In this document: in pieces, positions 1 to 64,000 of the stretch | Position numbering within the stretch: the stretch's first letter is position 1 | Layout: each line of letters begins with the position of its first letter | Source: Paracoccus seriniphilus | Lineage (GTDB): Bacteria; Pseudomonadota; Alphaproteobacteria; Rhodobacterales; Rhodobacteraceae | Assembly: GCF_028553745.1 (NCBI RefSeq) | Contig: NZ_CP067130.1 | Coordinates: 496,001-560,000 of the forward strand | Reading direction: 5' to 3' | DNA length: 64,000 bases | The notes under the pieces: model-generated | What the model was told of the DNA's origin: nothing | Seen by the model: only the letters and a program-made list of their open reading frames with translations | The model's database searches: none | Position numbers and translations under genes: made by a program

Positions 1-267
1 GTCGATGGCCTGAATCACGGTATCATGCTGGGCCGGTGACAATGTGTCGATCAGAAAGGTCTTCTCGTCCAGAAAGAGGAACGAGTTATAGATGATATCG
101 TTCGCATCCGGGTCCAGCATCGGGTTCACCCGCGCGAATTCTGCCGCAAAGCCACCATTATGCTGCGCGGCATGTTCCCCGATGCAGTGACAGATCCAGT
201 AGATCTTCGGTGTGATCTGGCGAACGCCGACGCGGCTTGTGCCATGGCCATAGATTTTCACATTCAT
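1..267 (-). CDS. MBL-fold (flavodiiron-like) protein, 3' part outside window
   Basis: Only the first 89 codons are inside the window; the frame runs off at position 1 without a stop. The ATG at 267 overlaps the stop of the upstream gene as ATGA, so the two are translationally coupled. The N-terminus has the first strands of a metallo-beta-lactamase fold of the flavodiiron/ODP kind: a Tyr-Trp-Ile-Cys strand near residue 23, then Asn-Ser-Phe-Leu-Phe-Leu-Asp-Glu-Lys and Phe-Leu-Ile-Asp-Thr near residues 62-77. The metal-binding His/Asp motifs would lie beyond the edge, so activity cannot be judged. Together with its neighbour it forms a tandem pair of related MBL proteins, perhaps a heterodimer (inference). 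Confidence 0.7.
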   Translation of the reverse strand, partial: MNVKIYGHGTSRVGVRQITPKIYWICHCIGEHAAQHNGGFAAEFARVNPMLDPDANDIIYNSFLFLDEKTFLIDTLSPAQHDTVIQAID

Positions 268-1007
268 TGGCGAATACCCAAAATTGCCTCGTTGAATCGC
301 GTGACGCATTGCGGCACGTTTCCACGGATTGCGTTTCCATGCGTGGGGGCGACGACCTGAACGTCCCTTTTGGCAAAGACCCTTGCGATGTCCGAAACGA
401 CCTTGGCACCATCGACCAGGGGCAAAAAGCGGAAGGCATTCAGGTGATAGCGCTGCAGCCAGTCCGCAGGAACGCCGTCCTCAAGTTCGTCATCGAAACT
501 GGTCGCGGCCGACTGCGGGAAGAAATATCCAAAGGCATCCGCCGTGAACAATGCGCCGGTCTGGGCATCGAACATCCAATGGGTGCCCGGCTGGTCCTTC
601 AGGATACCGTCCGAGAAGGAAATCCGGCGTCCGGCATAGACACTCTCGGTTCCGGCCTGGCTATATTGCACCTGTTCCTCCTTGACCCACCAGGGCAGTT
701 CGCAATGGGGCAGGATCGCGCTGGAAACCACCAGTTTCGCCTCGGGCCATTCCTGCAGGATCGCGCTGATATTTCCGGTGTGAGGCAATTCGGTATGTGT
801 CAGGAACACGTAACCCACTGGCGCATCCCCCAGCAGTTCCTTCAGTTCGGCCATGATCTGGCCGCGATGAACATGTGACCCCGAATCGAAGACCAGAGGA
901 CAGCCGTCGTTCAGCAGGACATAGACCCGCACGGCCTCGTACCAGCCGTCCTCGCCCTGAACGCTTTCGCCAATCTGATATAAGTCACCAACAACCTGTC
1001 GCAGCAC
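264..1007 (-). CDS. MBL-fold hydrolase/oxygen-binding di-iron-like protein
   Basis: A 247-residue metallo-beta-lactamase-fold protein resembling the lactamase domain of flavodiiron proteins. Motifs counted from the chosen start: His71-Thr-Glu73-Leu-Pro75-His76 (normally HxExDH), a later Leu-Pro-His-Cys, Phe-Thr-Ala-Asp-Ala and a C-terminal Pro-Thr-His-Gly. The Asp of HxExDH is replaced by Pro, so one di-metal ligand is missing. I chose GTG at 1007 because a strong AAGGAGG lies 5-6 bases upstream and the product then begins directly at the first strand. An ATG at 1091 would add 28 residues without fold support. No flavodoxin domain follows. It is divergent from the LysR gene at 1183, a usual arrangement for a regulator and its target. 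Substrate unknown. Confidence 0.75.
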   Translation of the reverse strand: MLRQVVGDLYQIGESVQGEDGWYEAVRVYVLLNDGCPLVFDSGSHVHRGQIMAELKELLGDAPVGYVFLTHTELPHTGNISAILQEWPEAKLVVSSAILPHCELPWWVKEEQVQYSQAGTESVYAGRRISFSDGILKDQPGTHWMFDAQTGALFTADAFGYFFPQSAATSFDDELEDGVPADWLQRYHLNAFRFLPLVDGAKVVSDIARVFAKRDVQVVAPTHGNAIRGNVPQCVTRFNEAILGIRQ

Positions 1008-1164
1008 CGCAGCCTCCTTGTCCTGATCGTGTCCGATTGTGCATTGCGCGGAAAGCAGCAGGAGTCCCCTGTCATTTCTCGCGTCTGCCAAGCGTCACAT
1101 ATGTCGTTCAACGGTTTGATCTTCAGCCTGGGATGCCACGGGGTCCATTGCTTTTTGTGATTAT

Positions 1165-1176
1165 ATTGATATCAAT
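1165..1176. promoter_or_regulatory. 12-bp palindrome before LysR gene
   Basis: ATTGATATCAAT is a perfect 12-bp palindrome ending 6 bases before the LysR start codon, in the 175-bp spacer between the divergent MBL gene (GTG start at 1007) and the LysR gene. The position suits an autoregulatory operator. This is inference; LysR sites usually have longer T-N11-A form. Confidence 0.35.
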
Positions 1177-1182
1177 TCTGAT

Positions 1183-2133
1183 ATGAGTTCAGCCCCTGGA
1201 AGACTGCCATCAATTCGGTCCCTGATCGCCTTCGACAACATCGCCAGATTGGGAAGCGTGACCCGGGCCGCGGATGCGATGAACACCTCGCAAGCCGCCG
1301 TCAGCCGCCATCTTCATCAGCTTGAAGAGGAACTGGGCGCGGCACTGACCGCGCGCAGCGGGCGCGGCATCATTCTGACCGCGACTGGCGAGGCCTATGC
1401 CCGCGAAGTCTCCGAGGCGCTGTCACGGCTGCGCCATGCCGGTGAACGCGTTCGCGCCAGCAAAACCGAACTGACGATCGCCTGCACGCATGAGGTTTCC
1501 CATCTTCTGCTCTTGCCGCGCTACGGCGCGATGAAGGCAGCGCTGGGGCGCGATACGCATATTCGCATCCTGACCTGCGAATATACCGCCATCCCGGCCA
1601 TGATCGATGCGGGCGCAGATATCGTGTTCGAATACCGGAAATCCCGTCCAAGGCAGCCAGCAGCGGCGATCATCACCGAAGAGATCATGCCGGTTGCAGC
1701 CCCGTCCTTCCTTCATGCACAGCAACATGTCCTGCGCCAGTCGCCTGACCAATGGCGGGACATCCCCCGCCTGTCTCTTACCAAGGCGAATTCGGGGTGG
1801 GCTGCCTGGAACGATTGGTTTGCTGCCGAAGGCATTGCCATGCCCGACAGTCCGGAAGTGACCTTTGACAACTATATCTACGCGTTGGAGGCGGCGACAC
1901 ATGGCGAGGGGATCCTGCTGGCCTGGCGCGGTTTCGCCGACCGCTACATTGAGAGCGGGCTGCTGGTTCCCCTGCGCACTGAATGGCGCAAGAGCGACGC
2001 CAGACTCTATGCCGTCCTGACACCGAATGGCATTTCCAAACAGGCCGCCAAGAAGTGCATTCGTGTCTTCTCGGGCCGGCCCCATGAGCGACGGCTGAAC
2101 AAGCCGGACCAGGGAAGCCCTGCCCCCGCCTGA
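1183..2133 (+). CDS. LysR-family transcriptional regulator
   Basis: A 316-residue LysR-type regulator of normal length. The winged helix-turn-helix spans about residues 10-68, with the typical alternation Ala-Ala-Asp-Ala-Met-Asn-Thr-Ser-Gln-Ala-Ala-Val-Ser-Arg. A GcvA-like effector domain follows from about residue 90 to 300. The Ala/Pro-rich C-terminal tail (about 300-316) looks like extra sequence. ATG at 1183 is the first start compatible with the HTH. It is divergent from the MBL pair, the most likely targets. The effector cannot be read from sequence. The downstream carbohydrate operon has its own SorC-type regulator and lies 419 bp away, so control of that operon by this gene is less likely. 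Confidence 0.88.
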   Translation: MSSAPGRLPSIRSLIAFDNIARLGSVTRAADAMNTSQAAVSRHLHQLEEELGAALTARSGRGIILTATGEAYAREVSEALSRLRHAGERVRASKTELTIACTHEVSHLLLLPRYGAMKAALGRDTHIRILTCEYTAIPAMIDAGADIVFEYRKSRPRQPAAAIITEEIMPVAAPSFLHAQQHVLRQSPDQWRDIPRLSLTKANSGWAAWNDWFAAEGIAMPDSPEVTFDNYIYALEAATHGEGILLAWRGFADRYIESGLLVPLRTEWRKSDARLYAVLTPNGISKQAAKKCIRVFSGRPHERRLNKPDQGSPAPA

Positions 2134-2552
2134 CGGCCGGGAAACACAGCCCCTTGCTTCCCTTGGGCGCGCTCGGTCGGACGCTGCAACCCCGAAGCCC
2201 CTGCTGCCGGTCCGGACACGACACGCCATGTCCAGGGTCATTGCCCAGTTTCATGTCGCGGCATCGCGCATCTTTGACAACCGGCGCATGACGACCTGAA
2301 TTCAAGGCCCGAAGCCAGGCCTTATCGCGACAGCTTTCGTGGAAAATGTCCTGTTTTTGACATAATTCATTTCATGATTGACAATCGTCGAAATACTGGC
2401 AGTCTCTGGTTCAAGGCAGGCGGCCCCGATCGGGTCGCCTTGCGGGAGGAGACAGGTCATGAGGGACAACCGGCGCCAGATCGCTCGGCTGTTCCGGCGC
2501 GCATTACGCCATGGGTCGCTCTGCCTTTCGCATGGACAACGGAGCGACTGGA
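2134..2552 (+). promoter_or_regulatory. Leader region with candidate promoter of the Dha/ABC operon
   Basis: This 419-bp gap holds no convincing gene. A candidate sigma70 promoter has TTGACA at 2357-2362, a 17-bp spacer and GACAAT at 2380-2385. A second TTGACA (2378-2383) overlaps that -10 but lacks a good -10 of its own. AT-rich sequence around the promoter (2360-2385) contrasts with the GC-rich flanks and is where a SorC-type regulator would be expected to bind. No terminator with a T-tract is visible after the LysR gene. ATGs at 2511 and 2532 are in frame with DhaKL but lack a good ribosome-binding site. Confidence 0.4.
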
Positions 2553-4289
2553 ATGCAGCGATTCTTCAATGACGCCGACGACATCGTGGATGAAACGGTC
2601 GCCGGTTTCGCACGGGCCCACAGCGATCTGGTTCGGATCGATCCCGGCAATCCGCGCGTCATTGTCTCGAAAGCAGCAGGACAGGCGGGCCGGGTCGGCA
2701 TCGTCACCGGGGGCGGCTCGGGCCATGAACCGGCCTTTATCGGCTATGCCGGTCGCAATCTGGTCGATGCGGTGGCCGTGGGAGAGTTGTTCTCATCCCC
2801 GACAGCGGCCAGCTTTGCCGATGCCATCCGGGCGGCCGATGGCGGCGCGGGCGTGGCGGTGCTTTATGGCAACTATGCCGGGGACAACATGAATGTCCTG
2901 CTGGCGCGGGGAACGGTGGAGGCCGAAGGCATCGAGGTCGCCACGGTGGTCGCCAATGACGATGTCTGCTCCGCCGGACCCGACGAACGCGCCAAGCGAC
3001 GCGGCGTTGCTGGCGAGATCTTCATGTGGAAAATCGGCGGCGCGCGTGCGGCCAAAGGTGGAACGCTGGAGGAGGTCAGGGCCTCGGCCCAGAAGGCGAT
3101 CGACGCCTGTCGCTCGGTCGGGGTCGGCCTTGGCCCCTGCACCCTGCCTGCCGTCGGTCACCCGAATTTCCTGATCGGGCCGGGCGACATGGAGATCGGC
3201 ATCGGACATCACGGTGAACCGGGGACCCGCGTCGAGCCGCTGAAACCCGCCAATGCCGTGGCGCTGGACATGCTGGATATCGTACTGGGGGATCAAGACC
3301 TGCAACAGGGAAGCGAGGTCGCGGTTCTGGTGTCGGGACTGGGGGCCACACCGCTCAACGAACTGTATGTCCTTTATGCGAAGATCGAATCCACTCTTAC
3401 GGAAAGGGGCATCAAGGTCCACAAGGCACTGGTCGGCAATTACTTCACCTCGCTGGAAATGGTCGGCGCGACGCTGACGATCATGGCGCTGGACGAAGAG
3501 CTGAAAGAGCTGCTGGATCTGGAAGCCCAGGCTCCGGGCCTGACCTGCGGACAGACCCCGAGCCCCGCCATGGAGGCCACGACCCGCTTTGTGCGCAAGC
3601 CCGCGAAACAGACTGCGACGACCAGCGTCACTGCCAAGACCGGCCCCATCCATGGGCCTTCGGTGCCCGTGGCCGGCAATGCTGTCATCGTGGAACAGCT
3701 GGCGCAGGCCATTGTCGCCAACAAGGCCTATCTGTCCGAAATCGACGGGCTGATCGGCGATGGCGATCACGGTGTCAACATGGCCAAGGGCTTTGGCCGC
3801 GCCGCGGAACGTCTGGCCGGGCAGGATCTGCCGCTGGATGAGGCGCTTTCGGTTCTGTCGAATGTCCTGATGACCGAGATCGGCGGCTCGATGGGTCCGC
3901 TCTACGGGTTCATGTTCCAGGGAATGGCCGAAGCCACCGCCGGCCGAAAGGCGATTGATGCCGAAGGTTTTTCGGAACTGCTGAATGCCGCCCTGGCAGG
4001 CGTGCGCCGCACAAGCTCGGCCCAGCCGGGTGACAAGACATTGATGGATACCTTGCTGCCGGCGGTCGAGGCATATGATTCCGCCAAGTCCATGGGGTTC
4101 CGCCCTGCCCTTGTCGCCATGCGACAGGCCGCGGAAACGGGCCGCGACAGCACGATGGATCTGGTCGCAAGGATCGGCCGCGCAAGCCGTCTGGGAGAAC
4201 GCTCGCGCGGTGTGCTGGATGCGGGGGCGACCTCTTGCTGCCTGATCCTGACGACATTCGCTACAGCACTGGAAACCCAAATTGCCTGA
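2553..4289 (+). CDS. Dihydroxyacetone-kinase-type DhaK-DhaL fusion
   Basis: A 578-residue single-chain ATP-dependent kinase of the dihydroxyacetone kinase family. DhaK domain: residues 1-330, with GGGSGHEP (His58), Gly-Asp111-Asn-Met-Asn and Gly-His-His220-Gly-Glu-Pro-Gly; His220 matches the histidine that binds the ketone substrate covalently. A linker (about 335-370) leads to DhaL, whose Mg-ATP motif supplies Asp398, Asp403 and Asp405. Length matches Citrobacter-type DHA kinases. The start at ATG 2553 is preceded by GGAG at 8 bases and gives the standard Asn-Asp-Ala-Asp-Asp opening. It is first in an operon with a second DhaL, a SorC-DhaK fusion and a sugar importer. DHA is the family substrate, but related DAK enzymes phosphorylate erythrulose, so a tetrulose is a serious alternative. 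Confidence 0.9.
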   Translation: MQRFFNDADDIVDETVAGFARAHSDLVRIDPGNPRVIVSKAAGQAGRVGIVTGGGSGHEPAFIGYAGRNLVDAVAVGELFSSPTAASFADAIRAADGGAGVAVLYGNYAGDNMNVLLARGTVEAEGIEVATVVANDDVCSAGPDERAKRRGVAGEIFMWKIGGARAAKGGTLEEVRASAQKAIDACRSVGVGLGPCTLPAVGHPNFLIGPGDMEIGIGHHGEPGTRVEPLKPANAVALDMLDIVLGDQDLQQGSEVAVLVSGLGATPLNELYVLYAKIESTLTERGIKVHKALVGNYFTSLEMVGATLTIMALDEELKELLDLEAQAPGLTCGQTPSPAMEATTRFVRKPAKQTATTSVTAKTGPIHGPSVPVAGNAVIVEQLAQAIVANKAYLSEIDGLIGDGDHGVNMAKGFGRAAERLAGQDLPLDEALSVLSNVLMTEIGGSMGPLYGFMFQGMAEATAGRKAIDAEGFSELLNAALAGVRRTSSAQPGDKTLMDTLLPAVEAYDSAKSMGFRPALVAMRQAAETGRDSTMDLVARIGRASRLGERSRGVLDAGATSCCLILTTFATALETQIA

Positions 4290-4302
4290 CAAGGTTCCCC
4301 CC

Positions 4303-4965
4303 ATGCGTCCGCTTGCGGCCGCAGATCTGACCGATCTGTTCCGCCTGATGGCGGCACGCATTGACGCCGAACGTCTGGCGCTGGGGGCGCTGGATGGCGC
4401 CATCGGGGATGCCGATCATGGCAACTCGATGGCCGAGGGGTTCAGTGCCCTTGCACATGCCTGCGCCGAGGCCGAAAGCCGGGGCGTCGCGACGGGCGAT
4501 CTGTTTGCAATTGCCGCACATGCCTTTCTGGGCGCGGTCGGCGCGACCACAGGGCCGCTTTACGCAAGTGCCTTTCTTCAGGCCGGGCAACGATTTGCCG
4601 GACAGGTGACCATCGATCCGGTGGATCTGACCGAGATCCTGGGTGATTTCTCGGAGGCAATCGCACAGCGCGGCAAGGCCAGCCCGGGCGACAAGACCAT
4701 GCTGGATGTCTGGACCCCCGCGGCCCGTGCCGTCGCCGAGGCGCGCAGCAAGGGCTCGGGCGCGATTGCCCGTCTGGACGCTGCGGTTGCCGCCGCCATC
4801 GAAGGGCGCGAGGCCACGCGCGCCATGGTCGCCGCCGCTGGCCGCGCCGCAAGGCTTGGACCGCGCACATTGGGCCATGTCGATCCCGGCGCGGCCTCGG
4901 CCGCGATCATCATCGTTGCCCTGCGCGATGGCATGACCGCCTTTTTTGCAAGAGGGTCAAAATGA
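4303..4965 (+). CDS. dhaL: Stand-alone DhaL domain protein
   Basis: A 220-residue DhaL nucleotide-binding subunit. Its metal-nucleotide motif carries Asp31, Asp36 and Asp38 in the DxxxxDxD pattern, followed by His-Gly-Asn-Ser-Met. The C-terminal helices contain the family Gly-Asp-Lys-Thr-Met-Leu-Asp and Asp-Pro-Gly-Ala motifs. ATG 4303 with AAGG 9 bases upstream is preferred over a TTG at 4282 that overlaps the DhaKL stop. The stop overlaps the next gene as ATGA. Since the next gene carries a DhaK domain without DhaL, the simplest reading is that these two form the second DhaK/DhaL pair of the operon. The phosphate donor could be ATP; no EI/HPr/DhaM-like PTS protein is seen nearby. Confidence 0.87.
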   Translation: MRPLAAADLTDLFRLMAARIDAERLALGALDGAIGDADHGNSMAEGFSALAHACAEAESRGVATGDLFAIAAHAFLGAVGATTGPLYASAFLQAGQRFAGQVTIDPVDLTEILGDFSEAIAQRGKASPGDKTMLDVWTPAARAVAEARSKGSGAIARLDAAVAAAIEGREATRAMVAAAGRAARLGPRTLGHVDPGAASAAIIIVALRDGMTAFFARGSK

Positions 4966-7031
4966 CGCCCCGCCGCGAGACAGCCAAGGCCCAGGACGGC
5001 GTTCTGACCGAAATGCCGATGCGCTTCGGGGAAGACCCGCTGCTCTGGGCGGCATGGCTTTACTATGAAGACGGCATGACCCAGGGCGATATCGCCAAGA
5101 AGATGGGCCTGTCGCGCGCTTCGGTGAACGCCTATCTGGCCGACGCCCGCACCCGTGGCCTGGTGAATATCGAGATCGAGCCCGACAGGTTCCGCGCCGT
5201 CTCTATCGCGGTCGCGCTGAAAGAGCGTTTTGATCTGCAGGACTGTCTTGTCATTCCCAGCGAGGGCGGCGAGCGCAGCCTGACCGAACGACTGGGGGCA
5301 GCCGGGGCTCAGGCCCTGCGTCGCGTCATGCGGCCCGGCGACACGCTGGCGGTGACATGGGGGCGCACGGTGCTTGCGGTCGCGGATGCGCTGAGCCATC
5401 CGGGGCTGGACGATCTGCGCGTCGTTCAGGCGACCGGTTCCACCACCGCGCGGATTCCCTGGACGCCCGAAACCTGCGCCTCGCGCATTGCCCAGGCACT
5501 TCATGCAAGCTGGGTGCCCATTTCGGCCCCGGCCATCGTCTCGGATCCGGCGTTGCGCCGGGATCTGTTGAATCAGCCGCTGCTTGCGGAACAGGTCGCG
5601 GTTCTGGCCGAGGCCAACCGCATCCTGATGGGCGTGTCCTCGATGCGGCCCGAAAGCACCATCCACACCAGCGGCTTCCTGGACAGCGCCGACCACCATC
5701 GCGACTATCCCGATGCCGTGGCAAGCATCGTCGGGCGCCTTGTCTCGGCACGCGGCGCCGCCGTCACCGGGCCGGTGAACGACCGCACCATCGGCATCGA
5801 CCTTGAAGCCCTGCGACGCATCCCCCAGCGCATCGCCGTCGCGGGGGGCATCGACAAGATCGCGGCCATTCTTGCCGTTCTGCGCGGGCGCTTTGCCAAT
5901 GTTCTGGTCACCGACGCCGCCACGGCACGCGGCATCCTCAAGGCCGATGGCTGGCAGGAAAGCCCGCGCCGTCCGGCCCTGGCCAGCGCAACGCCGGGCA
6001 GCGCACAGATCCGCAGCCATGCCAAGAAACTGTTCAATGCGCCCCAGGATGCGGTCGACGAAAGCCTGGCCGGGGCGCTGACTGCGCATGGCGCGATCAT
6101 TGGCCCGGTGCCGGAAACCTCACGCGCTGTCATGGCGCTGGACGGCCCGCGCGAGGGCAAGGTCGGCATCGTCATCGGCGGCGGTTCCGGGCATGAGCCG
6201 GGCTTCTGGGGCTATGTCGGCAAGGGCTGCGCGGATGCGGCAGTCATCGGCAATATCTTTGCCGCCCCGCCCCCCGGCCCGATCCTTGCCGCCAGCCGCG
6301 CCGTGAATCGCGGCGCGGGCCTGCTGTATATCTACGGCAATTTCTCGGGCGATGTGATGAATTTCGACATGGCGGCCGAGATGGCCGGCGCCGAGGGGGT
6401 CGAGGTGCGCTCGGTCGTCACCACGGATGACATCGCCTCGTCCCCGCCCGATGCACGCGGGTCGCGGCGCGGCGTTGCGGGCAATGTCTTTGTCTTCAAG
6501 ATCGCCGGAGCCGCCGCCGATATGGGTGCCTCGCTGTCCGAATGCGAGGCGATTACCCGTCGCGCGGCGGCGCGCGTCTATACCATGGGGCTGGCGCTTG
6601 AACCCGCGCGCCTGCCCGATACCCGCCAGCCCAGTTTCGAACTGGGGCCGGAAGATATGGAACTGGGCGTGGGCGTGCATGGCGAGCCGGGCATGGTGCG
6701 TCACAAACTGGTGCCCGCCGATGACGCAGCAGACATGCTGTTGGATCGCATCCTGCAAGAGATGAATCCCGCGCGCGGCGACAAGGTGGCGGTGCTGGTC
6801 AATTCCCTGGGCGGAACACCGGCGATGGAGCTCTACATCCTGACCCGCCGTATTGGCCAGCGGCTGCGCGCCAAGGGCATCATCCTGCACCGCACCTTGG
6901 TCGGACCCTATTACACCTCGCTGGACATGGAGGGCGTGTCCCTGACGCTGCTGCATCTGGACGACGAACTGGTGACCTATCTGGATCATCCCTGCCAAAG
7001 CGCGGCGCTGACAATCACGGCCCGGCCATGA
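4962..7031 (+). CDS. SorC-type regulator fused to DhaK domain
   Basis: A 689-residue two-part protein. Residues about 30-75 form a helix-turn-helix (Gly-Met-Thr-Gln-Gly-Asp-Ile-Ala-Lys-Lys-Met). Residues about 85-330 are a SorC/DeoR-like sugar-binding domain with Thr-Trp-Gly-Arg, Ala-Thr-Gly-Ser and a final Ala-Val-Ala-Gly-Gly. Residues about 357-689 are a complete DhaK domain with GGGSGHEP (His411), Gly-Asp464-Val-Met-Asn-Phe and Val-His573-Gly-Glu-Pro-Gly, so every substrate-contacting residue known from DhaK is kept. The reading frame is continuous. The DhaL just upstream overlaps its start (ATGA). It is likely the operon's regulator and perhaps also a kinase subunit; DhaK/DhaL are known co-regulators of DhaR in E. 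coli, giving precedent for such coupling. Which activity is real is unknown. Confidence 0.88.
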   Translation: MTPRRETAKAQDGVLTEMPMRFGEDPLLWAAWLYYEDGMTQGDIAKKMGLSRASVNAYLADARTRGLVNIEIEPDRFRAVSIAVALKERFDLQDCLVIPSEGGERSLTERLGAAGAQALRRVMRPGDTLAVTWGRTVLAVADALSHPGLDDLRVVQATGSTTARIPWTPETCASRIAQALHASWVPISAPAIVSDPALRRDLLNQPLLAEQVAVLAEANRILMGVSSMRPESTIHTSGFLDSADHHRDYPDAVASIVGRLVSARGAAVTGPVNDRTIGIDLEALRRIPQRIAVAGGIDKIAAILAVLRGRFANVLVTDAATARGILKADGWQESPRRPALASATPGSAQIRSHAKKLFNAPQDAVDESLAGALTAHGAIIGPVPETSRAVMALDGPREGKVGIVIGGGSGHEPGFWGYVGKGCADAAVIGNIFAAPPPGPILAASRAVNRGAGLLYIYGNFSGDVMNFDMAAEMAGAEGVEVRSVVTTDDIASSPPDARGSRRGVAGNVFVFKIAGAAADMGASLSECEAITRRAAARVYTMGLALEPARLPDTRQPSFELGPEDMELGVGVHGEPGMVRHKLVPADDAADMLLDRILQEMNPARGDKVAVLVNSLGGTPAMELYILTRRIGQRLRAKGIILHRTLVGPYYTSLDMEGVSLTLLHLDDELVTYLDHPCQSAALTITARP

Positions 7032-7136
7032 CCCCGAACCGCGTGAAGGCAACACTCTTCCAGAAAGGCGAATGTGCCTCTTTGGGCATCGTCACAGGCC
7101 ACCGAGCCGCCAGAAGGACCGCAAGAAAGGCGCGAC

Positions 7137-8120
7137 ATGCGTAACGGAACGGAAAGACAGGCAGTTTTCCTTGCCCTGATCAATGTCGTCGTGCTGGCAA
7201 CCGGCGCGGTGCTGGCCGGTGCGAATTTTGTCGACAGCTATAACCTGCAGATCATGGCCGCGCAGGTGCCGGAACTGGGCCTTCTGGCCCTGGGCGTGGC
7301 GCTGGCGATGATATCGGGCAATGGCGGGATCGACCTGTCGGGGATCGCCCTGGCCAATCTGGCCAGTATCCTGGCCTATCTGGCGATCAGCCGAATGATC
7401 GACCCCGCCGCGGCACCGCTGGCATTCACCTGGGTCTTTGCCGTCACCGCCATCGCCGTGGGCGTGGCAGGCGGATTGCTGAACGGGCTGGTGATCGCCT
7501 ATGCCGGGCTGACGCCGCTGATCGCCACTCTGGGCAGCCAGCTGGTATTCACCGGCATTGCGGTCTGGCTGACCGGCGGCTCGGCCGTTGGCCTGGGTTA
7601 TATCCCGCCGCTGGACAATCTGGGCAACCTGCCGGTTCTGGGCGTGCCACTGTGCTTTGCGCTGTTCATTCTTGTCGCGGCACTGCTTGGCTTTGTGCTG
7701 CGCGTGACACCCTTCGGGATCAAGCTGACGCTGATGGGCTCGAATGACAAGGCGGCGCGCTATGGCGGCATTCCGACCCGGAAAATGATCGTGCTGACCT
7801 ATACGATCGCCGGGGTTCTGGCCTCGATTGCCGGAGTCATCATCGCAGCGCGCAACTCTTCAGTGAAATGGGATTATGGCAGCTCTTACGTGCTGATCGC
7901 CATCCTGATCGCGGTTCTGGCTGGTGTGCGCCCCGAGGGCGGCCATGGGCGCGTGCTGTCCGTCGTGCTGGCGGCAACCGCCCTGCAAATGCTGTCCAGC
8001 CTGTTCAATTTCATGGGCATCTCGAATTTCTTTCGCGACCTCGCATGGGGCGTGTTGCTGCTGGCGCTGCTGGCATCGGCACGCATCCAGATCTCGCCCT
8101 GGTTGCGAATGCGACGGTAA
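7137..8120 (+). CDS. Sugar ABC transporter permease (RbsC type)
   Basis: A 327-residue hydrophobic inner-membrane protein of the ribose/AI-2 permease family, with about nine or ten transmembrane helices and the conserved cytoplasmic Gly-Ser-Asn-Asp-Lys-Ala-Ala-Arg-Tyr-Gly-Gly-Ile segment near residue 202. ATG 7137 is preceded by GAAAGG at 6 bases; a GTG at 7074 would add a hydrophilic leader not seen in the family. It pairs with the permease at 10859, the ATPase at 9276 and the binding protein at 8199. Two different permeases suggest a heterodimeric channel as in Lsr-type systems. Substrate is unknown; the operon's kinases imply a short-chain or branched sugar or polyol. Confidence 0.88.
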   Translation: MRNGTERQAVFLALINVVVLATGAVLAGANFVDSYNLQIMAAQVPELGLLALGVALAMISGNGGIDLSGIALANLASILAYLAISRMIDPAAAPLAFTWVFAVTAIAVGVAGGLLNGLVIAYAGLTPLIATLGSQLVFTGIAVWLTGGSAVGLGYIPPLDNLGNLPVLGVPLCFALFILVAALLGFVLRVTPFGIKLTLMGSNDKAARYGGIPTRKMIVLTYTIAGVLASIAGVIIAARNSSVKWDYGSSYVLIAILIAVLAGVRPEGGHGRVLSVVLAATALQMLSSLFNFMGISNFFRDLAWGVLLLALLASARIQISPWLRMRR

Positions 8121-8198
8121 CGGCCGGTGCGGGCAGGCCCTGGGCAGGGGCAGCCGGCGCAAGACATCTCTGCCCGGATTTCTGGAGGAGGAAGACAC

Positions 8199-9200
8199 AT
8201 GAAGAAAATTACTCAACTGGCTGGAAGTGCAGCATTCTGTGCATCATTGGTCGCAGGTGCCGCCATGGCACAGGACGCGCAAAGCATCAGCACCGTGGTG
8301 AAGGTCACCGGCGAAAACTGGTTCATCCGCATGAATGAAGGCGTGGACCAGTTCAACGCCGACAATGAGGCCATCGAGGCCGCTCAGGTCGGGCCCGCCC
8401 AGGCCGACGCCGCCCAGCAGGCGCGCATCATCGAGGATCTGGTTGCCCGTGGCGTCTCGGCGATTGCCGTGGTGCCGATGGACCCCTCGGCGCTGGAAGG
8501 TGTGCTGCGGCGCGCCAAGCAACGCGGGATCAAGGTCATCGCCCATGAAGGCGACAGCATCGTCAATGCCGATGCCGATATCGAAGCCTTCGACAATGCC
8601 GCCTTCGGCACGAAGATCAACGAAGGGCTGGCCGATTGCATGGGCGGCGAAGGCAAATGGACCAGCTTCGTCGGATCTCTGGGCAGCCTGACCCATAACC
8701 AATGGGTCGAAGCGGGCGCGGAAAATGCCGGCAGCAAATATCCCGGCATGGAACTGGTCGCTGAAAAGAACGAATCCTTCAACGACGCCAACCGGGCCTA
8801 TGAGCGCGCCAAGGAAATCCTGCGCGCCCATCCCGACATCAAGGGCTTTCAGGGCTCGTCGGCGATCGACGTGATCGGCATCGGCCGCGCAGTCGAGGAA
8901 GCCGGACTGGAAGACAAGACATGCGTCTTCGGACTGGGTCTGCCGAAGGACACCGGACCCTATCTGGAAACCGGCGCCGTGGACCGGATCTATTTCTGGG
9001 ATCCCAAGGATGCGGGCTATGTCATGAATGTCGTGTCGAAGATGATCCTTGACGGCACCGAGATCACCAATGGCATGGATCTGGGCGTGCCCGGCTATAA
9101 CGAAGTCACAGTCAGCGACGGGCCGGGCAAGGGCATTATCATTCAGGGTCAGGCCTGGGTGGATGTCGGCAAGGACGATTACGCCGAATATCCGTTCTGA
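8199..9200 (+). CDS. Periplasmic sugar-binding protein (RhaS/LsrB-like)
   Basis: A 333-residue substrate-binding protein with a clear Sec signal (positive Met-Lys-Lys start, hydrophobic core, Ala-Met-Ala-Gln cleavage near 24/25). Two Rossmann-like lobes follow; motifs such as Val-Val-Pro-Met-Asp-Pro near 90 and Phe-Trp-Asp-Pro-Lys-Asp-Ala-Gly near 267 fit the rhamnose/AI-2 binding-protein branch. ATG 8199 has a strong GGAGGAGG-like ribosome-binding site 8 bases upstream; the 24-residue upstream extension is not signal-like. A strong hairpin follows the gene (9220-9244), the usual means of raising binding-protein mRNA over transporter mRNA. It is the specificity component for the importer. Confidence 0.9.
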   Translation: MKKITQLAGSAAFCASLVAGAAMAQDAQSISTVVKVTGENWFIRMNEGVDQFNADNEAIEAAQVGPAQADAAQQARIIEDLVARGVSAIAVVPMDPSALEGVLRRAKQRGIKVIAHEGDSIVNADADIEAFDNAAFGTKINEGLADCMGGEGKWTSFVGSLGSLTHNQWVEAGAENAGSKYPGMELVAEKNESFNDANRAYERAKEILRAHPDIKGFQGSSAIDVIGIGRAVEEAGLEDKTCVFGLGLPKDTGPYLETGAVDRIYFWDPKDAGYVMNVVSKMILDGTEITNGMDLGVPGYNEVTVSDGPGKGIIIQGQAWVDVGKDDYAEYPF

Positions 9201-9219
9201 TCCGCGTCTTGACTGATGG

Positions 9220-9244
9220 AAGGCGCGGGCAGACCCCGCGCCTT
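9220..9244 (+). terminator. Intra-operon hairpin after binding-protein gene
   Basis: AAGGCGCGG (9220-9228) pairs perfectly with CCGCGCCTT (9236-9244) around a 7-base loop, 19 bases after the binding-protein stop and 31 bases before the ATPase start. There is no T-tract, so partial termination or 3' mRNA protection is more likely than a full stop. This fits high expression of the binding protein relative to ATPase and permease. Confidence 0.6.
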
Positions 9245-9275
9245 TCAGGAACCACCCGGTTCAAGGAACCCTGCC

Positions 9276-10862
9276 ATGACCACCCCATCGACTCCCCCCG
9301 CCCACGGGCAGGACACAGCGCCCTTTCTCGAGGTTCTGAACATCCGCAAGTCCTTTGGCGGGGTGCAGGCGCTCAGGGATGTCAGCCTGCAACTGCGGGC
9401 GGGCCAGATTTCCCATCTGATGGGCGAAAACGGCTGCGGCAAGTCAACGCTGATCAAGATCATTTCCGGGGCACAACCCGCGACCGAGGGCAAGATGCTG
9501 ATCGACGGACAGCCTGTGGGCAGCCTTGCGGGTGATCTGGGGCCGATTGGCGCATTGAGGGCGGGGATCGAGACCGTCTATCAGGATCTGTCGCTGCTGC
9601 CCAATCTGACCGTTGCCGAAAATGTCGCGCTGACGGGCCAGCTTGTGGCGGCAAACGGTCGCCTTGCGCGGCCCCTGCGACTGGCCGCGCTGCATGCCAA
9701 GGCGGCGCAGGCGCTGGCCCATGTGCATCTGCCGACAGATCGCGGCTTTCTTGACCAGCGCACCGACACGCTTCCCCTTGCCAGCCGTCAGCTTGTGGCC
9801 ATCGCCCGCGCCATCGCCGCCGAGGCGCGTCTGGTGATCATGGACGAGCCGACAACCTCGCTGACACGGCATGAGGTGGAAAACCTGCTGGGCGTGGTGC
9901 GCGGCCTGCTGGATCGCAATGTCAGCATCCTGTTCGTCACCCACAAGCTGGACGAGATCAAATCCCTGGGCGGGCGGGCGATCATCATGCGCGATGGCGC
10001 CATCGTGGCCGAGCGTGACGTGCGCAGCACCAGCAAATCCGAGATCGGCGAATTGATGACCGGGCGCAAGATATCGGAAGAACGCTATCGCAATCACCCC
10101 AGGATCGGTGATGTCCGGCTGGAGGTGTCCGACCTGTCGGCGGCGGCGTTCCATGATGTTTCGCTTCAGCTTCGCAAGGGCGAGATCCTTGGCATTACCG
10201 GCCTGCTGGACTCGGGGCGAAACGAACTGGCGCTGGCGCTGTCCGGCGTGCAGCCTGCCGCCTCGGGCCGCATCTCTCTGGACGGAGATCCCGTCGCCCT
10301 GCCGACGCCTGCCGCCGCCATCGCCGAGGGCATCGGCTATGTGCCCGAAGACCGTTTGACGGAAGGGCTGTTTCTGGAGAAATCCATTCAGGACAATGTC
10401 ACCCTGCCGGTGCTGGACAGGCTGCGCAACGCATTGGGCATGATCAGCCGCGGCAGCGCAAAGCAGCTTGCCGAAGAGCAGATCGCCGATCTTCAGGTGG
10501 TTGCGCCCGATGTCTCGGTTCCGGTGCAATCACTGTCGGGGGGCAACCAGCAACGCGTTCTGATCGGGCGCTGGTTGACGATCAACCCCCGGCTTCTGAT
10601 CCTGCATGGCCCGACCGTCGGGGTCGATGTCGGCTCGAAGGACACCATCTTTCGCATCATCCAGCGGCTGGCGGACAACGGCATGGCCGTCATCATCATC
10701 TCGGACGATCACCCGGAATTGCTGCAGAATTGCGACCGGATTCTGGTCATGCGGCAGGGCCGGGTCGTGGCTGAATGCAGCGCCGGGGAAGTCAGCGAAG
10801 ACGATCTTTACCGCATCATGTCCAGCGATCAGGACGCCACCCTGCAGGAGAACGCGAAATGA
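9276..10862 (+). CDS. Sugar ABC transporter ATPase, two NBDs (RbsA type)
   Basis: A 528-residue tandem ATPase. The first nucleotide-binding domain has Walker A Gly-Glu-Asn-Gly-Cys-Gly-Lys-Ser-Thr (50-58) and Walker B Val-Ile-Met-Asp-Glu-Pro-Thr. The second has a strong signature, Leu-Ser-Gly-Gly-Asn-Gln-Gln-Arg, but a degenerate Walker A (Gly-Leu-Leu-Asp-Ser-Gly-Arg-Asn) and a Walker B reading Ile-Leu-His-Gly-Pro-Thr, so the Asp-Glu pair is lost. A weak second site is common in this family, but His-Gly is unusual. ATG 9276 is chosen for the leader AAGGA; the stop overlaps the next permease as ATGA. It energises import through the permeases at 7137 and 10859. Confidence 0.9.
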   Translation: MTTPSTPPAHGQDTAPFLEVLNIRKSFGGVQALRDVSLQLRAGQISHLMGENGCGKSTLIKIISGAQPATEGKMLIDGQPVGSLAGDLGPIGALRAGIETVYQDLSLLPNLTVAENVALTGQLVAANGRLARPLRLAALHAKAAQALAHVHLPTDRGFLDQRTDTLPLASRQLVAIARAIAAEARLVIMDEPTTSLTRHEVENLLGVVRGLLDRNVSILFVTHKLDEIKSLGGRAIIMRDGAIVAERDVRSTSKSEIGELMTGRKISEERYRNHPRIGDVRLEVSDLSAAAFHDVSLQLRKGEILGITGLLDSGRNELALALSGVQPAASGRISLDGDPVALPTPAAAIAEGIGYVPEDRLTEGLFLEKSIQDNVTLPVLDRLRNALGMISRGSAKQLAEEQIADLQVVAPDVSVPVQSLSGGNQQRVLIGRWLTINPRLLILHGPTVGVDVGSKDTIFRIIQRLADNGMAVIIISDDHPELLQNCDRILVMRQGRVVAECSAGEVSEDDLYRIMSSDQDATLQENAK

Positions 10863-11875
10863 GCGATGTCGCCACTTTGAACAAGCGCGGTCTGGCGGCG
10901 CGTTTCTGGGACTTGCTTGGCAAACGCCCCGAGCTGTTCACCCTGACGCTGGTTCTGCTGACCATCATGGTTGTCGCAATCGCCAATCCGGCCTTCCTGT
11001 CGATGAACAACCTGTTCGACATCCTGCGGGCCTCGGTCGTGCCGGGGATATTCGCCATGGGCGTGCTGGTGGTTCTGGCCGCAGGTGGCATTGATGTCAG
11101 CTTCACGGCCATTGCCGCCCTTGTCATGTATTCGCTGACCATGCTGGCCACGAACAGCTTTCCCGGCATGCCTCTTTGGGTGATGCTGCCCGCAGCTGCC
11201 ATCGGTGGCGCGGTGCTGGGGCTGGGCAATGGCCTGCTGGTGCATGTCCTGCGCGCGCCCTCGCTGATCGTGACCATCGGCACGCAATATATCATCCGTA
11301 GCTTTCTGCTGACCTTCGTGGGCACGGCGCTGTTCATGAATATCCCTGCCGCCCTGGACGGGTTCGGCAGGGCATCGCTGATCACGCATCACGGCGCGAC
11401 CGGCATGACCTCCAGCCTGCCTGCTACGGTTCTGGTCCTGCTGGCCGTGGCGCTTGCGACCTGGCTCATCCTGCAGCGGACCCTGATGGGGCGCGCCGTG
11501 TTTGCAGCAGGCGGCAATCCCGACATCGCGGCAAGGCTGGGCTTCAACCTGTTTCATGTCCGGCTGTTCGTCTTTGCCTGGGCCGGGATGCTGGCCGGGA
11601 TCGCGGGCATCGTGCATGTCTCATCGAACCGGCTGGCAAACCCCTTCGACCTTGCGGGGATGGAGCTTGAAATCATCGCAGCCGTCGTATTGGGGGGCGC
11701 ACGGATCACCGGTGGCTCGGGCACCGTGATCGGAACCCTGCTTGGCGTGCTGCTGATCACGCTGGTCAGCAATGTGCTGGTCTTCGTGGGTATTCCCAGC
11801 ACCCTTCAGCGCACCATCATCGGAGCATTCATCCTGTTGGCGGGCACGGCCTTCGCCCTGCGCAACCGCAGCTGA
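10859..11875 (+). CDS. Sugar ABC transporter permease (RbsC type)
   Basis: A 338-residue second permease of the ribose-type family, with about nine or ten transmembrane helices, the cytoplasmic Ala-Ala-Gly-Gly-Asn-Pro-Asp-Ile-Ala-Ala-Arg-Leu-Gly segment and a conserved Ile-Ala-Ala-Val-Val-Leu-Gly-Gly-Ala stretch near the C-terminus. It starts at ATG 10859 inside the ATPase stop. It is clearly different from the permease at 7137, so the channel is probably a heterodimer. It is followed after 22 bases by the PfkB kinase. Confidence 0.88.
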   Translation: MSDVATLNKRGLAARFWDLLGKRPELFTLTLVLLTIMVVAIANPAFLSMNNLFDILRASVVPGIFAMGVLVVLAAGGIDVSFTAIAALVMYSLTMLATNSFPGMPLWVMLPAAAIGGAVLGLGNGLLVHVLRAPSLIVTIGTQYIIRSFLLTFVGTALFMNIPAALDGFGRASLITHHGATGMTSSLPATVLVLLAVALATWLILQRTLMGRAVFAAGGNPDIAARLGFNLFHVRLFVFAWAGMLAGIAGIVHVSSNRLANPFDLAGMELEIIAAVVLGGARITGGSGTVIGTLLGVLLITLVSNVLVFVGIPSTLQRTIIGAFILLAGTAFALRNRS

Positions 11876-11897
11876 CACCATATCCCCGGAGGAACCC

Positions 11898-13972
<2,075 letters not shown>

Positions 13973-13992
13973 GCCCGAACCGCCCCGTGATC

Positions 13993-14012
13993 CGCCCCCA
14001 TGCGCGGGGGCG
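13993..14012 (+). terminator. GC-rich hairpin after bluB
   Basis: CGCCCCC (13993-13999) pairs with GGGGGCG (14006-14012) in the spacer between bluB and the que leader. No T-tract follows, so it is either a Rho-assisted stop or part of the leader fold. Confidence 0.4.
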
Positions 14013-14055
14013 ATGCCACTTGCAATCCGCGCGGTTTCTGAAATAAGGCCCGCCA

Positions 14056-14090
14056 TCCGGTCGCAGCCTACCCGGACATCAAAACAAGGG
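14056..14090 (+). promoter_or_regulatory. preQ1-I-like riboswitch upstream of queC
   Basis: A short H-type pseudoknot matching preQ1 class I: stem TCCGG (14056-14060) / CCGGA (14072-14076), loop TCGCAGCCTAC with the conserved CGCA-N-CCT element, then an A-rich tail ending AAGG. Loop CCT can pair with tail AGG (14087-14089), and that tail is also the ribosome-binding site of queC, 9 bases before its ATG. Ligand binding would therefore hide the ribosome-binding site. The location before a complete queCDEF operon strongly supports it; the tail lacks the usual CTAAGG and has ACAAGG. Confidence 0.78.
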
Positions 14091-14098
14091 CCTCAAAA

Positions 14099-14800
14099 AT
14101 GAAAACACTTGTCATCTGCTCGGGCGGACTCGATTCCGTGTCGCTTGCGCATATTACCGCCAATGAGCATCAACTCACACGGCTTGTCTCGTTCGATTAT
14201 GGTCAGCGCCACCGCAAGGAGCTTGGCTTCGCCCAGGCGGCGGCCGCGCGGTTGGGCGTGCCCTTTCACCTGATCGACATGCGCGGCATCGGTGCGGCGC
14301 TGTCGGGTTCGGCCCTGACCGACGAAATCGACGTTCCTGATGGGCATTATGCCGAGGAAACGATGCGCATTACCGTCGTGCCCAACCGCAATGCCATCAT
14401 GCTGTCGATCGGCTTTGGCATCGCGGCGGCGCAGGGTGACGAGGCCGTGGCGACGGCGGTGCATGGCGGCGATCACTTCATCTATCCCGATTGCCGCCCC
14501 GGCTTCACCCGCGCCTTCGAGGCGATGCAGCAGGCCGCCCTGCAAGGCTATGCCGATGTGCGGCTGCACACGCCTTTCGTCAGGGAAAGCAAGGCCGAAA
14601 TCGTCCGCCAGGGCGCGGCGCATGGCACGCCATTTGCCGAGACATGGTCCTGCTACAAGGGCGGCGAAATCCACTGCGGCCGCTGCGGCACCTGTGTCGA
14701 GCGACGCGAGGCCTTCCATCTGGCCGGGGTCAGCGACCCGACGCCCTATGCCGATCCCGACTACTGGATCACGGCGCTTACCACGCGGGAGAACGGCTGA
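14099..14800 (+). CDS. queC: 7-cyano-7-deazaguanine (preQ0) synthase
   Basis: A 233-residue QueC that converts 7-carboxy-7-deazaguanine to preQ0 with ammonia and ATP. The PP-loop Ser-Gly-Gly-Leu-Asp-Ser lies at residues 8-13, and a zinc site near the C-terminus is formed by Cys-Tyr-Lys-Gly-Gly-Glu-Ile-His-Cys-Gly-Arg-Cys-Gly-Thr-Cys. ATG 14099 sits 9 bases after AAGG, inside the riboswitch tail. The stop overlaps queD as TGATG. It is the first gene of queC-D-E-F. Confidence 0.96.
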   Translation: MKTLVICSGGLDSVSLAHITANEHQLTRLVSFDYGQRHRKELGFAQAAAARLGVPFHLIDMRGIGAALSGSALTDEIDVPDGHYAEETMRITVVPNRNAIMLSIGFGIAAAQGDEAVATAVHGGDHFIYPDCRPGFTRAFEAMQQAALQGYADVRLHTPFVRESKAEIVRQGAAHGTPFAETWSCYKGGEIHCGRCGTCVERREAFHLAGVSDPTPYADPDYWITALTTRENG

Positions 14801-15153
14801 TGTTCCGTATTCGCAAGGAGTTCCATTTCTCGGCCAGCCATCGCCTGAGCCATCTGCCCGACGACCATCAATGCGCGCGGCTGCATGGACACAATTACAT
14901 CGTCGTGGTCGAACTGGCCGCAAAGGCGCTGAACCCGGATGGCTTCGTGCGCGATTATCACGACCTCAAGCCGCTCAAGACCCATATCGATGATCATTTC
15001 GATCACCGGCATCTGAACGATGTGCTTGAAGGCCCCTCGACCGCCGAGAACCTGGCGAGACACTTCTTTGACTGGTGCGCCGCGCGCTGGCCTGAGACCA
15101 GCGCCGTATTGGTCAGCGAGACCCCCAAGACATGGGCGGAATACCGGCCATGA
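14800..15153 (+). CDS. queD: 6-carboxy-5,6,7,8-tetrahydropterin synthase
   Basis: A 117-residue QueD (PTPS family) making 6-carboxytetrahydropterin from dihydroneopterin triphosphate. Zinc histidines are in Phe-Ser-Ala-Ser-His-Arg and Leu-His-Gly-His-Asn-Tyr, with the catalytic Cys four residues before that second motif (Gln-Cys-Ala-Arg-Leu-His). The Glu-Thr-Pro-Lys-Thr-Trp-Ala-Glu-Tyr end is typical. Coupled on both sides: its start overlaps the queC stop, and its stop overlaps queE. Confidence 0.95.
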
Positions 15154-15857
15154 CCCTGCGCATCGCCGAGATTTTCGGCCCCACCATCCAAGGCGAAGGC
15201 GCGCTGATCGGGGAACCCACCGTCTTTGTCCGCGCGGGGGGCTGTGACTATCGCTGCAGTTGGTGCGACAGCCTTCATGCGGTAGAAAGCAAATACCGCC
15301 ATGACTGGGCGAAGATGACGACCGAGACCGTCTGGAAGAAGGTGCGCGAACTTTCGCGCGACCGGCCGCTGACGGTTTCGCTGTCCGGGGGCAACCCGGC
15401 CATACAGGACTTTGGCCCGTTGATCAGCATGGGCAAGGCGGCAAACTATCGTTTCGCCTGCGAGACTCAGGGTTCTATCGCGCGCCAATGGTTTGCCCAG
15501 CTTGATACGCTGGTGCTGTCTCCGAAACCGCCATCGAGCGGTGAGCGGGTGGATTGGGACGCCTTTGACGCCTGCCGTGACATTGGCCGCAAGGCGCGTC
15601 AGCAGGTGTTGAAGATCGTGATCTTTGACGAGGTCGATTACCAATGGGCGCGAGAGGTTCACGCCAGGCACAGCGATCTTGCCCTGTTTCTGCAGCCCGG
15701 CAACCCCGTGGTCGACCCCGATATCGCTGTCGACCCGCAATCGCTGGCCGATCGCCTTGGCTGGCTGACCGAAATGGCGATGACCGATGGATGGTTCGCC
15801 CCGCGTATTCTGCCGCAACTGCATGTCCTGATCTGGGGCAACAAGCGCGGCGTCTGA
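15150..15857 (+). CDS. queE: 7-carboxy-7-deazaguanine synthase (radical SAM)
   Basis: A 235-residue radical-SAM enzyme that contracts the pterin ring to 7-carboxy-7-deazaguanine. The iron-sulfur motif is Cys-Asp-Tyr-Arg-Cys-Ser-Trp-Cys (CxxxCxxC) near residue 32, preceded by the QueE hallmark [15 protein letters not shown] is the SAM-binding Gly motif. ATG 15150 overlaps the queD stop (ATGA) and fits the family N-terminus better than an ATG 18 bases upstream. Confidence 0.95.
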
Positions 15858-15872
15858 CCGATGGAGAAACCC

Positions 15873-16337
15873 ATGACCAAAGACATCTATCGCAATCTCA
15901 GGCAACTTGGCGGCGAAACCCGCATCCCCGCCAGCCCCGCCGAGGCGGAACTGGAGCGCGTTCCCAACCCGCAGGCGGATGTGGCCTATAACGTGCGCTT
16001 CACCGCGCCCGAGTTCACCTCGCTCTGCCCGATGACCGGCCAGCCGGATTTTGCCCATCTGGTGATCGACTATGTGCCCGGTCCGTGGCTGGTCGAATCG
16101 AAATCGCTCAAGCTTTTCCTGACATCCTTTCGCAATCACGGTGCCTTTCACGAGGATTGCACGATATCGATTGCGCGGCGGCTGGCCGATTTCCTTGAGC
16201 CACAATGGTTGCGCATCGGCGGCTATTGGTATCCGCGCGGCGGCATTCCCATCGACGTCTTCTGGCAGACCGGCCCCATGCCCGAAGCCGTCTGGATACC
16301 CGACCAGGGCGTTCCGCCATATCGGGGGCGCGGCTGA
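15873..16337 (+). CDS. queF: NADPH-dependent preQ0 reductase, short form
   Basis: A 154-residue QueF of the short YkvM type, reducing the preQ0 nitrile to the aminomethyl group of preQ1. The catalytic Cys is in [12 protein letters not shown], and the QueF motif Glu-Ser-Lys-Ser-Leu-Lys-Leu-Phe-Leu is present. ATG 15873 has GGAG 6 bases upstream and is preferred over ATG 15861. It completes preQ1 synthesis from GTP-derived pterin in this operon; tgt and queA/queG are not in the window. Confidence 0.95.
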
Positions 16338-16693
16338 AGGCGGCCATGCGACCAACCGAGAGCGGGATCACTTGCAAGAGAGTAGCTCGTTGAAGGGTTC
16401 TGCTTTCGACCGGTTCCATCGCCTCGGCGGATCTGGCCGACAAGGGAAATGGTCGATCCGACCTGTCAAGATTGCAGGCCGGGTCGCGGCCCGCGCTTCC
16501 TTTCCTTCAAGGGGCATTGTCACCATTCGTGCAACTTTTTGCGAGTGTCCCGCCGCACCCCGAGTTTCCAGCACCCTTTGCAAAGCGATCTGCTAAGCTG
16601 ATTGAACCGCCCGGGCATGTAGCCCGGGGCACCAATGCGCAATGTGCGAAACATCTCGCCCAATGCTTTCGCCTGCAACAGTGGAGATTCCTG
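16338..16693. other. Intergenic region with one stem-loop
   Basis: The 356-bp gap between queF and the dienelactone-hydrolase-like gene has no convincing coding sequence. A perfect 7-bp hairpin CCCGGGC (16610-16616) / GCCCGGG (16622-16628) lies about 65 bases before the next start. GGAG at 16683-16686 is that gene's ribosome-binding site. I see no clear promoter. Confidence 0.4.
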
Positions 16694-17593
16694 ATGAAAG
16701 ACGACTCGCAAGATCGGATGACAGCGAAGGATTTCGCACCGGAACTGCTGGAACTTTACGATTTCTACGCCCATGGCATGATCACCAAGCGGGAATTTCT
16801 TGACCGCGCGGGGAAATTCGCGATCGGCGGGCTGACGGCGGCGACGATCCTGTCGATGATGAGCCCCAATTACGCCATGGCCGAGCAGGTCAGTTTCAAC
16901 GATCCCGACATCAAGGCCGAATGGATCAGCTATCCCTCGCCCAATGGTCACGGCGAGATGCGCGCCTATCTGGTGCGCCCGACGAATGCGCCACAGGCCC
17001 CTGCGGTGGTTGTCGTGCACGAAAACCGCGGTCTCAACCCCTATATCCAGGATGTGGCGCGGCGGGTGGCGAAGGCCGGTTTCATCGCCATGGCGCCCGA
17101 CGGGCTGACGCCGATGGGGGGCTATCCCGGCAATGACGAAGAGGGCCGCGCGCTGCAGCAGCAGGTCGATCCCACCAAGCTGATGAATGATTTCTTTGCC
17201 GCCGTCGAGTTCATGATGGCCCATCCCGACCTGTCGGGCAAAGTCGGAATTACCGGCTTCTGCTATGGTGGTGGCGTCGCCAATGCCGCAGCCGTGGCCT
17301 ATCCCGAACTGGGTGCGGCCGTGCCCTTCTATGGTCGCCAACCCGATGCCAAGGACGTGGCCCGCATACAGGCCCCGTTGCTGATACATTATGCCGGGCT
17401 GGACGAGCGTGTGAATGCGGGCTGGCCCGCCTATCAGGAAGCCCTGGATGCAAACGGCAAAACCTACGAGGCCTATATCTATGAAGGCGTCAATCACGGT
17501 TTCCACAATGATTCCACGCCGCGCTATGACGAGGCGGCCGCCGAACTTGCCTGGTCGCGCACCATCGACTGGTTCAAGCGCCATCTTGCCTAG
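16694..17593 (+). CDS. Dienelactone hydrolase family protein with export signal
   Basis: A 299-residue alpha/beta hydrolase. The catalytic triad of the dienelactone hydrolase family is visible: Cys190 in Gly-Phe-Cys-Tyr-Gly-Gly-Gly, Asp237 in Gly-Leu-Asp-Glu-Arg and His268 in Asn-His-Gly-Phe. Residues 33-63 form a Tat-like or transmembrane export segment (Arg-Glu-Phe-Leu-Asp-Arg-Ala-Gly-Lys, then a hydrophobic stretch ending Ala-Met-Ala-Glu), lacking a canonical twin Arg. This matches YghX-like members. ATG 16694 is chosen for GGAG 7 bases upstream. It is monocistronic. Substrate is unknown; despite the family name nothing around it links to chlorocatechol breakdown. Confidence 0.85.
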
Positions 17594-17795
17594 GCACGCT
17601 TGATCATATCGCCTTTGGTGGCCTGCGGGCCGGGGCCCGGATCGGCGTCACGCGGCTATCCTGCGTGGCGTCTGCAATCCGCCTGTTCCCCCGCATCTGC
17701 AACAGCGCATCGGGATGGCTGGGCCGGAACCCCACATCCGCCTGCTGCGCCCTCCTGAACGGCCGCGCCACATCCCTGCGCAGAAGACCGGTCTT

Positions 17796-18419
17796 TCAGG
17801 CCTCGTCGGTCTCGATCAACTCGGGGCCGTCATCCTTGATGCCGAAACGGGCAACCGGATGATAGGTCAACCGCGCCCCTGCTCCAATATCCGGATCGGG
17901 GATTCCGGCCAGCCATGCCTCGCGCTCGGAGGCATTCAGGACAACTGGCATCCGGCCGTGCAGCTCGGCCACGCAGTCATTTGCCGCGCGGGTGACAATC
18001 GTGCAGGTCAGCAGATCGTGCCAGAGAGATTTCAACCCGGCAAACCACAGGTTCTCCTCGTTGCCCGCTGACCGGATGAAATGAGGCTGCTTGTTGCCCT
18101 TGCCGCCGGTCCATTCGTAATAGCCCGCCGCCGGGATCAGGCATCGGCCGTATTTCCAGGCGCCGCGAAAGCTGGGCTTGCTGGCGGCATCCTCGATCCG
18201 GGCGTTGAAGGTTGTCGCCTTCCATTCCCTGGGATCGTTTCCCTTGAACCAGGACGGTATCAACCACCAGCGGGCATACTCGGCGATCCCATCTGCGCCC
18301 ATGGTCAGGACGGGCTGCGTCGGCTTGACGTTGAAGCGTCGCGCAATGGGGTCGATCTTCAGCTCGGAGTGCTCAAGCTCGGTGCCGCGAAGGTTTGGGT
18401 CTACGAATCGTCCACACAT
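17796..18419 (-). CDS. SRAP-domain (YedK/HMCES-type) protein
   Basis: A 207-residue SOS-response-associated peptidase family protein. Catalytic Cys2 directly follows the initiator Met and would form the stable thiazolidine crosslink to abasic sites in single-stranded DNA. The other conserved residues are Asn72 and Arg74 (Phe-Asn-Ala-Arg), Glu102 (Gly-Tyr-Tyr-Glu-Trp) and His154 (Leu-His-Gly-Arg-Met-Pro). It stands alone on the minus strand, convergent with the upstream hydrolase and divergent from the arsenic operon. It protects abasic sites during replication (family knowledge). Confidence 0.92.
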   Translation of the reverse strand: MCGRFVDPNLRGTELEHSELKIDPIARRFNVKPTQPVLTMGADGIAEYARWWLIPSWFKGNDPREWKATTFNARIEDAASKPSFRGAWKYGRCLIPAAGYYEWTGGKGNKQPHFIRSAGNEENLWFAGLKSLWHDLLTCTIVTRAANDCVAELHGRMPVVLNASEREAWLAGIPDPDIGAGARLTYHPVARFGIKDDGPELIETDEA

Positions 18420-18528
18420 GCCAGCAGGTTAACAGCGACAATCGGCTTGACCCAGACGAGAATGTGCCGCCCGACAGGGCCATGTGCTGCCGCAATGCTC
18501 TGCGCAATGCAGCGGCGCATCACGGGCA

Positions 18529-18543
18529 TTCATGAAATATTCA
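18529..18543. promoter_or_regulatory. Distal ArsR operator copy
   Basis: TTCATGAAATATTCA shares TTCATGAAATAT with the proximal site; first bases of the two copies are 42 bp apart, close to four helical turns. It likely serves as a second ArsR site for cooperative repression (inference). Confidence 0.55.
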
Positions 18544-18566
18544 CTTGGCGGCATCGGGTTATTTTA

Positions 18567-18582
18567 ATATTTCATGAAATAT
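18567..18582. promoter_or_regulatory. Proximal ArsR operator, overlaps start codon
   Basis: ATATTTCATGAAATAT is a perfect 16-bp palindrome that runs into the ATG of the arsR-arsC fusion (ATG 18581). A TTGGCG about 17 bases upstream (18545-18550) could be the -35 element with the -10 inside the palindrome (TATTTC at 18568). If so, the transcript would be leaderless or nearly so, and the bound repressor would cover the -10 and start site. Confidence 0.65.
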
Positions 18583-19414
18583 GGAAAACAAGATTCCCGA
18601 CCAGCTGTCCTCCCTTGGCCATCCGCAGCGATTGGCTGTCTTTCGCCTGCTGATGCGCCGTTACCCCGACCGCGTTCCCGCGGGGGAAATCGCCATCGCG
18701 CTTGGTGTCAAGGCAAGCACCATGTCCAGCTATCTGTCCGTGCTGATGCGGGACAACCTGGTGCAACAACAACGGTCAGGCACGTCGATCCTGTATTGGA
18801 TCAACATGACCACGGTTCAACGATTGTTCGGCTATCTGTTCAACGATTGCTGTCGTGGCCGGCCCGACCTCTGCATGCCCTCCGGCACGTCAGCCGCTCA
18901 CATGCCTGGTCGCAGGTATGACGTTCTCTTCATCTGCGTCGGCAATTCCGCGCGGTCGATCTTTGCCGAGTCGATCCTGCGCAAGACTGCGGGCGAGCGA
19001 TTCAACGCCTATTCCGCCGGAACCCGACCCGCGTCGCGGCTCAACCCCTTTGCCATGCAGATCCTGCAAGACAAGGGCCACGACATTTCGGTCCTGCGTT
19101 CCAAGAACATCTCTGAGTTCTCTGGCCCTGATGCCCCGCATTTCGATTTCGTCTTCACGGTGTGCGATCAGGCCGCCAATGAAGAATGCCCTGCCTGGGA
19201 AGGCCAGCCCGTCTCGGGTCATTGGGGAATCCCCGATCCGGCCAGGGCAACCGGGAATGATGCCCAGAAGGCGCTGGCCTTTCACCGGGCCTACCGTGCG
19301 CTTGAACATCGCATCGGTCTTTTCACCGCACTCAACCTGGAAAGGTTGAACCGCATCGCCATACAGAATTCGGTCGACGATATCGGCCGCACCAACCCCG
19401 AGGGACAAATATGA
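18581..19414 (+). CDS. ArsR repressor fused to ArsC/LMW-phosphatase domain
   Basis: A 277-residue fusion. Residues 1-85 are an ArsR/SmtB winged helix. Residues 90-97 read Cys90-Cys91-x5-Cys97, the spacing of the As(III) site at Cys95-Cys96-Cys102 in the Acidithiobacillus-type ArsR. Residues about 112-245 are a low-molecular-weight phosphatase/arsenate reductase domain with the P-loop Cys119-Val-Gly-Asn-Ser-Ala-Arg125-Ser and a downstream Cys-x7-Cys pair (Thr-Val-Cys-Asp, then Glu-Glu-Cys-Pro) typical of thiol-coupled ArsC. Similar HTH-ArsC fusions occur in related bacteria. The stop overlaps the GAPDH gene (ATGA). It should repress the operon and, if catalytic, reduce arsenate to the arsenite that relieves repression. 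Operator copies lie at 18529 and 18567. Confidence 0.9.
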
Positions 19415-20409
19415 CCACATACGCATTGAACGGCCTTGGCCGTATGGGAAAGCTGGCCCTGAAGCCACTTCTGGAACGCGGGGCCAGGATCGCCTGGATC
19501 AACGATGCGGTCGGTGATCCGGAAATGCATGCCCATTTGCTGGAGTTCGACACGGTGCACGGGCGCTGGAACGCCGCCTTTTCGCATGATGACGAAAGCG
19601 TCACCATCGACGGCACGCGCCTGCCCTTCATCGGCTCCAGGGCGATTGCCGATCTGCCACTTGATGGTGTCGATGTGGTCATCGACTGCACCGGCGTCTT
19701 CAAGACCGAAGCCCGGATCGCGCCCTATTTCGAAGCGGGCGTGAAGAAGGTCGTGGTGTCCGCCCCGGTCAAGGACGGCAACGCGGTCAACATTGTCTAC
19801 GGCGTCAACAACGAAACCTATGATCCCGCCAGTCATCGTATCGTGACCGCGGCCTCATGCACCACCAACTGCCTTGCCCCTGTGGTAAAGGTCATCCACG
19901 AGACTTTCGGCATCAAGCACGGCTCGATCACCACGATTCATGACGTTACCAACACCCAGACCATCGTCGACCGTCCCGCCAAGGACCTGCGGCGTGCCCG
20001 CTCGGCCCTGAATTCACTGATCCCGACGACGACCGGATCGGCCAGCGCGATCACGCTGATCTATCCCGAACTGAAGGGGCGATTGAACGGCCATGCCGTC
20101 CGGGTTCCGCTGTTGAACGCTTCGCTGACCGACTGCGTCTTCGAACTGCGGCGTGAAACCACGGCAGAGGAGGTCAATGCCGCTTTCGAGGCGGCTGCCA
20201 ACGGGGCGCTGAAAGGCATCCTTGGCTATGAGACACGCCCGCTGGTCTCGACCGATTATACCAATGATCCGCGCTCTTCGATCATCGACGCGCCTTCGAC
20301 GATGGTGGTCAATGGCACGCAACTGAAGGTCTATGCCTGGTACGACAATGAATGGGGCTATGCCAACCGGCTGGTCGATGTGGCGCTGATGGTCGGGGCC
20401 TCGCTGTGA
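19411..20409 (+). CDS. ArsJ-associated glyceraldehyde-3-phosphate dehydrogenase
   Basis: A 332-residue GAPDH with the catalytic Cys150 in Ala-Ser-Cys-Thr-Thr-Asn-Cys and His in Thr-Ile-His-Asp-Val-Thr-Asn. In ars operons with arsJ this enzyme uses arsenate in place of phosphate to make 1-arseno-3-phosphoglycerate, which ArsJ exports (known for Pseudomonas). It overlaps the genes on both sides by ATGA and GTGA, so it is translated with them. The N-terminal nucleotide fold reads Ala-Leu-Asn-Gly-Leu-Gly-Arg-Met-Gly. A glycolytic role is not excluded but the context makes detoxification the likely job. Confidence 0.92.
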
Positions 20410-21683
20410 GCAAGACCGTGCGGGAACGACCCGAGGGAACCTCGGCCTATATCGCGGTGACCGCGGCCTATTGGGCCTTCATGCTGACCGATGGCGCGCT
20501 GCGGATGCTGGTGCTGCTGCATTTCCACACATTGGGCTTCAGCCCCGTGCAACTGGCCTATCTTTTCATTCTCTACGAATTGGCGGGGATGATCACAAAT
20601 CTGGCCGCCGGCTGGATCGCGGTTCGCTTCGGTCTGACCTCGACGCTTTACGCCGGGCTGGGATTGCAGGTATTGGCCTTGCTGGCCCTGAGCCAGCTTG
20701 ATCCCGGCTGGAGCATCGCGGCCTCGGTCGCCTTCGTCATGTCTGTGCAGGGCCTCTCGGGCGTCGCCAAGGATCTTGCCAAGATGTCCGCGAAATCTGC
20801 GGTAAAGCTGCTTGCGCCGTCAGGCGACGGGGGGCTGTTTCGCTGGGTGGCCGTCCTGACCGGATCAAAGAACGCGGTGAAGGGCATCGGCTTCCTGCTG
20901 GGCGCGGTCCTGCTGGGGGCGCTTGGCTTCGATTGGGCCGTTCTGGCAATGGCCCTTGTTCTGGGGGTGATCCTTGTCGCCGTGGTGCTGTTCATGCCCG
21001 CGGGCCTGCCCAGGGGCCGGAAAGGCACCAAGTTTTCCGAAGTGTTCTCGAAATCGGCCAATGTCAACTGGCTGTCCGCGGCGCGGGTTTTCCTGTTCGG
21101 CGCGCGCGACGTCTGGTTCGTGGTCGGCATCCCGATCTACTTCTACGCAGTGCTTTCGGACGGCACTGACCAAGGCAACCGCACGGCCTTCTTCATGATC
21201 GGCACCTTCATGGCGGTCTGGATCATGCTTTACGGCGTGGTGCAGGCCAGCGCCCCAAGGATCCTGCGCGCCGCTGTCCGGCCCGAGGCAGAGTTGATCC
21301 GCGCAGCGCGCAACTGGGCCTTTGCACTGTTCGCCGTGCCTGCCGCGCTGACGTTGGCCGTTTCCCTGTCGTCAACACCCCAGACCTGGCTGACCGTGAC
21401 GCTGGTTCTGGGCCTGTTGGTTTTCGGCGCGCTCTTTGCGGTGAATTCCTCGCTCCATTCCTATCTGATCCTCGCTTTCTCGCAGACTGAACGGGTCACG
21501 ATGGATGTGGGCTTTTACTACATGGCCAACGCCGGGGGTCGCCTGATCGGCACGCTTCTGTCCGGTCTGACCTATCAGATCGGCGGTTTGACCCTTGTCA
21601 TGGGCACGGCCGCGATCATGGTCTTGCTGGCGGCCATGACCTCGGGTCGTCTGAGCGATCCGGCGAAAGAAGCGACGGCATGA
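20406..21683 (+). CDS. arsJ: Organoarsenical efflux MFS transporter
   Basis: A 425-residue major-facilitator protein with about 12 transmembrane helices. It follows the arsenate-using GAPDH directly, which is the defining arsJ context; ArsJ extrudes 1-arseno-3-phosphoglycerate, which then hydrolyses to arsenate outside. GTG 20406 overlaps the GAPDH stop (GTGA). The early [13 protein letters not shown] segment is typical of the family. No ACR3, ArsB, ArsH or ArsM gene is in the window, so this is the only arsenic exporter seen here. Confidence 0.92.
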
Positions 21684-21741
21684 TCATCCCCGGACGCCGG
21701 CCGACCGTCAGGGCCGGGTCTGGATTTCCGCCCGGAGAAGA

Positions 21742-21771
21742 ATGCCCGCCCCCTCTTTCGGGGACGGGCAT
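21742..21771. terminator. Hairpin between convergent arsJ and aioA
   Basis: ATGCCCG (21742-21748) pairs with CGGGCAT (21765-21771), with further C/G pairing inside (CCCC with GGGG) and a TCTTT loop. It sits in the 101-bp spacer of two convergent genes, so it can serve both. No T-tract. Confidence 0.55.
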
Positions 21772-21784
21772 CCGATGTCCGAGG

Positions 21785-24250
21785 TCAGAGCGAGACTTCC
21801 TTGGCCTTGAAGGAGATCGATGCCGTCTCGGATGTCGCATGCGAGACCTTGCGGATATCGCCCCAGCAGTGCTTGTAATCGGGCAGCACCAACTCGTTCA
21901 CACCCGGGTTGACCACATTGCCCTGGCTGCCGGCGGGTGACCCGAAGACCATCGCGACCTGACCGCGCCTTGCGGTGGCGATGGGATAGGCCATGCCCTG
22001 CGTCACGCCGTTGTCATTGATGATCTCGACCAGATCGCCGGGGTTCAGGCCTTCCGCGACCATGTCATCGGGGTTCATCTCGATGAACGGGTATGGGAAA
22101 CGGTCCTGAACAAACTCGTTCTTCTGGTCAAGGAACTGGTTCTGCCAGAAGATATTGGCCCGGACGTTGTTGATCCAGTATTTGTGCGCGGCCTTTTCCC
22201 GGGCCTTGCCCGCTGCCTGCCAGCCCCGCCAGCCTGCCGCACAGAACAGCGCCTTCCTGTCGTCGCGGCCATGGCGGTCGAAGGTGCCGTCGGCATACAG
22301 CCGCTTGGTCCCGACAAGTTCGCCATTCTCGTAGCCGACGACCGGCTCCTGCACTCCGTTGTTGCCCATGGCGCGCAGACGATCATAGGTCACCTCGGGA
22401 TTGCCGGCATGATAGCCGTCCATGAAGGCATCCTCCTCGGTCTGCCAGTCATAACCCTTGAACTGGTCGGCATAGGCGTCCTTGCCCATCTCGCGCAGCA
22501 CCCGCTCCATGTTCCGGGCCATTTCCGCCGCGATCAGGCAGTCAGGCTTGGAATTGCCATAGGGGTCCATGTATCTTTCCGACAGGCGAAGGCGCCGCTC
22601 GCCGTTCATCGAGGTGAGGTTCATCTCGTTGGATTCGCAGGCCGGCAGGATCACATGCGCGTTCTGGCCGATCTGGCTGTGGATGATGTCCACATCCACC
22701 ACGAACAGGCCCCCGGCATTGATCGCCGAGACGATCGCATCGACCAGCTGTTCGCGGGTTCCGCCGGCCACGGCGTCGATCGCGTCCTTGACCATGTCCG
22801 ACCGGCGCTTGTGAACGCGTTTGAACTCGGCGGCATTCAGCGTGGTCTTGTAATGGTCGCAGGCCCAGATGTGATGCACGCCGCCCAGGCCCCGGATCAG
22901 GAACTGGTCGATATATTCTGCCGGACGACCGACATGGGCGTCGGAGGGACGATAATAGCCCTCTTGATGGCCACCCAGACGACAGCACCCGCCGCCCTCG
23001 CGCCCGATATTGCCGGTGGCCAGCGCGATATTCACCAATGCGCCGATGGTGCGATAGTTGTCATTGCCCCAGATGATGCCCTTTTCGTAGCAGGTCACGC
23101 ATTTGCGGCGGCTGCCATCCTCATGCGGCATGGCGATCCATTCCGCGGCCTTGCGGATGTCGTCCGCCGAGACGCCACAGATCTCTGCCGCCTCGTCAAG
23201 CGACGTCCGGCAGGTCTGCATGGCATAGTCCAGACTGCCAAGACCCGCGGGATGCGCGCTATCCTCGGCAACGGCCTCCCCACCCTGGAAGGTCGAATTC
23301 GCAATGAACTCGGAATCCGTCCAGCCCTGATCGACGATATGCGTCAGGATGGCGTTGAACAGCGCCATATCCGTGCCTTCGTTGATCGCCAGATGCAGGA
23401 CGTTCTCGGGCCCGGCATATTGCTCGGAGGAATGAACGGTCAGGGTGCGGCGCGGATCGACGACCACCATTCGCGCCCCGCCCTGCAGACCCGGCACCAT
23501 GTGGTTGAGGTAGAGGTTCGTCTGGGTCTCCATGGAATTTGCGCCAACCATGAAGATCGTGTCGGTCAGCTCATAGTCCTCATAGGCATAGTTCAACTCT
23601 CCAATGCCCATGTCGCGGGTCGCATGGACCTCGGAGTTATAGGCCGGACGGTTGTGAATGCGGCAGTTCTTGATCTTCATGCTCTCGAAATAGAGCTTGC
23701 CGGTGCCCCAGGTGTTCTCATAGCCACCGGCGGACCCGCCGTGGTCGAACATGGACACGACCAGGTCATCCTCGGAACCGTCGGTAATGACGCGCGCCGT
23801 GACACGGGCCACAAGGTCCATCGCATCGTCCCATGACGTGGGCTGCCAGACGCCGTTGCGCCAGACCAGCGGGTCCGACAGACGTTGCTGCTGCGTGCCC
23901 GTCACCTTCGAGGGGCGGTTCTCGGCCATGCGCGCCCCACGGATCGAGCCGAGCCCCGAGTTCACGACGCAATCCACATCCGGCTTGACGACAAGGTGAA
24001 CATCCTTCCCGTCTTGCCGGACGATGTTGTACATCGAAGGCGCATACCAGGCTTCGGTGTCCTGATATTGCTGTTCGCTCAGGTCAACGCCGAACTTGTT
24101 CTGCTCCGGTGCCGTTCCACCCTGCCTGTTCAGCGGCCAAGTATAGGCCTTGTAGCCGCAACCGACGATACAATAGTGGCAGGTGACATTATGCTCTCTG
24201 GCGTCTGCGGGAATGATGGGCAGACGGTCGATCTGTCTCTTGTAGGCCAT
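21785..24250 (-). CDS. aioA: Arsenite oxidase large subunit (molybdopterin)
   Basis: An 821-residue AioA of the DMSO-reductase superfamily, oxidising periplasmic As(III) to As(V). The N-terminal Cys-His-Tyr-Cys-Ile-Val-Gly-Cys-Gly-Tyr-Lys (CxxCxxxC) binds the [3Fe-4S] cluster, and the rest forms the bis-MGD scaffold. There is no twin-Arg signal of its own; it is carried out by AioB, which has one (known for the family). ATG 24250 is chosen over an upstream start at 24289, since Met-Ala-Tyr-Lys-Arg-Gln begins the known family N-terminus. It lies 13 bases after aioB. Confidence 0.96.
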   Translation of the reverse strand: MAYKRQIDRLPIIPADAREHNVTCHYCIVGCGYKAYTWPLNRQGGTAPEQNKFGVDLSEQQYQDTEAWYAPSMYNIVRQDGKDVHLVVKPDVDCVVNSGLGSIRGARMAENRPSKVTGTQQQRLSDPLVWRNGVWQPTSWDDAMDLVARVTARVITDGSEDDLVVSMFDHGGSAGGYENTWGTGKLYFESMKIKNCRIHNRPAYNSEVHATRDMGIGELNYAYEDYELTDTIFMVGANSMETQTNLYLNHMVPGLQGGARMVVVDPRRTLTVHSSEQYAGPENVLHLAINEGTDMALFNAILTHIVDQGWTDSEFIANSTFQGGEAVAEDSAHPAGLGSLDYAMQTCRTSLDEAAEICGVSADDIRKAAEWIAMPHEDGSRRKCVTCYEKGIIWGNDNYRTIGALVNIALATGNIGREGGGCCRLGGHQEGYYRPSDAHVGRPAEYIDQFLIRGLGGVHHIWACDHYKTTLNAAEFKRVHKRRSDMVKDAIDAVAGGTREQLVDAIVSAINAGGLFVVDVDIIHSQIGQNAHVILPACESNEMNLTSMNGERRLRLSERYMDPYGNSKPDCLIAAEMARNMERVLREMGKDAYADQFKGYDWQTEEDAFMDGYHAGNPEVTYDRLRAMGNNGVQEPVVGYENGELVGTKRLYADGTFDRHGRDDRKALFCAAGWRGWQAAGKAREKAAHKYWINNVRANIFWQNQFLDQKNEFVQDRFPYPFIEMNPDDMVAEGLNPGDLVEIINDNGVTQGMAYPIATARRGQVAMVFGSPAGSQGNVVNPGVNELVLPDYKHCWGDIRKVSHATSETASISFKAKEVSL

Positions 24251-24263
24251 GTGTCTCTCTCCC

Positions 24264-24782
24264 TTACAGCACGTTCGACAGGCGGCCATAGATCAACTCG
24301 TCGACCCCGTTCGCGTAGATGTCGCCCTTGTCATCCACGCTCAGCAGGAACTGGGCAAGGTTGTTGGTGGCATGGCCCCAGATCTGCTGGCCGCCGGCCT
24401 CGCAGTCAAAGCGGGAATGGTGGCCGGGGCAGTTCAGGCTCTTGTCCTCGGCCGAGTAGCTCAACATCCAACCCTTGTGCGGGCAGAGCACCGAGAAGGC
24501 GACAATATCACCATCCGGGCCGACACCGCCCTCGACAGGCTCGCCCAGCTTGAGCAGAACCCCCGGACTTTCATCGTCGGGATAGGAAATATCCATCGGC
24601 TCGTTGACCGTCAGATCGGCCAGATTGGCCAAGCGGTTCACCGGCATGTCCACGCGGGCCAGCGCGCGCGCCTTGGCCTGTTCCGGTGTCATGACCGTTG
24701 TCGCGACGGCCCCCGCCGTGGCCATCATGCTGCCCCTCAGAAACTGTCGACGTCCCGTGTCGACCAATTTTTTGCACTTCAT
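24264..24782 (-). CDS. aioB: Arsenite oxidase Rieske small subunit
   Basis: A 172-residue AioB. Its Tat signal has Gly-Arg-Arg-Gln-Phe-Leu-Arg at residues 10-16 followed by a hydrophobic Ala/Thr stretch. The Rieske [2Fe-2S] ligands are Cys100-Pro-His102 and Cys118-Pro-Gly-His121. It accepts electrons from the AioA iron-sulfur centre and passes them to a cytochrome c or azurin-like partner. ATG 24782 gives the proper Met-Lys-Cys-Lys-Lys start; the long upstream extension is not coding. It is downstream of aioR by 166 bp, so it probably has its own promoter. Confidence 0.95.
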   Translation of the reverse strand: MKCKKLVDTGRRQFLRGSMMATAGAVATTVMTPEQAKARALARVDMPVNRLANLADLTVNEPMDISYPDDESPGVLLKLGEPVEGGVGPDGDIVAFSVLCPHKGWMLSYSAEDKSLNCPGHHSRFDCEAGGQQIWGHATNNLAQFLLSVDDKGDIYANGVDELIYGRLSNVL

Positions 24783-24948
24783 TGGCTGGACTCCTCCCTC
24801 GCTCACAAAGTGATCTATGTCTGCGCTCAGCCTAGCCTGTGCATTCAACGCCCGCGACGGCATGAAAGCGCATGCCGCATTGCGGCTATCATTTGTTTTG
24901 AAACGAAAAAAATAAATGTTCGGATTTCCGAACATGCAAAGATATCCG

Positions 24949-26196
24949 TCAGGGACCCGAAAGGCCGAGTCTCTGCATCTTTTCCCAAAGCGTCGTGCGC
25001 GCAATACGCAGCAATCGGGCCGCCTCGCCGATCTGCCCGTTCGTCCTGTCGAGCGCCGCGATGATCTGCGCCCGTTCCGCGGCCTCCCGGGCTTCGGCCA
25101 GCGACAACATGTCATCAGGCCCTGCAAGTCGTTCGGGAAACATATCGGAGGGCTGCAGCAACGGCCCTGTTGCCAACCCCAGGCCACGCAGCAATCTTGA
25201 CCGCAACTCCCGACCGCCACCGGGCCAGTCATGGTTGCGCACGGCTTCCTCGCACAAAGCACTGATCCCTTCGACCTCCGGCGCATGGCGCACTGCCAGC
25301 TTGTGGAAAAGCTGCTGCAGCAGCCAGACGGCATCCTCGGGCCGGGTGTTCAACGGAGGAATCGGGATTTCGATCCGCGCCAGCCTGTAGAAAACTTCGG
25401 GGTTGAAGCTGCCTTGCGCGATCAAAGCCTCGAGATCATTGCCACAGGCCGCGATCAGCCGCCCGTCGAAGCCCTGACCAAGTCGATCCAGAAGTTGCCG
25501 TTGCGCCGGCTCTGTCATCTTCCCAAGCGTGTTGATGAAAAGGGTTCCTTCGCCCACCACGTCAAAGCCGCTGCCGGGGCCGAACAGGGCAGCCTCCATG
25601 TCGGATTCACCTGCAAGATTGACCGAAACGAAAGGCGCGGCCGAGCGGTCCGACAGGTCGTGGATACGCCGGGCGACAAGGTCCTTGCCAGTGCCCGGAC
25701 CGCCCCGGATGAGCGCGTGATGACTGTCCCGAGCGGCCTTGGCGATCAGCGTTTCCAGGCGTCGCGCGGCCGCCGAAACCCCCATCAGGGGCGGAAAGTC
25801 ATCATCCTGCAACGGCTTGTCGTGATTTCCGACCAGAAGACTGAGACGTTCGAGGAAGACAGACATTTCGAACGGCTTGGTGACGTAATCCGCAGCCCCT
25901 GACTTGATCAGCCGGACCGCCTGACCGATGCCACCCTTGCCGGTGATGAAGAGGAAGGGCGGCGGGGTTCCGCTGCCAAGAAGCTTCGAGAACAGTTCCT
26001 CACCCGATCCGTCCGGCAAGCCGATATCGCAGATCACCGCGTCAATCGGCTTCGTGGGGGTGCGGATCGCGCCAAGGGCTCGCACCATTTGCTTCAGCCA
26101 GAGAACCCGGGCACCTTCCAGTTCAAGCCTCTGCAGCAGCGAACTGCCCATGATCTCGTCATCTTCCACAAGAACGATGTATCTATTCCTGAGCAT
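24949..26196 (-). CDS. aioR: NtrC-like response regulator with degenerate AAA domain
   Basis: A 415-residue regulator by position AioR. The receiver domain (1-120) is intact, with acidic pocket Glu-Asp-Asp, Asp57 and Lys107. The central domain keeps Walker A (Gly-Gly-Pro-Gly-Thr-Gly-Lys-Asp, 165-172), but between Leu-Phe-Gly (204-206) and Gly-Thr-Leu-Phe (217-220) only about ten residues remain, so the GAFTGA sigma54-contact loop is deleted. Walker B reads Leu-Phe-Ile-Asn-Thr-Leu instead of Leu-Phe-Leu-Asp-Glu-Ile. A Fis-type HTH lies at about 380-410. It therefore probably does not drive sigma54 open-complex formation; Rhodobacter capsulatus NtrC, which lacks GAFTGA and works with sigma70, is a precedent. 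It overlaps aioS by 14 bp. Confidence 0.88.
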   Translation of the reverse strand: MLRNRYIVLVEDDEIMGSSLLQRLELEGARVLWLKQMVRALGAIRTPTKPIDAVICDIGLPDGSGEELFSKLLGSGTPPPFLFITGKGGIGQAVRLIKSGAADYVTKPFEMSVFLERLSLLVGNHDKPLQDDDFPPLMGVSAAARRLETLIAKAARDSHHALIRGGPGTGKDLVARRIHDLSDRSAAPFVSVNLAGESDMEAALFGPGSGFDVVGEGTLFINTLGKMTEPAQRQLLDRLGQGFDGRLIAACGNDLEALIAQGSFNPEVFYRLARIEIPIPPLNTRPEDAVWLLQQLFHKLAVRHAPEVEGISALCEEAVRNHDWPGGGRELRSRLLRGLGLATGPLLQPSDMFPERLAGPDDMLSLAEAREAAERAQIIAALDRTNGQIGEAARLLRIARTTLWEKMQRLGLSGP

Positions 26197-27613
26197 CCCT
26201 TGCCTCCGATGGAATCGGCAAGCTGACAGTGATGCGCGTCACCTCGGTTTCACGCTCATGACGGATGGTGCCCCCAAGGTTCCGTGCAAGTTCGCGCACC
26301 AGGCGTAGCCCGACACCACCGCCGGGCATAAGCGGACCATCACCAAGCAGACGAACCAATGCAGCCTCGGGCATGGCCGGGCCGGAGTTCGTGATCCGAA
26401 TGTCAAGACATCCCCTGCCTGAACCGACAGTCAGACCGACATGCCCCTTGGGGCCGGCCGCCGCGCAGGCATTCAGCAACAGGTTCAGCGCGATCTGCCG
26501 CACCGGTCCGGCCGGGATGATGTGATTGGCAAGCGCCACGCAATCGACGCACCACTCCAGATCCAGATCAAGTCGAGAGATTTCGGGTTGGATCAAGAGC
26601 TTGACGTCCTCGAGATCCTCGGCGGTCAGCAGGCGGGTCTCGGGATCGATGCGGTTCTGGTCAAGGGTGGCCCGTGTCACGTCACGCATGTGGCGCAGCC
26701 CCCGGTCCAGAAGCTCGGCCGATTGCCGCACGACTTCGGGACGATCGGCGAAACTGCGGATCGTGTCCGTCGCGTTCAGCAGGCCACCAAGCGGATTGTT
26801 GATCTCATGCGCCAACGACGACGACAGACGGCCAAGAGCCACGAAGCGTTCCCTTTCCGCCAGTCGTCTCTCGGCTTCGGCCTTGGCCGTCACGGCACCC
26901 ACCATCGAGTTGTAGATGCGTGCCAGGCGCGCAAGTTCCCCGTCGCCCCGCGGGATCTCGGAGGCCGGAATGGGATGAGGTTCACCCTGCGTTTCGGTCA
27001 TATGGCGCGTCAGCGTCGTGACCGGCTGCAGCATCCTTCGTATCGCGAGAAATCCGACCGACGACAGAAGCCCTATGGCAATCGCATTGCCCATGATCAG
27101 CATGAACAGGGCTCGCCTGCGCTCGGATAGCAGGTCGGCGACGTCCAGCACGGTCGCGATCTGCCCGACGGTGCGCCCCTGATAGATCAGGGGCGCAAGC
27201 AGGCTAAGGGATGGCGATGCCTCATTCACCCGCAGGTCATCCAGCGCCACCACATCATCGGCCAGTGCAGCGATATCGCTGTCCATGGGAACCCGCTTGG
27301 GGTCGGTCGCGGCAAGCACCCTTCCGCGCTCATCCGCCACGGCGGTCAGAACCATCCTGCGCCCCTCACCACCTTGGGTCGCCCGGTCCAGCGTGTCATA
27401 GACCTCCCAATGATCATGGCGCAGGACAAGAGGTCCAAGAGCCACCGACAATCCCTCGACATGCATCCGCGCCAATTCCTGGATTCTTGCGTCCTGAACC
27501 TGCGCGAGGGATCGCAACACCTGCTGGGATGCCACCATGCCGACAAGAACCATCATCGCGGCGGCAAGAAGCGGCAGCTTGACAGACAGAGGTATGGGGG
27601 AAAACCACCTCAT
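26183..27613 (-). CDS. aioS: Arsenite-responsive sensor histidine kinase
   Basis: A 476-residue membrane kinase: transmembrane helix about 12-30, periplasmic sensor domain 31-165, second helix about 168-191, a HAMP-like linker, H-box Ser-Leu-Ala-His269-Glu-Ile-Asn-Asn-Pro-Leu, and an ATPase domain with a Gly-Gly-Gly-Val-Gly-Leu motif near the C-terminus. It starts 3 bases after the aioX stop and overlaps aioR, forming the usual aioXSR unit. By family knowledge it senses arsenite-loaded AioX in the periplasm and phosphorylates AioR. Confidence 0.92.
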   Translation of the reverse strand: MRWFSPIPLSVKLPLLAAAMMVLVGMVASQQVLRSLAQVQDARIQELARMHVEGLSVALGPLVLRHDHWEVYDTLDRATQGGEGRRMVLTAVADERGRVLAATDPKRVPMDSDIAALADDVVALDDLRVNEASPSLSLLAPLIYQGRTVGQIATVLDVADLLSERRRALFMLIMGNAIAIGLLSSVGFLAIRRMLQPVTTLTRHMTETQGEPHPIPASEIPRGDGELARLARIYNSMVGAVTAKAEAERRLAERERFVALGRLSSSLAHEINNPLGGLLNATDTIRSFADRPEVVRQSAELLDRGLRHMRDVTRATLDQNRIDPETRLLTAEDLEDVKLLIQPEISRLDLDLEWCVDCVALANHIIPAGPVRQIALNLLLNACAAAGPKGHVGLTVGSGRGCLDIRITNSGPAMPEAALVRLLGDGPLMPGGGVGLRLVRELARNLGGTIRHERETEVTRITVSLPIPSEARDAQE

Positions 27614-27616
27614 GTG

Positions 27617-28465
27617 TCAGGGATCCAGATCGCGCATCCGCGCCGCGATGCCGTCGAACAGGGCTGAGCTGGCCAGCTGGAACCCGTCAAGCTGGAGCGA
27701 CATGAGCGCCCCCTGGCCCTCGTCTGTCTCCGCAAGACCCAACAAGGCGGTTTGCAGGGCCTGAACCGGCTCGGAGTCAAGGTTGTCACGTCGTGCGCAG
27801 ACCGGCGGAAACCCCAGCCATTCCGACCGGGCGATGACCTTTGTGCGCGAGGTCAGTTCCGGCTCGATCATGGCGAGGGCTTCCCAGACATAGCCATCGA
27901 CGCTGCCCGACCGCACCAGGCCATCCGCCACGGCGCGCACCACATTGCGATGTCCAAAGGTGAAAATGGACCTGCTGAAGAAGTGCTCGGCCTGCTCGCC
28001 CATGCGACGCAGATCGGTCGCGGTCACAAGATAGCCCGAGTTCGAATCGGGGTCGGAAAATGCGTGGGTTGCACCACGCAGGTCGCTCAGCCTTGCCGCG
28101 CTGTCGCCAGCCCCGACGATCAGATAGGACTGATATCGCGGACCACCGCGCCAGACGGGCACCGCGACAAGATCAAGCAAATCGGCGTGCTGCAGATAGG
28201 GATATCCGCAAAGCCAAGCGGCATCGACGCTGCGCTCCAGCAGCAGACCGGTGATTTCCTGGTAGGTGCGGCGTTGCACCAATTCGATCTCGCGCCCCAT
28301 GCCGCGCGACAGCGCGCGGCGCAGACCGTCAATGATGCTTGCGTCATTGTCGAGAAACACCGGCGTCAACCCAAGACGAAAGACAGCTTGCGCCGGTGCC
28401 CGGCCTGCCATCAATGTCGATAACGCCGCGCCCAAAAGCATGCGTCGGCTGATCGATTGCTCCAT
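27617..28465 (-). CDS. aioX: Periplasmic arsenite-binding protein
   Basis: A 282-residue PhnD-like periplasmic protein. The N-terminal Ser-Arg-Arg-Met-Leu-Leu-Gly (6-12) with a hydrophobic stretch ending Ala-Gln-Ala is a Tat/Sec signal. Cys86 in Ala-Trp-Leu-Cys-Gly-Tyr-Pro-Tyr sits where characterised AioX proteins have the Cys needed for As(III) sensing. It is first in the aioXSR operon, expressed from the 28466-28904 region. Phosphonate binding would be the fold's default reading, but the context decides for arsenite. Confidence 0.9.
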   Translation of the reverse strand: MEQSISRRMLLGAALSTLMAGRAPAQAVFRLGLTPVFLDNDASIIDGLRRALSRGMGREIELVQRRTYQEITGLLLERSVDAAWLCGYPYLQHADLLDLVAVPVWRGGPRYQSYLIVGAGDSAARLSDLRGATHAFSDPDSNSGYLVTATDLRRMGEQAEHFFSRSIFTFGHRNVVRAVADGLVRSGSVDGYVWEALAMIEPELTSRTKVIARSEWLGFPPVCARRDNLDSEPVQALQTALLGLAETDEGQGALMSLQLDGFQLASSALFDGIAARMRDLDP

Positions 28466-28904
28466 GATCTCAGGCCCCTCCCCTGGCCGACTTCAGACCT
28501 GTGCCCCCAATCACACGGCGGATCGCGCACCTCCGCCAACAGCTATGCCACGCTTTCACCCCGTTCGAAATAGCGCCAGCAAGAGAGGCCGCAGGATTTC
28601 CTACTGGACGCGAGCGATCCTTGGACCGGAATGCCCTGTGGCCTGACCGCCGGGCTGCGCCGCAAGATCGGGAACGGTGCGGTCGTCCTGCAGGCTGGCG
28701 AAGGAGGCGTCATTCATGGCGATCATGATCGCGCCACCTCAGTGTGGCACGCGCATCCGTGTCGTCACATCGGGCCGCGATTTTCGCCAGAGCCTGATCG
28801 GAGGTGGCGCAGGGGAACTCAATGGAAATCGCATGAAATCCTGTTCCTGCCCTCTGCCGCACTCATATGCATATTGCACGACAAAGCCGATGGTCGCACC
28901 GTTG
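28466..28904. other. Intergenic region upstream of aioX
   Basis: The 439-bp gap between two minus-strand genes must hold the aioXSR promoter and the end of the amine-arm operon. I see no convincing gene. A perfect 14-bp palindrome GCGATCATGATCGC lies at 28719-28732. It could be an operator but is 254 bp from aioX. No intrinsic terminator stands out. Confidence 0.4.
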
Positions 28905-30500
28905 TCAGCGCAATATGGCGCGGGCGCAGCGCTCGCCAATCATCATGCTGGGGGCATTGGTATTTCCCCCGATCAGCGTTGGCATGACAGAGGCATCGGC
29001 AACCCGCAGGTTCGCCAGCCCATGCAGCTTCATGCTGACCGGGTCAACGACCGCCATCGGGTCGCGGCCCATCCGGGCCGTGCCCACCGGATGATAAACC
29101 GTCAGGGCTTCGGCGCGCAGATAGTCAAGAATTTCCGCATCGGTCCGAACCTGCGGTCCAGGCAGGATTTCGCGCCCGTGAAGGCCGGACATGGCATCCG
29201 AGCCGAAGATACGCCGCGCCAGCTTGATCCCTTCGACCAGCACCTCTGCATCGAAAGGATCAGAAAAGAACTGATGGTCGATCCGTGGCAGGATGTGCGC
29301 GCCCTCGCGGTCGATGCCTATATATCCGACCGAGCGTGGCCGCAGCACACAGGTATGGATGGCAAAGCCATGACCCCATTCCACCAACCGCCCGCGATGG
29401 CTGCGATAGCCGGGCACGAAATGGAACTGCACGTCCGGCAGATCACCGGCCAATGGCGTTCGGGCAAATCCTCCGGCAACGACATAATTGGTCGACAGCT
29501 CTCCCTTGCGACCCATCGCAAAGCTGAAGGGCGATGCCAGCAGGCGCCGCCAGTTGCGAAGCGACAGCCCCAAAGTACGCGAGGAATTGCTGCGAACGGT
29601 AATCATCCCGTCGACGTGATCGCGCAGATTGCGGCCCACACCCGGCAGATCGATTACAGGTTCGACCCCGCTGGCGCGCAGTTCCGCCCCCGGACCGACC
29701 CCCGAGGCCATAAGCGCCACAGGGGTCCCGATCGCGCCCGCCGACAACACCACTTCACCATTGCAAATGATGTGCTGCGACTGACCCTGTCGGGTGATCT
29801 CGATACCCGAAACGCGGCCTTCTTCGATCAGCAGCCGGTTCAGTTGGGCATCCGTCCAGATCGTCAGGTTGGCACGGTCACGAACGGGTTCCAGATAGGC
29901 GTTATAGGCCGACCAGCGAATGCCATTGCGTTGCGTGACATCATAGACACCCAGCCCCAACTGAGAGGGGCCGTTGAAATCATCATTGACAGGCAGTTGC
30001 AGCTCTGCCCCGCCGGCAATGAAGTCCTTGCAGACAGCATTGGGATCCGTCGGCCGGCTGACATAGAGCTCTCCGTCCTTGCCGTGATAGGCTGGGTCCT
30101 GATCGTTCACATTGCACTCAAGGTCCTTGAACACGGGCAGAACGTCGTCCCAACCCCAGCCTTCGCAGCCCAGATCGCGCCATTCGTCATAATCCTGCGC
30201 CGCGCCGCGAATATAGAGCATCGAATTCATCGACGACGATCCGCCCAGCATCCGCCCCCGGTTGACCGGAATGCGCCGCCCGTTCAGCCCCGGCTGGGGC
30301 ACGCCGACATAACCATAGTCAAAGCGCGGGCGACCATACATGGCCAGGATCCCTGCCGGAACCTTGACACGCGGGTCACGCTCGTGTCCGCCGGCCTCGA
30401 TGACCAGCACGCGGCGTTCAGGGTTTGCCGACAAACGGTTGGCAACCACGCAGCCCGCCGACCCTGCCCCGATGACGATATAGTCGAAACTGTCGCTCAT
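28905..30500 (-). CDS. GMC-family FAD oxidoreductase (choline-dehydrogenase-like)
   Basis: A 531-residue GMC flavoprotein. The FAD Rossmann motif Ile-Gly-Ala-Gly-Ser-Ala-Gly-Cys starts at residue 10, and the C-terminal active site contains Tyr-His-Pro-Val-Gly-Thr-Ala-Arg-Met-Gly and Gly-Gly-Asn-Thr-Asn-Ala-Pro-Ser. It oxidises an alcohol to an aldehyde; substrate not readable. ATG 30500 is used because the FAD motif follows at the normal distance; it overlaps the amidohydrolase stop (ATGA). It is the last gene of the potABCD-like importer operon, so it probably acts on something imported there. Confidence 0.88.
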   Translation of the reverse strand: MSDSFDYIVIGAGSAGCVVANRLSANPERRVLVIEAGGHERDPRVKVPAGILAMYGRPRFDYGYVGVPQPGLNGRRIPVNRGRMLGGSSSMNSMLYIRGAAQDYDEWRDLGCEGWGWDDVLPVFKDLECNVNDQDPAYHGKDGELYVSRPTDPNAVCKDFIAGGAELQLPVNDDFNGPSQLGLGVYDVTQRNGIRWSAYNAYLEPVRDRANLTIWTDAQLNRLLIEEGRVSGIEITRQGQSQHIICNGEVVLSAGAIGTPVALMASGVGPGAELRASGVEPVIDLPGVGRNLRDHVDGMITVRSNSSRTLGLSLRNWRRLLASPFSFAMGRKGELSTNYVVAGGFARTPLAGDLPDVQFHFVPGYRSHRGRLVEWGHGFAIHTCVLRPRSVGYIGIDREGAHILPRIDHQFFSDPFDAEVLVEGIKLARRIFGSDAMSGLHGREILPGPQVRTDAEILDYLRAEALTVYHPVGTARMGRDPMAVVDPVSMKLHGLANLRVADASVMPTLIGGNTNAPSMMIGERCARAILR

Positions 30501-32143
30501 TTTGCCTCGTAGGTAACTTGGCCGGCACAAATCGTCAGCACCACGCGCGCGGCCGTTGCGTCGTCGGCAAGGTTTTCAAGCGATCCATCGATCAGAACCA
30601 GATCCGCGTCGTAGCCCGGCTTCAGGGCACCGCGCCGGTCGTCGCAAAAATCGGCCACGGCCCCACCAAGGGTATAGGCCAGCAGGCATTCCTCCAGCGT
30701 CAGCCGCTGATCGGGCATATCCTCGGCCCAGGGCTGACGGCTGAGCGCGCAATGGATTACATGAAGCGGCGACAGCGGTGACACCGGCCAATCTGTTCCG
30801 AATGCCAGCGGCACATCACGGTCCCGGATCATCCGCCAGGGAAAGGCCGTCGCCCAACGATCGCGCCCCATGATGGTCGTCGTCGGTTCCAATGGCAGAC
30901 CTGCCGAACCCGGCGGATGCACCGGCTGCATGGATGCGACGATCCCCAGAGGTTTCAGCCGGTCCAGATCCTGCCGAGTGATCGTGTCGATATGCTCGAT
31001 GCGATGACGTGAATCGCGCGGACCATTGGCCTGCCGTGCAGCCTCGTAGCCGTCAATCGTGGCGCGCACCGCCCCATCGCCCACCGCATGGGTGGCGATC
31101 TGCAGACCGCGGCGGTCGGCCTCGATACACATCTGTGCAAAGACCGGCGCAGCAATCAGCGGCTCGGATCGAAAGCCCGGACGGTCGGGATAGTCGCTGA
31201 CGGTCAAGGCCGTCCAGGTGTCATACACACCATCCATGAAGAATTTGACACGCCCGAATTGCAGCCTTCCCGGCACCTCGGGTCCGAAATCCTCGATCCG
31301 GGCAATGCCTTCGGGGCCATCAGATTCCTCCAGCCGCAATGGCAGGCTGACCCGCACCGGCATGGCGTCCGACAGCGCCAGTTCACGCAACAGCCCAGCC
31401 TGATATGCGTTGCCATCCATATTGACCGCGGTGGTAATGCCATGTTGCGCGCAATATTCACCGGCCTGACGGATAATGCCGCGATCATAGGCACGGTCCT
31501 CTTCCGGCACGAGCTTGTCGCCGACATAATCCAGCCCATCTCGCCCCTGAAGCCGAGAAATCATCTTCACCCGCTGCATGGCGGCGAATTCGCGCAGTTC
31601 GCCCGTGGCCAGCCCGTCTTCCCCCATCACCACTTCCGCGCCCGGCCCCAGATCGCAACCATGCAGGACCCCGGCCAGTTCAAGCGCGCGCGTATTGGCC
31701 CAGGCGCAATGCAGGTCGGTGGCAAGGATACAGATGGGACGGCTCGGACTGATCCGGTCGAGGATATGGCGATCGGGCCGCTGGTCTTCGCCAAAGATCG
31801 TGTAATTTGCCGCAAATCCGGTCAACAGATCATCGCCAGGATGATCCGCTGCATATCGGCGAAATGCCGCACAAACATTGTCGAAACCGAAGAGCGGACC
31901 CAGGTTCAGCATCGAGAGCGAAGCACCACCCATGAACAGATGCAGATGGCTTTCAAAGAAGCCCGGCACCAGCTCGCGCCCTTCGGCATCAATTGTCCGG
32001 CAATGCGCTGGCGCCATGCCACGGATGGTTGCGTCATCGCCAACAGCCTGGATGATCCCGGCACCCACGGCTATGGCAGTGCTTCCCTCGGGCGCAAACA
32101 ACGGACGGATACGGGCGTTCACGATGACAAGATCGACGCTCAT
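30497..32143 (-). CDS. YtcJ-like metal-dependent amidohydrolase
   Basis: A 548-residue amidohydrolase family 3 protein. Metal motif Glu-Ser-His-Leu-His-Leu (64-69), a later Ala-Thr-His-Ala-Val-Gly-Asp-Gly-Ala, His-Arg-Ile-Glu-His-Ile and a final Phe-Gly-Thr-Asp-Trp-Pro-Val-Ser-Pro supply the His/Asp ligands. Members of this family hydrolyse N-acyl or formyl amides. It lies between the amine-type importer's binding protein (48 bp away) and the GMC oxidase (overlap), so its job is probably to deacylate an imported amine compound (inference). Confidence 0.87.
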   Translation of the reverse strand: MSVDLVIVNARIRPLFAPEGSTAIAVGAGIIQAVGDDATIRGMAPAHCRTIDAEGRELVPGFFESHLHLFMGGASLSMLNLGPLFGFDNVCAAFRRYAADHPGDDLLTGFAANYTIFGEDQRPDRHILDRISPSRPICILATDLHCAWANTRALELAGVLHGCDLGPGAEVVMGEDGLATGELREFAAMQRVKMISRLQGRDGLDYVGDKLVPEEDRAYDRGIIRQAGEYCAQHGITTAVNMDGNAYQAGLLRELALSDAMPVRVSLPLRLEESDGPEGIARIEDFGPEVPGRLQFGRVKFFMDGVYDTWTALTVSDYPDRPGFRSEPLIAAPVFAQMCIEADRRGLQIATHAVGDGAVRATIDGYEAARQANGPRDSRHRIEHIDTITRQDLDRLKPLGIVASMQPVHPPGSAGLPLEPTTTIMGRDRWATAFPWRMIRDRDVPLAFGTDWPVSPLSPLHVIHCALSRQPWAEDMPDQRLTLEECLLAYTLGGAVADFCDDRRGALKPGYDADLVLIDGSLENLADDATAARVVLTICAGQVTYEAK

Positions 32144-32191
32144 TCTGCGTTCCCCTTCCAGCTGGGCCGGGGGCTGCCCCCCGGCCTGATT

Positions 32192-33208
32192 TTATTGCAG
32201 AAGCTGAGTCCAAACGCGGGTCACCAGATCCTGCGCCTTGGGCGAACAGGTGCGGGACATCTCGACAGGAACCTCGGGATACAGCGCCGGCGCCACATCC
32301 TTGGTATATTTCTTGTCCTCTTCGACGACGGTCATTGGCGATGAATGCGCATAGTGGTTCATTTCGACGGTGGCGTTTTCCGGGGTCGAGATGAACTCGA
32401 TGAACTTGATCGCATTTTCACGGTTGGGCGCGCCCTTGGGGATCACCATGCTGTCCAGCCAGCCGACCAGACCCTCCTTGGGCATGGCATAGGTCAGCGG
32501 TGCGCCTTCGGACTGGGCGCGGACGGTTTCGCCATCCCACCAGAAATGCGTGGCGACCTCGCCCGAAATCAACCGGCTTTCGATATTGTCCGAGGAATAG
32601 ACGGCCACCGCCTCTTTCTGCGCCATCAGCAGATCGAGCACCTTCTTCATTTCGTCCGGGTCTTCCGAACAGAAAGGCACACCCAGATAAAGCTGCGCGG
32701 TGCCGATGATCTCATCGGGATAGGACAGCATCGCGATGCGCCCGGCCAGATCACCGTCGGGCTCCAGAAAATACTTCAGGCTGTCGGTGGGGCCATCATA
32801 TTCCTCGGTGTTCACGACGAAACCGGCGGTGCCATAGGCCAGGGGAATGGAATATTCCTGTGTTTCGTCCCACCACTGGTTGCGCCAGCGTTCGTCGATA
32901 TTGTTATAGGCCTCCAGCTTGTTCGCGCCGTAATTCTCGACCAGACCCTCGTCGATCATGATGCGCAGGAAATGCTGGGACGGCACCGCAATGTCATAGC
33001 CCGAAGCGCCGGCCTGCAGTTTGGTCAGCAGATCTTCATTCGAGGTATAGCCATCGACGCTGACTTCAACGTCGTATTCCCTGGAAAATGTCTCGATCAG
33101 CTCAGGGGCGATGGATTCCGACCAGACGTAAAGATTCAGTTTGCCTTCGGCGAGCGCAGGCGAGGCGAGGCACAGGGCGATCGCCGTCGCGGACATATAT
33201 TTCTGCAT
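32192..33208 (-). CDS. Polyamine-type ABC substrate-binding protein (PotD/PotF-like)
   Basis: A 338-residue periplasmic binding protein with a Sec signal (cleavage near Ala-Leu-Ala-Glu, residues 18-21) and the PotD opening Leu-Asn-Leu-Tyr-Val-Trp-Ser-Glu-Ser-Ile. Conserved Val-Asp-Gly-Tyr, Tyr-Asp-Ile-Ala-Val-Pro-Ser and Trp-Trp-Asp-Gly-Glu motifs fit the family. Real ligands in this family include spermidine, putrescine and other amines or amino-acid derivatives; specificity is not readable. It is the fourth gene of the A-B-C-D importer operon. Confidence 0.88.
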   Translation of the reverse strand: MQKYMSATAIALCLASPALAEGKLNLYVWSESIAPELIETFSREYDVEVSVDGYTSNEDLLTKLQAGASGYDIAVPSQHFLRIMIDEGLVENYGANKLEAYNNIDERWRNQWWDETQEYSIPLAYGTAGFVVNTEEYDGPTDSLKYFLEPDGDLAGRIAMLSYPDEIIGTAQLYLGVPFCSEDPDEMKKVLDLLMAQKEAVAVYSSDNIESRLISGEVATHFWWDGETVRAQSEGAPLTYAMPKEGLVGWLDSMVIPKGAPNRENAIKFIEFISTPENATVEMNHYAHSSPMTVVEEDKKYTKDVAPALYPEVPVEMSRTCSPKAQDLVTRVWTQLLQ

Positions 33209-33241
33209 GATTTTCTCCTGTTGGAACGTTTCTTATGAAGG

Positions 33242-34045
33242 TCAGATGTCCTTGCCGGTGCCGCGTGCCGACATGGTCAGGGCAACGGTGGCAAGGATCA
33301 GCGACGCAAGGATCAGCAGGCTTGCGACCGCATTGAGTTCGGGAGAGGTGCCGGCGCGGATCAGCGAGAAGATATAGACCGGCAAGGTCGTGGTGCCCCC
33401 CGAACTGAGCATGTTCGAAGTGATGAAATCATCCATCGAGATCAGGAAAGCCAGCATCGCCCCTGAAAACAGACCGGGAAAGATCAGCGGCAGGGTCACA
33501 CGACGAAAGACCGTCCAGCGTCTTGCATAGAGATCCGAGGCGGCCTCTTCGAAATCCAGCGACATTCCCTGCAACCGCGCCCGGATCGGCAAAAAGGCAA
33601 AGGGCGTGCAAAAGGCCGAATGGGCAATCACCAGCTTCAGCAGGCCGTTCTGCAATCCGATCAGCGAAAACAGGATCAGGGTGGCGACGGCCAGAACAAT
33701 CTCGGGCAGCAGCAGGGGCAGGTTGACCACGGTTTCCGACAGCTTGCGCGCGCGCATCCTTTTGCCACGGATGATCGCCATGGCCGCCATCAGCGCAATG
33801 GTGGTCGCCACGACTGTGGCAATGACCGCAACCAGCAACGAGGTCTTCAGCGCGTCGACAAGGGCCGCGTTGTTCAGGGCCGAGCCATACCATTTGAGCG
33901 AGAATTTCGTCCAGACGCCAGTAATGCGGTTCTCGTTGAAGGAATAAAGGATCACGATGGCAAGGGGCGCATAGAGATAGACGAAGAAGGCAAAGCTCAG
34001 CACACCAAGGCCGGGATAACGTTTGACATCATGCCGCTTTTTCAT
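33242..34045 (-). CDS. Polyamine-type ABC permease (PotC-like)
   Basis: A 267-residue permease with about six transmembrane helices and the EAA-type loop Glu-Ala-Ala-Ser-Asp-Leu-Tyr-Ala-Arg-Arg-Trp. The Ser-Met-Asp-Asp-Phe-Ile-Thr-Ser segment near residue 205 is the PotC/PotI hallmark. It overlaps the preceding permease by ATGA and precedes the binding protein. Confidence 0.9.
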   Translation of the reverse strand: MKKRHDVKRYPGLGVLSFAFFVYLYAPLAIVILYSFNENRITGVWTKFSLKWYGSALNNAALVDALKTSLLVAVIATVVATTIALMAAMAIIRGKRMRARKLSETVVNLPLLLPEIVLAVATLILFSLIGLQNGLLKLVIAHSAFCTPFAFLPIRARLQGMSLDFEEAASDLYARRWTVFRRVTLPLIFPGLFSGAMLAFLISMDDFITSNMLSSGGTTTLPVYIFSLIRAGTSPELNAVASLLILASLILATVALTMSARGTGKDI

Positions 34046-34980
34046 GCTGCGACCTCCTTCCTGCGGGCGCGCAGCGCGATCAGCACCAGAACGATCATCA
34101 CGAAGATCATCAGCATGACCGCAATGGCCGAGCCAAAGGGCCAGTTGCGCCCGCCACCGAATTGCAGTTGAATCAGCGACCCCATCATCATCTGCTTGCC
34201 GCCACCCATCAGAATGGGTTCCAGAACCGCCCCCAGCGAGGGCACGAAGACCAGGATCGCCCCCGAGGCAATGCCCGGCGCGGTCAAAGGCAAGATCACC
34301 CGGCGCAACGCGGTCCAGCGGCTGCCATATAGGTCATGGGCTGCTTCGATCAGCGTGCCGTCCAGCTTCTCGATCGAGGCAAAGACCGGCAGCACCATCA
34401 GCGGGATATAGGTGTAGACCATCGCCGCCAGTGTCGCGCCGTCATTATACATCAGTGTCAGGCCCGAAGGTGCGCCAAAGAACTGCAGGAACTGCGGCAG
34501 GGGGCCGTCGCGCCCCAGAATGATCATCCACGCATAGACACGCAGGATCATCGACATCCAGAATGGCAGAGTCACCAGATAGACCAGCAGTGCCTTGCGG
34601 AACGGCGGCTGGCTGGCAATGTAATAGGCGACCGGCACTGCTAGCGTCAGGCACAGAAGGGTCGTGACTCCGGCCAGCAACAGTGTGCGAAGGATGATGA
34701 CAAGATATTGCGGCGTGAACTCGATCTCGCCCGACCAGCCCTCATTGAACAGGATCTGCTTGTATCCGGCCAGATCAAAGCCCCAGTCGAACCCGCCATA
34801 GGCTCCTCTGACCGAGAAGGACACGGCGACAATGATCAGGATCGGGATGATCAGTGCAAAACCCATCAGCAACCACGAAGGCAGCACTCCCAGAACGGCA
34901 AGGTTCCAGCCGCGCGCATGGGGTTTTCCCTGCACAAGCTTTTCCGGCACGACGGCCTGATGATGGCTGATATCGCTCAT
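34042..34980 (-). CDS. Polyamine-type ABC permease (PotB-like)
   Basis: A 312-residue permease with about six transmembrane helices and the EAA loop Glu-Ala-Ala-His-Asp-Leu-Tyr-Gly-Ser-Arg-Trp near residue 220. A hydrophilic leader of about 30 residues precedes the first helix. Its start overlaps the ATPase stop (ATGA). Together with the PotC-like protein it makes the transport channel. Confidence 0.9.
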   Translation of the reverse strand: MSDISHHQAVVPEKLVQGKPHARGWNLAVLGVLPSWLLMGFALIIPILIIVAVSFSVRGAYGGFDWGFDLAGYKQILFNEGWSGEIEFTPQYLVIILRTLLLAGVTTLLCLTLAVPVAYYIASQPPFRKALLVYLVTLPFWMSMILRVYAWMIILGRDGPLPQFLQFFGAPSGLTLMYNDGATLAAMVYTYIPLMVLPVFASIEKLDGTLIEAAHDLYGSRWTALRRVILPLTAPGIASGAILVFVPSLGAVLEPILMGGGKQMMMGSLIQLQFGGGRNWPFGSAIAVMLMIFVMIVLVLIALRARRKEVAA

Positions 34981-36050
34981 GACGCCAGCAACCGCGCTGC
35001 GTTCTCATGAAAGCCCACGGAAACCGTGCTGCCCAGAGAAATAGTATCGCCATCGCGCGATGCATTGCGTCGCGATGCGCGGAATTCAACCCCGCCAGCC
35101 GAAAGCAGATAATGGGTATAGCCGCCCATATAGTTCTTGTTGACGACCTTGGCGTCAAAGGCCGATTGCGGCGCCTGGTCGCCCAGATTGATTTTCTCGG
35201 GCCGAACCGACAGGGTCGCCGGACCCGCAGGCATGTTCACCGGTGAAGGCACCTGAATGACCTGATCAAAGGGCGTGCGAATCGTGGCCCGGCCCGAGGC
35301 GGACTCCAGCACCTGAACCTCGAGGAAATTCGTCTCGCCCACGAAATCGGCGACAAAGCGGTTCACAGGCTCTTCATAGATTTCCGTCGGCGTGCCCAGT
35401 TGCTGCACCTCACCCGATCCCAGAACGGCGATCCGGTCGGACATGTCCAATGCTTCTTCCTGGTCATGGGTCACGAACACGAAGGTGATCCCGGTGTCGC
35501 GCTGCAGGGCGCGCAACTCGTCCCGCATGGCCTGACGCAGCTTCAGATCCAGCGCGGAAAGCGGCTCATCCAGCAACAGAACCTCGGGTTCCGGAGCCAG
35601 CGCGCGGGCCAGAGCAACCCGTTGACGCTGACCGCCGGAAAGTTGCGCAGGCTTGCGATTGGCAAAGGCGGACATATGGACGCGCTCCAGCATTTCGCCC
35701 ACACGCGCCTGCCGCCTCGCCTTGTCCCAGCCCAGGTTTTCCAGCCCGAAGGCAACATTCTGTTCCAGCGTCATATGCGGAAACAGCGCATAGCTTTGAA
35801 ACACCGTGTTCACATGCCGCTTGTGGGGCGGGATATCCACGATGTCGCGCTGGTTCAGCAGGATCTGCCCGGTATCGGGTGTCTCGAAGCCCGCAATCAT
35901 CCGCAAGAGCGTGGTCTTGCCACAGCCCGAGGGGCCAAGCATCGTAAAGAATTCATTGCTGCGAATGTTGAAGCTGACCGAATGCAGGGCCTGATAACTG
36001 CCGAAGCGTTTCGACACCTTCTGGACCTCGATCGCGTTTTGCTGGCTCAC
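34977..36050 (-). CDS. Polyamine-type ABC ATPase (PotA-like)
   Basis: A 357-residue ATPase with Walker A Gly-Pro-Ser-Gly-Cys-Gly-Lys-Thr-Thr (39-47), signature Leu-Ser-Gly-Gly-Gln-Arg-Gln-Arg, Walker B Leu-Leu-Leu-Asp-Glu-Pro and a C-terminal TOBE domain from about 280. The start is GTG 36050 (Ser-Gln-Gln-Asn-Ala follows). It is the first gene of the importer operon; the spacer to the divergent LysR gene contains the inverted repeats at 36187-36218. Confidence 0.9.
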   Translation of the reverse strand: MSQQNAIEVQKVSKRFGSYQALHSVSFNIRSNEFFTMLGPSGCGKTTLLRMIAGFETPDTGQILLNQRDIVDIPPHKRHVNTVFQSYALFPHMTLEQNVAFGLENLGWDKARRQARVGEMLERVHMSAFANRKPAQLSGGQRQRVALARALAPEPEVLLLDEPLSALDLKLRQAMRDELRALQRDTGITFVFVTHDQEEALDMSDRIAVLGSGEVQQLGTPTEIYEEPVNRFVADFVGETNFLEVQVLESASGRATIRTPFDQVIQVPSPVNMPAGPATLSVRPEKINLGDQAPQSAFDAKVVNKNYMGGYTHYLLSAGGVEFRASRRNASRDGDTISLGSTVSVGFHENAARLLAS

Positions 36051-36699
36051 CTGGCTATCCTCTTGCTGTGGTCACGCCCAGTTCTTTGCACCGGCGGCGA
36101 AACTATGACCCGGTGACCAAAGTTCATCCGAACGGCGCCAAGGAAGTCACGTTGCCAAGTCCTGTCGCCGGGTCATGCCGACCACGCCATAAGGCGCGAT
36201 TTATGGCGTTCGATAAATGAGAACTTGCGAAACAGGTGATTAGGCTAAAACTTTGCGAAGTGTTTTCACGTCACAACAATGCCGGGAAAAGCAGCAAACA
36301 GGCCTGCTTATCCCTTGGCCCGCAAGCCGCCGGAGGCCCTGTCACCCGGATGCAAGCGCGATCTGACTGGATCCGGTTTTGCCTGACAGAGCATGTCACA
36401 TGGGTTGAATTGCCACGTCAGGAAGGTCCGCCCCCAGCTGGCAGAGAGCTTCCCAAGGCGCATTGCGCCCCGATCCGGCGGATGAATTGGGACATGCTGC
36501 AGTGAGGTTCGCACCCATGCACCGCTGCCCGAATTCAGGGCAGATTGAAAAATCCGGAGAATGGCGCGCTTTGCGGGGCAGTGATAATTTCTTCGACCGG
36601 CGCGCGCCTTGCGCTATCACGGGTTGCACCATATGCGATTGACTGCGCGCTACAGCCATCGTCCGGTCACACGAACGCACAGATTCACACGGAGAAACG
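36051..36699. promoter_or_regulatory. Divergent control region with LysR-type inverted repeats
   Basis: The 649-bp spacer between the potA-like gene (minus) and the LysR gene (plus) has no convincing gene. Two overlapping inverted repeats stand out: CCATAA (36187-36192) / TTATGG (36201-36206) and ATTTAT (36199-36204) / ATAAAT (36213-36218), each with an 8-base gap. The ATAA-N8-TTAT core is close to a LysR T-N11-A box. They lie about 140 bp from the potA start, the usual distance for a recognition site. The rest shows no strong promoter by eye. Confidence 0.5.
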
Positions 36700-37626
36700 A
36701 TGCCTCTTCGCTATACTTTACGGCAGCTGGAATATTTCGTCGCGGTGGGTGAGGCGGGCAGTATTGCCGGTGCTTCGCATCAGGTGAATGTGTCGTCGCC
36801 CTCGATTTCCTCCGGCGTTTCGCAGCTGGAGGAAGAGCTGGGCGTCAAGCTGTTCGTGCGCCATCACGCACAGGGGCTGACGCCGACCTTGGCCGGTCGC
36901 AAATTGCTGGATCACGCGCAGATGGTCTTGCGCCAGGCCGCCGCGCTGCGTGATCTGGCCGGCGATCTGTCGGGATCTGTGCGCGGACCCCTGTCGGTCG
37001 GCTGTCTCAGCACATTCGCGCAAGTGGTCCTTCCCGGCCTTCGCCGCAGCTTCATGGATCAGCACAGCGACGTCCGCATCAGCCAGGTCGAGGCCGATCA
37101 ATCCGAACTGTTCAGCCTGTTGCGGCAGGCAAAGATCGATCTTGCCCTGACCTATGATCTGGATTTGCCACGCGACCTGCAGTTCATCCCCATCCTGACC
37201 TTGCCGCCGGTGGTCGCCCTGGGCGAAACGCATCCCCTGGCCCATCTTTCCGCTGTGTCCATCCAGGAACTTGCGCCCCATCCCATGATCCTGCTGGATC
37301 TGCCCCATAGCGCGGACTATTTCCTGTCATTCTTCGTCAACGCCAATCTGAAGGCCAATATTGCCGAACGCACCCGCGACATGGCGGTGATGCGGGGGCT
37401 GGTCGCCAATGGGTTCGGCTATTCGATCGTCAATGTCCGCCCGCTGAACGATCTGGCACCGGACGGCAAGCCGCTGCGTTTCATTCCGCTGACCGGAGAC
37501 CAGCGCGCGATGAAAATGGGACTGTTGATGGGCGCAGGGACGGATCGGACACAACTGCACAAGGCCTTCATCACCCATACGCAGAACTGGATCGGCGAAC
37601 AGACCAACCGTCTGTTCGGCATCTGA
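36700..37626 (+). CDS. LysR-family regulator of the amine cluster
   Basis: A 308-residue LysR regulator. HTH at about residues 3-62 (Leu-Arg-Gln-Leu-Glu-Tyr-Phe-Val-Ala-Val-Gly, then Ser-Ser-Pro-Ser-Ile-Ser), effector domain from about 90. ATG 36700 has GGAG 5 bases upstream. It is the only plus-strand gene between the two minus-strand arms of the amine cluster and is therefore the likely regulator of both. Its stop lies inside a hairpin shared with the M20 gene. Confidence 0.9.
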   Translation: MPLRYTLRQLEYFVAVGEAGSIAGASHQVNVSSPSISSGVSQLEEELGVKLFVRHHAQGLTPTLAGRKLLDHAQMVLRQAAALRDLAGDLSGSVRGPLSVGCLSTFAQVVLPGLRRSFMDQHSDVRISQVEADQSELFSLLRQAKIDLALTYDLDLPRDLQFIPILTLPPVVALGETHPLAHLSAVSIQELAPHPMILLDLPHSADYFLSFFVNANLKANIAERTRDMAVMRGLVANGFGYSIVNVRPLNDLAPDGKPLRFIPLTGDQRAMKMGLLMGAGTDRTQLHKAFITHTQNWIGEQTNRLFGI

Positions 37627-37643
37627 CCGTCCCGCCGGTCAGA
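37622..37643. terminator. Bidirectional hairpin holding both stop codons
   Basis: TCTGACCG (37622-37629) pairs with CGGTCAGA (37636-37643) around a 6-base loop. The LysR stop TGA (37624-37626) is in the left arm and the M20 stop (37639-37641 on the minus strand) in the right arm. No T-tract either side, but the convergent position makes a shared terminator likely. Confidence 0.55.
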
Positions 37644-38796
37644 CAGGGGTCAACTGGGTCAGGATCCGGTCCATCATCCGGTCACATTCGCCCAGTTGCG
37701 CCACCGACAGATATTCGTCGGGCTTGTGCCCCTGCCCTTCCATATCGCCCGGTCCGCAGACCACCGTCGGAATGCCAAGCTGCGCGAAATAGCCGGCCTC
37801 GGTGCCATAGGCGACCTTGGTGATCTGCCGCGAGCCGCTCAGCGCCACCACGCGCGCGACTGCCGGGTGATCGGCAGCCATGGCAAGGCCCGGGTAGCTG
37901 TTGCTCACCTCGATTTCGATTCCGGCCTCGGGATGGCTGGCGGTGAAGGGCGCAATGATGCCATCGGCGCTTTGGCGCAGCCGGGCAAGAAAGGCGTCCG
38001 GGTCGTCCTGTGGCAAATGCCGCAACTCGAATTCCAGACTGGCATGATCCGGCACGATATTCAGCGCCACCCCGCCTTGCATCCGCCCGGCATGGACGGT
38101 GGAACAGGGCACATCATATGCCTCGTCCAAGACGCCGCCAGTGGCGAAAGCCTGTTGTTCCTGACGCAATGCAGCCAGGAAATCAGCGGCCAGATGCAAT
38201 GCATTGACATAGCGCGGGGCCATCGAGGAATGCCCGGCAACGCCCCGACATCTTGCCATATAGGCCGCCTTGCCCTTGTGACCTATGGCCGGTTGCATCG
38301 AGGTCGGCTCTCCGACGATGCACAAATCGGGCTGCCAGCCAAGCGCGGCGAATTCCGGCATCATCTGCCGGATGCCGCGACAGCCGACCTCCTCATCATA
38401 GGAGATCGCCAGCATCAGCGGCTGCGAGATATTTCCCGCGCGCCCCGCCGCCGACAACATCGCGGCCAGAAAGCCCTTCATATCGGTCGTGCCGCGCCCG
38501 AACAGCCGATCCCCTTCGCGCGTCAGACGGAACGGAGGGCGGGTCCATGTCTGCCCCTCGACCGGCACCACATCGCTGTGGGCGGACAACAGCACGCCCC
38601 CCGGGCCATCCGCACCAAGACGCGCGACCAGACCGGCCTTGCCGCCTTCGGTGTTCGGCATGCGCTGCGTGTGGAAGCCCGCGTCTTGCAGCAAGCCTTC
38701 CGCATAGCCAATCAGCCCCAGATTGCTGTCGGCGCTGACGGTCGGGAATCCGATCAGACGGTCGAGGATCTTCAACGTGGCGGCATGCGGCTCCAT
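37639..38796 (-). CDS. M20 deacylase (ArgE/acetylornithine-deacetylase-like)
   Basis: A 385-residue M20 metallopeptidase-family deacylase. Metal and catalytic motifs: Ser-Ala-His-Ser-Asp-Val-Val-Pro-Val, Gly-Arg-Gly-Thr-Thr-Asp-Met-Lys-Gly, Tyr-Asp-Glu-Glu-Val-Gly-Cys and a C-terminal Gly-Pro-Gly-Asp-Met-Glu-Gly-Gln-Gly-His. ATG 38796 is the start that gives the normal N-terminus. It probably cleaves an N-acyl amine or amino acid rather than N-acetylornithine itself, given the catabolic context (inference). It is the last gene of the second arm, 1 base from the stop of the flavoenzyme. Confidence 0.88.
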   Translation of the reverse strand: MEPHAATLKILDRLIGFPTVSADSNLGLIGYAEGLLQDAGFHTQRMPNTEGGKAGLVARLGADGPGGVLLSAHSDVVPVEGQTWTRPPFRLTREGDRLFGRGTTDMKGFLAAMLSAAGRAGNISQPLMLAISYDEEVGCRGIRQMMPEFAALGWQPDLCIVGEPTSMQPAIGHKGKAAYMARCRGVAGHSSMAPRYVNALHLAADFLAALRQEQQAFATGGVLDEAYDVPCSTVHAGRMQGGVALNIVPDHASLEFELRHLPQDDPDAFLARLRQSADGIIAPFTASHPEAGIEIEVSNSYPGLAMAADHPAVARVVALSGSRQITKVAYGTEAGYFAQLGIPTVVCGPGDMEGQGHKPDEYLSVAQLGECDRMMDRILTQLTPV

Positions 38797-38797
38797 C

Positions 38798-40867
38798 CTA
38801 TTCAGCCGCAAGTTCGGTGATCTCGCGACGGAAGGGCAGACCGTCGCCAATATCCGCGCCATCCAGCTCACGGGCAAAGCGGTGACCGGCATAGGTGGCC
38901 CAGGCAATCGGCCCCGGCGCCTCGGCATCGCCAAACAGCTTGACGCTGCGAATGCCGGCATCGGCCCAATCACCCTGCCGCGCGACCAGATCCTGATAAA
39001 GCTGATCATTGCCGCTGCGCGATGCCACCATCACCACCGCATCCGCGGCGTAATTGCGGGTCTTGCCAGTATAGACGCAATTGCTGACCACATGGTCGGC
39101 CTCGATCCGGGTCACGCCACGGTTCAGCACGATATCGACACCCATTTCGTCCAGACGCGCATGGATCGTGGCCTGTTCCAGCGTGTTGTTCGTCCAGTCC
39201 GACACGAAGGCAGATGGGGTGATGAGAGTCACTTTTGCGCCTTGCTGTATCAGCAATTCGGCCAGAACACCGCCCATGTAATAGTGATCGTCATCATAGA
39301 TCACCACATTGCCGCCAGGCACCCTGCCATCCATCAGATCATCGGGCGTGAAGACCTTAGCCCCGTCAGCCATCGGCATCGGCACGACATGCTGACGCGA
39401 CACGCCATCTCGGCGCCAGGTCGCGCCGGTGGCGATGGCGACATTCTGAAAGCCGAATTCCATGATGTCCTCGGCAGTCAGACGGCTGTCGAAATAGGTT
39501 TCGACATTGGCGCGCTGGCTGAGCTGATATTCGCGGTATTCCACAACCCTGCCCCACGCCGACAGCCCCGGCAGTTTACGTTCGCGCGCCACGCGTCCCC
39601 CCAGCGCCGTGCCGGCCTCGGCAATGGCTACATCATAGCCGCGCAACGCCAGCGCGCGAGCGGCCTCAAGCCCTGCGGGACCAGAGCCAACGATCAGCAC
39701 ATTCTCGCTGTCGCCCTTGGCGTTCATCTTTTCAGGATGCCAGCCCTTGCGCCATTCTTCCATGAAGGTCGGGTTCTGGGTGCAACGGCTGATCGACATG
39801 GTCATGTCGCCGGTAATGCAGATATTGCAGCCGATACATTCGCGGATATCCTCGATCCGCCCTTCTTCGATCTTCCTCGGCAGGAAGGGGTCTGCAATCG
39901 ACGGCCGCGCACAGCCGATAAAATCCAGCGTCCCCGATTTGATCATCCGCGCCATCGTATCGGCCGAGGTAAAACGCCCGACCCCGACAACGGGCTTGTC
40001 GGTCAGGTCACGGATTCCGCGCACCAACTGTTCCTGCGCGGCCTCTTCCTTGAAGCGCGAAGGCCCCGAGCAGTCCTCCCATGTGCCCTGCGCCAGATCC
40101 CAGAGATCGGGCAGATCGCGGTTCATCTCGATGAAATCGCGCAACTCGCTGTTGGAAAAGCCCAGCTCGCCGATCGTCTCGTCCAGACTGACGCGCAGCG
40201 TGATCCCCATGCTGTCTCCGACCGCATCGCGCATATCCGCAATGACCTCATTCACAAACCGCGAACGGTTCTCCAGCGAGCCGCCATATTCATCGCTGCG
40301 CTGATTGGTGGCGCGTGACAGAAAATGCTGGAAGATGCCGAAACCATGGGCACCATAGAGGCAGATCAGGTCAAACCCCGCCAGTTTCGACCGCTTGGCC
40401 GCATTCACGAACCAGCGGCGCAGATCGCGGATCTCGGTCTTGGAAAGACCACGGGCCTGCACCGGATCATTGGTAAAGGTGCGGATCGGCAGCGGCGAAG
40501 GTGCCAGAGGCACCTCTTTGCTGTAAAGATTGGGTCCGTTGATCCCCGAATAGGCCAGCTGGATCCCGGCCAACCCACCATGCGTCTTCATCTTTTCCGA
40601 CATCTGGCGCAATTGCGGGATATCCTTGTCCTCCCACAGGCGCAATTCGATGAAGGGGGTGATTTCCGACGTGTGATGCATCTCGCATTGTTCGGTGAAG
40701 ATCACGCCCCAGCCGCCCTCGGCCTTGATGCCACGCATTTCCGCGGCGGCAGAGGGATCGCGATACCCGCCACCATTGCAATGCGGCACCTGATAGAAAC
40801 GGTTCTTTGCCGTGACAGGACCGATCTGCATGGGCTGGAAAAGAATGTCGTAACGGGAATCGCGCAA
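38798..40867 (-). CDS. Trimethylamine-dehydrogenase-like Fe-S flavoenzyme
   Basis: A 689-residue old-yellow-enzyme-type oxidoreductase: FMN TIM barrel (1-330), four-Cys [4Fe-4S] motif Cys-Ile-Gly-Cys-Asn-Ile-Cys with the fourth Cys 12 residues later, and a C-terminal FAD/NAD-like domain from about 385 (Val-Gly-Ser-Gly-Pro-Ala-Gly-Leu-Glu-Ala). Relatives demethylate or deaminate trimethylamine, dimethylamine, histamine, dimethylglycine or N-methylproline. TTG 40867 is chosen: AAGGAG lies 6 bases upstream and the product opens like trimethylamine dehydrogenase (Arg-Asp-x3-Asp-Ile-Leu-Phe). Another TTG at 40930 overlaps the ALDH stop. It probably makes an imine or aldehyde from an amine; RidA and ALDH follow logically. 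Confidence 0.87.
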   Translation of the reverse strand: MRDSRYDILFQPMQIGPVTAKNRFYQVPHCNGGGYRDPSAAAEMRGIKAEGGWGVIFTEQCEMHHTSEITPFIELRLWEDKDIPQLRQMSEKMKTHGGLAGIQLAYSGINGPNLYSKEVPLAPSPLPIRTFTNDPVQARGLSKTEIRDLRRWFVNAAKRSKLAGFDLICLYGAHGFGIFQHFLSRATNQRSDEYGGSLENRSRFVNEVIADMRDAVGDSMGITLRVSLDETIGELGFSNSELRDFIEMNRDLPDLWDLAQGTWEDCSGPSRFKEEAAQEQLVRGIRDLTDKPVVGVGRFTSADTMARMIKSGTLDFIGCARPSIADPFLPRKIEEGRIEDIRECIGCNICITGDMTMSISRCTQNPTFMEEWRKGWHPEKMNAKGDSENVLIVGSGPAGLEAARALALRGYDVAIAEAGTALGGRVARERKLPGLSAWGRVVEYREYQLSQRANVETYFDSRLTAEDIMEFGFQNVAIATGATWRRDGVSRQHVVPMPMADGAKVFTPDDLMDGRVPGGNVVIYDDDHYYMGGVLAELLIQQGAKVTLITPSAFVSDWTNNTLEQATIHARLDEMGVDIVLNRGVTRIEADHVVSNCVYTGKTRNYAADAVVMVASRSGNDQLYQDLVARQGDWADAGIRSVKLFGDAEAPGPIAWATYAGHRFARELDGADIGDGLPFRREITELAAE

Positions 40868-40926
40868 GGTCGTCTCCTTCAAAAGCGTGGCTGCGCGCGC
40901 AGTCGGGCATTGCGCCCGTCGCGCGA

Positions 40927-42423
40927 TCAACTGCGATATTTGATCCAGGTGGTTTTCAGGGCGGTGTATTTGTCCAATGCATGCAACGACAGATCGCGTC
41001 CGAAACCGGATTGTTTCATGCCGCCAAACGGGGTCTGGGCCGACAGCGCATCGACCGTATTGACCGAAACCGTGCCGACGTTCAGCCGGTCCGCGACGCG
41101 ACAGGCGCGCGACAGATTATCCGTCCAGACCGAGGCCGCCAGCCCGTAGATCGAGTCATTGGCCATCGCCACCGCGTCATCCTCGCTGTCAAAGGGAATG
41201 ACGGACAGGACGGGACCAAAGATCTCGTCGCGTGCCAGGGGATCGTCATGGCTGACATCGGAAAAGATCGTCGGCTGCACGAAACAGCCCCGGCCATCAA
41301 CCTGAACGCGCTGGCCGCCCGTCACCAGATCGGCGCTTTTGCGTCCGGCCTCGACAAAGCGCATGATGCCCTGCGTCTGCCTTTCATCCACGATCGCGCC
41401 CATTTTCGAGGCCGGATCAAGCGGATCGCCCGGCTGCATCGCCTCGGCGCGGGCGATCAGTTTTTCCACAAGCGCATCCTTGATCGAACGTTCGACATAA
41501 AGCCGCGAATTGGCCGAGCAGACCTCGCCCTGATTGAAGAAAATGCCGAAAGCGGCCATATCGGCGGCCGCATCCAGATCCTCGCAATCGGCAAAGACCA
41601 GATTGGGGCTCTTGCCGCCGGTTTCGGGCCAGACCTGCTTCAGGTTCGACTGGCCGGAATATTGCATGAACAGCTTGCCGGTGGCGGTCGATCCGGTAAA
41701 GGCCAGGCAATCCACATCCATATGCAGACCCAGCGCCTTGCCCGCCGTCGCGCCAAAGCCGGGCACCACATTGAACACCCCGTCGGGCACGCCTGCCTCG
41801 GCTGCCAGTTCTGCCAGGCGCAGCGCCGACAACGGTGATTGCTCGGCGGGTTTCAGCACCACGGAATTGCCCGCCGCAAGCGCGGCAGCCGATTTCCAGG
41901 TCGCCATGTCCAGCGGGAAATTCCACGGCACCACCGCGCCGACGACGCCCAGTGGAACCCTGCGCACCAGCGCCAGATCACCTGGTCCGGTCGGGGCAAC
42001 CTCATCATAGATCTTGTCGATTGCCTCGGCATACCACTGGAAGAAATGCGCCGAACCGGGTGCATCGACAGTCGCTGCATCGGTAACCAGCTTGCCCATG
42101 TCCAGGCTGTCCAGAAGCGCCATTTCGTGCAGGTTGGCGCGGATAAGATCGGCCAGTTTCAGCAGCACGGCCTTGCGGTCCCCCGGTGCCATGCGCGACC
42201 AGCGCCCGTCCTCAAAGGCCCGACGTCCCGCAGCGACGGCCAGATCCACATCGGCGCTGTCGCATTCAGCCACACGGGCCAGAACCTCCCCCGTCGCGGG
42301 GTTGATGCTGTCAAAGGTCTTGCCCGACAGGGCATCGGTAAAGCGACCGTCGATGAAGGCCCCGGTGCGAAAATCCATCGCGGCGGCACGGGCCTTCCAA
42401 TCCTGATGAGTCAGATCCAGCAT
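40927..42423 (-). CDS. Aldehyde dehydrogenase (PuuC/BetB-like)
   Basis: A 498-residue NAD(P)-dependent aldehyde dehydrogenase. The catalytic Cys is in Asn-Gln-Gly-Glu-Val-Cys-Ser-Ala-Asn-Ser, the general-base Glu in Pro-Glu-Thr-Gly-Gly-Lys-Ser, and the oxyanion Asn in Pro-Trp-Asn-Phe-Pro. Closest in feel to gamma-glutamyl-aminobutyraldehyde and amino-aldehyde dehydrogenases. ATG 42423 gives the normal length; upstream in-frame extension is not coding. In the operon it would oxidise the aldehyde left after amine oxidation. Confidence 0.9.
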   Translation of the reverse strand: MLDLTHQDWKARAAAMDFRTGAFIDGRFTDALSGKTFDSINPATGEVLARVAECDSADVDLAVAAGRRAFEDGRWSRMAPGDRKAVLLKLADLIRANLHEMALLDSLDMGKLVTDAATVDAPGSAHFFQWYAEAIDKIYDEVAPTGPGDLALVRRVPLGVVGAVVPWNFPLDMATWKSAAALAAGNSVVLKPAEQSPLSALRLAELAAEAGVPDGVFNVVPGFGATAGKALGLHMDVDCLAFTGSTATGKLFMQYSGQSNLKQVWPETGGKSPNLVFADCEDLDAAADMAAFGIFFNQGEVCSANSRLYVERSIKDALVEKLIARAEAMQPGDPLDPASKMGAIVDERQTQGIMRFVEAGRKSADLVTGGQRVQVDGRGCFVQPTIFSDVSHDDPLARDEIFGPVLSVIPFDSEDDAVAMANDSIYGLAASVWTDNLSRACRVADRLNVGTVSVNTVDALSAQTPFGGMKQSGFGRDLSLHALDKYTALKTTWIKYRS

Positions 42424-42439
42424 GGCAGTCCTTCCTGTC

Positions 42440-43114
42440 TTACTCGTCGCCGGGCACGCCGTATGACGGTGCCTCGCGCGGATCGATGGCACGCTGAACA
42501 TAGGCGTCCAGCTGCGGTTTATAGATGTCCCATGCTGTCGCGACGGCCTCGATCGGGCAATCCTCGGTCCAGTCACAGCGCAGATCGGCCGCCGGCCAGC
42601 TGACCTTGTCGACAATCTTCATCCCGGCCGAATGCACCGGACCGGCCTCGCCTCCTGCCGCCAGACCCGCGCGCATGGCGGCGATCAGACGGTCACCGAT
42701 GTGACCGGTGGCATCCAGATAGGCGTCTACAATCGCCCGGGGCACATTCTGATTGGCCAGCATATTGCCGCCCGAGGCAACATTTTGCGCCTGTGCCTGC
42801 GTCCAGATCCCCAGGGAATTCGGGCCGGAATGGATGGCCGTCGCACCGTTCCGGTCCACGGCCAGAACCTGCCTGTATTCGATAAAGCGGCCCTGCCTGC
42901 GGATTTCGGCAATCGCATCCGCGGCCCCCGCACCCTGTTCCATCACATCCAGCGCCAGCGGACCCAGCGTCGGATCGGTAACATTTTGCGAGGCCACCGC
43001 CCCCACTCCGGCGCGCGCATAGGCACAGCGCGCCGCGACAGCCGGGGATGAGGATGAAATCGCAACTCCGAACATACCGGTGTCAGGACAGCGCGCCACA
43101 AGGGAAAACGTCAT
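42440..43114 (-). CDS. DUF1028 family protein
   Basis: A 224-residue DUF1028 protein with the typical opening Thr-Phe-Ser-Leu-Val-Ala-Arg-Cys-Pro-Asp-Thr-Gly and the block Ser-Gly-Pro-Asn-Ser-Leu-Gly near 116. The family has an Ntn-hydrolase-like fold but no established reaction. It often sits beside RidA and deacylases in amine and peptide catabolism clusters, as here (16 bp to ALDH, 4 bp to RidA). An amidase role is possible but unproven. Confidence 0.85.
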   Translation of the reverse strand: MTFSLVARCPDTGMFGVAISSSSPAVAARCAYARAGVGAVASQNVTDPTLGPLALDVMEQGAGAADAIAEIRRQGRFIEYRQVLAVDRNGATAIHSGPNSLGIWTQAQAQNVASGGNMLANQNVPRAIVDAYLDATGHIGDRLIAAMRAGLAAGGEAGPVHSAGMKIVDKVSWPAADLRCDWTEDCPIEAVATAWDIYKPQLDAYVQRAIDPREAPSYGVPGDE

Positions 43115-43118
43115 GCGA

Positions 43119-43535
43119 TCACTCCGGGATGACGGCGGTGCCGTCGATTTCGACCAGCCATTCCGGCCTTGCCAGTGCCTGCACGACCAGCCCGGTCGAG
43201 ACAGGATGCACGCCGGTCAGATATTCACCCATGGTCCGATAGATGGCCTCGCGGTGGCGGACATCGGTGATATAGACCACCACCTTGACCAGATGCTCCA
43301 TCTTGCCGCCGGCCTCTTCGATCAGTTGCCGGATATTCTGCATCACCTTGTGGGTCTGTTCGACAGGATCATGGCTGTCGATATTCCTTGCGTCGTCCAG
43401 CTCTTGCGGGCACTGGCCGCGCAGCCAGACGGTCTTGCCGCCCTGGGTGACCACGGCCTGACACAGATCATTGTCCAGATTCTGTTCGGGATAGGTGTCC
43501 TTGGTGTTGAACTTGCGAATGCGGGTATGCGCCAT
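43119..43535 (-). CDS. RidA/YjgF-family imine deaminase-like protein
   Basis: A 138-residue RidA-family protein. The core block Val-Lys-Val-Val-Val-Tyr-Ile-Thr-Asp-Val-Arg-His-Arg-Glu and the C-terminal Trp-Leu-Val-Glu-Ile-Asp-Gly-Thr-Ala fit, but the substrate Arg of true RidA is not obvious at the usual place (Leu-Ala-Arg-Pro-Glu-Trp-Leu-Val-Glu-Ile). It is probably a member of a paralogue subgroup. Members hydrolyse reactive imines or enamines, which suits an operon with an amine-oxidising flavoenzyme. Confidence 0.87.
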   Translation of the reverse strand: MAHTRIRKFNTKDTYPEQNLDNDLCQAVVTQGGKTVWLRGQCPQELDDARNIDSHDPVEQTHKVMQNIRQLIEEAGGKMEHLVKVVVYITDVRHREAIYRTMGEYLTGVHPVSTGLVVQALARPEWLVEIDGTAVIPE

Positions 43536-43552
43536 TTGTCCTGATCCTCGGG

Positions 43553-44830
43553 TTATTCTGCAGCGGCGGAAACGACGGCGGCCTGACCGTCATATTGCAA
43601 ATAGGAACGCTGGATCGCGATCTGGTCGGCGATATGTTTCGCATCATGCCAGACGCCCCATAGGAAGGAGGAGCCGCGCCGCGACTGCCAGGGCAGACCG
43701 AGGAAATAGACGTCCGGCTCGATCGACAGTCCACGATGATGGATCGGAGATCCCTTGGCATCGAAGGCATCCACCTTGAGCCAACTGAAATCCTGCCGAA
43801 AGCCTGTCGCCCAGATGATCGAGGCCACACCCTCTTTTGCCAGGTCGATATGGTCGATCGGATTGATCAAACAGTCGGGGTCGGGCAGGATCCGGCGCGC
43901 CTCGGGTTCTTCGGGCAGATCCAGTCCCATTCTCGCGACATAGGCATCTGCCTTGTCCAGCAGGTCATGATAATTCGCATCACCCGCTGCGACATTGGCT
44001 TGCAGATCATTGGCAAAGCCGAGAATGCCGTTGTCATAGCCCTTGGTCAGCCCGGTCAGGGTCACGCCCTCGCTGGCCAGGCGGCGGAAATCCATGGTGC
44101 GCCCGCCATAGGCGCCACTGACGGCAATGGTGACATGTTCGGTTCCCGGCGCGGGTGCGGCCATGTCCCACAGACCCAACACGCCCAGCCACCAGACGAA
44201 ATCGCGGCCCCGATAGCGCCGCGGCGGGCGATCATGCGGCCCGACCGACAGGAACACCTTGCGCCCTGCGCGGTTCAGCTCATCAGCAATCTGCGCGCCC
44301 GAAGAACCGGCACCGACCACCATCACAGCACCGTCAGGAAGCTGCCGGGGGTTCTTGTAGTGAAACGAGTGGATCTGCTCGACCCCTGCCGATGCCGGCA
44401 CGATGGGCGGGATCACCGGATGTTGAAAGGCACCCGTCGCGGCAACGATGCGGCGGGCCTCGATATCGCCCTGACTGGTGCGCACCAGAAACCCGCCCTG
44501 GCCCTGCAGACGCGAGGCCTCGATGACCTCGACCCCCTCGCGGATAGGGGCGTTGATCATGGCGGCATAGTCGACCAGATATTGCGCAAAGCGATCCTTG
44601 GATACGAATTCGTCCGGTGCGGCGCCCTCGAATTCCAGATTGGGAAAGCGATCATGCCAGGCAGGCCCGTTCGCGACGAGCGTATCCCAACGCGCGGTGC
44701 GCCATGCTTCAGCCGTTCGGTTCTTTTCCAGCACCAGATGCGGCACACCCGCAGCGCCAAGATGTTCGCTCATGGCGATGCCCGCCTGTCCGCCCCCGAC
44801 GACAAGAGTATCCGTCTTTTCTGCAGCCAT
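43553..44830 (-). CDS. FMO/BVMO-like flavin monooxygenase
   Basis: A 425-residue NAD(P)/FAD oxidoreductase with FAD motif Val-Gly-Gly-Gly-Gln-Ala-Gly-Ile (residues 11-18) and a second nucleotide motif Val-Gly-Ala-Gly-Ser-Ser-Gly-Ala-Gln-Ile for NADPH near residue 172. Resembles flavin-containing monooxygenases that hydroxylate amine nitrogen or insert oxygen beside a ketone. ATG 44830 is chosen so that the FAD motif is near the N-terminus. It is the first gene of the second catabolic arm; its upstream region (44831-45135) shows no clear operator. Confidence 0.85.
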   Translation of the reverse strand: MAAEKTDTLVVGGGQAGIAMSEHLGAAGVPHLVLEKNRTAEAWRTARWDTLVANGPAWHDRFPNLEFEGAAPDEFVSKDRFAQYLVDYAAMINAPIREGVEVIEASRLQGQGGFLVRTSQGDIEARRIVAATGAFQHPVIPPIVPASAGVEQIHSFHYKNPRQLPDGAVMVVGAGSSGAQIADELNRAGRKVFLSVGPHDRPPRRYRGRDFVWWLGVLGLWDMAAPAPGTEHVTIAVSGAYGGRTMDFRRLASEGVTLTGLTKGYDNGILGFANDLQANVAAGDANYHDLLDKADAYVARMGLDLPEEPEARRILPDPDCLINPIDHIDLAKEGVASIIWATGFRQDFSWLKVDAFDAKGSPIHHRGLSIEPDVYFLGLPWQSRRGSSFLWGVWHDAKHIADQIAIQRSYLQYDGQAAVVSAAAE

Positions 44831-45135
44831 CGCAGCGTCCTTTCTGATCCAGAGCAATTGTCACGGAACCTTCTTCATCCGGTTTAGATGAGGGAGGGGA
44901 TCACGAAAATTATGATTTGACGCAGCATTGCTTAGGCAGACCCTAGGGTCCCTCTTCGGCATCCGGTCGCTCTGGATCAAGAATTTGGCCACAGGATTTG
45001 ACCACGCCCACGGGATCTCCTGCCTTGGTCGATCCGATTGCTGTCTTGCGGCTCTGTTGAAAAACCCCTTGCGGCCATGCTTCGCTCCGAGGACAGCACA
45101 AGGGCTGCCTGGCCGATGGGATCGCGATCGCGGCC
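44831..45135. other. Intergenic region next to IS remnants
   Basis: The 305-bp stretch between the FMO start and the first transposase fragment has no gene I can support. It should contain the promoter of the second amine arm. GGCTCTGTTGAAAAACC near 45050 looks like an insertion-sequence end but I cannot pair it with another end. Confidence 0.35.
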
Positions 45136-45270
45136 CGGCAGCCGAAATGCGTCTTGTGGAGATCAATACGGTTGAGCAGCAGTCCCGCGCGGCCGTGTTC
45201 CGCGGCCGGGAGCGACTGACCCATCAGTGCACCGCCGACGTAAACTCGTTGCGGGCGCTGCCGCCATGGC
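45136..45270 (+). pseudogene. IS110-family transposase fragment
   Basis: The plus-strand translation contains Val-Glu-Ile-Asn-Thr-Val-Glu-Gln-Gln-Ser-Arg-Ala followed by Phe-Arg-Gly-Arg-Glu-Arg-Leu and Asn-Ser-Leu-Arg-Ala-Leu. This matches the segment of IS110/IS1111 transposases between the DEDD catalytic domain and the helix region (typically VKTxEQQ, RxREhLVRQRT, VNALR). Only about 45 residues survive, with no start, N-terminal acidic residues or C-terminal domain. It runs straight into the IS256 remnant. Confidence 0.65.
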
Positions 45271-45282
45271 CGGGCCAGCGCC

Positions 45283-45659
45283 ATGAAGAAGGGCGACCGC
45301 CACGGGCATCGCGAGCGCCAGCTTGTCGGGACCTTCGGCACGGAAACGGTGAGCGTGCCGCAGGTGCGAGTTGAAGACGACGCCGGCAAGACCACGGAAT
45401 GGCGTCCGAAGGCGCTGCCAGATTATCAGGAAGCGTCGCAACGACCCTTGAGCCTCCAGCCGAGGTCCCGATTGCCTCGACCTATCTGTCCGGGACCGAC
45501 AGACGGCGGGTGAAACGGGCATTCTGCGGTCTGTTTGAAGGGGCGGTCGGCAAGGATGTGCTAAGCCGGACCTGGCGCAAGACGTTCCTGCGCAAATGGC
45601 GGCTCAAGCGCAAAGCTGTCGCGGACAGTCAGGAGGAGGCTGGGAATCGGCTTGTCTGA
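45283..45659 (+). pseudogene. IS256-family transposase remnant, frameshifted and deleted
   Basis: Frame one (45283 to about 45435) reads Lys-Lys-Gly-Asp-Arg-His-Gly-His-Arg-Glu-Arg, then Gly-Thr-Phe-Gly-Thr-Glu-Thr-Val-Ser-Val-Pro, as in the N-terminal part of Mutator-type transposases. Frame two (to 45659) continues with Ser-Thr-Tyr-Leu-Ser-Gly-Thr and Leu-Phe-Glu-Gly-Ala-Val-Gly-Lys-Asp, then jumps to a C-terminal Lys-Trp-Arg-Leu-Lys-Arg-Lys-Ala-Val-Ala-Asp-Ser. So there is at least one frameshift and a large internal deletion that removed the DDE core. No terminal inverted repeats recognised. Confidence 0.8.
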
Positions 45660-45890
45660 CGTCAGCGGATTTGGGACAGATTTGAGGATCTGAGCACCCA
45701 AGGATTTCTGTGTATCTGGTCCGACCCATGCGGTTTCAGATACTCAAGGTTCAGGCCCCGCTCCTCGGCAGATGCAGTTCGATCGCGGCCTGTCGATCAT
45801 CTGACGGCCCAAACAACGGTCCCGCCGGATCAAGGCGCTTCGCGCTCGGTTTCCAGCCATGTAGTGGAAGAATGATCCATCGACATCCGT

Positions 45891-46256
45891 TCACGGCTGG
45901 GCGAAGGCCCGGCTTGATATCTGGATGGGGTTTCGCGAAGGATCCCTGGCATTTGCAAACACATAGCCGTCGGCCTGATGAATCTTTCCGAATGTCAGCC
46001 CGTTGGCTCTGGATCTGGCGCAGAAAGACCCGACATCCTCAATGTCGAAAACCAGCTTGATCAGGGACTGACCTTCTGCCTGCGGGGCCGCTGCGGGGTG
46101 CAGAAGAATGGTCAGGCCGAAGTCCCGGGGCCTCAGTTCGACAAGGCGATCACCATCCGGGCGGTGCACAGAAAAACCGAAGTGGCGCGAGTAGAACTCT
46201 GCCATCTGATCAATCTTCTTCGTGTAGATCACGATCCGCCCAAGCGCAGCCGTCAT
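45891..46256 (-). CDS. VOC-family (glyoxalase/dioxygenase fold) protein
   Basis: A 121-residue vicinal-oxygen-chelate protein, one beta-alpha-beta-beta-beta pair on each half: Val-Ile-Tyr-Thr-Lys-Lys near the start, Phe-Tyr-Ser-Arg-His-Phe-Gly-Phe, then Val-Phe-Ala-Asn-Ala-Arg-Asp-Pro-Ser-Arg-Asn-Pro-Ile near the end. Metal ligands of glyoxalase I are not clearly all present. ATG 46256 is preferred for GGAGG 5 bases upstream; an adjacent ATG at 46259 is possible. Function unknown. Confidence 0.75.
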   Translation of the reverse strand: MTAALGRIVIYTKKIDQMAEFYSRHFGFSVHRPDGDRLVELRPRDFGLTILLHPAAAPQAEGQSLIKLVFDIEDVGSFCARSRANGLTFGKIHQADGYVFANARDPSRNPIQISSRAFAQP

Positions 46257-46340
46257 CATCGCCTCCGAGGTCAATCCCGACCGTGCCTGTTCCAGGACCA
46301 TCGTGCAGCCGCGCCCGAACGATCCGCAGGACCGGGGCCG

Positions 46341-46754
46341 TCAGCGCACCACCAGCACCGAGCGTTTCGCATGTGACGCCAGATAGCCCGCATTTGATGA
46401 AAGGAAATGTTCGGCGAAACCGGGAACATGGCTGGCCATCACGATGAGGTCGGCATCCAGTTTGTCCGCCGTGCGCAGCAAGACGTCATCAAGATCAACC
46501 GCCGGATCATGGCTGACTTCGGCATGGGCGTTGAACGCGATCCCCAGCGCCGCCGAACACTCGTCCGCGAAAGCGGCAAGCTTCCGGGAGTATTCGGCCG
46601 GCGTATGCGCGATTGCCGTCGGCACAGTCTGGCCCACGCCGACAAGATGCACGGTGGCACCATAGAGCCTGGCCATATCCGCCGCCACTTTCACGGCCTT
46701 GGTCATCTTTTCAGCGTGCCCAAGATCAACCGGAATCATGATGTTTGAAAACAT
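46341..46754 (-). CDS. Universal stress protein (UspA family)
   Basis: A 137-residue single-domain Usp with the opening Met-Ile-Pro-Val-Asp-Leu and a C-terminal Ala-Lys-Arg-Ser-Val-Leu-Val-Val. The ATP-binding Gly-x2-Gly-x9-Gly motif is degenerate (Ser-Asn-Ala-Gly-Tyr-Leu-Ala-Ser), so nucleotide binding is doubtful. ATG 46754 is chosen for the normal N-terminus, with purine-rich AAGGAGA upstream. It is downstream of the BCCT transporter gene on the same strand, 161 bp away; Usp next to osmolyte transporters is common. Confidence 0.85.
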   Translation of the reverse strand: MFSNIMIPVDLGHAEKMTKAVKVAADMARLYGATVHLVGVGQTVPTAIAHTPAEYSRKLAAFADECSAALGIAFNAHAEVSHDPAVDLDDVLLRTADKLDADLIVMASHVPGFAEHFLSSNAGYLASHAKRSVLVVR

Positions 46755-46915
46755 GTCGGTCTCCTTTTCCTTGTTCCTCTCAACGAACCGTTGCCCCTGG
46801 CGGCATGGTCGGCCTTCGCACCATGGTGGGCCGTGACCGACCGATGACGGCTGTCCCGACTGCGAACCCGCATTGGTGCCCCCGTCATGGCGCACCGTGC
46901 TGTCTCATCTCGGTC

Positions 46916-48529
46916 CTAACGCAGTTCCGTGCGCAGACCCTGAAAGATCGTATAGCACATGGCCAGCATCAGGATCGAAAACGGCACCCCGGTCGCCGTC
47001 ACGCCCGCCTGCAGCGCAGACAGACCGCCGCCGATCAACAGCACGATCGCGATCAGCCCTTCGACGACGCACCAGAAGATCCGCTGCGGCACCGGCGCGT
47101 CGATCTTGCCCCCCGCCGTGATCGTATCCACCACCAGTGACCCGGAATCCGAGGATGTCACGAAGAACACCAGCGCAAGGAATATCGCGATTGTCGATGC
47201 GATCTTGGTGAAGGGCAGCTCGTTCAGCATTCCGAACAACGAGAGCTCGGGCGAATAGCTGTCGATCACATTTGCCTTGACCAATGATGTCTCGGGGCTT
47301 GCAAGGATCTGTTCGATCGCAATGCCGCCAAAGACCCCCATCCAGATGAAGATGATCATCGAGGGGATGATAAGCACGCAGATCAGGAATTCGCGCACCG
47401 TGCGCCCCCGTGACACGCGGGCAATGAACATGCCGACAAAGGGCGCCCAGGAGACCCACCATGCCCAATAGAAGGCGGTCCAGCCTTCGCGATAGGCGTC
47501 ATCCGAGCGTCCGAACGGATTCGAAAGCGGAACGACATCCTGCGCATAGGCGATCAGACCCGTCCAGAACCCGTCCAGCCCCGCCAGGGTCGGCCCGACC
47601 AAAAGCACGAACAGGAAGAAAAGCAGGGCAAGGACCATGTTGATTTCCGAGAGCACCTTCACCCCGCCATCAAGGCCGCGATAGACCGATACCAGCGCTA
47701 CGGCCGTCACCAGGATGATGATGATGACCTGGGCATTGGTCGAAATTCCCAGCCCGAATGCAAAGTTGAAACCGGCATTGGCCTGTTGCGCGCCCAGCCC
47801 CAATGAGGTTGCAAGCCCGAACAGCGTTGCAAAGACCGCCAGAATATCAATGCAATGGCCCCACCAACCCCAGACGCGATCCCCCAGCAACGGGTAGAAA
47901 CAGGACCGAATCGAAAACGGCAAACCCTTGTTGTAGGTGAAAAATGCCAGCGCCAGCGCCATGATCGCATAGACCGCCCATCCGTGCAGACCCCAATGAT
48001 AGAAGGTTGCGGCCAGCCCCATTCGGCGGGCGGCCTCGACATTCTCGGCGATGATGGATCCATCCGCCGCGATGGGCGATGGCGTGCCCAGGGGGCCCGA
48101 GACATTCATGTGGTAGACGGGTTCCAGAACCCCGAAGAACAACAGCCCAATGCCCATGCCTGCGGCAAACAGCATGGCAAACCACTCGATATAGGAATAC
48201 TCGGGCTCGGCATCCGCGCCACCCAGCCGAACGTTCGACATCGGCAGGAAAATCAGGGCGATGCAGAATATCACGAAGAAATTGACGATGATCATGAAGA
48301 ACCAGTCAAGCTGCGTGGTCGCAAAGTTGCGCACAGCCAGAAAGACGGCCCCGGCCTGATCAGGAAACAGAAGCGTTATCAGAACGAATGCAACGGCAAA
48401 AAGCCCGGAAATCACAAATACGGGATTATGTATGTCAAATCCGAATGGCCCCAGTTGGCCGTCGATATTGTCTTGCCCGACCTCGAAGTCGGTCTCGAAC
48501 TCATCATTTGCAGGGATCGGATCTGTCAT
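46916..48529 (-). CDS. BCCT-family transporter (betaine/choline/carnitine type)
   Basis: A 537-residue secondary transporter with about 12 transmembrane helices. BCCT motifs: Gly-Met-Gly-Ile-Gly-Leu-Leu-Phe-Phe-Gly, the Trp-Gly-Leu-His-Gly-Trp-Ala-Val-Tyr segment and the signature Trp-Trp-Val-Ser-Trp-Ala-Pro-Phe-Val-Gly. The Met-Gly-Ile-Gly form rather than Met-Gly-Met-Gly hints at Na+ or other coupling, but I do not press it. The acidic N-terminal tail (about 25 residues) could be regulatory. It may supply a quaternary amine to the neighbouring amine cluster or serve osmoprotection. Confidence 0.92.
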   Translation of the reverse strand: MTDPIPANDEFETDFEVGQDNIDGQLGPFGFDIHNPVFVISGLFAVAFVLITLLFPDQAGAVFLAVRNFATTQLDWFFMIIVNFFVIFCIALIFLPMSNVRLGGADAEPEYSYIEWFAMLFAAGMGIGLLFFGVLEPVYHMNVSGPLGTPSPIAADGSIIAENVEAARRMGLAATFYHWGLHGWAVYAIMALALAFFTYNKGLPFSIRSCFYPLLGDRVWGWWGHCIDILAVFATLFGLATSLGLGAQQANAGFNFAFGLGISTNAQVIIIILVTAVALVSVYRGLDGGVKVLSEINMVLALLFFLFVLLVGPTLAGLDGFWTGLIAYAQDVVPLSNPFGRSDDAYREGWTAFYWAWWVSWAPFVGMFIARVSRGRTVREFLICVLIIPSMIIFIWMGVFGGIAIEQILASPETSLVKANVIDSYSPELSLFGMLNELPFTKIASTIAIFLALVFFVTSSDSGSLVVDTITAGGKIDAPVPQRIFWCVVEGLIAIVLLIGGGLSALQAGVTATGVPFSILMLAMCYTIFQGLRTELR

Positions 48530-48836
48530 AGCTCTTCCTGTTTTTGGATCTCACCTATGCATTCGCACTTCAGATCAATTTCACGTTGAGAATACTTCAG
48601 CTTTGCACGCCCCCTTTGATCAAGCAAGTCAAGTTACCAACGCCTCAAGCCCGCGCGCCTGTGCCCTGCCGGGCGTCAATCATGGAGAAACCATGATGTC
48701 CCACACCGCGACCCAGGTTATAAATTACTGAAAATACGTCGTTTTTGTCTTTTCTGGGCGATTTCCCGGAACTCCATCCCCGTTGCGCATTTGCTCTGCA
48801 TCTTCGGGTTGGAACAACGTCAAACTGGAGAATGAC
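48530..48836. other. Divergent spacer with a possible 12-codon ORF
   Basis: The 307-bp region between the BCCT gene (minus) and a small secreted protein gene (plus). A tiny plus-strand reading frame at 48693-48731 encodes 12 residues (Met-Met-Ser-His-Thr-Ala-Thr-Gln-Val-Ile-Asn-Tyr) with GGAG 5 bases upstream. It could be a leader peptide or chance. GGAG before 48837 serves the next gene. No clear promoter. Confidence 0.35.
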
Positions 48837-49118
48837 ATGACGCCGATATCGTCAAGACTGGGCGCCGCGACGCGCATCCTGTTCTTGCGGGCCGGGCTGG
48901 GCCTGGGGCTTGCAGCGGCGGCCAGCACGATGGCCCTGGCACAGGACAAGGGTGGGCGCAGCGGCCCGCCGAAAGAGGCATTCACCGCCTGCGAAAGCCG
49001 GGCCCAGAATGATTCCTGCCCGATCACCACGCCCGAGGGCAAATCGATCAAGGGAACCTGCATGGCCACCCCCGACAAGAAGCTGGCCTGCGTGCCCAAG
49101 GACGCGCCGCGCCGCTGA
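48837..49118 (+). CDS. Small secreted Cys-containing protein
   Basis: A 93-residue protein with a signal peptide (hydrophobic Leu/Gly/Ala stretch, cleavage near Ala-Leu-Ala-Gln) and a mature part of about 55 residues with four Cys, in Ala-Cys-Glu-Ser, Ser-Cys-Pro-Ile, Thr-Cys-Met-Ala and Ala-Cys-Val-Pro, suggesting two disulfides or a metal site. ATG 48837 has GGAG 7 bases upstream. I do not recognise a family. It is convergent with the adjacent two-component system. Confidence 0.7.
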   Translation: MTPISSRLGAATRILFLRAGLGLGLAAAASTMALAQDKGGRSGPPKEAFTACESRAQNDSCPITTPEGKSIKGTCMATPDKKLACVPKDAPRR

Positions 49119-49128
49119 CACGACAGCA

Positions 49129-49158
49129 TCGGCCTGCCCGCTTCGGTTGGCGGGCCGA
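49129..49158. terminator. Hairpin between convergent small protein and regulator
   Basis: TCGGCC (49129-49134) pairs with GGCCGA (49153-49158), extended by G/C pairs with a small bulge, in the 42-bp spacer. Likely shared by both genes; no T-tract. Confidence 0.4.
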
Positions 49159-49160
49159 CC

Positions 49161-49841
49161 CTACGGCCCGAAAGCGTATCCGACCCCATAGACCGAGCGG
49201 ATCAGTTCCAGTCCCGGCACAAGCGCCTTCACCTTCACGCGGATATTCTTGATATGGCTGTCGATGGTGCGATCGAAGACATCGGCATCATCGGGAAAGG
49301 CCATCTCCAGAAGCTGCGCGCGCGAAAAGACGCGCCCCGGACGCCTGTGCAGCGTGTGCAGGATCTGAAATTCGCGCTTGGTCAGATCAAGCGATTTTCC
49401 CGCCAGCGTCGCACGCCAGCTTTCCGGGTCCATGACAAGACTGTTTTCCGGGCTCTCGACCCCTTGCGCAGGTGCGGTGCGTCGCAGGATTGCCTTGATG
49501 CGCGCGACCAGTTCACGGGGGCTGAAGGGCTTGCACAGATAATCATCCGCGCCCAGTTCCAAGCCCAGAAGACGGTCGATTTCCTCGACCCGCGCGGTTT
49601 CCATGATGATCGGCACGTCGCTTCTCGCGCGCAGTTCACGACAGATCGTCAGCCCGTCCTTGCCCGGCAGCATGATATCCAGCACCACCAGAGCGGGTTG
49701 CGCCGCCAGCACCCTCTCAACGGCATGGGTGCCATCCCACAGGATTTCCGCCTCCATTCCGGCCTGCGCCAGATAATCGCGAAGCACCTCGGCAAGATCA
49801 GGTTCATCCTCGATGATCATGATACGTTTGGGCGCGCTCAT
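49161..49841 (-). CDS. OmpR-family response regulator
   Basis: A 226-residue response regulator: receiver domain with Asp55 (Val-Leu-Asp-Ile-Met-Leu-Pro-Gly) and Lys in Leu-Cys-Lys-Pro-Phe, then an OmpR/PhoB winged helix ending Ser-Val-Tyr-Gly-Val-Gly-Tyr-Ala-Phe. The switch Thr region reads Ile-Met-Glu-Thr-Ala-Arg. Its start overlaps the stop of the histidine kinase (ATGA), so the kinase gene is upstream on this strand. Closest in type to BaeR. Confidence 0.92.
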   Translation of the reverse strand: MSAPKRIMIIEDEPDLAEVLRDYLAQAGMEAEILWDGTHAVERVLAAQPALVVLDIMLPGKDGLTICRELRARSDVPIIMETARVEEIDRLLGLELGADDYLCKPFSPRELVARIKAILRRTAPAQGVESPENSLVMDPESWRATLAGKSLDLTKREFQILHTLHRRPGRVFSRAQLLEMAFPDDADVFDRTIDSHIKNIRVKVKALVPGLELIRSVYGVGYAFGP

Positions 49842-51298
49842 GCTTTCTCTCCATATGGCAGCGTCATGCAGATATGCAGCCCGCCCAGACGCGAGGGTGC
49901 GGCGGAAATCTGCCCGCCGTGGGCCTCAACAATGGCCTTGCAGATCGACAGTCCCAGCCCCGAGCCTCCCTTGGCGCGCGAACGCGAGGCCTCGCCGCGA
50001 TGAAAGCGGTCGAACAGCCGCGACATCGAGGCCTCGGGCGGGGCCGGTGCGCTGTCGTCCACCGTCAGATAGGCCACATCCCTGCCTGCCCAGACCCGCA
50101 TCCGGACCGTTCCCGGCGCATCGGTATAGCGCAGCGCATTGGACAGCAGATTGTCGATCACCTGCCCGATCCGGCCTGCATCGCAGGACAGGTGGATGGG
50201 CGAGGCGATCTCGGTGACCAGTTCCAGCCCGGCGGCGGCAAAACCCTCGCAGAACCCCTCGGCGGCGGTACGTGCGATCCGTGACAGATCGGCAGGGCCG
50301 CGATCAGCGATCAGGCTTTCCTCGCGCCAGGCGCTGAGCAGGCGCAGATCCGCGGTCAGCCGGGTCAGCCGCGCCACCGCATCCTCCATCGCGCCAAGGG
50401 TTTGCGGGTCGGCGCGCCGCACCCCGTCCTGCAGCGCCTCGATATGGGCGCGCAACACGGCCAGAGGGGTTTGCAGCTCATGGCTGGTATCCGAGACCCA
50501 TTGCCGTTGCGCGCGCTCGGCCGCCTCAAGGCTTTCGGCCAGCGCATTATAGTGATCGATCAGCTGGCCCAGCTCATCATTGCCGCGGCGCGGAATGCGC
50601 GAGGCATATTCGCCCCCGGCCAGTCGCTTGGCGCCGCGTTCCAGCGCCCGGATCGGCACAAGGAAACCGCGCGACAGCAGCGCCGCCCCGATCCCGGACA
50701 GCAGCAATGCCAGCGCCGCCGTGTAAAGCAGCGCCCGGAACTGCGAGCGCAGGAAGAAAGTGTCAGTGCTGCTTTGAATCGCGCCCGGCGCAACAATGCC
50801 CAGCCATCCCAGCGGCGCGGCGTCCTTGTCCGCATCGTGGGCGGTGATCGCCAGTTTCTCGATATCCTGCCCCCTGGCCTGATCATCTCCGGCGATGACA
50901 TTCCCCTTGGCGTCCAGCAGGACAAGTCGTCGGTCGATGGGCAATGGCGGTGCTGGATGACCCGGCGGCCCCGGCGGCTTCGCGGCCCCCTCTGGGGCTG
51001 GCGGCATGGCGGGCCCCGACGGGCCTCTTGCATCGGGGTTGTTGTCCCTCACGAAACGGTGCCAGGCTTCGGGATCATCGCGAAACTGCGGCCAGCCGCC
51101 CGCCTGCGCGTCATGGATTTGCGCCAGCGCCACAGCCAGCGGCGCATGCAGGTCAAGTTCCTCGCGCAGCAGATAGCGGGAAAACCCATCACGCATGCTG
51201 ACGGCCACCAGCGTCGCCATGATCACGACGACCAGCAGGGCGGTCAGCGCAATGGCCCCGAACAAACGGTAGGCCAAGGGAAGATAGGGTGTTTTCAT
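49838..51298 (-). CDS. Sensor histidine kinase with Pro-rich periplasmic domain
   Basis: A 486-residue BaeS-like kinase. Transmembrane helix about 11-35, periplasmic sensor domain 36-188, second helix about 189-210, HAMP, H-box Ser-Asp-Thr-Ser-His273-Glu-Leu-Gln-Thr-Pro-Leu, N box Asn-Leu-Leu-Ser-Asn-Ala and G boxes. The sensor domain holds an unusual Pro/Gly/Ala-rich insertion at about residues 92-120. ATG 51298 is chosen so the first helix is near the N-terminus. It is divergent from the ferredoxin-flavoprotein operon and probably controls it (inference). Confidence 0.9.
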   Translation of the reverse strand: MKTPYLPLAYRLFGAIALTALLVVVIMATLVAVSMRDGFSRYLLREELDLHAPLAVALAQIHDAQAGGWPQFRDDPEAWHRFVRDNNPDARGPSGPAMPPAPEGAAKPPGPPGHPAPPLPIDRRLVLLDAKGNVIAGDDQARGQDIEKLAITAHDADKDAAPLGWLGIVAPGAIQSSTDTFFLRSQFRALLYTAALALLLSGIGAALLSRGFLVPIRALERGAKRLAGGEYASRIPRRGNDELGQLIDHYNALAESLEAAERAQRQWVSDTSHELQTPLAVLRAHIEALQDGVRRADPQTLGAMEDAVARLTRLTADLRLLSAWREESLIADRGPADLSRIARTAAEGFCEGFAAAGLELVTEIASPIHLSCDAGRIGQVIDNLLSNALRYTDAPGTVRMRVWAGRDVAYLTVDDSAPAPPEASMSRLFDRFHRGEASRSRAKGGSGLGLSICKAIVEAHGGQISAAPSRLGGLHICMTLPYGEKA

Positions 51299-51542
51299 GG
51301 CGCGAATTGGCCCCGCGAATGTGAAGAAAGGATGGAGAAACATCCCGTCCCGGTCAATGCAAGGCGAATTTCACGCGCGCAAAGCCTGCAGGAAATGCGG
51401 GCGGGCAAGGCATTGTCGCGCAAACAGCCCAAATCGTGGCCACAACCGCAAAATTTCTGCCCGGCTACCCAATCGCTCCACATTCATCCGCCAGATTGCC
51501 ACCCACAAGCGACATTCGGACCGAAGAAGGCGGATCACACCC

Positions 51543-51752
51543 ATGACCATCAAGAGCATCAATGGCTGCATCGGCTGCGAGGAATGCGTGAAGTCATGCC
51601 CCTGCGACGTGCTGCGCATGGAAAATGGCCGGGCGGTGATCACCTATCCCGCCGATTGCCAGATCTGCCACCTCTGCCGGATGTATTGCCCCGTCGATGC
51701 CATCGAAATGGCCCCCGAGAAATCCATCCCCGTCATCACGCCCTGGGGGTAA
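51543..51752 (+). CDS. Two-cluster ferredoxin
   Basis: A 69-residue ferredoxin with two CxxCxxCxxxC motifs: Cys-Ile-Gly-Cys-Glu-Glu-Cys-Val-Lys-Ser-Cys and Cys-Gln-Ile-Cys-His-Leu-Cys-Arg-Met-Tyr-Cys, so two [4Fe-4S] clusters. No signal peptide, so cytoplasmic. The stop is 4 bases before the membrane protein. Similar ferredoxins accompany AprA/fumarate-reductase-like flavoproteins. Here the flavoprotein is exported, so the ferredoxin would feed electrons to the membrane protein rather than directly (inference). Confidence 0.88.
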   Translation: MTIKSINGCIGCEECVKSCPCDVLRMENGRAVITYPADCQICHLCRMYCPVDAIEMAPEKSIPVITPWG

Positions 51753-51756
51753 TGCC

Positions 51757-52434
51757 ATGAAACCCGCTGCCCGTTTCCTTGCCATTCTTGCCGGTCTGGC
51801 CATTCTTGTCGGCCTGCCGATGCTGTTTTATGCGCTGGGTGGTGCGCCGCGCCGGTCGCTGTTGAAGGAATGCCTGTCCATCGCGACCTTCCTGTCCTTC
51901 GGCTTCATGATCGGCCAGTTCTTCCTGGCGCGGACAAACACCATGCTGATGGGGCTGTTCAAACCGATCACCGTGCAGAGGGTGCATAAGTCCATCGCCT
52001 ATGGGGCCATCACCGTCATCGCGCTGCATCCCTTTCTGATTGTCCTGCCCCGCTATTTCGAAGGCGGGGTGAAGCCGCTGGATGCGTTCTGGACGATGAT
52101 CACCAGTTTCGACAATCTGGGTATCCTGCTGGGGCTGGCCGCCTGGATCCTGATGATCGTCCTTGGCGTGACCGCCTATTTCCGCATGCGGATGCTTGGG
52201 CGATTTGCCACACGCTACCGGGGCTGGCGCTATTTTCATGGCGGACTGGCAGTCGTCTTCACGGCCGTGGCCGTCTGGCATGCGATTGATCTGGGCCGCC
52301 ACATCCACAGCGCGATGACCGCATATTTCCTGACCCTGATCGTCATCGGCTTTGGCCTGCTTGCACGACTTTACTGGTCCGCACTGCCCAGGGCCCCGCT
52401 TGCGCAAACCCTTTCGGACGGAGTGCAATCATGA
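51757..52434 (+). CDS. Ferric-reductase-like heme membrane protein
   Basis: A 225-residue protein with about six transmembrane helices and paired histidines: His in Val-His-Lys-Ser-Ile-Ala, Ala-Leu-His-Pro-Phe, Tyr-Phe-His-Gly-Gly and Val-Trp-His-Ala-Ile. The pattern fits a ferric reductase-like or YedZ/MsrQ-like transmembrane domain holding b hemes. ATG 51757 is used. Its stop overlaps the flavoprotein start (ATGA). It most likely moves electrons from the cytoplasmic side to the exported flavoprotein. Confidence 0.8.
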   Translation: MKPAARFLAILAGLAILVGLPMLFYALGGAPRRSLLKECLSIATFLSFGFMIGQFFLARTNTMLMGLFKPITVQRVHKSIAYGAITVIALHPFLIVLPRYFEGGVKPLDAFWTMITSFDNLGILLGLAAWILMIVLGVTAYFRMRMLGRFATRYRGWRYFHGGLAVVFTAVAVWHAIDLGRHIHSAMTAYFLTLIVIGFGLLARLYWSALPRAPLAQTLSDGVQS

Positions 52435-54176
52435 CCGACACCCCAAATCGTCGTCAGTTTCTTGCCCTTGGCGGGGCCGGTATCGCCGCACTTGGCGCCG
52501 CCGTGGCATGGGCACAGAACAAGGTCGAATTCGATCCCGGCACGGTCACCAACAGCGATTACACCACCGATGTGCTGGTGATCGGCGGCGGCATGGCGGG
52601 GCTGTTCGCGGCCGTCAAGGCCCATGACGCCGGGGCGCGCACGATGATCGTTTCGAAGGGGCGGCTTGGTTCATCGGGGCTGACGCCCTTCGCCAAGGGT
52701 TTCTTCACCTTCGATCCCGCAACCGAAGAGCTGACCATCGACGAATTCGTCGCCAAGGTGCAGCGGTCGGCCCTTGGCACCGCGAACACGGTCTTCACGC
52801 GGCAACTGGCGGAAAACTCGGCTCAGCGCGCGGCGGAACTGAAGCAATGGGGTTTCTTCGATCAGGTGCTGGCCAACCGCCCCTTCATGAAGCCCATCGA
52901 GGAACGCGACATTCCCTTGCTTGAACGGGTGATGATCACCCATCTTGTCAAGGAGGACGGGCGCGTCGCCGGGGCTGCGGGCTTTCGCCTCGATCGCGAG
53001 GAAACGGTGACGCTTCGCGCCAGAACGGTGGTGCTGTGCACCGGCGCAGGCGGCTTCAAGCCCAGTGGCTTCCCGGTCTGTGACCTGACCCACGACGGCA
53101 CGATCATGGGTTACGAGATCGGCGCCAAGGTCACGGGCAAGGAATGGAACGACGGCCATGGCACGCGCTCGGTGAACCCGGCGGCCTGTTTTGACAACTG
53201 GGGCGACATGTTCGAACGGGTGCCCGGAACCAATGGTGTCGAGGTGCATCACGACCTGGGTGTCGATATCAACTATCAGGCCTATATGGGCGGCAACCCC
53301 GTTCAGGGCGGCCCCGGCTCTCCTCCCGTGGAAGACGCGACATTGATTGCCGGTGGCCCGCAAATCCCGGAAGAATTCCAGCACCGGGAGGGCGGTCCGC
53401 CGCCCGGCGCGGATGGTGACGGCCCTCCGGGGGCACCTCCGGGTCGCGGCGGCGGGCCGGGTGGCCCCCCGCCGCCGGGATTTCACGTCGGCTCGACCAT
53501 GGGCGGGGCCTCGGCGGGAATGGCCATCCACAAATCCGAAGGGCTGGTGCCGGTGAACGAAACCGGTCTCAGCACCGTGCCCGGCCTTTACGCGGCTGGC
53601 GATGCGCTTGGCAGCCATATGGCGGGCGGGATCTACACCCAGATCGGCTCATCCCTCGCGGGCTCGGCCGTGCAGGGCGCGATTGCGGGGGCGGCAGCGG
53701 CGGCCGAGGCAGCCACCCTGCCCGATCCGGTGGTTTCGAAGGCACGGATGGAGGCGATCAAGACCGATGTGCTTGCGCCACTCAGACGCGAGGCGGGCTA
53801 TGGCCCGGCCTGGGTCACCCAGACCCTGCAAGGCATCATGATCCCGAATTTCGTCCTGTATATCAAGAAGGCCACGATGATGCAGGCGGCCCTGGCCTAT
53901 ATCGAGGAACTGCGAGATCACCACGCCCCGATGCTGCGCGCGGCAAACATGCATGAATTGCGTCTGGCGCATGAGACCCGCAACATGATCCTGAGCGCGG
54001 AAATGAAACTGCGCGCCTCGATGATGCGGACGGAAAGCCGGTGCAGCCATTACCGGCTGGATTACCCCGAGCCCGATGACAGGAACTGGCGCGCCTGGAT
54101 CAATATTTATCGCGGTGCCGATGGCAGCATGCAGCTTGAGAAACAGCCGTTTGAAACCTGGGCCACACAGTCATGA
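52431..54176 (+). CDS. Tat-exported fumarate-reductase-like flavoprotein
   Basis: A 581-residue FAD protein. Tat signal Asn-Arg-Arg-Gln-Phe-Leu-Ala-Leu-Gly at 6-14 with an Ala/Gly stretch to about 28. FAD motif Ile-Gly-Gly-Gly-Met-Ala-Gly-Leu (51-58), and the C-terminal Arg-Thr-Glu-Ser-Arg-Cys-Ser-His-Tyr-Arg motif typical of succinate dehydrogenase/fumarate reductase/AprA-like flavoproteins. Residues 321-350 are almost all Pro, Gly, Ala and Asp, an insertion inside the substrate or capping region. It is probably a periplasmic reductase of an unknown small substrate, fed by the membrane protein and ferredoxin. Confidence 0.85.
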   Translation: MTDTPNRRQFLALGGAGIAALGAAVAWAQNKVEFDPGTVTNSDYTTDVLVIGGGMAGLFAAVKAHDAGARTMIVSKGRLGSSGLTPFAKGFFTFDPATEELTIDEFVAKVQRSALGTANTVFTRQLAENSAQRAAELKQWGFFDQVLANRPFMKPIEERDIPLLERVMITHLVKEDGRVAGAAGFRLDREETVTLRARTVVLCTGAGGFKPSGFPVCDLTHDGTIMGYEIGAKVTGKEWNDGHGTRSVNPAACFDNWGDMFERVPGTNGVEVHHDLGVDINYQAYMGGNPVQGGPGSPPVEDATLIAGGPQIPEEFQHREGGPPPGADGDGPPGAPPGRGGGPGGPPPPGFHVGSTMGGASAGMAIHKSEGLVPVNETGLSTVPGLYAAGDALGSHMAGGIYTQIGSSLAGSAVQGAIAGAAAAAEAATLPDPVVSKARMEAIKTDVLAPLRREAGYGPAWVTQTLQGIMIPNFVLYIKKATMMQAALAYIEELRDHHAPMLRAANMHELRLAHETRNMILSAEMKLRASMMRTESRCSHYRLDYPEPDDRNWRAWINIYRGADGSMQLEKQPFETWATQS

Positions 54177-54177
54177 C

Positions 54178-55314
54178 ATGCAGGTGCCGCGCATGACCGC
54201 TGTCCCGGGCAAACCGATCAGGCGTCGCGCCATGCTGGCAGGGCTGGCGGTGGCCTCATTTGCCGCCTGTGCCCAACCCGCCACGACCCCGGCATTCGCC
54301 GTCCAGCCCGGCGCGGCGGATCCGCTTGTCCGCTTCAGGCTGACCTCGGATGCCGATGCCGCGCAATGGGCCCGGCATCTGGATCTGGCGGTTCTGCAGC
54401 ATGATCCGCAACTTCTGGCGCTGTCCGGCGGGGCCGAGGACGGAGCCTTCGGGGCCGGCGCGCTATGTGGCTGGTCGGAACATGGCGACCGGCCCCGCTT
54501 CGATATCGTCACCGGCGTGTCCAGCGGTGCCCTCATCGCGCCCTTCGCCTTTCTGGGGGCAAGCCATGACCCGGTCCTGTCGGCCATGTTCAACACCATC
54601 GATGCGCGCGACATCATGCGCTTCAACGGCACGACCCTGCTGAAGAATGGCGCGCTTTACGATACGACGCCGCTGGTCAGGATGATCAAGGCCTATACGC
54701 CCCCCGCGCTGATCGAACGGATCGCCGCAAGACATCGGGCTGGCGCGCGGCTGTTCGTTGTCACCTCGCATCTGGAAACCTCGCAGGCGGTGATCTGGAA
54801 CATGGGCGAAATCGCGCAGGCGGGATGGCACAACCTGTTTCGCGCCGTCATCCGCGCCTCCAGCGCATTGCCGGGGATGTTTCCCGCCGTGACGCTGAAG
54901 GTCGGGCGCGGCAAGGCCGCACAAGAGGAAACCCATGTCGATGGTGGCGTGCATATGCAGTTTCTGGCCGCGCCCGATGCTGCCTTCGATCTGCCCCCGC
55001 GCAAGGGCAGCGGCGGTCATGCCTATCTGCTGATCAACAACACTCTGCAGCCCGCGCGGCAGAGGGCGGCGCATTCGGCGCTTGGCATCGCCCAGCAGGC
55101 CTTGACGACGATGGTGCGCGCCAGCGCCGCCAGCTCGGTCAATGCGGCGCGGATGCTGGCCAGGCGGCAGCGGCTGGGCTTTTCGGTCGCCAGCGTCGCG
55201 CCCGATCCCGACATCGTCTATGACCCCGATGACCGCTTTTCCAGCAGCTACATGCGGGCGCTGTTCAAACAGGGGCACGACAGGGCGCTGCAAGACAGGC
55301 TGTGGGCGGCATGA
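54178..55314 (+). CDS. Patatin-like phospholipase, predicted lipoprotein
   Basis: A 378-residue patatin-like protein. Signal with three Arg (15-17) and lipobox Phe-Ala-Ala-Cys31, so a lipoprotein. Patatin motifs: oxyanion loop Ser-Gly-Gly-Ala-Glu-Asp-Gly-Ala-Phe, nucleophile Ser115 in Gly-Val-Ser-Ser-Gly and Asp-Gly-Gly (catalytic Asp) near 261. ATG 54178 directly follows the flavoprotein stop; ATG 54193 is an alternative. It is the last gene of the operon and is followed by a strong terminator. Lipase activity is expected; the link to the redox genes is unknown. Confidence 0.85.
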   Translation: MQVPRMTAVPGKPIRRRAMLAGLAVASFAACAQPATTPAFAVQPGAADPLVRFRLTSDADAAQWARHLDLAVLQHDPQLLALSGGAEDGAFGAGALCGWSEHGDRPRFDIVTGVSSGALIAPFAFLGASHDPVLSAMFNTIDARDIMRFNGTTLLKNGALYDTTPLVRMIKAYTPPALIERIAARHRAGARLFVVTSHLETSQAVIWNMGEIAQAGWHNLFRAVIRASSALPGMFPAVTLKVGRGKAAQEETHVDGGVHMQFLAAPDAAFDLPPRKGSGGHAYLLINNTLQPARQRAAHSALGIAQQALTTMVRASAASSVNAARMLARRQRLGFSVASVAPDPDIVYDPDDRFSSSYMRALFKQGHDRALQDRLWAA

Positions 55315-55346
55315 GATAGCCCTGAAGCCCGGCCGCGCACGCAAGA

Positions 55347-55376
55347 GACCCCGCATGAAGCAAACCATGCGGGGTC
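55347..55376. terminator. Strong intrinsic terminator hairpin
   Basis: GACCCCGCATG (55347-55357) pairs perfectly with CATGCGGGGTC (55366-55376) around an 8-base loop and is followed by GTTT. It lies between the convergent patatin gene and a small membrane-protein gene, so it probably acts on both strands. Confidence 0.8.
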
Positions 55377-55394
55377 GTTTCGGATCAGGTCAGG

Positions 55395-55601
55395 TCAGCG
55401 ACGATGGGCCAGTGCACCGGCAACCAGCACGACCAGCGCAATCGGCACCAGGATCTCGATCCCGATCCCGCGGGGATGCGGCGTGGCCACCGGCGCGGGT
55501 TGCAGTGCCGGCACAGGTGCCGGAACTTGCTGCGCATGAGATGACAGCGGGCCAAGCAGCGTTGCCGCGGCGACCATGATCGCCAGATATTTGCGACACA
55601 T
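55395..55601 (-). CDS. Small Pro-rich membrane or secreted protein
   Basis: A 68-residue protein: signal-like segment to about residue 23 (Ser-Ser-His-Ala-Gln end), a Pro/Ala/Val-rich stretch (24-43) and a C-terminal transmembrane helix (about 47-65) ending in His-Arg-Arg. AAGAGGA upstream of ATG 55601 is a usable ribosome-binding site. No family recognised. It resembles small VPxxA-type tail proteins; it shares the Pro-rich character of the kinase and flavoprotein insertions nearby. Confidence 0.6.
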   Translation of the reverse strand: MCRKYLAIMVAAATLLGPLSSHAQQVPAPVPALQPAPVATPHPRGIGIEILVPIALVVLVAGALAHRR

Positions 55602-55668
55602 GTTGTTAATCCTCTTGATGTGATCATGACCCGCAGCCGGGGCCGCGGGTCATCTGCCAGATGCCGGT

Positions 55669-56049
55669 TCACCCCTTGGGGGGCGGCCCCTTGCGCATCT
55701 GCCCCATGGCCGCATCGATCTGATCGGCCGTCAGCTCGGGATTCTGATGCTGCAGACAGTCAATCAATGCGGCATGTTCTGCCTCGGACGGTTTTTCACC
55801 GGGGGCAGGCGGCTCGCCCAGACAGGCTTGCAATTGTGACGGGTCCAGATCCAATGCCTGGGCCACCGAATCCATCGGATGTGCCCCCTGCGCGTGAACG
55901 CATGAGGTCGCCACAGAGGAAAACTCCAATGCCGTCAACACGGCAAGGAACTTCAGGGACCAACGGGTCTTGCCTGCGCGAGCGCGCCTCGAACCGCTGT
56001 TCGATGTCGAAGGAATTCTGCCTGTCTGCTTCTTGATTTCGGGAAACAC
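55669..56049 (-). CDS. Small secreted protein
   Basis: A 126-residue protein with a signal-anchor-like segment around residues 30-54 (ending Cys-Val-His-Ala-Gln) and a mature part of about 70 residues that is Asp/Gln-rich with Cys in Leu-Gln-Ala-Cys-Leu and Asp-Cys-Leu-Gln and a C-terminal Lys-Gly-Pro-Pro-Pro-Lys-Gly. GTG 56049 is chosen for AGGAG 6 bases upstream; the open frame extends to 56319 but without signal-like sequence. No family recognised. Confidence 0.6.
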   Translation of the reverse strand: MFPEIKKQTGRIPSTSNSGSRRARAGKTRWSLKFLAVLTALEFSSVATSCVHAQGAHPMDSVAQALDLDPSQLQACLGEPPAPGEKPSEAEHAALIDCLQHQNPELTADQIDAAMGQMRKGPPPKG

Positions 56050-56255
56050 TGCTTTCTCCTCTTCTGGCCTTGAACAGCCTTGAGACCAGTATTCTGGCGC
56101 AGCTTTGAGGAGCAAATTTGCAGCAAATATGCATGGAGCATGCAGCGGATGGTTCCGTCCTGCCCTGTTGCGTGACAACGCAAGAACGGCTGCCCCGACT
56201 GCAATGACCCGGCGATTGCGGGGCGGGCCGCAGCCTTTCGCCCGCCCCGCTGCCC

Positions 56256-57719
56256 TTACTGCAGACTTTCGGCGTCGGAAGGCGACACGATCAGCCGGCG
56301 GGCGTCTCGCGTCTTCCATGCACTGTCAATATGCCAATCAAGCATTCGTTCCCTGAGCCGGGATTTCATCTGCTGACAGGCATCGTCCGCCCAGAGATTC
56401 CTGGTCTCGCCCGGGTCCGCCTCCAGATCGAACAACTGGCCTTCGGCCTGCCCCTGAAAAAGAACCAGCTTATGTGTCCGGGTCCGGATCATGGTCAGCA
56501 ACTCGGCCCCGGTCATATTGACGTCGCCGCCCTGTTCGCAAAAGACCGCATCTCGGCCCGCAAAGGGTTTGTCTTCCAGCGCCGGATTCAGCGTTTCAGC
56601 CTCTAGCGTCGCATCGGGCGTGATCCCCGCCCATTCAAGGATCGTCGGCCCAAGGTCGAACAGTTGCACCAGCTCATCAACCTGCCGCCCGCCCGCAAAG
56701 CGTTCCGGCGCAGAGATGATCAGGGGAACGCGCGTGATCTGATCATAGGGCGCCCATTTCTGGCTGAGCCCGTGATCGCCCAGATTGTCTCCGTGGTCCG
56801 AAGTGAAGACGATAATGGTATTGTCCAGCCGTCCGCGTTCTTCCAATGTATCCAGAATCCGGCCAACCTGTGTGTCGATCATTTCGACATTCGCATAGTA
56901 ATAGGCGCGCTGGCGATGCATTTCGTCCCGGGTCGGGTCCAGCTTCCATGAGACAGAGTCGTGATCGACCTCGACATCATGGTGACGCTTTTCCTTCCAG
57001 ACCGGATGCAACCCGTCGAGTTCCGCCGCCGTCGGATCGGGCAGAGGCAGGTCGCGCCCCATGTATTTCTCGGCGATGTCCGGGGTCGGGTCATAGGGCG
57101 GATGCGGGCCGGGGAAGCCGACGACCAGAAACAGCGGCTCGACCACCGGTTTGCTCTCCAGCCACCATTTGGTGACGCCGCCAACGAAATTGTCTGAATG
57201 CAGCGCGGCGGGCAGATCCCATGTGAAGGCACCAAGACGGTCGCGGTAATCGTCCAGCAGGCGATAGGTTTCGCGCTGCTGCTTCTTCAGCCCATGGGTG
57301 CCAAGCGCCTTGTCCCATTCATCGAAGAACCAGCGCCCCTCCATATAGCGGTCCTTGTTTTCAACCACATAGCGTTCGTCAAAACCCGCCTTCGCGTCAT
57401 AGGGGATCGTGTGCATCTTGCCGATACTGACGGTCCGATAGCCCGAGCGACGCAGATCATCGACCCATGTCCGGCTCCACGGCTGCCCATTGGCATAAAC
57501 GCCATTGGTATGCGGATAATAGCCCGTGAACAGGCTGGCCCGGCAGGGCACGCAAGACGGGGCGGTGACATGGCATTGGGTAAAGGTCACGCCCCGATCA
57601 ACCAGCCGATCAAGGTTTGGCGTGTCCATATGGTCAGACCCCAGGGCACGGATGGTGTCATAGCGCTGCTGGTCGGTGATGATGACAACGATATCCGGCC
57701 GGTTGTCGGGCGTGTTCAT
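56256..57719 (-). CDS. Sulfatase (type I, formylglycine)
   Basis: A 487-residue sulfatase. The modified Cys is Cys56 in Cys-Val-Pro-Cys-Arg, matching CxPxR and thus needing a formylglycine-generating enzyme. Metal residues: Asp in Ile-Ile-Thr-Asp-Gln-Gln and Asp-His in Thr-Ser-Asp-His-Gly-Asp. No signal peptide, so cytoplasmic. It follows the GntR gene on the same strand by 12 bp. It likely hydrolyses an imported sulfate ester; choline sulfate or aryl sulfate are possible. Confidence 0.9.
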   Translation of the reverse strand: MNTPDNRPDIVVIITDQQRYDTIRALGSDHMDTPNLDRLVDRGVTFTQCHVTAPSCVPCRASLFTGYYPHTNGVYANGQPWSRTWVDDLRRSGYRTVSIGKMHTIPYDAKAGFDERYVVENKDRYMEGRWFFDEWDKALGTHGLKKQQRETYRLLDDYRDRLGAFTWDLPAALHSDNFVGGVTKWWLESKPVVEPLFLVVGFPGPHPPYDPTPDIAEKYMGRDLPLPDPTAAELDGLHPVWKEKRHHDVEVDHDSVSWKLDPTRDEMHRQRAYYYANVEMIDTQVGRILDTLEERGRLDNTIIVFTSDHGDNLGDHGLSQKWAPYDQITRVPLIISAPERFAGGRQVDELVQLFDLGPTILEWAGITPDATLEAETLNPALEDKPFAGRDAVFCEQGGDVNMTGAELLTMIRTRTHKLVLFQGQAEGQLFDLEADPGETRNLWADDACQQMKSRLRERMLDWHIDSAWKTRDARRLIVSPSDAESLQ

Positions 57720-57731
57720 GGGTATAGTCCT

Positions 57732-58460
57732 TCAGATTTGCTTGGCATCGGGCGGAGAAAGCTGCAGTTCCATCAACCGGTCGGTCAGAACGTCGATATG
57801 CAACTGCATCGCGGTTCTGGCGGCTTCGGGCCTGCGGTTCTGCAAAGCGCGGAAAATGCGCTGGTGGTCATCGATCGTCCGGCGACGGTTTTCCGGGTTG
57901 CGGGTCTGGTCGTACCAGCGCGACCACAGGGCCGAATTGCGCATCCACCACAGATGAACCGCATAGGCCTCGATCACGCTATTGCCCGAGGCTGCCGCGA
58001 TCAGCGCGTGAAATTCGGCATCCGCGGCGTCGAAGGCCGGAACATTGTGGATCGCCCCTTCCATCCGCTTGACGATGGCCGCCATCTCTTCGATCTGGGC
58101 TTCGGTGGCGCGGGTTGCGGCCAGATAGGCGGATTGCCCTTCGATCAGGCGGCGGGCCTCTAGCACCTCATAGGGCCCGGTTTCGCCCTTGACGGCAAGC
58201 TGACCGCCATCGGTATCCCGCAGGTGTTCACCCAGGACAAAGACCCCTGCGCCAACGCGAATTTCGATGAAGCGCATGATCTCCAGCGCCAGCAGGGCCT
58301 CGCGTATGGTGGTGCGGCTGACATCAAGCTGCTGGGACAGCTCGCGCTCGGGGGGCAGACGCTCACCCGCCTTGTAGGTGCCTTGGGTGATCTGATCGGC
58401 CAGATGCTGCGCGACCTGCAGGTAACGGCGGCCACCGCCGGGAAGGTCCAGAATGCTCAT
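57732..58460 (-). CDS. GntR-family (FadR-type) regulator
   Basis: A 242-residue FadR-subfamily GntR regulator. HTH at about 20-70 with Arg-Leu-Pro-Pro-Glu-Arg-Glu-Leu-Ser and Ser-Arg-Thr-Thr-Ile-Arg-Glu-Ala-Leu; the C-terminal all-helical FCD domain keeps the metal-binding His (Asp-Asp-His-Gln-Arg-Ile and Leu-His-Ile-Asp). ATG 58460 overlaps the tctA stop. It likely controls the tct and sulfatase genes in response to a carboxylate. Confidence 0.9.
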   Translation of the reverse strand: MSILDLPGGGRRYLQVAQHLADQITQGTYKAGERLPPERELSQQLDVSRTTIREALLALEIMRFIEIRVGAGVFVLGEHLRDTDGGQLAVKGETGPYEVLEARRLIEGQSAYLAATRATEAQIEEMAAIVKRMEGAIHNVPAFDAADAEFHALIAAASGNSVIEAYAVHLWWMRNSALWSRWYDQTRNPENRRRTIDDHQRIFRALQNRRPEAARTAMQLHIDVLTDRLMELQLSPPDAKQI

Positions 58461-59929
58461 ATTTGTCTCCTTCTTGCGGACAGACGTGCAGCCATAGGCG
58501 GCCAGGCCAGAGTGGCAAGGGACAGGATCAGAAACAGGATCGCCCAGGGACGGTCGAACAAGGCCAGCCAGTCCCCATCGGACAGCATCAGCGAGGCGCG
58601 AAGCTGCTCTTCGGCGATGGGCGACAGGACAAAGCCGATCACGAAAGGCCCAAGCGGCACACGAACCGCCTCGAGTCCCAGTCCGACAAGGCCAAAGCCG
58701 ATCATCACCCAGACATCGTTGAAGCTGGAATTCGCGGCATAGGAGCCCAGCACGCAAAACATCAGGATCACACCCAGCAACCCGGCCTTGGGGATGCGGA
58801 CCAGTTGCGCGATCCAGCGCACCGCGCCCCACATCAGGACCAGCATGACGATATTGGCCAGGAAATAGGCCGCAATGATGCCATAGGCGATCTCGGGCGA
58901 GTTCTGGAACAGCAATGGGCCAGGTTGCAGCTGATGGATGGTCAGCGCCCCGATCAGGATCGCCTCGGTCACGGAGCCGGGAATGCCCATGGTGATCAGC
59001 GGGATCAGGGCACCCCCGATGGCCGCATTATTGGCCGTTTCCCCCGCCACGATCCCGGGTTCATGGCCGGTGCCGAATTTCGCGGGGTCACGCGACAATT
59101 GCTTGCTGGTGGTATAGCTGACAAGCGCCGCGATATTGCCGCCAATGCCCGGCAGCAGCCCGACCCATGTTCCGATCAGCGATGACCGCAGCATGTTCGG
59201 CCCATGGGTGCGAAGGTCACGCATGTGGATCGGCAGACGCCCCTTTGGCACCTCGATCTTCTTCAATGGTGGCGCCGCCGCGTCCCGCAGGATCTGAGAG
59301 ATCGCGAAGGCCCCGATCAGCACCGGCAACAGGCCAAAGCCGGACAGCAGAAAGTCGGTATCGAATGTCAGCCGGGCGCGGCCCACCGAATTGTCGATTC
59401 CGGGCAGCGCGAAGGCCATGCCCAGCACCGCCGCCAGAAGCCCCTTGACCAAAGACCCCTGCGTCAAGGCCGCCAGCATCACCAGAGCCATCAGCACAAG
59501 CGTGAAATATTCCCACGGCCCGAACTGTAACGCGAAACGCGCCAGGGCAGGCGACATTCCGGCCAGGAACATCCAGGACACCAGTCCACCCGCCACCGAG
59601 GCCATGATCCCCAGGGCAATCGCACGTTCGGCGCGCCCCGACCGGGCCATGGGATAGCCGTCAAAAGTCGTGACAATCGAGGCTGGCGTGCCGGGCATGC
59701 GCAGCAGGATCGCCGTGATCAACCCGCCCGAAATGCCGCCGACATATTCTCCGATCAGCAAGGTGATCGCGGCGACAGGCTCCATGTGAAAGGTCAGCGG
59801 CAGGGTCAGCGCGATCAGCATGGTTGCGGTCAGCCCCGGAATGGCACCGATGACAATGCCAAGCCCGGTGCCCAGCACCAGAAGCATCAGCAGATGCCAG
59901 TCGAAAAGAACGTGGAAAGCGTCAATCAT
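58457..59929 (-). CDS. tctA: Tripartite tricarboxylate transporter, large membrane subunit
   Basis: A 490-residue TctA with about 11-12 transmembrane helices. The TctA hallmarks Gly-Ala-Ile-Pro-Gly-Leu-Thr-Ala-Thr-Met near 28 and Gly-Ile-Pro-Gly-Ser near 315 are present. It is 2 bases from tctB and overlaps the GntR gene. With tctB and tctC it forms a secondary importer of a carboxylate. Confidence 0.93.
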   Translation of the reverse strand: MIDAFHVLFDWHLLMLLVLGTGLGIVIGAIPGLTATMLIALTLPLTFHMEPVAAITLLIGEYVGGISGGLITAILLRMPGTPASIVTTFDGYPMARSGRAERAIALGIMASVAGGLVSWMFLAGMSPALARFALQFGPWEYFTLVLMALVMLAALTQGSLVKGLLAAVLGMAFALPGIDNSVGRARLTFDTDFLLSGFGLLPVLIGAFAISQILRDAAAPPLKKIEVPKGRLPIHMRDLRTHGPNMLRSSLIGTWVGLLPGIGGNIAALVSYTTSKQLSRDPAKFGTGHEPGIVAGETANNAAIGGALIPLITMGIPGSVTEAILIGALTIHQLQPGPLLFQNSPEIAYGIIAAYFLANIVMLVLMWGAVRWIAQLVRIPKAGLLGVILMFCVLGSYAANSSFNDVWVMIGFGLVGLGLEAVRVPLGPFVIGFVLSPIAEEQLRASLMLSDGDWLALFDRPWAILFLILSLATLAWPPMAARLSARRRQI

Positions 59930-59931
59930 TT

Positions 59932-60417
59932 TCAGCCGATCGCGATATAGAGAAAGTTCTGGAAAACCCAGGCCAGCACTGCCCCAAGCCCCGCGCCCAG
60001 CAATGCATAGAACAGGCCTGCGCGCAGATTGAGGCCGGTCAGGATCAGCCCGATCGCGCCAAGAAAGGCGCTGCTGGCGATCCAGAATGGCAGCCGCAGC
60101 AGATCAAGCGCGGCCACATAGAGAACCAGCGCCACAAAGGTCAGCACCGACCGGCTGCGACGGGTGTCGCTGACCGGTTTTGCCATCGCGGAGGCCTCGG
60201 CAGGCCGATGGCGCAGGGACAGCAGCGCCTTTGCCGCGATGATCAGCGCACAAATGGTCAGACCCGATCCCAGGATGCGCGGCATGGCTGCCGATCCCAG
60301 CGGCTCGAACCGGGGGGGCGGCAGATCCGCCGCGCCAATGAATAAAAGCAACGCGCCGATCAGGCAGACCACGGCCAGCGCCATGTCTCCGGTGATGCGC
60401 CAGTTGTCAGGCGTCAT
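59932..60417 (-). CDS. tctB: Tripartite tricarboxylate transporter, small membrane subunit
   Basis: A 161-residue TctB-type protein with four transmembrane helices (about 10-30, 42-65, 88-110 and 125-155). Sequence in this subunit varies; the position between tctC and tctA and the helix pattern support the call. ATG 60417 gives the normal length; upstream sequence is not membrane-like. Confidence 0.85.
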   Translation of the reverse strand: MTPDNWRITGDMALAVVCLIGALLLFIGAADLPPPRFEPLGSAAMPRILGSGLTICALIIAAKALLSLRHRPAEASAMAKPVSDTRRSRSVLTFVALVLYVAALDLLRLPFWIASSAFLGAIGLILTGLNLRAGLFYALLGAGLGAVLAWVFQNFLYIAIG

Positions 60418-60479
60418 ATCCGCCCCTCCCCATAGGTGATCCGGGTCCGGCGGCCTGCCCGCCCGGAATGTGCCAGCAT

Positions 60480-61457
60480 TCAGCCGATGGTGGCTGCGAT
60501 CGACTTCAGTTGCTCCAGCGTCTGACGGGCATCGGCCATGGAATCCTCGCCATTCACCCAATAGGCTTCCAGCGTGTTTTCCTCGAAATACTGGACGATT
60601 TCGGGGTCAGCGATTGCCTTTTCCAGCGCCGCGCCGATCGCCGCGACATGTTCGTCAGGCGTGTCGGCGGGGGCCAGCCACCAGTTCGGATTGGCCCATG
60701 TCACGTCATAGCCAAGCTCGGTCGCCGTGGGGACATCGGGCATCTGCGCCAGGCGCTCGGTCCCGAAATAGACCAGCGGACGCAGGTTTTCGCCCTGTGA
60801 CAGATATTCCGACGCGGCGAACAGCGCGATATCGGCATTGCCGCCAAGGATCAGGCGCAGCCGGTCAGACCCGGAATTGGCGGTGACATAGCGCGTTTCA
60901 AAACCCGCCGACTGTGCCAGCATCGCACCGACGAAATGGGGAATGGTTCCGATGCCTACGGCCTCGACCAGGCCGCGCGGATTGTCCTTGAGATAGGCAA
61001 TCAGCTCGTCCAGCGTCTGATAGGGGCTGTCCTCATGCACCGCCCAGATCGGGCTGCCGCCGCCGGTGTAGCCAATCGATTTGAACTGGTCGAGCGAGAA
61101 ATTCCCCAGTTCCATCGCGATGGCGATCAGCAACTGGTGCTGCCAATGCAGGATGGTGTGGCCATCGGCGGGGTCGCGTTTCATCATGTTGACGGCATTG
61201 GCACCTGCCCCGCCATCCGCATTCACGATGGCGATCGGCTGTGGCAGCCAGTCGTTTTCCTTGATCTTCTCGGCCAGCATCCGCGCCACCAGATCGGTCC
61301 GACCACCCGGCTTGAAAGGCACGCAGATCTTGATCGGGCGCGACGGGAATGTCTGCGCCATCGCCTGACCGCCGGAAAGCACTCCTCCCGCCAGGGCGAC
61401 GCCTGCACCGATGGTAAAGACCCGGCGGCTGACGCCGGGCATTGCAATCTTGGACAT
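60480..61457 (-). CDS. tctC: Tripartite tricarboxylate transporter binding protein (BUG family)
   Basis: A 325-residue periplasmic binding protein. It has a Tat-like signal Ser-Arg-Arg-Val-Phe-Thr-Ile-Gly near 10-17, then Phe-Pro-Ser-Arg-Pro-Ile-Lys-Ile and Pro-Phe-Lys-Pro-Gly-Gly, the BUG opening. ATG 61457 has GGGAGGG 5-6 bases upstream. It is divergent from the second sulfatase. The ligand, probably a carboxylate or sulfate ester with a carboxyl group, is unknown. Confidence 0.92.
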   Translation of the reverse strand: MSKIAMPGVSRRVFTIGAGVALAGGVLSGGQAMAQTFPSRPIKICVPFKPGGRTDLVARMLAEKIKENDWLPQPIAIVNADGGAGANAVNMMKRDPADGHTILHWQHQLLIAIAMELGNFSLDQFKSIGYTGGGSPIWAVHEDSPYQTLDELIAYLKDNPRGLVEAVGIGTIPHFVGAMLAQSAGFETRYVTANSGSDRLRLILGGNADIALFAASEYLSQGENLRPLVYFGTERLAQMPDVPTATELGYDVTWANPNWWLAPADTPDEHVAAIGAALEKAIADPEIVQYFEENTLEAYWVNGEDSMADARQTLEQLKSIAATIG

Positions 61458-61568
61458 TTCTTTCCCTCCCATTGCGATTGAACGCTCTTGCGAAAAATCG
61501 GTCCAACCAATATGGATTAATTAAATACTTTGTACAGTCCAATTTTCAAAGGCCATGAAAAAAACTCG

Positions 61569-63008
61569 ATGACAGCAGAAAACAGCACCCGCCCCGATAT
61601 CGTCATGATCATGACCGACCAGCATGCGGCACGCATTCTTGGCTGCGCGGGCGATCCCTTCGCGCACACGCCTTCGCTGGACGCCCTGGCCGGTGAGGGC
61701 ACGCGGTTTGACAACTGCTACTGCCCCTCTCCGCTTTGCGTGCCGTCGCGGATGGCGTTCCTGTCCGGGCTGGAGCCGCATGTCTCGGGCGTGCTTGGCA
61801 ATGACGACTATCTGCCATCGGACATCCCGACGCTTGCCCATGCGCTCGGGGCGGCGGGATATGACTGCCAGCTTGTCGGACGGATGCATTTCTATGGTCC
61901 CGATCAGACCCATGGCTTCAACCGCCCCATTGGTGATATCGGTGCCAGCTGGCCCGGCGCAGCTCCGCCCGATATCGGCCCATTGACCAGAGGCCGGGGC
62001 AATCGCGGACCAGAGCTGGAACATTCAGGGCCGGGAGAGACCTCTTATCAAGCCTATGATCAGGCGGTGATCGAACAGGCGATCAAGACATTGGACCAGT
62101 TGATCCGCCAGCGCGAACAGACGGGACGCCCCTATTTCTGCCTGATCTCGCTGTTTTGTCCGCATCCGCCCTATATCGCGCGGCGCGAGGATTTCGATCA
62201 ATTTGCGGATCGCCTTCCCCCGCCCCGCTTGGCTGCACCACGGGTCGAACACCCGGCCATTGCCGCATGGCGCAGCGCAGGCAAGACCGACGAGGTCAGC
62301 GCCACAGCGGTCGCGGCCAGCCGCGCGGCCTATTACGGGCTGGTCCGGATGGTCGACCGGCTGTCGGGAAAAGTCCTTGATCGGGTGGCCGGGCGCAACA
62401 ACACGCTGTCCATCTATGCTTCCGATCACGGAGAGGCGCTGGGGGAACGCGGGCTTTGGTGGAAAAGCACGATGTATGATGAAAGCGCCAAGGTGCCGCT
62501 GATCATGCGCGGCCCCGGCTTTGAACCCGGCGTGACCGATCGGCGCGTTGCAAATCTCATGGATCTTTCGGCAACCATTCTTGCGATGGCAGGCGCGGCA
62601 TTGCCGGGACATTGCGGGCATGATCTGCGCTCAGACGGATCGCCCCAGATTTCTTTCAGCAGCTATTATGGCGGGCTGATGAACATTGCCTTGCCGCCGC
62701 AACGTCACCGCATGCTGCGCAAGGGCCGCTGGAAGATCACCTGGTTCGACGGGCAGGCCCCGATGCTGTTCGACATGCAGGCCGACCCCGACGAAACCGG
62801 CGATCTTGCCGACAGTCCCGACCATTGTGACACCCTGCTGGAACTGTCCCGTGACCTATTGGCAGGCTGGGATCCGGCTCGGTTGGCGCGGGTGCAAAGG
62901 TGCAAGGCCGAACGCATCGCCGTGATCCGCGACTGGGTGAAGGTCACGCATCCGGCGGAACCATATCGCTGGATCGACCCCGACAAGGCGCGTAACCGCT
63001 ATGAGTGA
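61569..63008 (+). CDS. Sulfatase (type I, formylglycine)
   Basis: A 479-residue sulfatase with Cys57 in Cys-Val-Pro-Ser-Arg (CxPSR), metal Asp in Ile-Met-Thr-Asp-Gln-His and Ser-Asp-His-Gly-Glu. It differs from the 56256 sulfatase in length and sequence, so it is no recent duplicate. ATG 61569 is chosen for the normal N-terminus. It is divergent from tctC across 111 bp; sulfatase and transporter are likely co-regulated from that spacer (AT-rich near 61505-61530). Confidence 0.9.
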   Translation: MTAENSTRPDIVMIMTDQHAARILGCAGDPFAHTPSLDALAGEGTRFDNCYCPSPLCVPSRMAFLSGLEPHVSGVLGNDDYLPSDIPTLAHALGAAGYDCQLVGRMHFYGPDQTHGFNRPIGDIGASWPGAAPPDIGPLTRGRGNRGPELEHSGPGETSYQAYDQAVIEQAIKTLDQLIRQREQTGRPYFCLISLFCPHPPYIARREDFDQFADRLPPPRLAAPRVEHPAIAAWRSAGKTDEVSATAVAASRAAYYGLVRMVDRLSGKVLDRVAGRNNTLSIYASDHGEALGERGLWWKSTMYDESAKVPLIMRGPGFEPGVTDRRVANLMDLSATILAMAGAALPGHCGHDLRSDGSPQISFSSYYGGLMNIALPPQRHRMLRKGRWKITWFDGQAPMLFDMQADPDETGDLADSPDHCDTLLELSRDLLAGWDPARLARVQRCKAERIAVIRDWVKVTHPAEPYRWIDPDKARNRYE

Positions 63009-63327
63009 AACCTTCCTGTGAAAGGGCAGCAACTGATCGCAGGATTGCCCTATCGCCTCGGCGCGCGGTCACACAGGTCACGACCGCCCTGCCATCGCAA
63101 TAGCCATGCCCCGCCGCCGGGGTTCCCGCTGACGCAATTGCCGACCGCTTTTCAGCAGCTTGGCAATTTCGGGCGCCTGCTGAACGGTCCGTCGCTCTGG
63201 ATGAAACGGGACGATCTGTCCGGGCTTGAAGGCGGCGGAACCGCACCTTTCGCGCACCACGACAGCGACGGGACCCGGATCTTCATTTCTATGGAGAGGA
63301 TTTGGTGGTTTGGAAGGAAAGACCCGT
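63009..63327. other. Intergenic region with gene fragment
   Basis: The 319-bp spacer between convergent sulfatase and UdgX genes. Apart from the pyridoxal-enzyme fragment (63123-63239) I see no gene and no clear hairpin with a T-tract. Confidence 0.35.
63123..63239 (+). pseudogene. Fragment of D-cysteine desulfhydrase/ACC deaminase-like gene
   Basis: About 39 codons resemble the N-terminus of the pyridoxal-dependent D-cysteine desulfhydrase/ACC deaminase family: Phe-Pro-Leu-Thr-Gln-Leu-Pro-Thr-Ala-Phe, then Gly-Pro-Ser-Leu-Trp-Met-Lys-Arg-Asp-Asp-Leu-Ser-Gly-Leu and Gly-Gly-Gly where Gly-Gly-Asn-Lys-x-Arg-Lys should continue. The frame then loses similarity; the PLP Lys and the rest are gone. 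A truncated remnant. Confidence 0.6.
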
Positions 63328-64000
63328 TCAGTGCTCACCTTGGTCCCGTGCATCCGACATCAGCGCGACCGCCTTTTCCAGATCACCCTGAAACAATGCC
63401 CGCCCCTGCGCCGCGGCCTGCGGATCGCGCAGACGCAGCAGATAGGCCGGGTGCAGGGTGATCAGGACTGGCAAACCGGATATCGTGCGCTCTATCCCAC
63501 CTCGTCGTGACAGGATGCCATCGCGCTTGCCGGTCAGGGATTCTGCCGCCGTGGCACCCATGGCAAGGATCAGCTTCGGTTTGACCCGAGCGATCTCTGC
63601 GTCCAGCCACCAGCGGCAATGGTGGATCTCTGACATATCGGGGCGCTGATGCAGACGCCGCTTGCCGCGCGGGACAAATTTGAAATGCTTGACCGCATTG
63701 GTGACATAGGCCTGCTGCCGGTCAAGCCCGGCAATGGCCGCGATCTCGTCAAATATCTGCCCCGCCGGTCCGACAAGGGGCTTGCCGCCGAGATCCTCCA
63801 GATCGCCGGGCTGTTCGCCGACGATCATCAGGTCGGCATCACCCGGCCCTTCGCCAGGAACCGCCTGAGTCGCATTCCGGTGCAGCGGGCAGCGGGTGCA
63901 GGCGGCAATCGCGGCGGGCAAGGCATCGCCAGAGCCATCCCATGCAGACCGCCATTCGGCCAATCCGGCCTGAACCTGCCCCATACGCGCGGGCGGCAGT
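63328..64000 (-). CDS. udgX: UdgX-type uracil-DNA glycosylase, 5' end may lie outside window
   Basis: At least 218 residues from an ATG at 63984; the frame stays open to the window edge, so the true start may lie beyond, for example in an N-terminal fusion as seen in related proteins. Motifs from 63984: Cys29-Thr-Arg-Cys32 of the Fe-S cluster, Gly-Glu-Gln-Pro-Gly-Asp-Leu-Glu-Asp (56-64), and Gly-Lys-Arg-Arg-Leu-His112-Gln-Arg-Pro, the KRRxH loop whose His links covalently to the abasic sugar in UdgX. The second active-site motif is His-Pro-Ala-Tyr-Leu-Leu-Arg. It forms uracil-excision-coupled covalent complexes (family knowledge). Confidence 0.88.
   Translation of the reverse strand, partial: LPPARMGQVQAGLAEWRSAWDGSGDALPAAIAACTRCPLHRNATQAVPGEGPGDADLMIVGEQPGDLEDLGGKPLVGPAGQIFDEIAAIAGLDRQQAYVTNAVKHFKFVPRGKRRLHQRPDMSEIHHCRWWLDAEIARVKPKLILAMGATAAESLTGKRDGILSRRGGIERTISGLPVLITLHPAYLLRLRDPQAAAQGRALFQGDLEKAVALMSDARDQGEH

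What the first reader, a model, noticed from the sequence alone, without database searches (positions are those of the whole stretch)
4962..7031. SorC-type regulator fused to an intact DhaK kinase domain
One unbroken frame joins an HTH and SorC effector domain (1-330) to a full DhaK domain (357-689) with His411, Asp464 and His573 intact. Since DhaK binds its ketone substrate covalently and DhaK/DhaL act as co-regulators in E. coli, the fusion could read sugar, kinase state or DhaL:ADP and control the operon, while also being a kinase subunit with the adjacent DhaL.
Basis: partly seen in the sequence, partly recalled or inferred. Interest (0 to 1): 0.82.

Follow-up and report, generated by a model that had tools for sequence, protein, structure and literature searches.

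The report
Sugar-operon repressor fused to kinase subunit
One bacterial protein joins a DNA-binding sugar sensor to an intact-looking sugar-kinase subunit, and a matching paired DNA control site lies in front of its own operon, so it probably both switches these genes and helps run the pathway; the fusion already has a database name, but I found no experimental study of it.

Summary
Window 4962-7031 (+) encodes one 689-aa frame: HTH, SorC effector domain and a complete DhaK domain with the three catalytic residues. I collected 51 such fusions; those with named hosts are alphaproteobacteria. RefSeq-type annotation already calls it [quoted passage not shown]; six literature searches aimed at it found no study (open-access library, listing capped).

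New here: (1) catalytic His/Asp/His in 51 of 51 and a separate DhaL gene beside the fusion in 50 of 51, so the kinase half looks active. (2) Paired palindromic half-operators (TTGACAnnTGTCRA type, 20-23, mostly 21, bp apart) in 43 of 51 fusion loci, 0 of 33 loci with unfused sister DhaK and 0 of 51 resampled loci; cross-trained controls hold well for the rhizobial group and less well for the window's group. In the window they lie at 2357-2370 and 2378-2391. (3) One fusion event is not rejected.

Best reading: a SorC-type repressor of its own operon that is also a ketose-kinase subunit. What it senses is untested. New variant of a known kind.

The parts
4962..7031 (+). SorC-DhaK fusion gene, 689 aa
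   Evidence: 51 fusion ORFs
5034..5159 (+). HTH DNA-binding region (residues 25-66); R52 conserved 51 of 51, N56 50 of 51
5196..5942 (+). SorC effector-binding domain (PF04198, residues 79-327); Lys299 51 of 51
5949..6023 (+). linker (residues 330-354); 23-31 residues across the family, mean conservation 0.41
6024..7028 (+). DhaK (Dak1) domain, residues 355-689, with His411, Asp464 and His573
2357..2370 (.). weaker half-operator TTGACATAATTCAT, 21 bp from the strong one; overlaps the -35-like hexamer
2378..2391 (.). strong half-operator TTGACAATCGTCGA; overlaps the -10-like hexamer; best match in the 64 kb window
2357..2385 (+). the one sigma-70-like promoter match in 2130-2620 (TTGACA-17-GACAAT); a consensus match only
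2511..4289 (+). DhaK1-DhaL1 two-domain kinase (NF011049), first operon gene; the true start may be further in, near 2553
4303..4965 (+). separate DhaL2 (TIGR02365), overlaps the fusion start by 4 bp; probable partner of the fused DhaK
7074..8120 (+). ABC permease (BPD_transp_2)
8199..9200 (+). periplasmic sugar-binding protein, RhaS/LsrB-like (ORF from 8127)
9216..10862 (+). sugar ABC ATPase (start uncertain)
10775..11875 (+). second ABC permease (start uncertain)
11772..12851 (+). PfkB-type sugar kinase (start uncertain, probably near 11892)

Best explanation
The protein is a local SorC/DeoR-subfamily repressor of its own operon that is also the substrate-binding subunit of a second ketose kinase. 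As a tetramer its HTH dimers bind two 14-bp palindromes 21 bp apart over the operon promoter and block transcription (location inferred from footprints; repression inferred from overlap with a promoter-like match and family precedent). Its DhaK half binds a short ketose (DHA or a tetrulose such as erythrulose) and, with DhaL2 and ATP, phosphorylates it (inferred from conserved residues and partner gene). Most likely the SorC pocket then binds the resulting ketose phosphate, loosening the tetramer and inducing transporter and kinases. Shown here: the fused domains, conserved residues, partner gene and operator pattern. Inferred: DNA binding, catalysis, ligand, and any signal between the halves.
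For: His411, Asp464 and His573 in 51 of 51 fusions. Separate DhaL2 adjacent in 50 of 51: L047 has none, and L027 shows only a 46-bit stub at a contig end. DhaL2 Asp31/36/38 in 52 of 52 rows (51 ORFs, two each from L038 and L043, plus the window sequence again as reference). In L057 tblastn finds no DhaK1 or DhaL1 in 22 kb, but fusion plus DhaL2 remain. Operator: TTGACA-N2-TGTCAA with at most 2 mismatches in 36 of 44 upstream regions, mean 0.33 in three shuffled sets. In 41 hand-chosen sites the partner at +21 is 6.1 SD above other offsets, next 3.1 SD at -7. Pairs in 43 of 51 fusion loci, 0 of 33 unfused loci and 0 of 51 resampled loci; 41 of those 43 best pairs lie within 450 bp of a labelled gene start, L038 and L043 3.7-3.8 kb off. 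Trained on the 17 loci with DhaL2 before the fusion (11 sites), pairs appear in 34 of 34 others against 2 of 33 unfused at threshold 16, and 33 of 34 against 0 of 33 at 20. With a matrix built without the window and L001, the 2357/2378 pair scores 26.5 and the next pair in 64 kb 1.2. TTGACANNNGTCRA occurs twice in the 4.26-Mb genome, one being this site. In L051 and L053 the only pair fronts an opposite-strand run with transporter, dehydrogenase, DhaK1 and DhaL1, suggesting action in trans. Precedent: DeoR and CggR bind two half-operators as tetramers, and CggR is released by FBP and by DHAP, the product of DHA kinase (PMC11229326; abstract, Introduction and passages). No DhaM in the genome, which suggests ATP rather than PEP.
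Against: No binding, kinase or ligand data exist. The matrix was trained on 41 of the same loci, none of them unfused, and the dyad was picked from 3,215 candidates. The reverse cross-test is weaker: trained on the other 34 loci, pairs appear in only 7 of 17 of the window's group at threshold 16 (0 of 33 unfused; L024 and L027 of the 17 are contig ends). Single sites at up to 2 mismatches occur somewhere in 46 of 51 fusion loci but also in 18 of 33 unfused loci, in one of these (L074) near a DhaK start, so a single site proves little. 8 of 51 loci lack a pair at the threshold: L024 and L027 are contig ends, L028 and L058 have sub-threshold pairs, L022, L046, L054 and L063 single sites. Another regulator could own the motif. 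The DeoR Schiff-base lysine is not kept (Thr158 in 47 of 51; role recalled). Relative placement of the halves is uncertain (pTM 0.54), so cross-talk is unsupported by structure.
Confidence: 0.6

Rival explanations
1. The DhaK half is mainly a sensor, as DhaQ is for DhaS in L. lactis or DhaK/DhaL for DhaR in E. coli: covalently bound ketose or docking of DhaL sets the DNA-binding state, and the other kinase of the operon does the catalysis.
For: Solved precedents exist: the DhaR(N)-DhaK complex and the DhaQ co-activator are among the best structural matches. Another DhaK gene is present in 48 of 51 loci, 46 of them of the DhaK1 clade, and could serve as the catabolic kinase.
Against: Catalytic triad 51 of 51 and a conserved DhaL2; the DhaK domain scores higher with the DhaK model (361 bits) than with the DhaQ model (246 bits), though below both cut-offs.
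Confidence: 0.22
2. Two independent functions on one chain: an ordinary SorC repressor and an ordinary DhaK, joined for co-expression or stoichiometry without signalling between them.
For: The linker is low-confidence in the model and poorly conserved; the model does not fix domain placement (pTM 0.54).
Against: One origin with persistence in 51 ORFs is not rejected, and linker length stays at 23-31 residues; neither proves cross-talk.
Confidence: 0.3
3. The operator belongs to another regulator (in the window, the LysR gene at 1183-2133) and the fused HTH is vestigial.
For: A LysR gene lies directly upstream in the window.
Against: A match to that LysR at 100 bits or more is in 1 of 51 loci, the window itself; L060 has a weaker, distant one. 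The fused HTH is the most conserved segment (0.82), and no pair is seen in the 33 unfused loci with the full matrix.
Confidence: 0.05
4. The window's operon is an lsr-like signal-uptake system (AI-2 or similar) with a DhaK-type kinase in place of LsrK.
For: The SorC half matches LsrR; the binding protein matches LsrB models and chains.
Against: The binding protein is far closer to 5bra (250 bits) than to any LsrB chain (94 bits at best), and 37 of 51 loci carry a DthD-like dehydrogenase at 100 bits or more somewhere in the locus, though the window does not.
Confidence: 0.05

Closest known systems
RefSeq/PLSDB 'bifunctional sugar-binding transcriptional regulator/dihydroxyacetone kinase subunit DhaK'
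   Same: Same architecture and same family; named so in Roseibium, Labrenzia, Thalassospira, Aureimonas, Sinorhizobium and Shinella plasmid records.
   Different: A name only: no NCBIfam model of the whole fusion matched and no paper was found.
SorC/DeoR-subfamily repressors (B. subtilis DeoR, E. coli LsrR, K. pneumoniae SorC; CggR for the effector domain)
   Same: HTH plus effector domain, two half-operators, operator over a promoter-like site (PMC11229326).
   Different: A typical member is HTH plus effector domain only (PMC11229326 Introduction); this one carries a DhaK domain. DeoR half-site is TTGAACAAAATTCAA, here TTGACAnnTGTCRA.
E. coli DhaR with DhaK/DhaL
   Same: DHA-kinase subunits linked to control of their own operon; DhaR(N)-DhaK complex solved.
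   Different: There DhaR is a separate protein and the kinase is PEP-dependent with DhaM (PMC6643234, passages); here the regulator is a fused SorC protein and no DhaM is found. The opposing roles of DhaK and DhaL at DhaR are recalled.
L. lactis DhaQ-DhaS
   Same: A DhaK paralogue serving in regulation (2iu4 title).
   Different: DhaQ is a separate protein paired with a TetR-type regulator (recalled); this domain keeps the catalytic set and a DhaL partner.
LsrK-LsrR logic
   Same: A kinase makes the phosphorylated inducer of a SorC-type repressor (4l5i title names phospho-AI-2; logic recalled).
   Different: Separate proteins there; one chain here, if the model is right.

Membership tests
SorC-family transcriptional regulator | SorC effector (sugar-binding) domain PF04198 | tested here: met
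   E 6.5e-59, 199.7 bits against cut-off 27
SorC-family transcriptional regulator | N-terminal homeodomain-like HTH of the SorC/DeoR subfamily | tested here: met
   Alignments to full-length LsrR (from residue 12), DeoR (from 28) and SorC (from 30); model helices 26-35, 41-48, 52-64
SorC-family transcriptional regulator | binds an operator of two half-sites near the promoter of the regulated operon | tested here: inconclusive
   The operator pattern is there (43 of 51 loci; window 2357/2378), but binding by this protein was not tested
SorC-family transcriptional regulator | tetramer on DNA, released by a sugar phosphate | not testable with these tools
   Needs purified protein; Lys299 is 51 of 51
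DhaK, substrate-binding subunit of DHA kinase | Dak1 domain PF02733 over its length | tested here: met
DhaK, substrate-binding subunit of DHA kinase | His56, Asp109 and His218 (E. coli numbering) | tested here: met
   His411, Asp464, His573; 51 of 51 fusions
DhaK, substrate-binding subunit of DHA kinase | curated NCBIfam equivalog cut-off (TIGR02363) | tested here: not met
   361.3 bits against 406.25, so it is not filed as that equivalog, only as a Dak1-domain protein; the substrate may differ from DHA
DhaK, substrate-binding subunit of DHA kinase | DhaL partner subunit | tested here: met
   DhaL2 at 4303-4965, 161.7 bits against 138.3; 50 of 51 loci. Partnership itself inferred
DhaK, substrate-binding subunit of DHA kinase | phosphorylation of DHA or another ketose | not testable with these tools
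   Needs an assay
DhaQ co-activator | TIGR02362 cut-off | tested here: not met
   246.1 bits against 413.25
PEP-dependent DhaKLM kinase | DhaM (TIGR02364) in the genome | tested here: not met
   0 matches in own genome; E. coli, L. lactis and H. volcanii controls ring

The most novel reading that the evidence does not exclude
A self-feeding kinase-repressor: one chain on which an active ketose-kinase subunit makes, with DhaL2, the sugar phosphate that its own SorC domain reads to release the operon. Flux through the kinase, not substrate concentration, would then set transcription, and DhaL2 or ATP supply would gate induction.
Probability: 0.3. Interest if true: 0.75.

Novelty: new variant of a known kind. 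Interest (0 to 1): 0.55.

Why it matters
DHA-kinase subunits acting as regulators is known from separate proteins. Here regulator and kinase subunit are one chain, with the features of both activities conserved across 51 fusions from Rhodobacterales, Hyphomicrobiales and Thalassospira. With a candidate operator now located, the open question of whether such a trigger enzyme reads substrate, product or partner subunit becomes a simple experiment, including in S. meliloti 1021, which carries the fusion on pSymB. It would also help assign tetrulose and polyol pathways.

Tried and rejected
Considered and rejected: chance or frameshift join (51 fusion ORFs); degenerate DhaK half (triad 51 of 51); LysR at 1183-2133 as the common regulator; a second fusion type in L072 and L097 (their 540/541-aa genes proved to be DhaK-DhaL two-domain kinases); L065 as an unfused exception inside the fused clade (its match begins at the contig end).

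Did not help: S. meliloti locus tags SMb20312-20319 (tags recalled) gave no papers; Bachler 2005 (PMC545809) is not held. In the DhaK tree (quick method, warnings of long branches) L057 falls beside, not inside, the fused clade; the AU test does not reject one clade (p 0.72; the held tree scored higher), which does not prove it. In one search I dropped 7 of 51 loci: L003, L032, L056 and L059 as near-duplicates, L024 and L027 as contig ends, L063 as uncertain; start points of 8 further loci were set by hand. One search kept the best 80 of at least 566 relatives, so the fusion set is a sample.

Frequency is uncertain because the genome search scored only the best 2-4 candidates per genome: full-length fusion in 1 of 385 class genomes (26 of 385 had some match at 1e-60), 7 of 394 in the family, 10 of 292 in the order, 5 of 398 in the phylum; own genome counted each time, samples overlapping. 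Families absent from the list are not excluded.

Papers: PMC11229326 abstract, Introduction and passages; PMC6643234 and PMC12780249 passages; all others search listings only.
Full report

SURROUNDINGS. The gene lies in a plus-strand run: DhaK-DhaL two-domain kinase (2511-4289), separate DhaL (4303-4965), the fusion, then a sugar ABC transporter (permease, binding protein, ATPase, permease) and a PfkB kinase ending at 12851. The genome holds 5 Dak1, 5 Dak2 and 6 SorC matches and no DhaM. The even count of DhaK and DhaL fits each DhaK having its own DhaL.

RELATIVES. On plasmid records, 107 of 1047 matching records cover at least 80% of the query in one place, and the annotation already names the fusion in many of the 60 listed. 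A scan of named genomes kept 79 loci, capped at the best 80 hits; 45 of these plus five plasmid loci and the window gave 51 fusion ORFs, near-duplicate strains included. In a phylum-wide sample 5 of 398 genomes had it, none outside the class. The layout is nearly constant: another DhaK and DhaL, the fusion, and DhaL2, with DhaL2 before the fusion in the window's closer relatives and after it in most rhizobia. DhaL2 is beside the fusion in 50 of 51 loci, another DhaK in 48 of 51, 46 of them of the DhaK1 clade. A DthD-like dehydrogenase (100 bits or more, anywhere in the locus) is found in 37 of 51; PLSDB calls it GolD/DthD family in L004 and L005. With the L004 binding protein nearest to 4rsm, 5hko and 4rs3 this suggests polyol or tetritol catabolism; that those entries bind such polyols is recalled. 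The window, Roseibium and Stappia loci lack that dehydrogenase, and the window-type binding protein, RhaS/LsrB-like, is found in 8 of 51 loci, so their substrate may already be a ketose (inference).

IS THE KINASE HALF ALIVE? His411, Asp464 and His573 are identical in 51 of 51 fusions. DhaL2 keeps Asp31, Asp36 and Asp38 in 52 of 52 rows, aligned with E. coli DhaL. L057 (Aurantimonas) keeps fusion and DhaL2 with no other DhaK found in 22 kb. The domain misses the strict NCBIfam DhaK and DhaQ cut-offs but scores nearer to DhaK, so the substrate may not be DHA.

ORIGIN. In a tree of 140 DhaK domains (quick method), the DhaK1 clade has 46 rows (SH-aLRT 100), and fused domains group together (50 fused plus the truncated L065; 97), with L057 beside them and unfused, mostly rhizobial DhaK as nearest relatives. 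One clade for all fused rows is not rejected (AU p 0.72). SorC and DhaK halves show similar identity to the window across the family.

IS THE DNA-BINDING HALF ALIVE? The HTH is the most conserved segment (0.82; effector domain 0.73, DhaK 0.76). A dyad search in 44 upstream regions gave TTGACA-N2-TGTCAA as the best of 3,215 candidates: 36 of 44 regions at up to 2 mismatches, 0.33 on average in shuffles. A second site 21 bp away stands 6.1 SD above other offsets in 41 hand-chosen sites. Pairs at 20-23 bp with summed score of at least 16: 43 of 51 fusion loci, 0 of 33 unfused sister loci, 0 of 51 resampled loci; 41 of the 43 best pairs lie within 450 bp of a labelled gene start. Controls: single sites are common (46 of 51 fusion loci, 18 of 33 unfused loci anywhere in about 20 kb), so the pairing carries the weight. 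Trained on the window's group, the matrix finds pairs in 34 of 34 other fusion loci against 2 of 33 unfused (33 of 34 against 0 of 33 at the stricter threshold 20); trained on those 34 it finds only 7 of 17 in the window's group, with 0 of 33 unfused. For the window itself, a matrix made without the window and L001 ranks 2378 first and 2357 third of 63,987 positions, and their pair scores 26.5 against 1.2 for the next. TTGACANNNGTCRA occurs twice in the genome. The two half-sites overlap the -35-like and -10-like hexamers of the one promoter-like match in 2130-2620, as a repressor would. In L051 and L053 the only pair fronts the opposite-strand run rather than the fusion gene.

PRECEDENT. SorC repressors bind two half-operators as tetramers, half-sites can differ strongly in affinity, and CggR is released by FBP and by DHAP (PMC11229326; abstract, Introduction and passages read). 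DeoR's half-site TTGAACAAAATTCAA resembles the motif here. DHAP is what a DHA kinase makes, so product sensing by the SorC half is chemically natural (inference). E. coli and L. lactis show that DhaK-type proteins can also signal to regulators (PDB titles).

VERDICT. Ordinary as an annotation, unusual as biology: a SorC repressor and a kinase subunit in one chain, both apparently under selection. Candidate operator and partner gene are the new evidence. Sensing mechanism and substrate remain open. Absence from print rests on six searches aimed at the fusion (20 of 45 papers listed) and four on neighbouring topics (20 of 109 listed), in an open-access library only; subscription papers were not searched.

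Noticed in passing
window 18581-28465: Arsenic island: ArsJ-associated GAPDH and ArsJ exporter, arsenite oxidase large and small subunits, then a sigma-54 response regulator, a histidine kinase and a periplasmic binding protein that look like AioR, AioS and AioX (these three names recalled; one search gave no specific model).
   Followed up: partly
window 13235-15857: BluB (5,6-dimethylbenzimidazole synthase), followed by ORFs that look like QueC, QueD and QueE (read by eye).
   Followed up: partly
G000 C3:240040-242518 (L101): An unfused parallel in the same genome: ABC transporter, DhaK-DhaL kinase whose DhaK is 55% identical to the fused one, and a separate convergent SorC gene about 30% identical to the fused SorC.
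   Followed up: partly
L001:14133, L003:7724, L023:7219: Roseibium and Stappia carry a second strong single operator-like site in the gap before the ABC permease gene, which the window lacks.
   Followed up: partly
L069, L076, L078, L083, L090, L094: Mesorhizobium loci with unfused DhaK have a related element (TTGACAATTGCCAG, in 5 of these 6 with a mirror site 19 bp away) before another sugar ABC gene, perhaps the site of a related SorC regulator.
   Followed up: no
L057: Aurantimonas sp. Leaf443 has fusion plus DhaL2 and no other DhaK found in 22 kb, with a weak 21-bp operator pair directly at the fusion ORF start; it may be an early-branching or minimal form.
   Followed up: partly
plasmid records H1, H6, H12: DhaK-DhaL two-domain kinases are annotated there only as 'dihydroxyacetone kinase subunit DhaL', which hides the first kinase of the operon.
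   Followed up: no
L061:1017-2786: A further DhaK-DhaL gene in Aureimonas altamirensis A31 is split by a stop; left as found.
   Followed up: no
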